Virus record (IMG/VR): IMGVR_UViG_3300022752_000133 | Span: 1-43,654 of that record | Reading direction: 5' to 3' (one strand) | Length of the DNA stretch: 43,654 nt | DNA from: a virus | In this document: positions 1-43,654 of the stretch, in pieces | Numbering within the stretch: position 1 is the stretch's first letter | Layout: every line of letters begins with the position of its first letter | The notes under the pieces: generated by a model | Told to the model about the DNA's origin: nothing | What the model saw: the letters and a program-made list of their open reading frames with translations, nothing else | The model's database searches: none | Program-made: the position numbers and the translations under genes

Positions 1-331
1 CCAGGCCGGAAAGGTAATCTGAGTTGATGTTGCCAGGGTCGACCATGATTGGCTTCTTCTCCGCCAGGGAGAGGAGACGACGCTGCTTGGCCATGTCCTT
101 GGATCTCGCCATGATGAGACCCGTCGGGACTCCATTGGAGGCATAGACCGTGTCCCAGCCGAGCTGGTTGGATCGAAGGATCGAGCGATTCTCGAAGGTG
201 TCCTCGCAGACACCGCGCTCTGTCTCGATGATTCCTAAGGAGGAGAGATCGGGTCGAAGGTTGACGCCTTCCTCCAGGATAAGAAAATCGGGAGTTGGCT
301 CTTCGTCTTGTCTTGCTAGCTCTGAACTCAT
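1..331 (-). CDS. Unknown protein, N-terminal part, cut by the left edge
   Basis: An open frame reads leftward from ATG at 331-329 to the window edge without a stop, giving about 110 residues. It begins MSSELARQDEEPTPDFLILE and contains RGVCEDTFENRS and a basic stretch ARSKDMAKQRR. I do not recognise a family, and there is no transmembrane segment or clear motif. There is no Shine-Dalgarno; instead TGTACAAT lies 6 nt before the ATG, like the boxes before the adhesin genes, so a leaderless mRNA is possible. Codon third positions look richer in G and C (many CTC, TCC, ATC, GTC) than in neighbouring genes. The frame's length and sensible composition support a real gene; its function cannot be stated. 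Confidence 0.6.
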   Translation of the reverse strand, partial: MSSELARQDEEPTPDFLILEEGVNLRPDLSSLGIIETERGVCEDTFENRSILRSNQLGWDTVYASNGVPTGLIMARSKDMAKQRRLLSLAEKKPIMVDPGNINSDYLSGL

Positions 332-347
332 AGTTCAATTGTACATA

Positions 348-404
348 TGAAAATAAAAGAAGACAGTCTCCGCAGAGTGGGGAGAGGACTCTCTACGGAG
401 ACTG
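348..404 (-). terminator. Hairpin terminator for the leftward holin-like gene
   Basis: On the minus strand CAGTCTCCG (404-396) pairs perfectly with CGGAGACTG (372-364), followed by the T-rich run TCTTCTTTTATTTTC. This is the usual layout of a Rho-independent terminator, though the loop is long (about 23 nt) and itself partly self-complementary. It lies just after the stop of the 425-610 gene. Confidence 0.65.
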
Positions 405-424
405 CCTGTTCTAGTTTTTTACGC

Positions 425-610
425 TTACGCCTTCTTACCGAAAGCTGCGTCGCCTGGGTTGAGGTAGCGCAAGATCACTGGAAGGACTGCTGCGAGTCCT
501 GCCTTAGCGATGTCCGCTGGGTCTGTCACACCTGCCATGTAAACGGCGATTCCTGCGGCAAGAAATGAACGTGCCCAGGATGCTGCCATTGCCTTGAGTT
601 CTTTTGACAT
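425..610 (-). CDS. Small holin-like membrane protein
   Basis: A 61-residue protein, MSKELKAMAASWARSFLAAG onward, with one or two hydrophobic stretches (about residues 12-30 and 35-48) and the ending YLNPGDAAFGKKA. Small proteins of the form 'SF.AA..A....G.TD...I..AG.AAVLPV..R.LNP.D.AFG' are common in actinobacteriophages, where they are often annotated as holins or left as unknown. The start is well supported by AGGAG seven nt upstream. A terminator follows, so it may be expressed alone. The holin role is inferred from size and hydrophobicity; at least four other small membrane proteins in the window compete for it. Confidence 0.7.
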   Translation of the reverse strand: MSKELKAMAASWARSFLAAGIAVYMAGVTDPADIAKAGLAAVLPVILRYLNPGDAAFGKKA

Positions 611-622
611 GTAGTCTCCTTT

Positions 623-642
623 TGAGTCAGGGGATTGACTCA
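623..642. promoter_or_regulatory. Inverted repeat just upstream of the 610 gene's SD
   Basis: TGAGTCA and TGACTCA form a perfect 7-bp inverted repeat with a 6-nt spacer, ending a few bases before the Shine-Dalgarno of the 425-610 gene. It could be an operator or a 5' leader hairpin. The rest of the 611-727 gap holds an 8-bp pair TTCTACAT/ATGTAGAA and a weak CCCG/CGGG hairpin after the 728-1006 gene; no gene was seen. Confidence 0.35.
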
Positions 643-727
643 GGGAAATTCTACATGGGTGTTGGAAAGTTTATTTGGGAAGTCGAATGAGAATCCCGTG
701 CTTTTCGGGTATGTAGAAACAGTAAGA

Positions 728-1006
728 TTAAACTGCTTCATTAGGCGGTGGGACGACTGGGTCCTCGCCATTAACAACGTCCTGAGCTCGACGTAACCCT
801 AAAGTGTAAAGAGAGCCATCATCAGGTACCTCGGTCTCCCAGCTAGAGACAAGTTTTTTGATCTCGTCGGAAAGATGTCTTTGCCACTCATCAAACGCAT
901 CAAACACTGCCGTCTCAATTTCGCCTGGGTGAAGAGGAGGATTCTCTGCCTGCCTCATGATCTCAGCATAAAGTTTAAGCGCGATAACGTCTTTCTTTTT
1001 TGCCAT
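728..1006 (-). CDS. Hypothetical protein, helical, 92 residues
   Basis: MAKKKDVIALKLYAEIMRQA opens a mostly alpha-helical, acidic small protein ending in a proline-rich tail VVPPPNEAV. No known domain is recognised. The start is supported by AAGGAG about 8 nt upstream. It lies 2 nt after the stop of the zinc-knuckle gene at 1009, in the same leftward transcription unit as the glycosyltransferase and the zinc proteins. The function is unknown. Confidence 0.7.
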   Translation of the reverse strand: MAKKKDVIALKLYAEIMRQAENPPLHPGEIETAVFDAFDEWQRHLSDEIKKLVSSWETEVPDDGSLYTLGLRRAQDVVNGEDPVVPPPNEAV

Positions 1007-1008
1007 CG

Positions 1009-1218
1009 TTATTTCTCCTTCGTCTTCTTAACTACCGTCACTGCCTGGGGCTTCCAGGACTTATTACAAGTACAGCCGCAGATCCACAGTTTATCAAACC
1101 ACGCGATTTCGTGAGCGCAGTTTTTATGAATGCCCTCCTGACAAAAGCCACATGACTTTTCCCGCCATATGACTTCTCGAGTTCCGTACCAGTCCTGGTG
1201 ATTATCCTTACTCGACAC
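1009..1218 (-). CDS. Small cysteine-rich (zinc-knuckle) protein
   Basis: About 69 residues. A paired-cysteine pattern CGFC, then NCAHEIAWF, then CGCTC suggests one or two structural zinc sites; the tail KKTKEK is basic. The likely start is GTG at 1218, which overlaps the stop of the upstream glycosyltransferase gene by several bases and has AAGGG about 11 nt upstream. A GTG at 1230 would give 73 residues but leaves no room for a ribosome site. Such small zinc proteins in phages often act as transcription or replication accessory factors, but nothing here proves that. Confidence 0.65.
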   Translation of the reverse strand: MSSKDNHQDWYGTREVIWREKSCGFCQEGIHKNCAHEIAWFDKLWICGCTCNKSWKPQAVTVVKKTKEK

Positions 1219-1900
1219 GCAACACCGCACCCTTGTGATGAAGAACCTTAACCTGAGGATCCAGCATTATCTTGAATCCACAGTCCTTGGCATTTTCACA
1301 CCAGGCATAGTCCTCACCCATGTTAACCTCAAAGCCAATCTCATCTTCCCAAAGTATGTGACGGATCTTGAACCAGGGTCTTGGCATCTTTTCAAAGACG
1401 CCGTGCTTCATTGCAACAAAGCCAAAGCCAACTCCGCCGACCTCGATTGGATCCCAGTCAATGAGTAGATCTTTCTTGTTGGTCTTTTGTGGTCGGCCAA
1501 ACTTGTCTGGAAAGTTCACCGCGACCGTCCCGTTAGGGTGGGTCTGGTAGACTCCAGAGATGATGTCATGTTCTGACTCGTAGATCTTCATAAACTGTTC
1601 AGGCGTCCACTCGATGTCTGAGTCAATCCAAAAGATCTTCTTGTATGTGTATTTTCCGCTGCCAATCTCGTTGGTCTTCCAGTTATGACCAAAGGAGTCG
1701 GTCGCAACCATCTCACGAGTGCTTGGGATAAATGACCCAGACTTATGAAGCAGGTGATACGAGATCCCTTTCTCATTAAGAACCTTTGTGGTCTCAACCA
1801 GACTGGTCACGTACTCAGGTACGAAAGAGAACGCAGGTGTCGCAATCAGAACGTCGTAGTGAACAACGTCCTTCTTGACTATAGGTAGATCGGTCACCAT
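1208..1900 (-). CDS. GT-A-fold glycosyltransferase-like protein
   Basis: A 230-residue protein with a GT-A nucleotide-sugar transferase layout. An N-terminal strand HYDVLIATPAF comes first, a basic PSTREMVATD region near residue 60, then a DxD-type metal site WIDSDIEW (D93 and D95), and a C-terminal acidic motif GEDYAWCENAKDCG followed by MLDPQVKVLHHKG. The same order occurs in the gene at 18170-19003, so the two are distant paralogues. Phage enzymes of this type may modify DNA bases, virion proteins or host surface glycans; the acceptor cannot be read from sequence. The start ATG overlaps the stop of the preceding 48-residue gene, with GGGA 6 nt upstream. Confidence 0.75.
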   Translation of the reverse strand: MVTDLPIVKKDVVHYDVLIATPAFSFVPEYVTSLVETTKVLNEKGISYHLLHKSGSFIPSTREMVATDSFGHNWKTNEIGSGKYTYKKIFWIDSDIEWTPEQFMKIYESEHDIISGVYQTHPNGTVAVNFPDKFGRPQKTNKKDLLIDWDPIEVGGVGFGFVAMKHGVFEKMPRPWFKIRHILWEDEIGFEVNMGEDYAWCENAKDCGFKIMLDPQVKVLHHKGAVLRVE

Positions 1901-2040
1901 TCAATCCCAACCCAGGCAAAGCCAAAGTCTAGGTCAAATCCGTATGACGCGACGTTAAACCCAATTGCAAAGCGGGTAAATGAAAACCCGATGTTGATAT
2001 AGAACCTTCCGACCTTAAAAGTCTTACTGCCTCTCATCAT
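1894..2040 (-). CDS. Small aromatic-rich protein, 48 residues
   Basis: This short frame is wedged between two genes with overlaps on both sides: its ATG overlaps the upstream stop as ATGA, and its TGA overlaps the ATG of the glycosyltransferase gene. It reads MMRGSKTFKVGRFYINIGFS and continues with repeated F-x-[IG]-G-F patterns to FAWVGIEW. The alternating aromatic and glycine residues suggest a small beta-hairpin or membrane-associated protein. AGGA lies about 8 nt upstream. Tight translational coupling is the main evidence for it being real. No family is recognised. Confidence 0.65.
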   Translation of the reverse strand: MMRGSKTFKVGRFYINIGFSFTRFAIGFNVASYGFDLDFGFAWVGIEW

Positions 2041-2501
2041 GACGCCGTCCTACAATCGTGGCATAACAAAACATCAAACCCAGTTGCCTCATCGGAAGAA
2101 TAGCCGCTTTGAGTTACAGGCACCGGAGTAACCTGCTTGTCTGTTGATCCACACTTATCACATTGAAGATCAACTATCCACGTAACCTCACGACCAGCGG
2201 ATAAACTCGCATACATTCCACGAGCCAATGCGTGCATGGCTCCAGCTCCCTCAGTCTTCCTCAGGAACAACCTCGTGTCCTCAACCTCAAGTACAGGTCT
2301 CGGTTTCTTACAAGGACATCTCATTGCCGTAGGTTTACACTCAACTATCCCTACGTAATTTGAGTGCTTGTTCATCGCGTGACCGCAGATGCAGACACGT
2401 CGATCTCTCGGTCCCTTCTTGCTTCTTTCAAGAAGAGCTTGATCTACCTCACGAGCTTCCTCGAGAGATATTCCTAACATCGCAAGTGCGTCCTTAGCCA
2501 A
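2037..2501 (-). CDS. Zinc-binding protein with two cysteine clusters
   Basis: A 154-residue protein. The first cluster is VCICGHAMNKHSNYVGIVEC followed by MRCPCKK, and the second is LQCDKCGS with a C-terminal LLCHDC. Together these look like one treble-clef or knuckle and one zinc-ribbon site. The start is taken as TTG at 2501, which overlaps the upstream stop and has GGGAG about 9 nt before it; an internal ATG eight codons in (MLGISLEEA) is the alternative. It is coupled to membrane protein and glycosyltransferase genes. The function is unknown; nucleic-acid binding is a guess from the zinc sites. Confidence 0.7.
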   Translation of the reverse strand: MAKDALAMLGISLEEAREVDQALLERSKKGPRDRRVCICGHAMNKHSNYVGIVECKPTAMRCPCKKPRPVLEVEDTRLFLRKTEGAGAMHALARGMYASLSAGREVTWIVDLQCDKCGSTDKQVTPVPVTQSGYSSDEATGFDVLLCHDCRTAS

Positions 2502-2670
2502 AGTACAACACTCCCATCATGACCCACGCAGCAGCAATCAAAAAAGCAATACCGTTAAGCATGCGTCTCATGATCTTGTCCGTCTTGCGCTCGTACCAGC
2601 CGTAGTACCAAACAGTTACGCCACCAAACGTTGCAATGATGGCAGCAACTAGCATCCCAGTGTCTATCAT
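2494..2670 (-). CDS. Small two-helix membrane protein
   Basis: A 58-residue protein starting MIDTGMLVAAIIATFGGVTV, with a first transmembrane helix at about residues 4-22, a basic loop YERKTDKIMRRM, and a second helix IAFLIAAAWVMMGVLYF at the C-terminus. The ATG at 2670 is chosen because GAGGAG lies 6 nt upstream; a longer frame to 2721 has no ribosome site. It is the first gene of the leftward operon and reads out of the control region at 2.7-3.2 kb. The topology fits a class II holin, but this is not diagnostic. Confidence 0.7.
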   Translation of the reverse strand: MIDTGMLVAAIIATFGGVTVWYYGWYERKTDKIMRRMLNGIAFLIAAAWVMMGVLYFG

Positions 2671-2684
2671 TTCGTCTCCTCTCA

Positions 2685-2699
2685 GGTCAACTTTTGACC
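2685..2699. promoter_or_regulatory. Inverted repeat GGTCAA-CTT-TTGACC upstream of the leftward operon
   Basis: A perfect 6-bp inverted repeat with a 3-nt spacer lies 15 bp upstream of the 2670 start, overlapping the likely promoter and leader. An operator is plausible. Just beyond it are three copies of MAACTATA (2731, 2741, 2761). Confidence 0.35.
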
Positions 2700-2778
2700 C
2701 GCTCAAGGCGCATAGTATCACAAAAAGTCAAAACTATATTCAACTATATTTTTATTTTTTCAACTATAAGTTTGGATT

Positions 2779-2857
2779 CTCGGATTCTCTACTATAGTTT
2801 TCGTCGCCCCAGGGAGAAAGTCTATACGCGTATAGGAAATATAGTAGAGAATCCGAG
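2779..2857. repeat. 18-bp perfect inverted repeat enclosing a 14-bp palindrome
   Basis: CTCGGATTCTCTACTATA (2779-2796) is exactly complementary to TATAGTAGAGAATCCGAG (2840-2857). In the 43-nt interval sits CTATACGCGTATAG (2822-2835), a perfect palindrome. A partial third copy, TATAGTAGAGAAT, occurs near 3103. This is too exact to be ordinary intergenic drift. Confidence 0.8.
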
Positions 2858-2892
2858 TATCATAATATATTAAATATATAAGAAAGCAGGCT

Positions 2893-2999
2893 TACTAGGC
2901 GATTTTGCACTTTTCGAACGACTTTTCTCGCCTAGTATGTCTCCAGATTCCTACTAGGTCTTTTTGAACTTTTTGAAAAACTTTTCAACCTAGTATGTC
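2893..2999 (+). repeat. Two tandem ~49-bp hairpin-forming repeats
   Basis: Unit 1 (2893-2941) and unit 2 (2952-2999) share the frame TACTAGG, TTTTG.ACTTTT, GAA, ACTTTTC, then CCTAGTATGTC, and are separated by 10 bp. In each, TACTAGG and CCTAGTA can pair as a stem (10 bp in unit 1, 8 bp in unit 2). The stems are kept while the bases forming them differ, which suggests selection on structure or on a palindromic protein site. Confidence 0.8.
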
Positions 3000-3227
3000 A
3001 AGTAGATATCTTCCCTCCGGGCGCTCGTTTTATCTTCCCGCAAATATCCAAAATATCCAAAAAATCCAAAAATCCCAACATCCAAGAATCCCAACATCCG
3101 AGTATAGTAGAGAATTCAGATATAGTGTAGATCTCTTCGCTCTTCTCTCTCAAATTTTTGCCAAAAGGTTATCTCATTTCTCTTTCAAACACGCATCGCG
3201 CTTACACTTTCATATTAGTATTTCGTC

Positions 3228-3467
3228 ATGTTGTTCCAGGAGCAAACTCCACACGAGCAAGCACTCGCTCGTCTCCAGGCATGTTCATTTACTCTTCGAA
3301 CAATTCTTTCAGATATTCAAGATCCTTCCGAACCAGACTCACGGGTTGATCTTCTTGTCGCCTGTGACGAGGTTATTAACCAGGCAAATGCTCTCTACAA
3401 CATTCTTTCCTCATATACCTGGCGCGAGCTTGACATGCGTAATCACCCCTCTTCTGACATCGCTTAA
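3228..3467 (+). CDS. Hypothetical helical protein, 79 residues
   Basis: MLFQEQTPHEQALARLQACS begins a predicted all-helical protein with regular hydrophobic spacing (LRTILSDIQ, DLLVACDEVINQANALYNIL). No family is recognised. There is no Shine-Dalgarno; TATTAGTAT about 10 nt before the ATG could be a -10 box giving a nearly leaderless mRNA. It is the first rightward gene out of the control region, so an early or regulatory role is possible but not shown. Confidence 0.6.
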   Translation: MLFQEQTPHEQALARLQACSFTLRTILSDIQDPSEPDSRVDLLVACDEVINQANALYNILSSYTWRELDMRNHPSSDIA

Positions 3468-3490
3468 CTAGATTCATTTTCCCACAATAA

Positions 3491-3498
3491 TATAGAAT
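3491..3498 (+). promoter_or_regulatory. TATAGAAT box, 6 nt before the adhesin start
   Basis: TATAGAAT ends 6 nt before the ATG of the 3505 adhesin, with no Shine-Dalgarno between. The identical octamer occurs at three other intergenic places (13054-13061 minus, 34978-34985, 41623-41630). It is probably a phage promoter -10 element. No shared -35 was visible. Confidence 0.5.
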
Positions 3499-3504
3499 AA
3501 ATCC

Positions 3505-4641
3505 ATGAGAAGAATTCTCGGAGTTGCAGGCACTACTGGCGGAGTTCCCGGAGCGCCAATAATTGGCTCAGCAACTGCTGAAAATGGTCAAGCCACAGTT
3601 TCATTTACACCTCCTGCTTATACGGGAAAAGGCGGAACAGTTACATATCGCGCCATATCCAGTCCTGGAGGTATTTCTGCGACGTCTACTTCATCTCCAA
3701 TTACAGTCACTGGTTTAACTAATGGAACAGCCTATACATTCACAGTTCGCGCAGAAACGTCATACGGAGTCAGCAGCGCTGCATCTTCTAATTCCAATAG
3801 CGTCACGCCAGTTAGTCCACCTTCATACAGTTTGTCTGCAACACTTTTTTCAACTCAAAACTGGACAGTGCCTAACGGAGTTTCAAAGATTGCCGTCTAT
3901 ATGTTTGGAGGTGGCGGCGGTGGCTCAGCTGGTGGAGGCTCGCCATATTTCTTAGGTGAAGGTGGCGGCGGTGGTGGAGCAGGGTCTGGGTCTGCATTCA
4001 AAGACTATCCTGTCACTCCTGGAACTACGTATTCTGTCACAATAGGTGCTGGCGGTAACGCTAGTTCAGCAGGAGGGCAGTCGTCATTTGGAAATCTTGC
4101 AAATTCCGGTAGCGGGAATGGTGGAAGTATTGCAAGCTTTAACGCAGGTGTCGGTGGAAGCGGAAACACTGGAACGTCTAACTTAGCAAATTTTGTGACA
4201 ATAACTGGTGCAAGTGGTGGCAACGGTGGTCTTTCTGGCGCGTACGAGTCTGGCACTAATGACGGATCTCCTGGTAATGCTGGAAGCGCTTCTGGCACAT
4301 TGACACTAAATGGTACAGGACTAACTTCTTACACTCACGGTGGCGGTGGCGGTGGCGGTGGCGGTGGCGGTTACGCAATTTTTCAACAGCAAGGAAGTAA
4401 CGCTAGCGGTGGAAGCGGCGCTGCTGGGGCAAGCAACGGCGGTAATGGAGGTGGCGGCGGTAACGTTAGCTTTAATGGGTCACAAAATGTTGGAAACGCG
4501 GGAGGCGCAGCAAATGCCCCAGCTGGCGGTGGCGGAGGTGGCGGTGGCGGCGGATACCTTGGCGGTGCCGGCGGAACAAACTCAGGCAACGGTGGAGTTG
4601 GCGGTGCAGGCCGTGTCTATATTTATACTTCTGCAAATTAA
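3505..4641 (+). CDS. FN3 plus polyglycine adhesin (paralogue 1)
   Basis: A 378-residue member of a seven-gene family. It has a short MRRILGVAG leader, a fibronectin type III domain at about residues 15-105 (GSATAENGQATVSFTPPAY to TYTFTV), then LSATLFSTQNWTVPNG leading into a long glycine-rich domain (residues 130-365) with runs of 7-12 glycines, a central SFGNL motif, and the end RVYIYTSAN. This matches the glycine-rich phage adhesin class whose polyglycine II helices form the receptor-binding tip, as in T2- and S16-type gp38; that assignment is by analogy. The start has no ribosome site but a TATAGAAT box. A 59-nt stretch of the FN3 is nearly identical in the 9485 gene. Confidence 0.8.
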   Translation: MRRILGVAGTTGGVPGAPIIGSATAENGQATVSFTPPAYTGKGGTVTYRAISSPGGISATSTSSPITVTGLTNGTAYTFTVRAETSYGVSSAASSNSNSVTPVSPPSYSLSATLFSTQNWTVPNGVSKIAVYMFGGGGGGSAGGGSPYFLGEGGGGGGAGSGSAFKDYPVTPGTTYSVTIGAGGNASSAGGQSSFGNLANSGSGNGGSIASFNAGVGGSGNTGTSNLANFVTITGASGGNGGLSGAYESGTNDGSPGNAGSASGTLTLNGTGLTSYTHGGGGGGGGGGGYAIFQQQGSNASGGSGAAGASNGGNGGGGGNVSFNGSQNVGNAGGAANAPAGGGGGGGGGGYLGGAGGTNSGNGGVGGAGRVYIYTSAN

Positions 4642-4696
4642 AAAATTAAATTTAACAAAACTTTAGCAAGTACAACAATCTGCTGAAAGAAAATAA

Positions 4697-4704
4697 GATA
4701 CAAT
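4697..4704 (+). promoter_or_regulatory. GATACAAT box upstream of the stalk-protein gene
   Basis: GATACAAT lies about 34 nt before the TTG start of the 4739 gene and is the same as the box before the 20664 adhesin. Here a normal Shine-Dalgarno (GGAG, 6 nt before TTG) follows, so this transcript would have a leader. Confidence 0.4.
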
Positions 4705-4738
4705 AAGCATACGGGGAGACTTCTCATTGGAGTCTTAG

Positions 4739-7700
4739 TTGTCACCGAAGCATCGCGCTCAAAAACTTGCGCTCGCTACTTTCCTTGCGACAGGTTACTT
4801 AGCTTTTACGCCTTCTTCGTCTTACGCGGAAGAGCCTCCAGCTTCTTCCGGCACCTCGCAAGATCCAGCTCCAACGACTGGATCAACGCAGACTTCCACA
4901 TCAACTGGCTCTCCAACTCCTTCATCTTCAACCTCTGGGGCGTCGACCACAGGTACCCAAGAACAATCCCCGTCAACAAGCAATACAACGCAAACAACAT
5001 CTCAAGAATCGACATCTTCTACTCCTCCAAGTCCTGGTCCCACTGCATCTCAGACTTCTCAAGAACCTTCGACAAGTTCAGCACCAACAGGTACGTCGCC
5101 AGAGCCATCGTCAGGATCGACACAAACGCAGCAGCAAGAATCTTCTTCACCAAATAATCCTACACCTGCGGTGATTCCACCGACTGATCCAGTCACCCCG
5201 CCACCTCCTCCCACAAACCAGGAGCTCGTTAACCAAGCACAGGCAACCGTAACCGCACAAAGTGCAATACTTACCGAGGTTTCTGCAACCTCCTCCGCAT
5301 TGCCAAACCCACCTGCCGAATCTACAACGACTGCAATTACTACTGCTCAAACAGCATTGGCCGACGCTCAAACGGCCGTGACTGCCGCTCAAACCGCCGT
5401 CACGACCGAGAACGCAGCGCAAACAACCCTAACCCAAGCGCAGTCAACCTTAACCACCGCAACCCAAGCAGTTGCCACCACGACCCAGACTTTAACAACC
5501 GCACAGGCAGAAAGCACTCAAGCACAGGCGGCGGTGACAGTGCAGACAGCAGTTGTTGCAACTGCCCAGGCAGATGTTACTCAAAAGACCGAGACTCTTA
5601 ATCAAGCAACTCAGGCGGTAACAACACAGACAGCGGTTGTAGCTGCGGCGGAGACAAATCTCACTCAAGCACAAACAACTCTTACCCAGGCAACTCAGGC
5701 AGTTACTACTCAACAAGGTGTTGTTACTCAGGCAACTACAGAGGCTCAAACAGCTCAGGCAGCGGCTGATGCATCTAACACAACTACCAACGTTGTGCGC
5801 ACTGAGACATTTAACAATAACCAGGTAAATAACTCGTCAGGCACTGGTGCAGTTTCCATTACCGTTAACAACAACCCCGTATCAACTCAAAATCAAAACG
5901 GAGTGTACATCTCTGGCGGTTGGACGACTGGCGACCCTAACGCAGTATCTGGCTCTGCGCTCGTATTACAAGGTCCTTCCGCTACAACAACGATTCAATT
6001 TCTTAATACTGCTGACACAGCCGTGTCCAAAGTTGAGTTTGGCGTCTACGCAAAGAACGGCGATGGCACCGCAACCACACGTTATACAGACGGAACAACA
6101 TCTAACTTTGTTATTGAAAATAACGTAGGAACACAAAACGGTCAGCAAAACACAACCTACACTCACACTGAAACAATTGTAGCTCCTGAGGGCAAGAAGA
6201 TTCATCAAATTGAAATCGCGCCCGACTGGGATTACTACATCATTGACAATATTAAGGTCACGACAACTACCACAACGTCTGATCCAGCGCTCGTTGCAGC
6301 GGCTCAAAGCGCACAGGCAAATGTCACGACACAAACAACTACCTTAACAACACTGCAAACTCAGCAGGTAGCCGCACAGACCGCGGTATCTACCGCACAG
6401 ACAGTTGTTACTCAGGAGACCCAGACTCTCACGACTCTCCAAACTCAGCAGGCAACTGCCCAAACTAACCTTACCGCTGCTCAAACAACGTTAACCAATG
6501 AGACCAATACTCTAACAACGTTGCAGGCAACCGCAACCCAAAAGGACGAGGCAGTCGCAACAGCCCAAACGGCAGTTGTAGCAGCCCAGACTTCCGCAGC
6601 TCAGGCAACCGTTGCCGTTACTACCGCTCAAACAAACTTAACCGCTGCGCAGGCAGCAACCACACAGGCAGTTACCGTTATGCAGGAAAAGGTAACTCTC
6701 GCGCAGCAGGCAGTTACAGTTGCAGATATTCATACAGATATTGACGCTGCGCAAAATCAGATCAACCAAAAGACCCAACAGGCACAAGATAACAACACGA
6801 CAGCTCAGGCAGCTCCTGTGATTGCTCAAGCACAGGCAGCGGTTGATTCTGCACGTATTGTTGCGGATGCAGCATTAACTGCTGTTCAAAGTGCAATCTC
6901 ACAAAACACGTCTGCTCCTACCGAGACCCAAGCTCAAGCTCAGGTAACACAGGCACAGTCCAATGTCGCCACAGCTCAAACGGCAGTAACAACAGCCGAG
7001 ACAAATGTCTCAACTGCGCAGACAGCAGTTGCAACAGAGCAGGCTCAGGTTACTCAAGCTCAGCAAGCAGTTGCAGCCGCACAGGCAGCAGTTGACTCAG
7101 TGACAACGTCTGGTGTTCAGGCAAAGGTTTATAACAACGCTGGATACAACGCTGCCCCTCCGCTTCCTGGCGACAATCGCCTTATTGCGACTACGACAGT
7201 TAACAACATTCAATTTAGCTGGGGCTCAGGTCAAGTTCTTGGAACTTTATCCGAGGACGTTGCCGTTAAGTTTACTGGCCAACTTACCGCTCCAGTTTCT
7301 GGAACAATTTACTTCTACGCTCCCGCGGACGACGGAACAATTCTTCAACTTGACGGCAATACCGTCATCAATGACTGGTATGACAAGGGAGGCGGCGGAA
7401 ACGTTCGCACCTACACGGTTGTTGCAGGCGACCCGATGGATATGACATTTTGGTTCTATGAAAACGGCGGCGGCGCTCACGTTAACCTGATGTGGAATAT
7501 TGGCAACGGCTGGCAGACAATTCCTGCAAGTGCCTTTACTCAATCCAATGCGACCCTTGAGCAAATAACCGCGCTCTCAACTGCAAATAATAACTTGACC
7601 CTTGAGACCCAGCAACTCGCTCAAGCGCAAGGTACTCTTTCTAGCGCGCAGTCAACTCTATCAACTGCGCAGACAAATCTCACCAGCGCGCAGTCTACAC

Positions 7701-9277
7701 TCACCAACGCGCAGTCAACTCTCACGGCTGCACAAACTGCAGACGCATCCGTTGTTGCCGCGTCAACTGCGGTTGCAGCTGCAACCACTGCAATTAACGT
7801 TGCAGAGACATATACCGATTCTCTTGACGCAAACATTCACGCAACACTAACTCCAACCATCACAGACACAGAAACATCAAGCGGATCTATTACAGTTACG
7901 GTAACTCCTCCGCCTGGAGTTGTGGCAAATACGTGGTTTTATCAAGTTGTATCATCAAATCCAAATGCGTTAAATCCATATGTAAATGGAACCTGGAATA
8001 CGGACGGTGCTCCTGAGTCATTTACGATCTCAGGTTTATCAAACGGAGTAACCTACACAGTTCGCGTTGCTCACTGGAACGGAAACGTTAGTTCATATAC
8101 TGAAGTAGAAGCGACACCTATTTCTCCAACTGTTCAACCAGTTGTTGTTCCAGAGACTCCATCAACTCCTAATACAGAGCCAGAGCCAGAACTTCCACCA
8201 GTCGAGGACCCATCAACTCCTGATGAAGAGCCAGAGCCAGAGCCAGAGCTTCCACCTACAGAAGATCCAGAGCCAGAAACGCCTGAAGATCCAGATCCTT
8301 CAGAAGAGGATCCTACTTCTCCTGACGATCAACCCCAGCCAGACGCTGAAGACTCTGAAACAGAAACTCCACCAAGCGAAGAACCATCTGACCCAGAAAC
8401 ATCAGAAGACCCCCAGACAAAGCCAGAAACAGAGCAACCAGAAGAGCCGGTAGACCCACAACCAGAAGAGGAAGAGCCAACACCAACGCCGCCAACCGAC
8501 GAAAAACCAACAACACCAGAGCCTCCTAAGGAAGAGCCTAAACCTGAACCTAAGCCAGATACTACACCAAAAGAAGAAAAAGTAAACAACCTCAATGATG
8601 CGCTTAAGGACGGACAGGTAACTCAAAAGGAAGCACAGCAACTTATCCAGCAAATCACCGGCGGAGACAGTCAACCTCTTACCGCCTCTGAAAAGACTGC
8701 AGTTGCCGCTGTTCTTGTTGCTGCGTTTACAGGCTCAGGTGACGGTGCAGTTCCTGCCTCCGCGCTCGCAGATGCTGGAATTAAGGCAAAGGATCTCCCA
8801 CCCGACACCCCCGTTGAGCTTGCAAACGGTGTTGTAATCGTTGCCGAGGTTCAAGCAGCATTTGAAGTCCTTGCAGATCCAGGAGAATTAGCTGCGGCGA
8901 TCTTCTCAGATCCAGGACAAGTTCTCACCGCTCTCTCAAATCTCGGAGCTGACATGTCACCCGAAGAGCGTGAGGAATCACAAAAGGTTGTTGTTGCATC
9001 TGTAGTCGCGGCGGGCGTTGCAGTCCAAGCAGCTGCGGCTGCGGCAACATCTGCAGCAACAGCTGCCGCGTCTACTTCATCATCGTCATCTGGCTCAAGC
9101 TCAGGCTCCCGCTCGCGCTCGTCAAGTGGCGACTCAGGAATGCCTGGCGGTCGCGAAGGTGGAACTGTAAAGCGTCGTCGCGCAACGTCAAAGGCAAAAC
9201 CTAAGGCAAAACCCAAGAAGGCAGTTAAAAAGTCCGGTAGAATACGCCGTATCCGTCTAAGGAGAAAACCAGTATGA
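4739..9277 (+). CDS. 1512-residue exported multidomain stalk protein with PA14 domain
   Basis: The TTG start has GGAG 6 nt upstream. Order along the protein: signal peptide (about 1-30, positive KHRAQK, hydrophobic core, cut near SSSYA); Ser/Thr/Pro-rich linker (31-160); Ala/Gln/Thr heptads of the AQTAVTT type (about 165-350); a beta-sandwich domain (351-509, ending DWDYYIIDNIKV); more heptads (515-785); a PA14 carbohydrate-binding domain (790-935, FTGQLTAPVSGTIYFYAPAD, DDGTILQLDG); coiled coil; FN3 domain (1039-1129); Pro/Glu stalk (1134-1279); helical domain; an Ala/Val segment that could span the membrane (about 1418-1446); Ser/Arg stretch; and a very basic tail. The layout is that of a cell-surface adhesin with lumenal repeats and a cytoplasmic basic anchor. 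Its presence in a phage suggests display on the infected host. ATGA overlap couples it to the 9274 gene. Confidence 0.8.
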   Translation: MSPKHRAQKLALATFLATGYLAFTPSSSYAEEPPASSGTSQDPAPTTGSTQTSTSTGSPTPSSSTSGASTTGTQEQSPSTSNTTQTTSQESTSSTPPSPGPTASQTSQEPSTSSAPTGTSPEPSSGSTQTQQQESSSPNNPTPAVIPPTDPVTPPPPPTNQELVNQAQATVTAQSAILTEVSATSSALPNPPAESTTTAITTAQTALADAQTAVTAAQTAVTTENAAQTTLTQAQSTLTTATQAVATTTQTLTTAQAESTQAQAAVTVQTAVVATAQADVTQKTETLNQATQAVTTQTAVVAAAETNLTQAQTTLTQATQAVTTQQGVVTQATTEAQTAQAAADASNTTTNVVRTETFNNNQVNNSSGTGAVSITVNNNPVSTQNQNGVYISGGWTTGDPNAVSGSALVLQGPSATTTIQFLNTADTAVSKVEFGVYAKNGDGTATTRYTDGTTSNFVIENNVGTQNGQQNTTYTHTETIVAPEGKKIHQIEIAPDWDYYIIDNIKVTTTTTTSDPALVAAAQSAQANVTTQTTTLTTLQTQQVAAQTAVSTAQTVVTQETQTLTTLQTQQATAQTNLTAAQTTLTNETNTLTTLQATATQKDEAVATAQTAVVAAQTSAAQATVAVTTAQTNLTAAQAATTQAVTVMQEKVTLAQQAVTVADIHTDIDAAQNQINQKTQQAQDNNTTAQAAPVIAQAQAAVDSARIVADAALTAVQSAISQNTSAPTETQAQAQVTQAQSNVATAQTAVTTAETNVSTAQTAVATEQAQVTQAQQAVAAAQAAVDSVTTSGVQAKVYNNAGYNAAPPLPGDNRLIATTTVNNIQFSWGSGQVLGTLSEDVAVKFTGQLTAPVSGTIYFYAPADDGTILQLDGNTVINDWYDKGGGGNVRTYTVVAGDPMDMTFWFYENGGGAHVNLMWNIGNGWQTIPASAFTQSNATLEQITALSTANNNLTLETQQLAQAQGTLSSAQSTLSTAQTNLTSAQSTLTNAQSTLTAAQTADASVVAASTAVAAATTAINVAETYTDSLDANIHATLTPTITDTETSSGSITVTVTPPPGVVANTWFYQVVSSNPNALNPYVNGTWNTDGAPESFTISGLSNGVTYTVRVAHWNGNVSSYTEVEATPISPTVQPVVVPETPSTPNTEPEPELPPVEDPSTPDEEPEPEPELPPTEDPEPETPEDPDPSEEDPTSPDDQPQPDAEDSETETPPSEEPSDPETSEDPQTKPETEQPEEPVDPQPEEEEPTPTPPTDEKPTTPEPPKEEPKPEPKPDTTPKEEKVNNLNDALKDGQVTQKEAQQLIQQITGGDSQPLTASEKTAVAAVLVAAFTGSGDGAVPASALADAGIKAKDLPPDTPVELANGVVIVAEVQAAFEVLADPGELAAAIFSDPGQVLTALSNLGADMSPEEREESQKVVVASVVAAGVAVQAAAAAATSAATAAASTSSSSSGSSSGSRSRSSSGDSGMPGGREGGTVKRRRATSKAKPKAKPKKAVKKSGRIRRIRLRRKPV
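4806..5015 (-). CDS. Possible antisense gene: small membrane/coiled-coil protein
   Basis: This 69-residue frame lies wholly antisense to the start of the stalk-protein gene. It reads MSILEMLFALYCLLTGIVLG, one clean transmembrane helix, then a charged amphipathic helix (KMKELESQLMWKSALIQSLE) and a basic tail RKTKKA, the form of a spanin-like or anchored coiled-coil protein. On the minus strand GGAGGAG stands 6 nt before the ATG. Against it: the plus strand here codes Ser/Thr/Pro runs, whose antisense frames are often open and hydrophobic, and the SD is the complement of a Pro-Pro codon pair. Both genes could be real; this one is uncertain. Confidence 0.35.
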   Translation of the reverse strand: MSILEMLFALYCLLTGIVLGYLWSTPQRLKMKELESQLMWKSALIQSLELDLARCRKKLEALPRKTKKA

Positions 9278-9468
9278 ACCTATTAAAAGACATCTTTCGC
9301 GACATCACAGACCAGGCGTGGACGCTCCTGGGCATGTTCGTGGCGTGGCTTGTCCTTGACGGATCTGCAAGAACCATCACAGGATATGCCATCATGGCAA
9401 CAACTCTCTTTTGGATTATCACATATCCAATTCGCAATCCTAAGGATTCTGAAGACACCGAAGAATAG
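9274..9468 (+). CDS. Small two-helix membrane protein, holin-like
   Basis: A 64-residue protein beginning MNLLKDIFRDITDQAWTLLG. Hydrophobic segments lie at about residues 15-29 (WTLLGMFVAWLVL) and 33-51 (ITGYAIMATTLFWIITYPI), with an acidic tail KDSEDTEE. The ATG overlaps the stop of the stalk-protein gene (ATGA), with AAGGAG about 9 nt upstream, so the two are translationally coupled. It may help insert or anchor its large partner, or act as a holin; the sequence does not decide. Confidence 0.7.
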   Translation: MNLLKDIFRDITDQAWTLLGMFVAWLVLDGSARTITGYAIMATTLFWIITYPIRNPKDSEDTEE

Positions 9469-9471
9469 GCG

Positions 9472-9478
9472 TTAGAAT
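9472..9478 (+). promoter_or_regulatory. TTAGAAT box, 6 nt before the adhesin start
   Basis: TTAGAAT ends 6 nt before the ATG at 9485, the same spacing as the TATAGAAT box before the 3505 paralogue. There is no Shine-Dalgarno. It is a variant of the same putative promoter box. Confidence 0.35.
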
Positions 9479-9484
9479 ACCTTC

Positions 9485-10597
9485 ATGCCAATTCTAGGAA
9501 GTACAGCAGGCGGAACTAAAGGAGCTCCTTCATCTCCTATAATTGGAACTGCCACAGCTGGAAACGCGCAAGCAACTGTAACATTTACCTCTCCTAGCTT
9601 TTCAAAACTTCCTATTACTTCTTATACTGTTACTTCGTCTCCCGGCGGGATAACAGCAACAGGTGCTTCATCTCCAATTATAGTCACTGGTTTAACTAAT
9701 GGAACTGCCTATACATTCACAGTTACAGCCAGCAGCTCTTCAGGAACATCTCAGCCTTCATCAGCTTCTAACAGTGTAACTCCAGTTATTCCAACTTACA
9801 CTTTAGCTCAAACGTACAACAACTCGACGACTTACACAGTTCCGGCAGGAGTAACTAAGATAGCGGTGTACGCTTTTGGCGGAGGCGGTAACGGTGGTAA
9901 TGGGGCAAGCGGTTCTACTTCAGCACAATCAGGCGGTGGCGGTGGCGGTGGCGGTAGCGGAGGCGTAGGAGCATTTCAAGAATACTCTGTGTCAAGCGGG
10001 CAAACTTATCTAGTTACAGTAGGCGGAGCTACAGGCGCTTCTAGTTTTGGAAACTTATTAACTGCTAATGGTGGTAACAGCGGCGCAGCTGGAAATACTG
10101 GTGGAAGTGCTAGCAATGCAGGAGGAAATGGCGGAACTGTAACATCAAATGTTGTTGGATTTGTTTCTGTTTCTGGTCAAAGCGGAGGCCAAGGCGGAGG
10201 CGCTGGAACTAGTCGTAATAGCCCTAATGCTGGAACAGCGGGATCAAACATAACTTTGAATGCCACAGGACTAACAACGTACACTACACCTGGAAGCGCG
10301 GGTGGAGGCGGTGGCGGTGCACAAGCGACTGGCGGTGGAGCAAGCAATGGAACTGCTGGTGCAGCAGGATCAACTCCTAGCGGCAACGGTGGTTCTGGCG
10401 GAAATCAAAGTGGACAAAATGGAAATGCAAATGCTGGTGGCGCAGGAAATAATTCTACAGGTATTGGTGGTGCAGGTGGCGGCGGCGGTGGCGGCGCATA
10501 TATCGCTTTCGGTGGGCCAAATGAAGTTCCTGGAGCAAGTGCAGGAGGCGGCGGAGGATCAGGATCTGCTGGTAGAATTTATGTTTATCAAATTTAA
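9485..10597 (+). CDS. FN3 plus polyglycine adhesin (paralogue 2)
   Basis: A 370-residue paralogue starting MPILGSTAGGTKGAPSSPII. FN3 domain about residues 14-100; then LAQTYNNSTTYTVPAGVTKI and a glycine-rich tip with several runs of 5-7 Gly, SFGNLLTANGG in the middle, ending GRIYVYQI. Positions 9666-9724 match 3689-3747 of paralogue 1 at 57 of 59 bases, far above the identity elsewhere between the two genes, suggesting recent recombination. It follows the holin-like gene by 16 bp. The role is inferred as a tail-tip receptor-binding protein. Confidence 0.8.
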   Translation: MPILGSTAGGTKGAPSSPIIGTATAGNAQATVTFTSPSFSKLPITSYTVTSSPGGITATGASSPIIVTGLTNGTAYTFTVTASSSSGTSQPSSASNSVTPVIPTYTLAQTYNNSTTYTVPAGVTKIAVYAFGGGGNGGNGASGSTSAQSGGGGGGGGSGGVGAFQEYSVSSGQTYLVTVGGATGASSFGNLLTANGGNSGAAGNTGGSASNAGGNGGTVTSNVVGFVSVSGQSGGQGGGAGTSRNSPNAGTAGSNITLNATGLTTYTTPGSAGGGGGGAQATGGGASNGTAGAAGSTPSGNGGSGGNQSGQNGNANAGGAGNNSTGIGGAGGGGGGGAYIAFGGPNEVPGASAGGGGGSGSAGRIYVYQI

Positions 10598-10749
10598 TTT
10601 TAATTTAATTTAGTAATTAGTTAGTGGTGTATAGTTAGGACTAAACGCGTCGGTTAAAGAACCCTAGCGCTTTAATTTCTCATTCTTTATAATTCACGTT
10701 TATAATAACCTTCTGCGCTAACCCTATGCGCACGCAAGGGAGAATACAC

Positions 10750-11061
10750 ATGAAGAGGCTTGTCACCTACGTCATCAACGTTGACGAGGACATTGCAGAG
10801 AAGGCATTTGCATCTGCGGTTGATTTCTTGTCTGAGCATATTCCTAACATAAAGGTAAAGAAGTCAAGTATCAATGTTGAGCCTCACGATGACTATCGCG
10901 GAATAGTCGCGGCTGTCGACTTTGACTATGTCAACCTAGATCCAGCACAGCAAAAACATGCGTCAAAGGCATTACATGAACTAGCAAAGCAGATGATTGA
11001 ATCGCAACTCTGGATGGTTACCAACCTTCGAGTTCTAACAGAAACGGGAGTATCACAATGA
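10750..11061 (+). CDS. Hypothetical protein, 103 residues
   Basis: The start MKRLVTYVINVDEDIAEKAF is chosen because AAGGGAGA lies about 8 nt upstream; an ATG at 10726 in the same frame has no ribosome site. Alternating strands and helices are apparent (VTYVINV, EKAFASAVDFLSEHI, IVAAVDFDYV, ALHELAKQMIE). No family is recognised. It opens a five-gene rightward operon. The 152-bp gap before it has two TATAAT hexamers (10688-10693, 10701-10706), probable -10 elements, and a short GGTT-AAAG-AACC palindrome. Confidence 0.7.
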   Translation: MKRLVTYVINVDEDIAEKAFASAVDFLSEHIPNIKVKKSSINVEPHDDYRGIVAAVDFDYVNLDPAQQKHASKALHELAKQMIESQLWMVTNLRVLTETGVSQ

Positions 11062-11531
11062 CCAAGGACGATCTAACACTTAAATACGCAAAGAAGATAG
11101 AGCCTTTACTTGATCTTGCCAAGCGCGCTTACGGTTTGAGAAATCAAAACACTCCTGCTCATAAGGCATCAACCAAGTATACCGAGCTCGCTAAGGAGTA
11201 TTACGAAAAAGGCGGATCCCTTGTTGCGCTTGCCGATGAGTTAGGCGTTGCATACTCCGGTTTGCGTAGACGTATATTTACTTCAACTACTGGATCCAGC
11301 TCGCGTAAACCTCGCTCAAGGGCGACTGAGGAAGCCACTCAAAAGGCTCTCACTCAGGTTCTCAAGGCACGCGATACGTCAACCGAAAGGTATCACGCGG
11401 AAATCTATAAGGCCTATCACGCAGGCGTTTCTCTAGCTCGCCTATCAAAAGGTCTTAACCTTTCTTCATCTGCTCCGTTGTATTACGCGGTTCAGCGTCA
11501 CGAGATTCGTCTTAACGAGAAAAAGAAGTGA
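11058..11531 (+). CDS. Probable helix-turn-helix DNA-binding protein
   Basis: A 157-residue basic protein whose ATG overlaps the preceding stop (ATGA). Two helix-turn-helix-like segments are visible: GGSLVALADELGVAYSGLRR at about residues 54-73 and AGVSLARLSKGLNLSSSAPL near residues 122-141. They are separated by a basic linker SSSRKPRSRATEEA. Paired HTH motifs fit a sequence-specific regulator or a recombination/replication accessory protein. I infer DNA binding from these motifs only. Confidence 0.65.
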   Translation: MTKDDLTLKYAKKIEPLLDLAKRAYGLRNQNTPAHKASTKYTELAKEYYEKGGSLVALADELGVAYSGLRRRIFTSTTGSSSRKPRSRATEEATQKALTQVLKARDTSTERYHAEIYKAYHAGVSLARLSKGLNLSSSAPLYYAVQRHEIRLNEKKK

Positions 11532-11701
11532 CATTTTACGAATACAGCTTCTTTTGCTCTTCCTGCAAAAATAAGCAACACGGAATATGTTTAACTAAAC
11601 AGTCCCTTGACTCAGATGACTCGTGCTCGATGTGCGGGTCATTTTGGGAAAAGGTTATCGTCTTAAGAAAGAGCCAACATGCCAAGAAAGAAAAAGCCTG
11701 A
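11528..11701 (+). CDS. Small zinc-ribbon-like protein, 57 residues
   Basis: A GTG start at 11528 overlaps the previous stop as GTGA. The protein begins MTFYEYSFFCSSCKNKQHGI and carries two CxxC pairs (CSSC and CSMC) about 23 residues apart, plus a single Cys between them, then a basic tail. This is a minimal zinc-ribbon pattern. The overlap with genes on both sides supports translation. The function is unknown. Confidence 0.65.
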   Translation: MTFYEYSFFCSSCKNKQHGICLTKQSLDSDDSCSMCGSFWEKVIVLRKSQHAKKEKA

Positions 11702-11855
11702 AGTTCCAGAGCTCACGGTTGTAAAGCTTGACCCCGTTCGCGATGCGCTCGCAAGAGGGTTTTTGTTCCTATTAGGACTCCGTCACGTTTATTTTGTGTC
11801 CTTTGAGAAGGATCCAATCGAGCAGATAAAGGTTTATAACAGCAAGATAGAATAA
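11679..11855 (+). CDS. Small basic hypothetical protein, 58 residues
   Basis: The frame starts MPRKKKPEVPELTVVKLDPV inside the end of the zinc-ribbon gene (23-nt overlap in another frame) and continues with a hydrophobic segment ALARGFLFLLGLRHVYFVSF and an acidic/basic tail. AAAGAG lies about 7 nt upstream. The middle stretch is only weakly membrane-like. No family is recognised. Confidence 0.6.
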   Translation: MPRKKKPEVPELTVVKLDPVRDALARGFLFLLGLRHVYFVSFEKDPIEQIKVYNSKIE

Positions 11856-11859
11856 AACA

Positions 11860-12066
11860 ATGCCCCTAACCTACGGATCAATAGATCCGATAGCGCCAGG
11901 AAGCATATGTGATCTCTGCCCGCTTGAGGCAGCTGTTAAGGCAAAGTTTGAGGATAGAACAGTTCACCTATGTGATATTCATGCATTTGTTCACTCAGAT
12001 TTAATTTGGGAAAACGCAGACGCGATCTATGACCGCGTTGATATTCTCCCGCCTAAGCCAGAATAA
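11860..12066 (+). CDS. Small protein with CxxC and CxxH, 68 residues
   Basis: MPLTYGSIDPIAPGSICDLC begins a small protein with CDLC followed about 18 residues later by CDIH, a likely Cys3His zinc site. It starts 4 nt after the preceding stop and ends directly against the stop of the convergent adhesin gene at 12067. The ribosome site is weak (AAGATAG). It is the last gene of the small-gene operon; function unknown. Confidence 0.65.
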   Translation: MPLTYGSIDPIAPGSICDLCPLEAAVKAKFEDRTVHLCDIHAFVHSDLIWENADAIYDRVDILPPKPE

Positions 12067-13044
12067 CTATTTAGCGTAGACAATAACTTGTCCAGCGTAC
12101 CCTGACGCTCCGGACGTAGGTTGTCCGTAGACATATGTGATGTTGTTTCCGACAGCGATTCCAACACCACCACCACCTCCACCTCCACCTCCACCGCCTG
12201 CAGCGTTAGCAGCGCCAGCACCACCAGCATTTCCATTTCCATATGGATATCTTACGTTTTGTCCAGGATCTCCATAGGCAGGATTTTCTCCACCATGAGA
12301 AGAACCATTTCCACCAGTTCCTCCTCCAGCCCCATTAGTTCCTCCTGCAGATCCTCCATCTGCACCAAAAGCAGAGTTTGCCATGTTTGCTCCGCCGCCG
12401 CCACCACCGCCAGCACCAGCACTTTTAGTTACAGCGCCAAGCCCTGTGTACGTATCGTTTATAGTTGCTGTAGCGCCATTACCTCCAGCATATCCGCCTT
12501 GAGCTCTCCAGTATCTAAATCCAAAGTTTCCACCAGTTCCACCGGCTGCTGTAGCATTTACATATCCAGAAATGTTTGTTGAGTAATTGCCAGAAGTTCC
12601 TCCAGCTCCTCCACTCGTGTGAAGACCACCGTTGCCACCGTTTGCTCCATTTACAGTAATTAAGTTTCCAAAAACTGTCTGTCCTCCAGCGTTTCCAGCG
12701 TTGCCACCAAAGTTTGTATTTGAAGGTGACGTTCCACCAGTGCCACCGTTGCCTGCTGATCCAATAGTAATAGAAAAACTCTGACCAGCAGAGACAGGAT
12801 AGTCTTTGGCGCTTATTACATATCCACCACCGCCGCCACCACCGCCAGCGGGGCCTTCCGCTTGAGTGAATTTATTACTTTGAAAACCGCTTCCGCCTCC
12901 TCCACCTCCACCAGCTCCAACTACAAGAACTGCTAACGCTGTTTTACCAGCAGGTACAGTATACGTTCCACTTGTATTGAATGTTTGACTTAATGCATAA
13001 GGCATCTCGGTGTAACCGGATGAGACAGTTCCAAGTATTGGCAT
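12067..13044 (-). CDS. Polyglycine adhesin without FN3 (paralogue 3)
   Basis: A 325-residue leftward paralogue starting MPILGTVSSGYTEMPYALSQ. It lacks the FN3 domain and goes straight into TFNTSGTYTVPAGKTALAVL and then a glycine-rich tip with runs up to 11 Gly, the VFGNLITVNGANGG motif, and the end GQVIVYAK. The start has no Shine-Dalgarno but TATAGAAT 9 nt before the ATG. It resembles the 20664 and 24972 genes in domain layout but has the MPILG start of the FN3 group. A receptor-binding tail-tip protein is inferred. Confidence 0.8.
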   Translation of the reverse strand: MPILGTVSSGYTEMPYALSQTFNTSGTYTVPAGKTALAVLVVGAGGGGGGGSGFQSNKFTQAEGPAGGGGGGGGYVISAKDYPVSAGQSFSITIGSAGNGGTGGTSPSNTNFGGNAGNAGGQTVFGNLITVNGANGGNGGLHTSGGAGGTSGNYSTNISGYVNATAAGGTGGNFGFRYWRAQGGYAGGNGATATINDTYTGLGAVTKSAGAGGGGGGGANMANSAFGADGGSAGGTNGAGGGTGGNGSSHGGENPAYGDPGQNVRYPYGNGNAGGAGAANAAGGGGGGGGGGGVGIAVGNNITYVYGQPTSGASGYAGQVIVYAK

Positions 13045-13053
13045 AGTGCCCTT

Positions 13054-13061
13054 ATTCTATA
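13054..13061 (-). promoter_or_regulatory. TATAGAAT box before the 13044 adhesin start
   Basis: On the minus strand TATAGAAT ends 9 nt before the ATG of the adhesin gene, with no ribosome site in the interval. Confidence 0.5.
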
Positions 13062-13090
13062 TTATTTACCAATGACCGATTAAATGAAAA

Positions 13091-13112
13091 CGGGCCCGGT
13101 TTCCCGAGCCCG
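13091..13112 (-). terminator. GC-rich terminator after the Ala-rich exported protein
   Basis: On the minus strand CGGGCTCGG-GAAA-CCGGGCCCG forms a 9-bp stem with one G-T pair and a GAAA tetraloop, followed by TTTTCATTT. It is placed just after the stop of the 13130 gene and isolates it from the next leftward gene. Confidence 0.85.
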
Positions 13113-13129
13113 CTTTCTATTAAGTTGTA

Positions 13130-14290
13130 TTACTTTACAGGGGCAAACTTGTGCTTCTTTGCCATTGCATTGTACTTTGCCTTTAAGGTAGCAAGTGCCT
13201 TATCAACCGCTGCCTTAGCTGCGGTCATATCTGCAAGCGCCTTATCAGCTGCGACCTTGGCGTCTGCTGCTGCCTTAGCTGCTGCGTCAGCTGCCGCCTT
13301 AGCCTTTACAGACTCTGCGGCGATGGCATCAGCCACTGCCTTTGCCTTATCTGCATCTGCAGCTGCCTTTGCGGCCAATGCATCAGCCTTAGCCTTTGCG
13401 TCTGCATCTGCCATTGCCTTCTTGGTTGCGTCATGCGCAGCCTTTTCAGCGGCCAATGCAGCGTTAGCTGCAGCAAGCTCAGCAACAAGGTCACGTAGTG
13501 AAGTTGTGAATGCTACGGTTGAAACTGGCGCAGCAAAACCTGCTACGGCGTTTGCAACTGTTGCGTTAGCAACAACTACGATGCTTGATCCTGTAGCTGG
13601 AGCAAATACCTTGAGCTCAGCATTACCAAGTCCTACGGTTGCAGTCTCAACTGCGGTTGTAAGAGCCGCGGTGTTAAGTCCTGTCGCTGCGACTGTTGCG
13701 CCTGCAACTGTCGCGTTGATTGCAAGGCCTGAGACCTTGTTACCGAAGACGTCGGTTGCCGATAGGGTATAGGTGCCGATTGTTCCAGCGGCTAGGTTAG
13801 CAGGACCTGTAAGTGCAATTGCATTTGCAGCTCCAGCAGTTCCCTTCATATAAATCGTGTTTGTAACACCGAGGTTAGAAACGGTGATTGAACCTGTTGC
13901 AGTAGATGTCGTGAAGGCAAATACTGTAGCGGTTGTACCTGTTCCTGTAGCTACGGTGAGAGATGATACACCATCAGCAGCGCGAACACGAGTGCCTGCT
14001 GGGTTATCAAGAGCAGTGACAAGCTTAATTGCGCCACTTGCGGTGAATGTTACTGATGTGCCTGTATCAACTGTTGCCACAAGACGAACGGCGTCCGCCT
14101 CGTCAACAGTGTTATCTGCAGGAACGGTTACAGCAGCTGGAGCAAGTGCAGTTGTTGCATTTGATCCTGCCACGGCAGCGCCGACCTTAACAGACAGTGA
14201 CATGTCTGCAGCGCTTGAAGGAGCAGCGGCCACTGCGCCAAGACCAAGCGCCATAGCAGCAGCCACGGCGATAGAACGGATTAACTTCAT
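13130..14290 (-). CDS. Exported Ala-rich protein with Ig-like and helical regions
   Basis: A 386-residue protein. MKLIRSIAVAAAMALGLGAV with the cleavage-like APSSAAD is a clear Sec signal peptide. The middle (about 30-270) is Ala/Thr/Val-rich with Ig-like strands, including SATDVFGNKVSGLAINATVA, a pattern of bacterial Ig-like repeats. The last 110 residues are an Ala/Lys/Asp helix of coiled-coil type (for example KAKAAADAAAKAAADAKVAA) ending KKHKFAPVK. TAGGAGAC provides a strong ribosome site. It looks like an exported cell-surface or periplasm-facing protein of an actinobacterium, carried here by a phage. It may remodel or shield the host surface; this is inference. Confidence 0.75.
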   Translation of the reverse strand: MKLIRSIAVAAAMALGLGAVAAAPSSAADMSLSVKVGAAVAGSNATTALAPAAVTVPADNTVDEADAVRLVATVDTGTSVTFTASGAIKLVTALDNPAGTRVRAADGVSSLTVATGTGTTATVFAFTTSTATGSITVSNLGVTNTIYMKGTAGAANAIALTGPANLAAGTIGTYTLSATDVFGNKVSGLAINATVAGATVAATGLNTAALTTAVETATVGLGNAELKVFAPATGSSIVVVANATVANAVAGFAAPVSTVAFTTSLRDLVAELAAANAALAAEKAAHDATKKAMADADAKAKADALAAKAAADADKAKAVADAIAAESVKAKAAADAAAKAAADAKVAADKALADMTAAKAAVDKALATLKAKYNAMAKKHKFAPVK

Positions 14291-14316
14291 GTGTCTCCTA
14301 TAGTTGACAATAGAAA

Positions 14317-14334
14317 AGCTGACTACTCAGCTTC
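14317..14334 (-). terminator. Short hairpin terminator overlapping the 14323 stop codon
   Basis: On the minus strand AAGCTGA-GTAG-TCAGCTT forms a perfect 7-bp stem followed by TTCTATTGTC. It overlaps the stop codon of the 42-residue zinc-finger gene and lies before the promoter region of the 14290 gene. Confidence 0.55.
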
Positions 14335-14451
14335 GTGATGTTTTTCACAGCTTCTAGCAAGTGATGGAACGACAAACGTCTTTCCACAAACGGCGCAACA
14401 CCACTGAGACAGCCACTCTTTTTCTGAGAAACTGCGTCCTAGCGTTGTCAC
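14323..14451 (-). CDS. Tiny zinc-finger protein, 42 residues
   Basis: A GTG-start frame reads MTTLGRSFSEKEWLSQWCCA and continues VCGKTFVVPSLARSCEKHHEAE. The spacing CxxC (AVCG with the preceding Cys), then SCEKHH, gives a C2/CH-type zinc site close to that of small phage zinc fingers. AGGAT lies about 11 nt upstream, and a terminator hairpin overlaps the stop. It lies just downstream of the two WhiB genes on the same strand. Short length makes it less certain, but the motif is hard to get by chance. Confidence 0.55.
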   Translation of the reverse strand: MTTLGRSFSEKEWLSQWCCAVCGKTFVVPSLARSCEKHHEAE

Positions 14452-14498
14452 CTATAAAACTATCCTGCCCTCTCAAAGAAGCAGGTTTATTCTATCAC

Positions 14499-14792
14499 CT
14501 ACGAGACAAGCCTATGTGCGTCTTTTACCGCGTTTCTCATACGGCGTATCTTCTTTCTTTCGGCCTCTGTGGTCCCACCCCAGATGCCCATCTCATTATT
14601 TTCAAGTGCCCACTCACGACAAACTCCAATAAGCATACAGGTGCTACATACTTTCTTGGCGATTTCAACCTCCCAGCGCGCGGCTCCTCTTTCAAGGAAA
14701 AATGCCTCTGGGTCAGCGGTTGCGCAATTTGGAGTTCCTACGTTAAGAAATGTTGGATATTTGCGAGATATTTCTACGTCAACCTTTGCCAT
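14499..14792 (-). CDS. WhiB-family iron-sulfur regulator (copy 1)
   Basis: A 97-residue protein with the four WhiB cysteines (C23, C49, C52, C58; the middle pair as CSTC), the beta-turn GIWGGTT at 69-75, and a basic C-terminal DNA-contact helix ERKKIRRMRNAV. The family binds a [4Fe-4S] cluster and usually acts with the host primary sigma factor; it is limited to actinobacteria and their phages. There is no evident Shine-Dalgarno. A second WhiB lies upstream on the same strand. Phage WhiBs such as WhiBTM4 are known to repress host WhiB2 function; a similar host-control role is likely here. Confidence 0.95.
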   Translation of the reverse strand: MAKVDVEISRKYPTFLNVGTPNCATADPEAFFLERGAARWEVEIAKKVCSTCMLIGVCREWALENNEMGIWGGTTEAERKKIRRMRNAVKDAHRLVS

Positions 14793-14849
14793 GGGCGGAC
14801 CATATACAAAACAGTGTATCTTGTAAACTGTAAATGAAAAGTTAAAGGT

Positions 14850-15170
14850 TTAATTTCTATAGTGAGGTTTTTTATTCTTTAACATCATAAAACGTTGATC
14901 TGCTGTAGTTCCGCCCCACACTCCATATGCCTCTGGAACCTTTAACGCATGCTCAAGACATTTTTGTATCACTGGGCAGGTGCGACATATCGCTATTGCT
15001 CTTTGTTCCTTTTTTCTTTTTGTCTGAGCTCTTTCACCGTGCTCTAAAAAGAACATCTCTGTGTCTTTATCTTTGCACGCACCTTGATATTGCCACTCCC
15101 AATAATCTGCAATTGGAGATATGGTAGTTAGCGCACTAGGTTGCCCAGTTGAGTAACTCACGAGCAACAT
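14850..15170 (-). CDS. WhiB-family iron-sulfur regulator (copy 2)
   Basis: A 106-residue protein with C32, C62, C65 (CRTC), C71 and GVWGGTT at 83-89, all in WhiB order, then a basic tail MLKNKKPHYRN. The insert between the first and second Cys is longer and more basic (RAQTKRKKEQRA) than in copy 1, so the two are divergent rather than recently duplicated. TATACT directly abuts the annotated ATG; transcription from it would favour the GTG three codons in as a leaderless start. Two WhiBs side by side suggest distinct timing or targets. Confidence 0.93.
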   Translation of the reverse strand: MLLVSYSTGQPSALTTISPIADYWEWQYQGACKDKDTEMFFLEHGERAQTKRKKEQRAIAICRTCPVIQKCLEHALKVPEAYGVWGGTTADQRFMMLKNKKPHYRN

Positions 15171-15197
15171 AGTATACTTTATGTAACAAAAAGTAAA

Positions 15198-15377
15198 CTA
15201 CCGTGACGTTGAGTAAAACCCTGTTCCCTTAAAGGTTATGGAAGGTGCAGAGTAGACTCTCTTCAACGGGCGCTCGCAGTTTGGTTTTTCACAAACGTAA
15301 CTACCCTCTGGCTCAGTCATTCCTCTTTCAATAAGAACATTATGCCCGTCCTCACAGACATATTCATACGTTGCCAT
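15198..15377 (-). CDS. FmdB-like zinc-ribbon protein, 59 residues
   Basis: MATYEYVCEDGHNVLIERGM then VCEKPNCERPLKRVYSAPSI matches the FmdB/regulatory zinc-ribbon pattern: an N-terminal Y-x-Y-x-C-x3-H half-site (C8, H12) and a second CxxxxC half-site (C29, C34) followed by a basic RV-x-S-x-P. Family members are small and mostly of unknown role. It starts 4 nt after the stop of the ribonucleotide reductase, so it is probably cotranslated with it. Confidence 0.8.
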   Translation of the reverse strand: MATYEYVCEDGHNVLIERGMTEPEGSYVCEKPNCERPLKRVYSAPSITFKGTGFYSTSR

Positions 15378-15381
15378 GTTC

Positions 15382-17421
15382 TTATTTTTGATTCTCCACG
15401 ATCAACTTGATCTCACAGGCGTCCGTTGTGCAATATGCATCTCCAATAGCATCTGCGGCAAGACCTGCGTACACTCCAGAGAAGTCAATTGGAAACAGCT
15501 TTAACGTTGCTTCCTCATATTCCTTCTCAGTGATAGAGGTATATGGCATCTGCGGATACGTGTAGTTACCCATTGGTAAAAACGAGACAGTCTTCAATTG
15601 ACCGTCATACATGTGAAGAACAGTTCCAATATCCTTTGCCTCTTTATCTGAGTCAAATGACACAGTTACAGATACAGAGTTATCTGACCAATAACGCTGC
15701 GCGGTTGCAGCAATTGACATCTTTTCAAAGATCGAGACATTCTTCTCAGAGCGTGTCGCGCCAGACTTAATTGGAAAGAACACAACTGACGTTGTATCAG
15801 GAGACTCCGACGCTGGCTCCACTGTATAGTTTGCCATCTTAAATAATGGCAACATTGGATCCTCGTTTGCAAAGCGAATAGCGCGAAGGAAGTACTTTCC
15901 TCCTGGTGTCCAGTGTACTCCTGGGCTTTCACCTGCAAGAATAGAAACTGTTCCTGATGGCTTAACGGTTGTCATCTTAATTGACTCACGAATACCAAGC
16001 CACTCTGAATACGTATTGTCATACGCACGAACGACCTTGTAGCCTTCGTCCATCCACTCGCGTAGTTCAGGTAATCCCACACGGTCTGCAAAGTTAGCAA
16101 CACCTGACATCGAGGTTCCGATACGGCGGTTGCGTTGCATAATCGCGTTTGTTTCCTCCCAGTGTGTAGGAAGAAGAGTTACGGTCTTAGCATATAGATA
16201 TGCAAACTTAAGCGTGCGTCTGTAATCATCAAGATCCTCGTGACGATTGAGATACGTCTCAACGAGCGTGCAGCACTCGTATGATTCAAGCGACTGCTCT
16301 GCGCAGGGGTTATATCCTGCGACGCGCCAGTCCTTGTTATTTGCTGGATCAATTAAACGTCCATACTTACGCGATACATCAAGCCAAATAACTCCAGGCT
16401 CTCCGTTACGTGCAATACCCTCAACAATTGGAGAAAGATCTTGGCCAACACTTGTTTCAACTGAGTTATTGCTCATCCAACCCCAACCAGGTGACGCAGG
16501 GTCATATGAGTTACGCTCTGGATAGCGCTCGTTGTTTTTTAAGTTTAAGAAATTATCGTCATCAATGCGCCCAATAAGTAACTCAGCGCTCCGGCGAACG
16601 TTACCAGAAACAACGCAGACGCCAATAAGATTACCAATATCCGCAATGTCAACCCGCGTGAGCTTCTCACCTTTACGTCCTTTGAATGTTCGATGGATAT
16701 GTTTGTGTAATTTTTCTAACGGCTCTGACCCCGCCGCGGTGCCGCCGAATGTTTTGATTGGCGCGCCTGCTGGGCGGATCTCTTTGTAATCAAATATTGG
16801 AGCCTTCGTATCTGGTCTGAGGTAACTATTGATGAGGGCCGCGACTGATTCGACCCATCCTTCTCGTGTATCTGGGATGACATAGATATCTCCTTCCTCT
16901 GGCTCATAAATTGTAAAGTCCTTATCTGCTCCCTTATCATCAAATCCTACGCCAACTCCGAGCATTGATGCTTCCATCAAAAACGCAAAAGGTCTTGCTG
17001 GATTTTGCTTAGTCATCTCTGCGGTTGAAACAAACGCGCAGTTTTGTAATGCTGCTGAGTTGCGTTGAACGTTTACCAGCGGTGTTCCCATTACCCATAG
17101 ACCACGTCCTGGTGGTGTCCATTTTAAGTTAAATAGTCGATCAAATGCTTCCTTAGCGGATGCCTGAGCCTTTGCGTCATTCCATGGAAGACGTTGACTC
17201 TTGCAGTGATCTTTTTGGATTGAATACATGCCGTTGATAACGCGCTCGCAAACGTCTACCCATGTCTCTTTAGTCTTGTCTTCTTTTAGGCGAGAGTAAG
17301 TGCGTAAAAACGTAATTTCACCAACAGAGTTTCCAGCTGCATCTGTGTAGCCAAAAGGCGCCTTCTTTGTTTTATAACTAGAAACAAAGTCATCACTTAA
17401 CCTAAAAGAAAAAATACTCAC
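15382..17421 (-). CDS. nrdJ: Adenosylcobalamin-dependent (class II) ribonucleoside-triphosphate reductase
   Basis: A 679-residue monomeric class II reductase, close in layout to the Lactobacillus leichmannii enzyme (about 739). Key residues are visible: the NPCAEQ motif with the thiyl-radical Cys373 and Glu375, the redox pair Cys128 (QNCAF) and Cys384 (CCTLVE), the SGNVRRSAEL substrate loop, TVKPSGTVSILAG, and the C-terminal shuttle pair Cys664/Cys669 (CTTDACEIKL). It reduces ribonucleoside triphosphates to deoxynucleotides using coenzyme B12, without a separate radical subunit or oxygen, and would supply phage DNA synthesis. The start is GTG with a GGGGG ribosome site; a TATAAT hexamer lies about 48 nt upstream. 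The host must make or import cobalamin for it to work. Thioredoxin at 18983 could be its reductant. Confidence 0.95.
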   Translation of the reverse strand: MSIFSFRLSDDFVSSYKTKKAPFGYTDAAGNSVGEITFLRTYSRLKEDKTKETWVDVCERVINGMYSIQKDHCKSQRLPWNDAKAQASAKEAFDRLFNLKWTPPGRGLWVMGTPLVNVQRNSAALQNCAFVSTAEMTKQNPARPFAFLMEASMLGVGVGFDDKGADKDFTIYEPEEGDIYVIPDTREGWVESVAALINSYLRPDTKAPIFDYKEIRPAGAPIKTFGGTAAGSEPLEKLHKHIHRTFKGRKGEKLTRVDIADIGNLIGVCVVSGNVRRSAELLIGRIDDDNFLNLKNNERYPERNSYDPASPGWGWMSNNSVETSVGQDLSPIVEGIARNGEPGVIWLDVSRKYGRLIDPANNKDWRVAGYNPCAEQSLESYECCTLVETYLNRHEDLDDYRRTLKFAYLYAKTVTLLPTHWEETNAIMQRNRRIGTSMSGVANFADRVGLPELREWMDEGYKVVRAYDNTYSEWLGIRESIKMTTVKPSGTVSILAGESPGVHWTPGGKYFLRAIRFANEDPMLPLFKMANYTVEPASESPDTTSVVFFPIKSGATRSEKNVSIFEKMSIAATAQRYWSDNSVSVTVSFDSDKEAKDIGTVLHMYDGQLKTVSFLPMGNYTYPQMPYTSITEKEYEEATLKLFPIDFSGVYAGLAADAIGDAYCTTDACEIKLIVENQK

Positions 17422-17495
17422 GAACGCCCCCGCTACTTTATAATTGTTTACTACTTAAGAGAATGCAAATTATACTGATATTTTAGCTCAACGTG

Positions 17496-17735
17496 TTACT
17501 CTGAGTCTGAGCCAAAAAGTGAAGTAAATAACTCTTTACAGGTAGGACATACGGGATATTTATTTGGATCCCGTGACGGAACCCACACCTTTCCGCATAA
17601 GGCCTTAACAGGTGTACCTTCAATAAGTGCTCTAGTCATTTCGACCTTGTCCACATAGTGAGCAAATCGGTCGTGATCTCCAGATCCGCTACGCGTTTCT
17701 GCTTTAGAATCAACCTCTATTATCGCGTCACTCAT
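17496..17735 (-). CDS. DUF3039-family actinobacterial protein
   Basis: A 79-residue protein from the internal ATG (MSDAIIEVDSKAETRSGSGD); a GTG 12 codons upstream is the alternative. It has the DUF3039 signature HYVDKVEMTRALIEGTPVKA then LCGKVWVPSRDPNKYPVCPTC, with three conserved Cys that may bind zinc. The family is widespread in actinobacteria and of unknown function, and supports the host assignment. It is divergent from speD. No ribosome site is visible. Confidence 0.85.
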   Translation of the reverse strand: MSDAIIEVDSKAETRSGSGDHDRFAHYVDKVEMTRALIEGTPVKALCGKVWVPSRDPNKYPVCPTCKELFTSLFGSDSE

Positions 17736-17789
17736 GGCACTAATTATACTCAATTCCTTATATATTGTCACCCTACTTTAGGAGAGGCT

Positions 17790-18170
17790 ATGGCACTACA
17801 TAATCACATTCTTATCAACGGTCGTGTTCACAACCCACCCAAGGACATTGACCAAACTATCCAATGGCTACGCGATCTCGTTGATGCCATTGACATGAAA
17901 ATTGTCCAAGGTCCTTTTGCGTCATACGTTGACAAGGAAGGAAACCGTGGTATCACAGCTGCGGTGATGATTGAGACCAGCCACATCGCCTTTCACGTGT
18001 GGGACGAGGAAACACCTGCGCTTCTACAGTTTGACCTTTACACATGCTCAACGCTACCTGTGCCAACCGTGTTAAGAATGATTGACGAGTACATGGAGTT
18101 TGAGTCATACAAGTATGTCGTCTACGAGAGGGCAAACGACTTCAACGTAGTCGAGACTGGCAAGTTCTAG
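17790..18170 (+). CDS. speD: S-adenosylmethionine decarboxylase-like proenzyme (SpeD)
   Basis: A 126-residue protein of the short prokaryotic SpeD class. The self-cleavage site is IETSHIAFHVW with Ser64-His65, followed by FDLYTCS with the conserved Cys86. In family members Ser becomes the pyruvoyl cofactor, and the enzyme forms decarboxylated SAM for spermidine synthesis. The residue before the cleavage Ser is Thr rather than the usual Glu, which lies one place further back. TAGGAGAGGCT gives a strong ribosome site. The downstream glycosyltransferase overlaps by one base. No partner spermidine synthase is visible, so decarboxylated SAM might go to the host pathway or to another use. Confidence 0.85.
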   Translation: MALHNHILINGRVHNPPKDIDQTIQWLRDLVDAIDMKIVQGPFASYVDKEGNRGITAAVMIETSHIAFHVWDEETPALLQFDLYTCSTLPVPTVLRMIDEYMEFESYKYVVYERANDFNVVETGKF

Positions 18171-19003
18171 TGTCCTACGCTACTCTTACGTCAGACGAGC
18201 TTTCCTTTCTCAAAGGCAAGCGTGTCATGATTGCAACACCTTGCTACGGTGGTCAAATCTCCGTCTACTACTTTAAGAGCTACCTCGATCTCATTGCACG
18301 CCTCAATACCTGCGGTGTCGATTACGTACTTTCCGCTATATCAAATGAAAGTCTTATCACGCGCGCGCGTAACACCATCGCGTCTAACTTTCTTACCTAT
18401 AAGGACGATAAGGGTAAACTTGACTACCTATTATTTATTGACGCGGATATACAGTTTCACCCAGACGCAGTTCTTAAGCTTCTTCTTCACGACAAGGACA
18501 TCGTTACTGGCGCTTATCCAATGAAGGTCATTGACTTTACCAACATTGAAAATCAAGCTCTACCAGCTCAAGAACTTGCGGTGCAGGTTACGAGCTACGC
18601 CATCAACTTAAAGTTTGACTCCGAGGAACAACGTGAAAACGGGCAACTCCGTCTCAAGGACGGTCTTCTCGAACTTGTTGATGGAGCCACCGGGTTTATG
18701 CTTATTAAGCGTCACGTTTTAGAGACGATGCGTGATGCAATGCCTCAACTTGCATATACAAATGACGCGGTGACAGTTAACCTTGATGGTACGAGCGAGA
18801 TTAAAAAGATCAATCACTACGCGTTTTTTGACACCATGATTGATCCAAAGGACAATCGCTATCTCTCAGAGGACTACGCATTTTGCCGTCGCTGGCAACA
18901 ACTTGATCCTGGAAATAAGGTTTGGCTTGATCCGTTTATTAAACTCAACCACGTTGGAAATCACATCTTCCAGGGAAGACCTTTAATTAAGGGTGAGGAC
19001 TGA
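18170..19003 (+). CDS. GT-A-fold glycosyltransferase-like protein (second copy)
   Basis: A 277-residue protein with GTG start overlapping the SpeD stop by one base. It has the strand VMIATPCYGGQISVYYFKSY, then SLITRARNTIASNF, the DxD site LLFIDADIQFHPD (D91, D93), DIVTGAYPMK, GATGFMLIKRHV, and the acidic motif SEDYAFCRRWQQLDPGNK followed by WLDPFIKLNHVGNHIF. This is the same order as the 1208-1900 gene, so both are members of one phage family. It most likely transfers a sugar from a nucleotide donor. The acceptor is unknown. The 3' end overlaps the convergent thioredoxin gene by 21 bp. Confidence 0.8.
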   Translation: MSYATLTSDELSFLKGKRVMIATPCYGGQISVYYFKSYLDLIARLNTCGVDYVLSAISNESLITRARNTIASNFLTYKDDKGKLDYLLFIDADIQFHPDAVLKLLLHDKDIVTGAYPMKVIDFTNIENQALPAQELAVQVTSYAINLKFDSEEQRENGQLRLKDGLLELVDGATGFMLIKRHVLETMRDAMPQLAYTNDAVTVNLDGTSEIKKINHYAFFDTMIDPKDNRYLSEDYAFCRRWQQLDPGNKVWLDPFIKLNHVGNHIFQGRPLIKGED

Positions 19004-19303
19004 CTCTAACTCTTTGAGCAGCGCTGGCTTATTACGTGCGCCTACGATACGTAAAACTTCCTCGCGGTTATTATAGATAACCAAGGTTGGAATTGACGTA
19101 ATGCGATGACGATGAATAAGACTTGTTTCCTCGTCTGCGTTGATCTTTACGAACTTTACATTCTTTAACTCAAAGCTTAGATCCTCAAGCACCTTGCCCA
19201 CCATGCGGCACGGCGCACACCAATCTGCCCAAAAGTCCACAACAACTGGAGTCTTTGACTCCACGACTTCCTCTACAAAATTACCTGCGGTGACAGTAAT
19301 CAC
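18983..19303 (-). CDS. trxA: Thioredoxin
   Basis: A 106-residue thioredoxin-fold protein with the active site WADWCAPCRM (Cys29, Cys32). The dipeptide between the cysteines is Ala-Pro instead of the usual Gly-Pro. FVKINADEE and the cis-proline loop SIPTLVIY are typical, so the fold is complete. It may reduce the phage ribonucleotide reductase encoded nearby. The start is GTG, 2 nt after the stop of the upstream adhesin gene, indicating translational coupling with the 19306 gene. Confidence 0.95.
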   Translation of the reverse strand: MITVTAGNFVEEVVESKTPVVVDFWADWCAPCRMVGKVLEDLSFELKNVKFVKINADEETSLIHRHRITSIPTLVIYNNREEVLRIVGARNKPALLKELESVLTLN

Positions 19304-19305
19304 TT

Positions 19306-20514
19306 TTAATATTCATAAATACGAATTTGTCCACCTAGTCCAGCGCCACCAGGTGCACCGCTTCCAGCAATTGGAATACCATAAACATCACGGTACCCTC
19401 CACCGCCGCCTCCACCGCCTCCTCCACGTGAATTTGCATTACTTCCAGAATTTGGTTCAGCAGTTGGTCCGTTTGGCGTATTTTTTACACCACCATTTCC
19501 ACCAGATACTCCAAATGACCCTCCACTTCCACCAGCTCCTGCGCTAACAGATGCGCTAACTGAATATGCTCCGCCACCACCGCCACCGCCACCTGATGGC
19601 ATTTGGTAATTAACAGAGTTAACTCCACCTCCACCACCAGTTAAGTTCATAACTAATGCTCCAGCAGCACCTGCCGAGGCTCCGCCAGAAGTACCAGTAC
19701 CTGGGTTATTTTTTGGTGTAGCACCATTTCCACCAGACCCGCCTGTTCCTGCCTGGTTACCAACAACATTTTCTGTAAAGTTTCCACTCGTTCCAGGTGA
19801 TCCTACAGCATTGATGCTTGACGCACTTCCACCACCTCCGCCACCGCCACCATTAACTGTAATAATATTACCAAAGGATGTTACACCACCACTATTTCCA
19901 TTTCCTCCGCTGGCTCCATTACTATTTCCTCCAGGACCAGCATTTCCACCATTACCACCAGACCCAACTGTAACAACATAATTTTGTCCAGCACTTACGT
20001 TATAGCTATCTAATAACCATGCATATGTTCCAGCACCACCGCCTCCGCCTCCGCCAGAAGTATCATTGATACCTAATGAACCGCCGCCTCCGCCGCCGCC
20101 GCCGCCTGCTCCTTGCACTACTAATGCTATTTTTGTTTTACCTGATGGTACTGTGTACGTCGTAGATGAATTATATGTTTGCGCAAGAACCCACTGTTTC
20201 GGGCTAGGGGTTATTGAGTTAGAAGCCGATGAGGCAGATGACGTTCCAGCAGAGCTTACTGCAGCTATAGTAAATGTATAAGCGGTTCCATATGCAAATG
20301 AGCCAGTGACAGATACAGGAGAAGAAGTACCTGTTGTGCTAAGTGCTATTGATGGACTAGATGTAACCGTGTAAGAAGTAATAGGTAATTTAGAAAAAGG
20401 CGCTGTAAAGGATAAAGATACTGTAGTTGCATTAGTTACTGTTGCAGTTCCTACCGTTGGAGCTGAAGGCACGACACCTTTTCCACCAGAAGAAGCATTC
20501 CCAAGTATAGGCAT
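19306..20514 (-). CDS. FN3 plus polyglycine adhesin (paralogue 4)
   Basis: A 402-residue paralogue from MPILGNASSGGKGVVPSAPT; an in-frame ATG 18 nt upstream has no support, while GGAAGGGAAG precedes this start. FN3 domain about residues 17-105, linker WVLAQTYNSSTTYTVPSGKT, then the longest glycine-rich tip of the family, with runs up to 9-10 Gly, TSFGNIITVNGGGGG, and the end GQIRIYEY. It is in an operon with the 52-residue gene and paralogue 5 upstream, and with thioredoxin downstream, an odd mix for tail genes. Confidence 0.8.
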   Translation of the reverse strand: MPILGNASSGGKGVVPSAPTVGTATVTNATTVSLSFTAPFSKLPITSYTVTSSPSIALSTTGTSSPVSVTGSFAYGTAYTFTIAAVSSAGTSSASSASNSITPSPKQWVLAQTYNSSTTYTVPSGKTKIALVVQGAGGGGGGGGGSLGINDTSGGGGGGGAGTYAWLLDSYNVSAGQNYVVTVGSGGNGGNAGPGGNSNGASGGNGNSGGVTSFGNIITVNGGGGGGGGSASSINAVGSPGTSGNFTENVVGNQAGTGGSGGNGATPKNNPGTGTSGGASAGAAGALVMNLTGGGGGVNSVNYQMPSGGGGGGGGAYSVSASVSAGAGGSGGSFGVSGGNGGVKNTPNGPTAEPNSGSNANSRGGGGGGGGGGYRDVYGIPIAGSGAPGGAGLGGQIRIYEY

Positions 20515-20515
20515 C

Positions 20516-20674
20516 TTACTTCCCTTCCACAATCTTCATGATAAGCATATAAGCTCCAAGTGCATTCATAAACCCAGGTTTATCAAGTAGCGGCTTGATC
20601 TCTTTCTCAATCTCAAGTGCAAGCTCTTCTCTGTCTACCATACTTGCGGTGATAGTTTCATATTTATTTGACAT
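20516..20674 (-). CDS. Small hypothetical protein between two adhesins, 52 residues
   Basis: The frame begins MSNKYETITASMVDREELAL and continues with EIEKEIKPLLDKPGFMNALG to MLIMKIVEGK. Its ATG lies 11 nt inside the end of paralogue 5 (overlapping frames), and its stop is one base before the start of paralogue 4. The helical, charged content and exact fit between two genes support it. Such placement recalls phage adhesin-specific chaperones or assembly factors such as T4 gp57A or gp38-type helpers, but no homology is recognised. Confidence 0.65.
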   Translation of the reverse strand: MSNKYETITASMVDREELALEIEKEIKPLLDKPGFMNALGAYMLIMKIVEGK

Positions 20675-21530
20675 AGACAACTACTTTTCCTGTTGCTCCG
20701 TTTCCACCAGGTCCTTGGCTTGCTCCTTGGCCTTCTGCTCCAGTTGCAAGCGCTCCACCGCCACCACCACCGCCACCAGTGTTTGCAGTTCCAGAGCCAC
20801 CAGCTCCACCGTTTCCTCCAGTATTTAGTTGACCAGTTCCTCCTTGGCCACCAGATCCACCACCAAGTGTACCACCAGCTCCGCCACCGGCTCCACTTCT
20901 AATTTCGTACGGTCCTCCTCCGTTGTTAGTATAACCGTCGCCACTTCCAAAGCGAGGAGAAGCTGGAGCCCCGCTGCCTCCTCCGCCGCCGCCTGCTGTT
21001 GCAGAACTTACAAATCCAGCAGAGTTAAAGTTTAATGTATCTCCATTTCCACCAGCACCTCCAGGGTTAGGATTATTTCCTCCTGGATTATTTCCTCTAT
21101 TTCCGCCAGCTCCTCCGCTGCCACTTACTGCACCGCCAACGTTAGATGATCCATTTCCACCACTTCCTGGAGGACCACCGTTAGATGAGCCGCCATTTCC
21201 ACCATTAGCAAATAATAGACTTCCAAAAGAAGTTTGCCCTCCTGCATTCGCGCTGCTTGCAGTATTTCCACTTGAACCTATTGTTACAGAATAATTAGCA
21301 CCTGGAGTAACATCATAATCAATGAAAGAAGCAATACCTCCACCGCCTCCACCAGTTCCTCCGTTTACAGGTCCTTGCCCACTACCACCACCGCCGCCAC
21401 CAACTGCGTACACAGCGAGTTTAGTTTTTCCAGCAGGTACAGTATAAGTGCCACTTGCATTAAATGTCTGGCTTAATTCATAAACCTGCTCAACGTATCC
21501 AGAGGATACGGTTCCTAAAATACGTGCCAT
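20664..21530 (-). CDS. Polyglycine adhesin without FN3 (paralogue 5)
   Basis: A 288-residue protein from MARILGTVSSGYVEQVYELS. No FN3; the leader goes straight to QTFNASGTYTVPAGKTKLAV and a glycine-rich tip with shorter Gly runs, SFGSLLFANGGNGG, and the end GKVVVYVK. The start is the ATG at 21530; a TTG three codons upstream is possible. GATACAAT lies 9 nt before the ATG and there is no ribosome site. Its first 84 bases are about 90% identical to those of paralogue 7 (24972 gene), including a 35-nt exact match. Confidence 0.8.
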   Translation of the reverse strand: MARILGTVSSGYVEQVYELSQTFNASGTYTVPAGKTKLAVYAVGGGGGGSGQGPVNGGTGGGGGGIASFIDYDVTPGANYSVTIGSSGNTASSANAGGQTSFGSLLFANGGNGGSSNGGPPGSGGNGSSNVGGAVSGSGGAGGNRGNNPGGNNPNPGGAGGNGDTLNFNSAGFVSSATAGGGGGGSGAPASPRFGSGDGYTNNGGGPYEIRSGAGGGAGGTLGGGSGGQGGTGQLNTGGNGGAGGSGTANTGGGGGGGGALATGAEGQGASQGPGGNGATGKVVVYVK

Positions 21531-21539
21531 AGTAGGCAA

Positions 21540-21547
21540 ATTGTATC
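21540..21547 (-). promoter_or_regulatory. GATACAAT box before paralogue 5
   Basis: On the minus strand GATACAAT ends 9 nt before the ATG at 21530, the same spacing as TATAGAAT before paralogue 3. Confidence 0.4.
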
Positions 21548-21620
21548 TTACCTACCCGTGTTTTACTTTAGTCCTCCAGCCCTATACTATTATGCCACAA
21601 TGACGAAAGGAAGAACAACA

Positions 21621-22712
21621 ATGTCCCGTAACTCTAAGGCGCTCGTAACCATACTGGCGCTCGCACTTTCAAGCCCCGCTCCAGCTCAGGCGTGGTGGTC
21701 AATAGGTCTTCACTCACGCGAAAGGCTTGTGATTGATGGCGAGCTACACCTAAACGCAAACTCGTATTTCAACGTCTCCGTAGACGAGCTTACTAAATCT
21801 CTTGAGATTGGTAAAAAGGTCGCGGTGATTAACTCCGGCGGTGTAATTGACAAGATCATAACTGTCACCGAGACTACAGATCTTTCAACTGTCTTTGCTA
21901 CTGCTCAACTCCCAGACTCTGGCGGAGTCAAGTACACCGACGAGAACGGCGTAGTTCGTCTTGACGCAATTAACCAAGGCGACATCGTCACGGTTGAAAC
22001 TAGCGAAGGCACAAAGACAATCAACGACAAGCTCGATCTCACAAATCAACCTGTTGTTTCAAATCCTAACCCTGAGCCTACAGGTACTCCCGTAGCGGAT
22101 GCAAATGCGTCAACAATAACTGCGCTTACAGTTTCAAGCAACAACTCGACGTCCATCACCGTCACGCCTCCTGCGGCAACGGATAATACAAGCGTGTCTG
22201 TTACGGTCGTGACAGATGGCCGCTCTCATACATCTGTAGGAACTGATAACGCAGGTACTCCCGTAACCATAACGGACGTTCCTGCTAACTCAAACGTAAC
22301 GGTTCAAACTACGATTACCGATAACACAACAGGTCAGTCAACGACTGTTCAAAATCCAGTTGTTACCACACCTGCGGTGACAGTTCCAACTCCAACGCCT
22401 GCTCGCGATGAGGCAGTTGATAAGGCAACTATTTCCCAGCCTGCGGTTACGTCTCAAGGAGAAGGATCAAACGGACACCGCTCTGCAAACATACAGGTTC
22501 CAGAGATTCCAAACTTTGATTCCTCAAAGACAAGCGTTCAACTTGTTATTGTTGACAAGACAGGCGCAACTACCGCGATGGGTCTTGGCGGAGAGGGCGG
22601 AGTCATTACAGTTGACTGGCTATCTCCAACTGAGTCCTATACAATTAAGGTTGTGATTCGCGACCTTGGGACAGGGAGCGAAACCTCTATAGCAGGTACG
22701 CGTCTGCCATAG
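21621..22712 (+). CDS. Exported Ig-like Thr/Val-rich protein
   Basis: A 363-residue protein from MSRNSKALVTILALALSSPA with signal cleavage near PAQA-WWS. AAGGAAG lies 8 nt before this ATG, which decides it over the ATG at 21600. The mature part has a strand-rich N-terminal domain (HSRERLVIDGELHLNANSYF), then Thr/Val/Asn-rich segments resembling FN3 or Ig-like repeats (SSNNSTSITVTPPAATDNTS), a Pro/Thr linker TPTPAR and a C-terminal beta domain. A strong terminator follows. It is the third exported beta-rich protein in the window. Cell-surface location in the infected cell is inferred. Confidence 0.75.
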   Translation: MSRNSKALVTILALALSSPAPAQAWWSIGLHSRERLVIDGELHLNANSYFNVSVDELTKSLEIGKKVAVINSGGVIDKIITVTETTDLSTVFATAQLPDSGGVKYTDENGVVRLDAINQGDIVTVETSEGTKTINDKLDLTNQPVVSNPNPEPTGTPVADANASTITALTVSSNNSTSITVTPPAATDNTSVSVTVVTDGRSHTSVGTDNAGTPVTITDVPANSNVTVQTTITDNTTGQSTTVQNPVVTTPAVTVPTPTPARDEAVDKATISQPAVTSQGEGSNGHRSANIQVPEIPNFDSSKTSVQLVIVDKTGATTAMGLGGEGGVITVDWLSPTESYTIKVVIRDLGTGSETSIAGTRLP

Positions 22713-22725
22713 AGACACAAAAAAG

Positions 22726-22766
22726 AAAGACCGCGCTGCCTTTCGCGCGGTCTTTTTCTTTTATTT
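22726..22766. terminator. Strong bidirectional terminator between convergent genes
   Basis: AAAGACCGCGC (22726-22736) pairs with GCGCGGTCTTT (22745-22755), an 11-bp perfect stem with an 8-nt loop, followed by TTCTTTTATTT. On the other strand A-rich bases also give a U tract. It separates the 21621 gene from convergent paralogue 6. Confidence 0.92.
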
Positions 22767-22770
22767 AAGT

Positions 22771-23859
22771 TTATCGAACGTAGACTAAGACTTGGCCAGT
22801 GCTTCCTCCGCCACCTCCACCATGTCCTCCATCTCTTCTATTTGTAAAACCTCCAGGGTTATTTACTCTTATTCCTGAGCCTCCACCACCACCGCCACCG
22901 CCAGACGAGCCTGTACCTCCAGGAGAACCACTGTTTGCAGTTACGTCACTTGCTCCACCAGGTCCACCTGAAGAGCCGTTACCAGCACTTCCTCCGTTTC
23001 CGCCTCCTGTACTGCCACCTGATCCGCCAGACTGTCCACTGAATGGAAGAACACTTACATCAGTTACATCTCCAGATGCTCCACCTCCACCACCACCGCC
23101 ACCAGAAAAAGATGTTAAACCAAGAGAGTTGTATGTTAGCGTCCATCCACTTCCACCAGCGTTTCCAGGAGTACCGTATGAACCATTTACTCCATTTGCT
23201 CCAGCTCCTCCACTACCAGTAAGTCCACCAGAAACATTTGTTGACCCACTTCCACCATTTCCACGCGTAAAGTTAGATGCAGCATTTCCTCCATTTGCTG
23301 TTCCTAAGTTTCCAAAGTTTGTAGTTCCAGCAACTCCACCAACAGTAACAGTAAAGGTATCATTTGGATTTACATTGTAGTCCTTAAACGCAAATGAACC
23401 TCCTCCACCTCCACCAGCACCAGAGATAAAGAACGCGTTAGCGGGACCACCTCCACCTCCACCACCTCTTGCATATACTGCAATCTGAGTTTTACCAGCG
23501 GGGACTGTATAAGTTCCAGATGAATTAAACGTTTGAGATAAAGCATATGATGGTAAGACGGGAGTTACTGCAGAAGACGCAGAAGACACAGAACCTTGAA
23601 CTCCAGAAGAAGACGCAGTAACTGTAAATGTGTAAGCTGTATCGTTTGTTAGCCCTGTTACAGTAATAGGACTAGATGAACCTGATGCAGTTATGCCGCC
23701 TGGAGACGAGGTTACAGTGTATGTTACTGCGCCTTTGCCAGTGTACGCCGGAGGTGTAAAAGAAACAACTGCTTGCGCATCACCTGCTACAGCTGAAATA
23801 CCCGTAGGTTGTCCAGGGAGACGACCAGATTGCGATGAACTACTGCCTAAGATAGGCAT
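22771..23859 (-). CDS. FN3 plus polyglycine adhesin (paralogue 6)
   Basis: A 362-residue paralogue, MPILGSSSSQSGRLPGQPTG onward. FN3 domain about residues 15-105 (GDAQAVVSFTPPAYTGKGAV closely resembles paralogue 1), linker YALSQTFNSSGTYTVPAGKT, glycine-rich tip with TNFGNLGTANGG and the end GQVLVYVR. It starts 10 nt after the stop of the 23870 gene with no ribosome site, so it is probably cotranscribed with that structural gene. Confidence 0.8.
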   Translation of the reverse strand: MPILGSSSSQSGRLPGQPTGISAVAGDAQAVVSFTPPAYTGKGAVTYTVTSSPGGITASGSSSPITVTGLTNDTAYTFTVTASSSGVQGSVSSASSAVTPVLPSYALSQTFNSSGTYTVPAGKTQIAVYARGGGGGGGPANAFFISGAGGGGGGSFAFKDYNVNPNDTFTVTVGGVAGTTNFGNLGTANGGNAASNFTRGNGGSGSTNVSGGLTGSGGAGANGVNGSYGTPGNAGGSGWTLTYNSLGLTSFSGGGGGGGGASGDVTDVSVLPFSGQSGGSGGSTGGGNGGSAGNGSSGGPGGASDVTANSGSPGGTGSSGGGGGGGGSGIRVNNPGGFTNRRDGGHGGGGGGSTGQVLVYVR

Positions 23860-23869
23860 TTAAGCTAGC

Positions 23870-24190
23870 TTACTCGCCCGAAGGAATTTCTACCCATGAG
23901 GTTGAAGCCTCGTCCCACGTGTAGAACTTACCATCATTTGGATAGGCAACTGGCGCTTCCCAGTCATTGTCTGCGTTTAACACCCATGAAGGATATGGTT
24001 TTGGCAAGGTAAACTTTGTGCCGTCCCAGGTTCCACCGATTGCAGCCTTAGGCTGTTCATGCGCGGACACGATGTGATCAAGTGCAAACTCGTTCTTAAA
24101 GTGAGTAAGCAGTTCCTCTGAAGGGTTGTCAAACACGGCGATGTTAACGACCTCGCCATTTTTCACGAAAGCGTAATTAGTCTCAGCCAT
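23870..24190 (-). CDS. Phage structural-type protein with PYPSW and WDE motifs
   Basis: A 106-residue protein starting MAETNYAFVKNGEVVNIAVF. The C-terminal half has KPYPSWVLNADNDWEAPVAY, YPNDGKFYTWDEASTSWVEI, a pattern I know from many marine and freshwater phage structural or tail-associated hypothetical proteins. AAGGAG 6 nt upstream gives a good start. It lies directly before an adhesin gene, so it may link the adhesin to the tail or help it assemble; this is inference from position. Confidence 0.7.
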   Translation of the reverse strand: MAETNYAFVKNGEVVNIAVFDNPSEELLTHFKNEFALDHIVSAHEQPKAAIGGTWDGTKFTLPKPYPSWVLNADNDWEAPVAYPNDGKFYTWDEASTSWVEIPSGE

Positions 24191-24245
24191 GGATTCTCCT
24201 TGTTGTAAGAAAGACTGGTCCTATTTTATACTATGGGAAGAAACC

Positions 24246-24938
24246 CTATGAGTAATTTTTGTCCTGTCGAAACTTGCGCTTATAGGAATCAAAGAAGCTT
24301 GAGCGAAGTTGCTGGGTAATCGCAGTCTGGTCCTCAAGTTCTTCCTTCTCGCCTACCTTAACCTCCCAGGACTCGCGGTTGATAGGAATCACCTGTGCCA
24401 TGGGAGTACCCGCTGGAATTAGCCCTTCAAACTTTACGTCATTTAACGTGAATGGGAAGTTAGTTGGCGCATAGTATTGGTCGGTATCAACGATACCTGG
24501 CAGAATTGTAAAGACACTGTCTCTATGCATTGGCGCTATAAATAACGTAGACCAGTTCTCAGGTGTTCGTATTGACCAAGGGTTGATCCACTTGGGAAAC
24601 GGTGCGCCGTTGACTCCTGGGTGCAGTGGAGCCTGCTCAATAGGGTGAAATTGAATTGGTCCAGCGCTCGGCCACTCATACCAAGGAAGCCCATCTCTTT
24701 GTGAGACATACACGTCTACGTATGTTGTAAGAATATAACCTGCGGTGATCGCATCAAACACAGGCATACATCTTTTAATTGTTGCAGTCGTGTTTCCGTC
24801 GCCTGTTGGCTTTTTCTCGCCAGAGATATACGAGTCAGTTTTCTTATACCACTCTGGAATCATTGTCCGAGCGGGCTGCGGCTCGTAGAGGGATAGGTCA
24901 ATTCCAAACGTATTTGTAAACGTGATTACTTGAGCCAT
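24246..24938 (-). CDS. Conserved phage hypothetical protein, 230 residues
   Basis: MAQVITFTNTFGIDLSLYEP, then MIPEWYKKTDSYISGEKKPT, KRCMPVFDAITAGYILTTYV, and later PENWSTLFIAPMHRDSVFTI and TPMAQVIPINRESWEV. The pattern (EWYK, C-MPVFDA-TAGY, W-polar-aromatic segments, A-P-IPI) resembles a hypothetical-protein family seen in T4-like and pelagic phages (perhaps DUF6065, not certain). It has no membrane segment. The repeated aromatic and His/Asp residues could suit an enzyme, such as a cupin or dioxygenase-like beta fold, but I cannot assign one. It precedes the PYPSW protein and adhesin on the same strand. Confidence 0.7.
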   Translation of the reverse strand: MAQVITFTNTFGIDLSLYEPQPARTMIPEWYKKTDSYISGEKKPTGDGNTTATIKRCMPVFDAITAGYILTTYVDVYVSQRDGLPWYEWPSAGPIQFHPIEQAPLHPGVNGAPFPKWINPWSIRTPENWSTLFIAPMHRDSVFTILPGIVDTDQYYAPTNFPFTLNDVKFEGLIPAGTPMAQVIPINRESWEVKVGEKEELEDQTAITQQLRSSFFDSYKRKFRQDKNYS

Positions 24939-24971
24939 AAGGCGACTGTATCATACGAACTACATTTTACT

Positions 24972-25826
24972 TTATCTAGTGTAAACAACTATCTTGCCAC
25001 TACCTCCAGCACTTCCGTTTTGGCTTCCTCCGCCTGGCCCATTAGGTTGTACTCTTCCACCTCCGCCTGCACCTCCACCTCCACCTCCTGAGTTGACAGA
25101 GCCGGCATTTCCGCTATTGCCAGCATTGGCAATACCAAATTTTTGCGCTGAGCCACCTTGCCCACCATTACCTCCACCATTACCTCCAGTAGAACCTTGA
25201 CCTCCTGATCCAGTATTTCCAGGAGTAGTGTTATTAGCCATACCGCCGCCGCCGCCTCCACCGCCGCCACCGCCTGCTTGAAAACTAGGAATATCATTAC
25301 TTATAAAGCTAACTACTGAGCCATTTCCAGCCCCACCATACGCACTAGCAGGGTCACCATCACCAGTTTCGGTAGCAGCAGCGCCTGACGGTCCTCCACT
25401 CCCACCCGAGCCAGTTGACACAAAAGTGTTTATGTTATTTGACGTTACGGTTCCGCCGCTTCCGCCAGAAAAACTTTGACCTGTGTTAGAAGAAGTTCCA
25501 CTGCTACCCGACGCTAAAGTAACTAAGTTACCAAAAGCAGTATTCCCATTAGAAGCACCAATTGTTATCGTGTAGTTTTGGCCAGGTGACACAGGGTAAT
25601 CTTCAAAAATATAAACAATTCCACCGCCGCCTCCACCGCCACCTCCACGAATTCCAGTAGTTGCATTTGCTGCGTTTCCACCACTACCACCGGCCCCTAT
25701 CATTGCAACTGCTATCTGAGATTTTCCTGCTGCAACGGTGTATGTGCCACTTGCATTAAATGTCTGGCTTAATTCATAGGCAGGTTCAACATATCCAGAT
25801 GATACCGTTCCTAAAATACGTGCCAT
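24972..25826 (-). CDS. Polyglycine adhesin without FN3 (paralogue 7)
   Basis: A 284-residue protein from MARILGTVSSGYVEPAYELS; a longer frame to 25877 adds a hydrophobic stretch but has no support. The tip contains runs of 8-12 Gly, TAFGNLVTLASGSSG and the end GKIVVYTR. TATACAAT lies 6 nt before this ATG. It shares its 5' 84 bases with paralogue 5, while the tips differ strongly, as expected for conserved attachment and variable receptor-contact regions. Confidence 0.8.
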   Translation of the reverse strand: MARILGTVSSGYVEPAYELSQTFNASGTYTVAAGKSQIAVAMIGAGGSGGNAANATTGIRGGGGGGGGGIVYIFEDYPVSPGQNYTITIGASNGNTAFGNLVTLASGSSGTSSNTGQSFSGGSGGTVTSNNINTFVSTGSGGSGGPSGAAATETGDGDPASAYGGAGNGSVVSFISNDIPSFQAGGGGGGGGGGGMANNTTPGNTGSGGQGSTGGNGGGNGGQGGSAQKFGIANAGNSGNAGSVNSGGGGGGAGGGGRVQPNGPGGGSQNGSAGGSGKIVVYTR

Positions 25827-25832
25827 AGGATA

Positions 25833-25840
25833 ATTGTATA
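25833..25840 (-). promoter_or_regulatory. TATACAAT box before paralogue 7
   Basis: On the minus strand TATACAAT ends 6 nt before the ATG at 25826, with no ribosome site between. Confidence 0.45.
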
Positions 25841-25910
25841 TTAAAAGCAAGATCAAGACTAAGTAAGAATAATCCACTTTTGATAGTATCTTCTTAACCC
25901 AAGGAGACCT

Positions 25911-26135
25911 ATGAAAAAGATCTTATCCCCACTTGCGGTGATAGTTTTAACTCTAACACTTTCATCATGCAACTTTCAAGGTAGCTATCGCTATCCGTGC
26001 CAGGACCCAACCAACTGGGAAAAGGACGAGTGTAAGCCACCAATTTGTACAGTTAACGGCGCCTGCCCTGAGGACCTAGTTGGAGATATCGCTAATCAGG
26101 ATAGTCCAGCGGGCGATACCATTGAAGGGTCATAA
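25911..26135 (+). CDS. Small lipoprotein
   Basis: A 74-residue protein MKKILSPLAVIVLTLTLSSC with a textbook lipobox (LSSC) at residues 17-20. The mature part has four more cysteines (YPCQD, DECKPP, ICTV, ACPED), so it may form disulfides. AAGGAGACC gives a strong ribosome site. It opens a rightward run of lysis genes and could act as an outer spanin-like or superinfection-exclusion lipoprotein; neither is proven. Gram-positive-type hosts do not need a canonical spanin. Confidence 0.75.
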   Translation: MKKILSPLAVIVLTLTLSSCNFQGSYRYPCQDPTNWEKDECKPPICTVNGACPEDLVGDIANQDSPAGDTIEGS

Positions 26136-26150
26136 CAGGAGAGGAACACA

Positions 26151-26591
26151 GTGGCTAAACAACGATACTCATCAGCCGAATTGGACGCGCGACTTAAGTT
26201 TGTCCTAGGAACAATACTAGGTCTTATTCTTCTGTTTACGGCACTTGGAATTCTCTACGCGCTCATCTTTGTAACCCAGCCTGTTAACGCACAGTCTGAA
26301 AATGACAAGATGTTCTTTAACGTCTTAGGTTCTATTGCAACATTTATCACCGGAACTCTTGCAGGTATCCTTATCGGATCAAAAGGCGGAGATGCTCCAA
26401 AGTCTGTATTTGACGAGGAAGCAAACATTCCATTTGTTATGGAAGACGCTGCTCCTGCCGCTGCAGCAACTGCAGACGAGGCCAAGGCAGCAGCTGAAGC
26501 TACACCCGCTGCCGAGCCAGTAGTTGAAGGCAAGCCACATTCACAGATGCCAGACGAGCAACCAATTGATGAAGACTGGGATAAGGACTAA
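26151..26591 (+). CDS. Two-helix membrane protein with acidic Ala-rich tail
   Basis: A 146-residue protein, GTG start with GGAGAGG about 9 nt upstream. Transmembrane helices at about residues 16-42 (VLGTILGLILLFTALGILYA) and 56-76 (VLGSIATFITGTLAGILIGS), then a long cytoplasm-type tail rich in Ala, Glu and Pro ending DEDWDKD. It lies 3 nt before the endolysin start. Position and topology fit a holin or a holin regulator. Confidence 0.65.
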   Translation: MAKQRYSSAELDARLKFVLGTILGLILLFTALGILYALIFVTQPVNAQSENDKMFFNVLGSIATFITGTLAGILIGSKGGDAPKSVFDEEANIPFVMEDAAPAAAATADEAKAAAEATPAAEPVVEGKPHSQMPDEQPIDEDWDKD

Positions 26592-26594
26592 ACC

Positions 26595-27176
26595 ATGGCA
26601 GCAGAACAAGGAACAGCAGCTCGCTTAATTGAAGTTGCAAAAGAAGAAATTGGCTACGTTGAAGGTCCTAAGGACAACGAAACAAAGTATGGTAAGTTCA
26701 CCAAGGCTAACTTCCAACCATGGTGCGGTTCTTTCGTAATGTGGTGCGCTAACGAGGCTGGTGTAAAGGTTCCAAACACTGTTTACACTCCAGGAGGCGC
26801 TGCCGCGTTTAAGAAAGCTGGTCGTTGGTATGACGCACAGATCTGTGATCCAGAGCCTGGCGACATCGCATACTTTGACTTCCCAGGTGACGGCGTTGAG
26901 CGTATCAGCCACGTTGGAATTGTCATTAAGGACAACGAGGACGGAACTGTTTGGTGTATCGAGGGAAATACCTCTGGCGACCCAAAGAAGAGTCAGCGCA
27001 ACGGCGGCGAGGTTGTAAAGAAGCTACGCGCCTACAAAAAGAACAAGGCAAACGTTCAAATCTCGATCGTTGGCTTTGGCCGTCCTAAGTTTAAGGGTGC
27101 AGGCGGTGCAGATAAGTCACAGGCAGCTGCTACTGAAAAGAAAACCTGTCATGCCTGCGGTCAAGAAATTAAGTAA
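26595..27176 (+). CDS. CHAP-domain endolysin
   Basis: A 193-residue peptidoglycan hydrolase. The catalytic Cys44 lies in PWCGSFVMWCANEAG, His106 in RISHVGIVI and the acidic partner Glu123 in WCIEGNTS, as in CHAP (NlpC/P60-like) enzymes; EPGDIAYFDF before the His is also typical. A linker and a C-terminal CHACGQEIK may bind zinc. It cuts peptide or amide bonds of the cell wall at lysis. It is flanked by small membrane proteins upstream and the SNase-type nuclease downstream, whose ATG overlaps its stop by one base. Confidence 0.9.
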   Translation: MAAEQGTAARLIEVAKEEIGYVEGPKDNETKYGKFTKANFQPWCGSFVMWCANEAGVKVPNTVYTPGGAAAFKKAGRWYDAQICDPEPGDIAYFDFPGDGVERISHVGIVIKDNEDGTVWCIEGNTSGDPKKSQRNGGEVVKKLRAYKKNKANVQISIVGFGRPKFKGAGGADKSQAAATEKKTCHACGQEIK

Positions 27177-27583
27177 TGTATACATATAGAGTTCGCAAGG
27201 TGCACAAGGTAGTTGACGGAGACACAATCGACGTTGACATTGATCTTGGATTTAACGTCTCGTACTACCAGCGTGTGCGCCTTGCGGGTATTGATACCCC
27301 TGAGTCTCGCACCACTGACAAGTACGAAAAAGAACTTGGTCTAGAGGTAAAGAAGAAACTTGGTGAATTACTTTCCAACGCAAAGGACGTCGTGATTCGC
27401 ACTGAGAAACCAGACTCTACTGAGAAGTATGGTCGTATTCTTGGCTGGCTCTATCTTGATGGCGCAGAGAAGTCAGTAAACGAAGCTCTCATCGCAGGCG
27501 GCTATGCTTGGGAGTACATGGGTGATACTAAGGTAAAGGACTTTGATCTCCTTAAGAAACGACGCGAGAAAAGCGCAAAGTAA
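27176..27583 (+). CDS. Thermonuclease (SNase-like) nuclease
   Basis: A 135-residue staphylococcal-nuclease-like protein. VVDGDTIDVDID, RLAGIDTPES and EKYGRILGWLYL are the family motifs, placing Asp21, Arg35, Asp40, Glu43 and Arg87 as metal and catalytic residues. No signal peptide is present, so it works inside the cell, perhaps in host DNA breakdown or nucleic-acid processing. It follows the endolysin with a one-base overlap and precedes a holin candidate, so it seems to be expressed with lysis genes. Confidence 0.92.
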   Translation: MYTYRVRKVHKVVDGDTIDVDIDLGFNVSYYQRVRLAGIDTPESRTTDKYEKELGLEVKKKLGELLSNAKDVVIRTEKPDSTEKYGRILGWLYLDGAEKSVNEALIAGGYAWEYMGDTKVKDFDLLKKRREKSAK

Positions 27584-27600
27584 GAAAGGAACTCTCCCCA

Positions 27601-27828
27601 ATGAAAGACAAGACAATGTACCTATTGTCGTTAATGGTTGGTATCGCAATTATTACTGCAATCGTCGGCGACTACGTAGTGGCAGCCTTGGAAACAACAA
27701 AAACAGGAGAGCCTCAGGAAGTTTCTTCTGATGTTATGACTCTTGTTCAAACAGCTCTTGGCGGTGTTATTGGTATTCTTGGCGGATACTTTGGCGCTAA
27801 GGCAACTGAAAAGAAAGATGAAGAATAG
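27601..27828 (+). CDS. Holin candidate, two transmembrane helices
   Basis: A 75-residue protein MKDKTMYLLSLMVGIAIITA, with helices at about residues 6-29 and 45-66 (MTLVQTALGGVIGILGGYFG) and a charged tail KATEKKDEE. AGGAAC lies about 10 nt upstream. The size, two-helix topology and charged C-terminus, in a cluster with the endolysin, fit a class II holin. It is the best holin candidate in the window on position. Confidence 0.7.
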   Translation: MKDKTMYLLSLMVGIAIITAIVGDYVVAALETTKTGEPQEVSSDVMTLVQTALGGVIGILGGYFGAKATEKKDEE

Positions 27829-27965
27829 TGCCTGCTACTCTTAAGTCTCATCGCAAGCATCCATTTAACAGGACTCAAATTAAGAACGGCAAGATCGTGC
27901 GGCTAAACAAGAACGGAACTGTACGTGCGGTACTAGACGATTACAAGGTCAAACACAAGAAGTAG
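27828..27965 (+). CDS. Tiny basic protein, 45 residues
   Basis: The GTG start shares its G with the stop of the holin candidate. The frame reads MPATLKSHRKHPFNRTQIKN and continues GKIVRLNKNGTVRAVLDDYK to VKHKK. It is strongly basic with a beta-hairpin-like centre, perhaps nucleic-acid binding. It stops exactly beside the stop of the convergent cupin gene, with no gap. One-base overlap and clean fit support it. Confidence 0.6.
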   Translation: MPATLKSHRKHPFNRTQIKNGKIVRLNKNGTVRAVLDDYKVKHKK

Positions 27966-28310
27966 CTAAGCTCTTCCATAGTCATCGTCATACCTGACGA
28001 TGTCGTCTTCTCCAAAGTATGTTCCTCTTTGTATCTCGATATACTCAAGATCGTCATCACCTATTGCCTCAACTCGATGTTTTTCTCCTTGTAGGATAGT
28101 AATCGAGTGTCCATCTGTAAGCTCAAATGTCTCGTCGTTTACCTGTACCTTTGCCTTACCTGCGGTGATAAGCCAGTGCTCGCTACGTTTCTCGTGTGAC
28201 TGTAGACTTAGTCTTTTACCTTGCTCGACGTGAATTCTTTTAATCTGCATCTCTGGCAGTGTTAGCAAGATCTCATACCAGCCCCAAGGGCGATTATCTC
28301 TTTTGTTCAT
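27966..28310 (-). CDS. Cupin, mannose-6-phosphate isomerase type II-like
   Basis: A 114-residue single cupin domain: RPWGWYEILL, KRIHVEQGKRLSLQSHEKRS, EHWLITAGKAKVQVNDE, GHSITILQGEKHRVEA, IEIQRGTYFGEDDIVRYDDDYGR. These match the C-terminal cupin of GDP-mannose pyrophosphorylase/phosphomannose isomerase, including the metal ligands His, His, Glu and His and the YFGEDDIVR end. Phages carry stand-alone copies. It may act in sugar-nucleotide supply for the phage glycosyltransferases; the substrate is not proven. No ribosome site is visible. Confidence 0.88.
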   Translation of the reverse strand: MNKRDNRPWGWYEILLTLPEMQIKRIHVEQGKRLSLQSHEKRSEHWLITAGKAKVQVNDETFELTDGHSITILQGEKHRVEAIGDDDLEYIEIQRGTYFGEDDIVRYDDDYGRA

Positions 28311-28371
28311 GGTAAAACTTTATCATAAATGCTAACCGCAGCGGACGCTGTTCAAGGCATACCCTAAAGAT

Positions 28372-28545
28372 ATGCTCGTCTTTCGACTGCCCACTCATTG
28401 TTTACCTGCGCCACGGTTAGCTTCAACTATGGAGTTGGAGTGGATAGAAGTTTTGCGTCTTACTCGGGACGGGCTATGGTCTCCAGACTTATATGCGCTA
28501 ACCGCTCGCCTTACATGCTCTTCGCATAGCAACGGTTTATTATAA
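28372..28545 (+). CDS. Possible small ORF, 57 residues
   Basis: A frame MLVFRLPTHCLPAPRLASTM then ELEWIEVLRLTRDGLWSPDL and YALTARLTCSSHSNGLL fills most of the gap between two leftward genes. The second half reads like a compact amphipathic protein and could start at the internal ATG (28429). No ribosome site is seen for either. Three sites GCTAACCG/CGGTTAGC (28331, 28414, 28497) lie in or near it, so the DNA may instead be regulatory. It is uncertain. Confidence 0.35.
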   Translation: MLVFRLPTHCLPAPRLASTMELEWIEVLRLTRDGLWSPDLYALTARLTCSSHSNGLL

Positions 28546-28554
28546 CAGGTAGAT

Positions 28555-28821
28555 TTAGGAATCCTTTAGGGTATTTACCCAGCCAATTATGCCTTCTAAG
28601 GACAGGTCCATCATGCCGTCCTCGCCAAGCAGTTCCTCAAGGCGGTCCACGATAGGGCCAAGATCGTCCTTTGAGATTCCAGTCTCACGCATGACGTGTT
28701 CTTCCATCAACCTCATAAGGTCATGCAGGAAGTCCAGCGGAACTAGTGCAAGACGCTCTTCCTCAAGATAAGCTGTAAGAGCATCATCGTCTCGGTCAAA
28801 GTCTGGATCAAACATCTCCAT
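28555..28821 (-). CDS. Acidic hypothetical protein, 88 residues
   Basis: MEMFDPDFDRDDDALTAYLE, then a helical, strongly acidic body (LDFLHDLMRLMEEHVM, IVDRLEELLGEDGMMDL) ending IIGWVNTLKDS. No family is recognised. The charge resembles DNA-mimic or protein-inhibitor phage proteins, but that is speculation. No Shine-Dalgarno; TAAGATAAGAT lies about 7 nt before the ATG, similar to the adhesin boxes. Confidence 0.6.
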   Translation of the reverse strand: MEMFDPDFDRDDDALTAYLEEERLALVPLDFLHDLMRLMEEHVMRETGISKDDLGPIVDRLEELLGEDGMMDLSLEGIIGWVNTLKDS

Positions 28822-28844
28822 GACCGAATCTTATCTTACAATAC

Positions 28845-28956
28845 TTGCGGTGACAGTTTTAGTTCAGCTTTCAACTAACTCGGCTTCTGAGTAAGCACTA
28901 AGAAGTCCTACTAAGAAGTCTCCACTTCGTGATAGATTTAGCCCCTAGCTCTAGGG
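28845..28956. promoter_or_regulatory. Divergent control region with repeats and palindrome
   Basis: Between the leftward 28821 gene and the rightward tail gene at 28967 lie TTGCGGTGACAGT (28845-28857, the only intergenic copy of a recurrent motif), an 11-bp direct repeat ACTAAGAAGTC (28897-28907 and 28910-28920) and a near-palindrome CCCTAG-CT-CTAGGG (28943-28956) just before the ribosome site AGGGG. This looks like a promoter and operator zone for the tail-fibre operon. Confidence 0.45.
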
Positions 28957-28966
28957 TAGGGGAATA

Positions 28967-31323
<2,357 letters not shown>

Positions 31324-31351
31324 TTTTACCTATAAAAACCTGATAAATTGC

Positions 31352-31381
31352 CTGTCTACCCTTGACCGCAGGGCTAGACAG
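31352..31381. terminator. Hairpin between fibre 1 and the serine recombinase
   Basis: CTGTCTA (31352-31358) pairs with TAGACAG (31375-31381), with CCCT/AGGG able to extend the inner stem. There is no U tract after it, so it may be a weak terminator, an attenuator or a protein-binding site. Confidence 0.4.
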
Positions 31382-31410
31382 CAACGTATACCTAAATGTA
31401 TGATATGAAA

Positions 31411-31441
31411 AATTGTACATTAGAACGGAGAAAGTACAATT
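31411..31441. promoter_or_regulatory. AATTGTAC/GTACAATT inverted repeat around the recombinase RBS
   Basis: AATTGTAC (31411-31418) and GTACAATT (31434-31441) are perfect 8-bp arms around the ribosome site GGAG and the start of the recombinase. An autoregulatory operator or RNA hairpin covering the ribosome site is likely. The left arm extended, AATTGTACAT, recurs at 337-346 before the leftmost gene. Confidence 0.5.
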
Positions 31442-32119
31442 TCTGCTAAGAATGTACATGCGCTTTTATACGCCCGAGTATCCACTTCTGCCCAGGCAAA
31501 CGAGGGTGTATCCCTTGATGCTCAGGAGCGCACATTAGTCTCTGCAGCCCAGGTTGCAGGGTATGAAAGTTACGAGATTCTACGTGAAGAAGGCCGCTCA
31601 GGTAAGTCAATTAAGGGTCGTCCTGTTTTAAGAAACGCTATGTTAAGACTTGAAAAAGGTCAAGCTAATGCCCTATTTGTAACGAGAATTGACCGACTAG
31701 CAAGATCAACCCAGGACTTTCTTTCCATAGTTGACCATGCCCATAGAAATAACTGGCGACTTGTTCTGCTCGATCTTAACCTCGATACGTCGTCGTATCA
31801 AGGGCGCTTTGTGGTCACAATCATGAGCGCGTTGGCTGAGATGGAACGTGCCATCATTGCCGAGAGACAGAAGGATATTCACGAGGATCGTCGTAAACAA
31901 GGTCTTGTGTGGGGCAAAGATCTTGGACCAAAACCTCTTATAAGTAATGAAATTGTACAACTTATTTTTACCCGTCGCGCTGAAGGAAAGTCATTGAGAA
32001 ACATTGCAAATGAGTTAAATACTTCTAATGTAAAAGCGGCATACGGTGGCAAGTGGACTGCATCTAATATAAACTATGTATTAGCTCACAAAAGAGAAGA
32101 GCCAGACACGCAAGGATAG
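31439..32119 (+). CDS. Serine recombinase (resolvase/invertase type), apparent ATT start
   Basis: A 226-residue protein if read from ATT at 31439. The N-terminal catalytic domain has LLYARVSTSAQANEGVSLDA with the nucleophile Ser15, then EEGRSGKSIKGRP, TRIDRLARSTQDF, LVLLDLNLDTSSYQGRFVVT and MERAIIAERQKD with the conserved arginines. The C-terminal part GKSLRNIANELNTSNVKAAY, GGKWTASNINYVL is an HTH-like DNA-binding domain. The frame is open back only to TAG at 31421, with no ATG, GTG or TTG before the catalytic Ser; GGAG lies 8-9 nt before the ATT. The first ATG (31640) would remove the catalytic serine. Small members invert or resolve DNA; its place after a fibre gene recalls tail-fibre invertases. 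Confidence 0.88.
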   Translation: MSAKNVHALLYARVSTSAQANEGVSLDAQERTLVSAAQVAGYESYEILREEGRSGKSIKGRPVLRNAMLRLEKGQANALFVTRIDRLARSTQDFLSIVDHAHRNNWRLVLLDLNLDTSSYQGRFVVTIMSALAEMERAIIAERQKDIHEDRRKQGLVWGKDLGPKPLISNEIVQLIFTRRAEGKSLRNIANELNTSNVKAAYGGKWTASNINYVLAHKREEPDTQG

Positions 32120-32145
32120 GTACTTGCAGTCTGGCTCTTTGCTTT
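32099..32145 (+). terminator. Terminator overlapping the recombinase stop codon
   Basis: GAGCCAGAC (32099-32107) pairs with GTCTGGCTC (32129-32137), and inside it GCAAG with CTTGC, followed by TTTGCTTT. It overlaps the last codons of the recombinase. Beyond it, TTTAGCA and TGCTAAA form a further 7-bp inverted repeat before the convergent primase gene. Confidence 0.8.
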
Positions 32146-32217
32146 AGCAGTCTCTCCCCTGATAGTGCTAAAACGTGTTTCTAATATATACCTAGTTTGG
32201 AGTTTTGGCGTTTTAGA

Positions 32218-34818
32218 CTAGCGGGCAAACCGTGCGGCGTGACCCCAGTCAACCTCACCTGTTGGGACAGCGCGTGGAACAAGTGCTCGTCCTTGAATCT
32301 CTGCCTTCGAGCCTAAACCTACAACTGCCATTCCGCGGTCACTTATCTTGCGTTGAAACGCGATCTGTGTCATCGGGCGCTCGCCACGTTCCTCGGACCA
32401 TGCGCGGTAGACAGAATACAGAGCCTTAACTGGCAAGCTTGTACCTTCTGCCTCCTTGGTTTCTTCATTTAGGAAGATTCCAATGCGGTCCTCGTTCTTC
32501 TTGTAGATCTCACTTGCCTCAGAAACTGCCTTACATGTTCCAAGTGCATCACGGGCAGATGAACCAAGCAGTTTGATTGCACCCTCAACTGCCCACGATA
32601 GGACAGCAGGCAGAGCACCTTCAGGATCAAAGATGTAATGTTTTAACTCTGGGTCTGGATTCTCAGGAACATTTAGCAGTGGCACAGGACGAATACGACG
32701 CCACATTGCATCATCATTGATGATTGGGCGGTGATTTGTAGTTACCCACAACTTAGCTCTACTTGAAAACGTAAATGGTTTTTCACCAGGCGAACGTGCA
32801 GAGATTTCGCTTGATCCAGTAAGTTTCTTAACTGAGTTTTCCTTAAGTCTTTCTGACTCTGGAAGCTCGTCAACCCAAACAAGACGACGACCGCGTAACT
32901 CTGCCCAGTGATAAAGATCTGAGCTTGATGACATTCCGTCACCTTGTGCAAGAATAGAAGAGTCTAATGGCCAAGCATATTGCTGCGTTCCCATTGCCTT
33001 GACTAAAGCTTCAACCATTGTGTTCTTACCAGACCCAGGAGGACCGTAAACAAGAAACATAACGTCATACGTTCTTAAACCTGTAAGTGAATATCCTGCA
33101 GCGCGTTGTAGCCACTCTTGCAGTTCACGATCTCCGTTAGTTGCAAAGTCTAAGAACTGTTCCCACTTGACGTTTCGCATTCCTGGCGTGTATGCAACTG
33201 GCGCTCGTCGTGTGATGTAAAGATCAGGACGTCCCTTAAGTAGTTCTCCTGTGCGTAAATCAATCACACCGTTGGCAACACCAAGCAGTGTTTCATCAGA
33301 GTCCCAGTTTTCTACGCCAACTAAAACACGTGGATCAGATGTTGCGTTTTCAATAGCGCCTGCGATACGTGAGTTTGACTTTGCCTGTAAAGCCCAACGC
33401 ATAACCTCGGATTGTTTATCAGCGTCATCATAGTGAACTACCTCAGACGCAATGATAGGTGAAAGCTTCTTTGCAAGTTCCTGCATTTCCAAATTTTCAA
33501 CGTCTGGCTTCCAGTATCCGCCGTCCCAGTGAAACCAGCCAAGTCCTGGAGTGTAACGCACGGCTGGACCAAATGAATCAACAAGACGGCGACCATTACC
33601 TGTATCTGTAAGCGTGCGCTTGCCAGGTTCTCCGCCTTCATTGTCATTTACAGAGTCAATGTCCTTAGGAACGTCAATGTTGATAAGACTTGATGCCTGG
33701 CTAATTGAGTCGCCATCGCTAATTGACTTGTTAACAGTTCCGCCAATTGTTCCTGGCATCTTGTATGTTTCAGACTCAACCGCATTTTGCGCAGCCTGTG
33801 CAAGCTTCTCACGCGTTTCCTGTTGAGATTTTTGTGCCCACTCATTAAGTCCTGGCCATAATCTTTCAGTCTTCGGATTGTCAATTACATATTGAATAGC
33901 ACGACGAACGTGCATCAACAAACCGCCTTGACCTTCGATCTCAAGCGGAGGCCGCACCTTCTCTGCGTTAAAACGAATCATCATTGTTTCAACAGCAAGA
34001 CGACCAGCCTCGGTGTTGATCGGGAACTTATTTGCAAGCGCACATGTCATGCGGTAGATATCTACTGCACGTGATCCTTCGTCAATTCCTTCCTCAAGAA
34101 GGCGATCAATGTCAACGCGCTCTCCGCCAAAGTCTAAGTTATCTAAGAAACTCCAGTCGCCTTCACCTAACGCAGTTGGCGACTTACGTCCGCGCTTACG
34201 CAGAGAGACAAGCAGTTCCTCAGGAGCTCGTGCAATTTCAATTTCCCATGGAGCTTTTCCTGGCGCCCACTCATAGCATACACCTGAGAAGTGTCGTGAT
34301 GGAGCAATAAGAACATAGCCGTTGTGCTTGATGTCAACGCCTGGCAGATTTGCCTTCTTAAGATTTCCAACAAGCGCCTCGTTTTCATCGCACTTGTAAA
34401 ACAGGTGACGGCCTCGTAAAACTTTTCCGCCTGCAATTGTGTACTCACCAGTGATTGCCTCAACGGTTGGAGGAAGCGCACCTTCTACAAGTTGTTCAAA
34501 CTTTTCAAATGAGTCAGGTCCACCTGAGCGTGGGTCGATGTCAATAACAAAGAATCCGCTTGTCTTACACATTACGCCGATGTTCATCTCGGCATCTTTA
34601 TCCCACCACTGCTTTACTGTGTCAGGATCTGTAGTTGCAAACTTGTTCCACTCAGGTAGTGACGGGTGCTTGCCTACATCCTTAGGCTCTGCGTGCGCTC
34701 CGCCGCAGGTGCAGCGTCCACCAACAATTCCGTAGCATGGAAGAATTGACCAACCTTGCTCTGCGTACCAAGATGCGGCAGGACCAAGTCGTCCTTGAGC
34801 TGATTCCCACGTGCTCAT
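32218..34818 (-). CDS. Prim-pol / SF3 (D5-type) primase-helicase
   Basis: An 866-residue replication protein. The N-terminal part is a bifunctional primase/polymerase domain: ASWYAEQGWSILPCYG, CTCGG-type cysteines, KHPSLPEWNKFATTDPDTVK, the metal motif FVIDIDPRSGG (D93, D95), and GRHLFYKCD (His138). The centre matches the D5 N-terminal region. The C-terminal half is an SF3 helicase with Walker A GPPGSGKNTM (Lys598), Walker B LVWVDELPE, and the sensor segment LWVTTNHRPIINDDAMWRRI. It would prime and unwind DNA at the phage origin. TAGGACC gives a modest ribosome site. It is encoded alone on the minus strand between the recombinase and the 35 kb genes. Confidence 0.95.
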   Translation of the reverse strand: MSTWESAQGRLGPAASWYAEQGWSILPCYGIVGGRCTCGGAHAEPKDVGKHPSLPEWNKFATTDPDTVKQWWDKDAEMNIGVMCKTSGFFVIDIDPRSGGPDSFEKFEQLVEGALPPTVEAITGEYTIAGGKVLRGRHLFYKCDENEALVGNLKKANLPGVDIKHNGYVLIAPSRHFSGVCYEWAPGKAPWEIEIARAPEELLVSLRKRGRKSPTALGEGDWSFLDNLDFGGERVDIDRLLEEGIDEGSRAVDIYRMTCALANKFPINTEAGRLAVETMMIRFNAEKVRPPLEIEGQGGLLMHVRRAIQYVIDNPKTERLWPGLNEWAQKSQQETREKLAQAAQNAVESETYKMPGTIGGTVNKSISDGDSISQASSLINIDVPKDIDSVNDNEGGEPGKRTLTDTGNGRRLVDSFGPAVRYTPGLGWFHWDGGYWKPDVENLEMQELAKKLSPIIASEVVHYDDADKQSEVMRWALQAKSNSRIAGAIENATSDPRVLVGVENWDSDETLLGVANGVIDLRTGELLKGRPDLYITRRAPVAYTPGMRNVKWEQFLDFATNGDRELQEWLQRAAGYSLTGLRTYDVMFLVYGPPGSGKNTMVEALVKAMGTQQYAWPLDSSILAQGDGMSSSSDLYHWAELRGRRLVWVDELPESERLKENSVKKLTGSSEISARSPGEKPFTFSSRAKLWVTTNHRPIINDDAMWRRIRPVPLLNVPENPDPELKHYIFDPEGALPAVLSWAVEGAIKLLGSSARDALGTCKAVSEASEIYKKNEDRIGIFLNEETKEAEGTSLPVKALYSVYRAWSEERGERPMTQIAFQRKISDRGMAVVGLGSKAEIQGRALVPRAVPTGEVDWGHAARFAR

Positions 34819-34977
34819 GAGACGGTCCTATCTAGCATCTTTTTCGTCGCTCTCCCATCAAAACAGTTATATAACAACAACTTTATCGTGAATTTCATAT
34901 CATATCACTTTTTTCGACAAGTTGTTACTGGGCGACTATAAATGGTCACCCGATAAAAGTACACTACCAAAAACAAA

Positions 34978-34985
34978 TATAGAAT
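34978..34985 (+). promoter_or_regulatory. TATAGAAT box in the primase/35020 intergenic region
   Basis: TATAGAAT lies 34 nt before the GTG of the 35020 gene. The 200-bp gap also holds AACAACTT/AAGTTGTT arms near 34877 and 34919 and an imperfect palindrome GGGCGAC-TATAAATG-GTCACCC near 34931-34952. No gene was seen in it. Confidence 0.45.
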
Positions 34986-35019
34986 AAACCTAACTTTCAT
35001 CCTAGAAGGGTATCCTCCA

Positions 35020-35379
35020 GTGAATGATCTCGTCATGCAAATTGGCATGATTGCCGCCGTCATTGGCGGAGTTAGCGCCGTCGCGGGTCTACTGTACACC
35101 ATCTATAAGATTGCTCACCGCATCGACGCAGCAATTGGCGTAGATGATAAAGGAAGAACGGTAAGTGACCGCATTGACCGCGTTGAATATCAACTTTGGC
35201 CCAATAACGGCGAGTCACTAAAGGATCAGGTAAGCAACATTGACCGTCACGCAAGAGAGACGGCAGCCGAGGTAAAGTTTATTAAGGACATTCTTGTGCA
35301 GATGGTAACAGTTCCTCATACTCCACCTGCGGAGGAGAAGATCGCAAAACCTCGCAAAAAGAAGTCTTCTGCCGCTTAA
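35020..35379 (+). CDS. Single-helix membrane protein with coiled coil
   Basis: A 119-residue protein, GTG start with AAGGG about 7-9 nt upstream. One transmembrane helix (MQIGMIAAVIGGVSAVAGLL to YTIYKIA, about 6-30), then a charged helical stretch (RTVSDRIDRVEYQLWPNNGE, SLKDQVSNIDRHARETAAEV) and a basic tail KPRKKKSSAA. Similar anchored coiled-coil proteins occur next to lysis or replication genes of actinophages. It could be a spanin-like or holin-accessory protein; the function is not known. Confidence 0.7.
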   Translation: MNDLVMQIGMIAAVIGGVSAVAGLLYTIYKIAHRIDAAIGVDDKGRTVSDRIDRVEYQLWPNNGESLKDQVSNIDRHARETAAEVKFIKDILVQMVTVPHTPPAEEKIAKPRKKKSSAA

Positions 35380-35467
35380 AAAGAAGCAGTTTTTAGTTTT
35401 ATCCTGCAGTAACATATTTTAGCTATATAAAGCTATATAAAGGTTGTAGGCAAGCTTACAGCCAAAA

Positions 35468-35496
35468 TTGACAGAAACTTTTTTATCTTTTATGTT
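35468..35496 (+). promoter_or_regulatory. Sigma-70-type promoter TTGACA-N17-TATGTT
   Basis: A consensus -35 TTGACA (35468-35473), a 17-nt spacer and TATGTT (35491-35496) form the best host-type promoter in the window, about 70 bp upstream of the HTH-protein gene. A tandem AGCTATATAA repeat lies upstream at about 35423-35442. It is likely an early, host-RNA-polymerase promoter. Confidence 0.7.
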
Positions 35497-35529
35497 TACT
35501 ATTCTCGAGTTATAGTTTATAGTACCTCC

Positions 35530-35557
35530 ATTACGCACTTCTCTCACTATGCGTAAT
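35530..35557. promoter_or_regulatory. ATTACGCA/TGCGTAAT inverted repeat in the leader
   Basis: An 8-bp perfect inverted repeat with a 12-nt loop ends directly at the ribosome site AGGAG of the 35568 gene. It could be an operator bound by the small HTH protein, or an RNA hairpin. Confidence 0.5.
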
Positions 35558-35567
35558 AGGAGCTACT

Positions 35568-35852
35568 ATGTCTTTAGCAGATAGGTTAAACAAGACAGCA
35601 AGCGCAAATCGCCCTGGATTACCTTGTCGTTTAGGGTCCTTGTTAAAAGGCGATGAGCTTTCAGACACAGATAAAAAATATTTAGAGGACGTACTTAGCG
35701 TCCCGTTAGGTGAACCAACACGTGTTCCGACAACCGCGATTGCAGAGGCACTCAAGCAGGAAGGTTTCACCGTAGGCGTCGCGGCAGTTCAACGCCACCG
35801 CCGCAAGGAATGTCGTTGCTTCGGAGCAAGCCCAAAGTTCTACGAGGAGTAA
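35568..35852 (+). CDS. Small HTH DNA-binding protein
   Basis: A 94-residue protein: MSLADRLNKTASANRPGLPC, LGSLLKGDELSDTDKKYLED, VPTTAIAEALKQEGFTVGVA, AVQRHRRKECRCFGASPKFY. The segment TTAIAEALKQEGF..GVAAVQRHRRKECRC is a helix-turn-helix with a basic recognition helix, as in many actinophage small HTH proteins. TAGGAGCTACT gives a strong ribosome site. It is driven by the strongest promoter in the window and has a palindrome in its leader, so it is likely an early regulator that controls itself. The metallophosphoesterase follows after 1 nt. Confidence 0.75.
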   Translation: MSLADRLNKTASANRPGLPCRLGSLLKGDELSDTDKKYLEDVLSVPLGEPTRVPTTAIAEALKQEGFTVGVAAVQRHRRKECRCFGASPKFYEE

Positions 35853-35853
35853 G

Positions 35854-37068
35854 ATGACATTCTCAGAAAAGCTAAATGACCTCCTTTCTTCTCCAACATC
35901 TAGCTTTGCCCAAAGGAATCGTCCGTCATACCCAACAGGTTGGGAGCCTGGAGTTTTACACGGTGACAACGGTGACCTTACAGTAACAACAGACCTTTTA
36001 CCTAAGATTGATGATGAGAACTCCTGGAAGGCCGCTGTCGAGTCTCTTGGCGTATCTGTGCCAGAAGGTTGGAGTGTGCGTCTCTATGAGGCACGATATG
36101 ACCCAGCCGCATGGCATAGAGATACCGAGGACGGTGAGGCGGTAACACGTCCAGCGTGGAGATATCGCTTTAAGATCGAGCAGACACGCGTATCAGAAGT
36201 TAATTTTGATGACCTTATCGAGTTAGTTGATAAGCATAAGCCACACAAGAAGTCAGAAGACGTAGGAACATTGCAGTGGATACTTGCAACAGGCGACTGG
36301 CAACTTGGAAAAGTTGATGGTGACGGCGTTGAGGGAACTGTAGCTCGCATAATGGAATCAACTGATAGATCTATAGAAAGAATAAAGGAATTAAAGCGTC
36401 TTAAGAAGTGGCCAGGTAACGCTGTTCTTGTTTTAACTGGCGACTGCGTTGAAGGTTTTGTATCTCAAAACGGTGGAAACACGTGGAGAACAAACCTGAC
36501 GATGACGGAGCAGGTACGACTTTACCGCCGTCTTGTGTATGACATTGTATCTAAGCTATCCGAGGAGACAGAAAATCTTCTTGTGATTGCCGTTCCAGGT
36601 AACCATGGCGAGACTGTTCGTCTTGCAGGAAAGATGTCTACCCGCATGGACGACTCGTGGGACGTAGATGCTGTTATTGCCGTCGCAGATGCGATGGAAA
36701 GAAATAAGGAAGCCTACGGACACGTAAAGTTTGTCACTCCAATGAAAGATGAAGGCACGATAGTGCTCGACCTTGGTGGAACCATAACTGCGGTTGCGCA
36801 CGGGCACCAGGTGCCTCGCGGGGACGTTCCTAAGTGGGTTGCTGAGCACGCCAAGAACATGGCACCCGTTGGAGATGCCCACCTGATTATTACTGGCCAT
36901 CACCATCACCTTCGCATCCAGTCACTTGGACCACGAACATGGGTACAGGTTCCAGCTATGGAGTCGGAGTCCGTGTGGTGGAGGCATAGAACTGGAGAGG
37001 TATCTCCTCCAGGCATGGTAAGTGTTCTTGTCGGCGCAGGAACATGGTCGGACCTTGCAATTTTATAA
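35854..37068 (+). CDS. Calcineurin-like metallophosphoesterase
   Basis: A 404-residue protein. About 135 N-terminal residues of unknown fold are followed by the phosphoesterase domain: ATGDWQLGK (Asp148; Gln where many have His), LTGDCVEG (Asp197), VPGNHGE (Asn250, His251), AHGHQV (His316/318) and ITGHHHH (348-352). These are the metal ligands of the calcineurin/SbcD-type superfamily. Phage members commonly accompany replication genes; the substrate (DNA ends, nucleotides or a regulatory nucleotide) is not known. It is coupled to the small HTH gene. After it, ATAAAACTGTTTTAT could form a weak terminator. Confidence 0.88.
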   Translation: MTFSEKLNDLLSSPTSSFAQRNRPSYPTGWEPGVLHGDNGDLTVTTDLLPKIDDENSWKAAVESLGVSVPEGWSVRLYEARYDPAAWHRDTEDGEAVTRPAWRYRFKIEQTRVSEVNFDDLIELVDKHKPHKKSEDVGTLQWILATGDWQLGKVDGDGVEGTVARIMESTDRSIERIKELKRLKKWPGNAVLVLTGDCVEGFVSQNGGNTWRTNLTMTEQVRLYRRLVYDIVSKLSEETENLLVIAVPGNHGETVRLAGKMSTRMDDSWDVDAVIAVADAMERNKEAYGHVKFVTPMKDEGTIVLDLGGTITAVAHGHQVPRGDVPKWVAEHAKNMAPVGDAHLIITGHHHHLRIQSLGPRTWVQVPAMESESVWWRHRTGEVSPPGMVSVLVGAGTWSDLAIL

Positions 37069-37124
37069 AATATCCAAGTAATAAAACTGTTTTATTGGTA
37101 GTATTTACCTGCCGACTACTGTAG

Positions 37125-39410
<2,286 letters not shown>

Positions 39411-39424
39411 GAGCGGCCAATAAC

Positions 39425-43654
<4,230 letters not shown>

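Follow-up and report, generated by a model that had tools for sequence, protein, structure and literature searches.

A long exported stalk with a conserved membrane anchor and its small membrane neighbour: a candidate cell-envelope module in phages

The window, by which is meant the whole 43,654-base stretch of DNA analysed here (IMG/VR viral record IMGVR_UViG_3300022752_000133), carries genes including those for RNR, primase, WhiB, a CHAP endolysin and SNase. Since whiB is an accepted marker of actinophages (PMC6802176), the presence of a WhiB gene leads us to infer an actinobacterial host for this virus. On the plus strand, an open reading frame with a TTG start (4739-9277) encodes the large protein of 1512 residues considered here, hereafter the stalk, and its last 4 nt are overlapped by the open reading frame of a second, much smaller membrane protein, TM64 (9274-9468). 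The features of the two genes are as follows:

4716-4736, +: 8-bp RNA hairpin immediately ahead of the TTG, with the ribosome-binding site GGAG (4729-4732) inside it (centroid fold)
4739-4828, +: signal sequence, residues 1-30, candidate cleavage SSYA/EE (sequence pattern, also in relatives)
4829-5218, +: Ser/Thr/Pro-rich linker, residues 31-160 (composition)
5318-5773, +: Ala/Gln/Thr helix 1, residues 194-345 (AlphaFold2 model)
5780-6277, +: beta domain 1, residues 348-513 (model; homologues in 7 other members)
6284-6730, +: Ala/Gln/Thr helix 2, residues 516-664 (AlphaFold2 model)
6809-7099, +: helix 3, residues 691-787 (AlphaFold2 model)
7103-7546, +: PA14 domain, residues 789-936, with Asp864-Asp865-Gly866 (Pfam, model, Foldseek)
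7556-7849, +: helix 4, residues 940-1037 (AlphaFold2 model)
7856-8134, +: FN3-like domain, residues 1040-1132, likely but marginal (E 4.6e-5, below gathering score)
8141-8578, +: Pro/Glu-rich linker, residues 1135-1280 (composition)
8567-8944, +: helical juxtamembrane domain, residues 1277-1402 (model; unmatched in the libraries searched)
8945-8986, +: GADMSPEEREE, the most conserved stretch, within residues 1403-1416 (alignment of relatives)
8987-9043, +: membrane-spanning segment, residues 1417-1435, within a helix at 1408-1444 (hydropathy, model)
9071-9274, +: C-terminal tail, Ser-rich and then strongly basic (composition; predicted disordered)
9274-9468, +: TM64, a 64-residue two-helix membrane protein with an ATG start, obligate neighbour and presumed partner of the stalk (sequence, linkage)

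The initial annotation had described an exported protein in which a Sec signal peptide, long Ala/Gln/Thr segments, a beta domain (351-509), PA14 (790-935), FN3, a Pro/Glu stalk, a membrane-crossing segment and a very basic tail follow one another, and this order was recovered with one reservation. By pattern, the signal sequence has a basic n-region, an h-region at about residues 10-23 and a candidate cleavage site at 30/31; by hydropathy it is weak, with a KD mean of 1.5 in the h-region against a crude cut-off of 1.8, and the same feature is often stronger in relatives. AlphaFold2 modelled the two Ala/Gln/Thr segments as helices and placed the beta domain and PA14 within a few residues of the limits first proposed, the latter being matched by Pfam at residues 801-920 (E 6e-9, 36.2 bits against a cut-off of 24). 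The Pro/Glu stretch lies where it was expected, the membrane segment is Ala-rich (KD 2.15) and falls inside a predicted 37-residue helix, and the basic tail holds 22 K/R against 2 D/E in 77 residues. The reservation concerns FN3, which went unfound in a scan of the whole protein and, although the isolated segment was matched, scored 24.0 bits, 1 bit below the curated cut-off of 25. No LPXTG-type motif was seen on direct reading ahead of the C-terminal hydrophobic segment, in the window protein or in aligned relatives. Matches to SMC and PgrA models of NCBIfam fell below their cut-offs, reflect coiled-coil composition and were set aside.

In the AlphaFold2 model, helices of 152 and 149 residues flank beta domain 1 and helices of 97 and 98 residues flank PA14, matched lengths that fit antiparallel arms with a beta domain at the tip. 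Each beta domain may thus end a coiled-coil arm, of about 22 and 14 nm, respectively, at 0.15 nm per residue; such arms are not demonstrated, and the model behind them rests on 20 sequences and has a pTM of 0.35.

Several other genes of the window deserve mention. Seven paralogous Gly-rich fibre-like genes, some with FN3, lie on both strands and share the N-terminus M(P/AR)ILG..SSG:

3505-4641, +: fibre-like paralogue, Gly-rich
9485-10597, +: fibre-like paralogue, Gly-rich
12067-13044, -: fibre-like paralogue, Gly-rich
19306-20532, -: fibre-like paralogue, Gly-rich
20664-21539, -: fibre-like paralogue, Gly-rich
22771-23859, -: fibre-like paralogue, Gly-rich
24972-25877, -: fibre-like paralogue, Gly-rich

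Invertible DNA around these paralogues was considered and rejected, the inverted repeats being mostly paralogous Gly-rich coding stretches and not clean recombination sites. A serine recombinase gene (31640-32119, +) adjoins collagen-like fibre genes; its resolvase domain is matched only from profile position 59, the N-terminal part being missing or elsewhere. Three further exported candidates are two proteins that have signal peptides and match no Pfam model (13130-14290, -; 21558-22712, +) and a small lipoprotein (25911-26135, +) encoded ahead of putative membrane and CHAP lysis genes. Additionally, there are two paralogous glycosyltransferase-like genes (phrog_1574; 1208-1900, - and 18170-19003, +) of possible relevance to surface glycans.

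Used as a query against viral contigs, the C-terminal 185 residues of the stalk retrieved at least 126 confirmed relatives, of which 80 were kept. These share the helical domain, the near-invariant GADMSPEEREE, the hydrophobic helix, within which Gly-Gln or Gly-Asn occurs in several groups, and a basic end that typically reads RRRKP or RRP; upstream stand a Pro/Glu-rich linker and then a variable exported part. In the AlphaFold2 model the domain is compact and wholly helical (pLDDT about 82-93 at best), and is followed by the 37-residue helix and a disordered tail. No convincing model of this anchor module exists in Pfam, PHROGs or NCBIfam, no match to it was found among 50,697 GenBank phages, its domain fold gave nothing significant against the PDB, and PADLOC matched neither the stalk nor the small protein. 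Similarly, a literature search, which had most subscription journals outside its reach, found no paper describing the module. Three UniProt entries from uncultured Caudovirales phages, A0A6J5NGG5, A0A6J5NEV5 and A0A6J5P6J9, do match the C-terminal module, by structure and with 26-46% in sequence. One of them is named a SUEL lectin protein; all are uncharacterised, being named by their ectodomain only or not at all, and their records describe neither anchor nor partner. The sequences are thus public, yet the module appears undescribed.

The suggestion that the small downstream protein is the partner of the stalk gained strong support from linkage. Of the loci that exceed 9 kb, all 69 have TM64 immediately after the stalk gene, the two mostly overlapping by 4 nt (gap mode -3); among shorter loci this holds for 11 of 12. 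TM64 used as the only query matched at least 588 stretches, and an anchor lay directly upstream in 78 of the 79 loci obtained in this way, the exception being cut by the end of its contig. Linkage is thus near-absolute in both directions, and TM64 is quite probably the physical partner of the anchor, the contact itself being inferred. In phages the protein has 54-66 residues with two hydrophobic segments, and D, Q, WT, LGM, AW, G.A, G, W, T and R are among its invariant residues. Beyond the pair, gene order varies between phage groups, some loci lying near lysis genes and others near terminase (L007, L044), which indicates that the stalk and TM64 genes move as a unit. TerL is present in 14 of 18 long records with stalk relatives and an integrase in only 2 of 25; from the latter figure it follows that display would mostly serve lytic infection.

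The pair also occurs on bacterial chromosomes, amid ordinary genes, in four genomes. A scan of genome contigs gave a single match with an anchor, in the actinobacterial MAG acMicro-4 (L082), where a lipoprotein-type stalk ending in HRRKP and its adjoining TM64 lie between an MFS transporter gene and sugar-metabolism genes. Three further cases, in genomes of 1.4-1.9 Mb, were found with a TM64 model in related genomes. In G892 (L167) the neighbours, as read from translations, are housekeeping genes (threonyl-tRNA synthetase, TrpD-like, cytochrome bc), and in G926 (L168) they are exported-protein and glycosyltransferase genes. The locus in G974 (L177) is rearranged: TM64 adjoins an anchor fragment of only 57 residues, and about 5 kb from it there is a complete stalk gene that bears this type of anchor. 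The layout of this stretch (G974:C114:5000-16000) looks as if stalk cassettes had been exchanged. In two cellular copies the membrane segment is only about 14 residues long. Such copies are rare, with 1 in 396 genomes of one order sample and 3 in about 200 of one family sample (two overlapping genome samples from the same family being counted once), and in a TM64 tree of about 48 columns the cellular tips group together with a support of 0.77.

The strongest case for a role in the cell envelope, and against a virion part or a lethal holin, comes from the occurrence of the pair in the absence of a phage. The proposal of the initial annotation, display on the infected cell, was borne out to the extent that relatives keep the N-terminal signal sequence, the C-terminal membrane helix and the basic tail, and that chromosomal pairs lie away from phage genes. 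Moreover, the search of phage and bacterial sequences did not find the relatives fixed as tail proteins, and the stalk is tied to structural genes by nothing except a weak PHROG tape-measure match. This match (phrog_339, residues 742-1013, E 7.7e-6), together with the fibre-like neighbouring genes, is what could be said for a virion protein, a tail fibre or tape measure, in which the N-terminus resembles a signal without serving export; the match, however, sits in a low-complexity coiled coil, covers 123 of 1123 profile positions and reflects coiled-coil composition, so that a tape-measure identity was rejected. A constant anchor with variable tips is the reverse of a tape measure, and the membrane anchor, the basic tail, the coupling to TM64 and the chromosomal copies would all go unexplained, leaving a virion protein hardly credible. 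The stalk and TM64 are read as a cell-envelope module rather than part of the virion, and the stalk is, by inference, very probably displayed on the surface of the infected cell; the weak hydropathy of its own signal sequence and the Ala-rich membrane segment, so short in two cellular copies, count against this.

A role in lysis could be argued from TM64, which in size and two-helix layout is like class II holins. It would be holin-like or antiholin-like, and the stalk would couple membrane and cell wall or sense superinfection so as to delay lysis. A CHAP endolysin gene lies no more than 1.5 kb downstream in 24 of the 69 loci, often with genes for a lipoprotein and other membrane proteins in between. 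No Pfam holin model matched TM64. Presence on the chromosomes of free-living cells would be unlikely for a killer protein, the pair stands elsewhere in other phages, as in those that carry it beside terminase, and the endolysin of the window lies 17 kb from the pair; a function in lysis is accordingly improbable. The anchor might instead be a tag for processing or attachment, with TM64 as the processing or receiving factor, much as in sortase or exosortase systems. A conserved motif, a hydrophobic stretch and a basic end do resemble such a tag, the membrane partner is dedicated, and G974 has a single TM64 for two genes that bear the anchor. The remaining three of the four host genomes, however, have just one convincing anchor gene, and TM64 is very short and its invariant residues lack a Cys/His/Ser pattern of a transpeptidase or protease, so that we give little credence to a sorting system.

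In contrast to the constant anchor, the tips vary, and comprise PA14, ITFG-type beta, window-type beta, L009-type and SUEL lectin domains. Among 129 complete or nearly complete stalks, from which redundancy was not removed, PA14-like tips occur in 67, of which 7 have a window-type beta domain as well; ITFG-type beta domains occur in 53 and the L009-type in 6, and 3 have none of the PA14, window, ITFG and L009 types. Of 45 stalks scanned, 8 contained SUEL lectin. The PA14 fold of the window protein matches sugar-bound MpPA14 in Foldseek (E 2e-7) as well as the yeast Flo/Epa lectins. In MpPA14 a motif of consecutive Asp residues coordinates the sugar-binding calcium (PMC8092209), and a DDG motif is present in all 45 distinct PA14 members, as Asp864-Asp865 in the window. 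The PA14 fold and calcium-binding Asp-Asp motif are thus shared with PA14 lectin adhesins (MpPA14 of the Marinomonas primoryensis adhesin, MhLap PA14, yeast Flo5/Epa), which differ in being cellular adhesins with other routes of secretion and anchoring, whereas the stalk is phage-borne and has a membrane anchor. The sugar binding first offered as one possible function is favoured both by this motif and by the SUEL lectin of other stalks, and the stalk tips probably bind sugars, although binding by the window copy is inferred.

A further peculiarity lies at the start of the gene. In several relatives the frame is open and a ribosome-binding site in place, yet no ATG, GTG or TTG precedes the signal sequence. 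Where starts were chosen by the best Shine-Dalgarno placement, and so predicted and not measured, 98 distinct stalk genes gave TTG 32 times, ATT 26, ATA 15, ATG 8, CTG 8, GTG 6 and ATC 3, and 38 of the 98 had no ATG, GTG or TTG in range. The same rule applied to 327 neighbouring genes gave 68% ATG and 11% ATT, ATA, ATC or CTG, an imperfect control in that these neighbouring reading frames had been called with an NTG start. Apparent examples of ATT, ATA, ATC or CTG starts behind a good AGGAG are L020:2501, L027:382, L046:7703, L091 and L096, and L029 has GTA at the aligned position. In Staphylococcus aureus, AUA and AUU starts yield about 10-30% of the output of AUG (PMC13009471). On the simplest reading, the rarity of ATG suggests that this very large surface protein is made in small or regulated amounts.

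RNA structure near the start is less clear. In the related L003 the GGAG is likewise enclosed, by a 7-bp stem that differs in sequence, and neither this hairpin nor that of the window is significant by whole-segment z-score, so that both are suggestive only. A second hairpin, CTGCG-N6-CGCAG, with 5 bp and placed 9 nt past the start codon's first base, is kept in 28 distinct relatives and absent from the stalk gene of the window. The inverted repeat is seen in L010, L014, L020, L052, L125 and others, with TTGCG/CGCAA in L052 and L125. Its stem is nearly invariant, with paired changes in only 2 cells, and covariation neither proves nor excludes a structure.

The architecture, the pairing, the cellular copies, the diversity of tips and the bias in start codons are read directly from the sequences, and there is good support, albeit without experiment, for a lectin-tipped stalk displayed by means of a new anchor and a partner dedicated to it. 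Opinion here is evenly divided on the broader reading, an undescribed two-part display system of helical anchor and obligate two-helix partner (54-66 residues in phages), common to phages and a few aquatic actinobacteria, with interchangeable glycan-binding heads and with phage genes kept at low output by AUU, AUA, AUC and CUG starts across many lineages. The best explanation overall, held only tentatively, is that of a two-gene cell-envelope module of freshwater-actinobacteria phages in which the stalk shields a glycan receptor. Specifically, the stalk would be exported by Sec, its C-terminal helix and positive tail keeping it anchored in the cytoplasmic membrane, and the Pro/Glu linker and coiled-coil arms would reach outward with sugar-binding tips. 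TM64, whose translation would be coupled to that of the stalk on a shared message, would most likely pack on the anchor and helical domain and so serve assembly or stabilisation. Owing to weak start codons, only a few copies per infected cell would bind envelope glycans. The preferred purpose is that the glycan receptor is thereby occupied or shielded, so that competing phages would fail to adsorb and progeny would not be wasted on cells already taken.

This purpose is inferred and no more than possible. The endolysin gene near 24 of the 69 loci hints at late expression, which fits poorly with early superinfection exclusion. A precedent for the working principle is PrgA/SEC10 of enterococcal conjugative plasmids (TIGR04320), likewise encoded by a mobile element, exported, and bearing a domain far from the cell: a surface-exclusion stalk of about 40 nm that keeps incoming elements out (PMC10588982). 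PrgA differs in that it presents a protease domain, is anchored to the cell wall and has no known TM64 partner, whereas the stalk has lectin tips. The parallel is one of principle and not of membership, the weak coiled-coil match of residues 941-1033 to the NCBIfam model TIGR04320 (32.3 bits against a cut-off of 70) being probably compositional. PblA and PblB of the Streptococcus mitis phage SM1 are phage-encoded, reach the bacterial surface and change adhesion; they resemble tail proteins and, unlike the stalk, lack its export and anchor architecture.

The displayed lectin might instead be pictured as an adhesin by which infected cells stick to particles, surfaces or cells not yet infected, whereby progeny would be freed beside new hosts, or which makes grazing harder. 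Bacterial and yeast adhesin PA14 domains are among the nearest fold matches, one chromosomal copy lies amid surface-protein and glycosyltransferase genes, and in uninfected cells that carry such copies adhesion makes more sense than phage exclusion. Weak start codons, however, imply few copies per cell, and the presumed actinobacterial hosts are tiny and free-living, for which aggregation gains little. Adhesion is therefore unlikely without being dismissed. How the stalk benefits the phage is not settled; the shielding of a glycan receptor ranks first, followed by adhesion and then by a link to lysis.

Known changes that phages make to the host surface come mostly from lysogenic conversion genes and small exclusion proteins. 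From the module it would seem that the construction of long sugar-binding stalks on infected cells is routine among phages of some of the most abundant freshwater bacteria, and the cassette of stalk and TM64 points to a widespread and overlooked remodelling of the host surface. The anchor and its TM64 partner, undescribed in the annotation libraries searched, constitute a new membrane-anchor family, and among the stalk genes near-cognate starts seem to be the usual case. Taken together, the pair makes receptor shielding or adhesion open to test in infections of hosts that are hard to grow.
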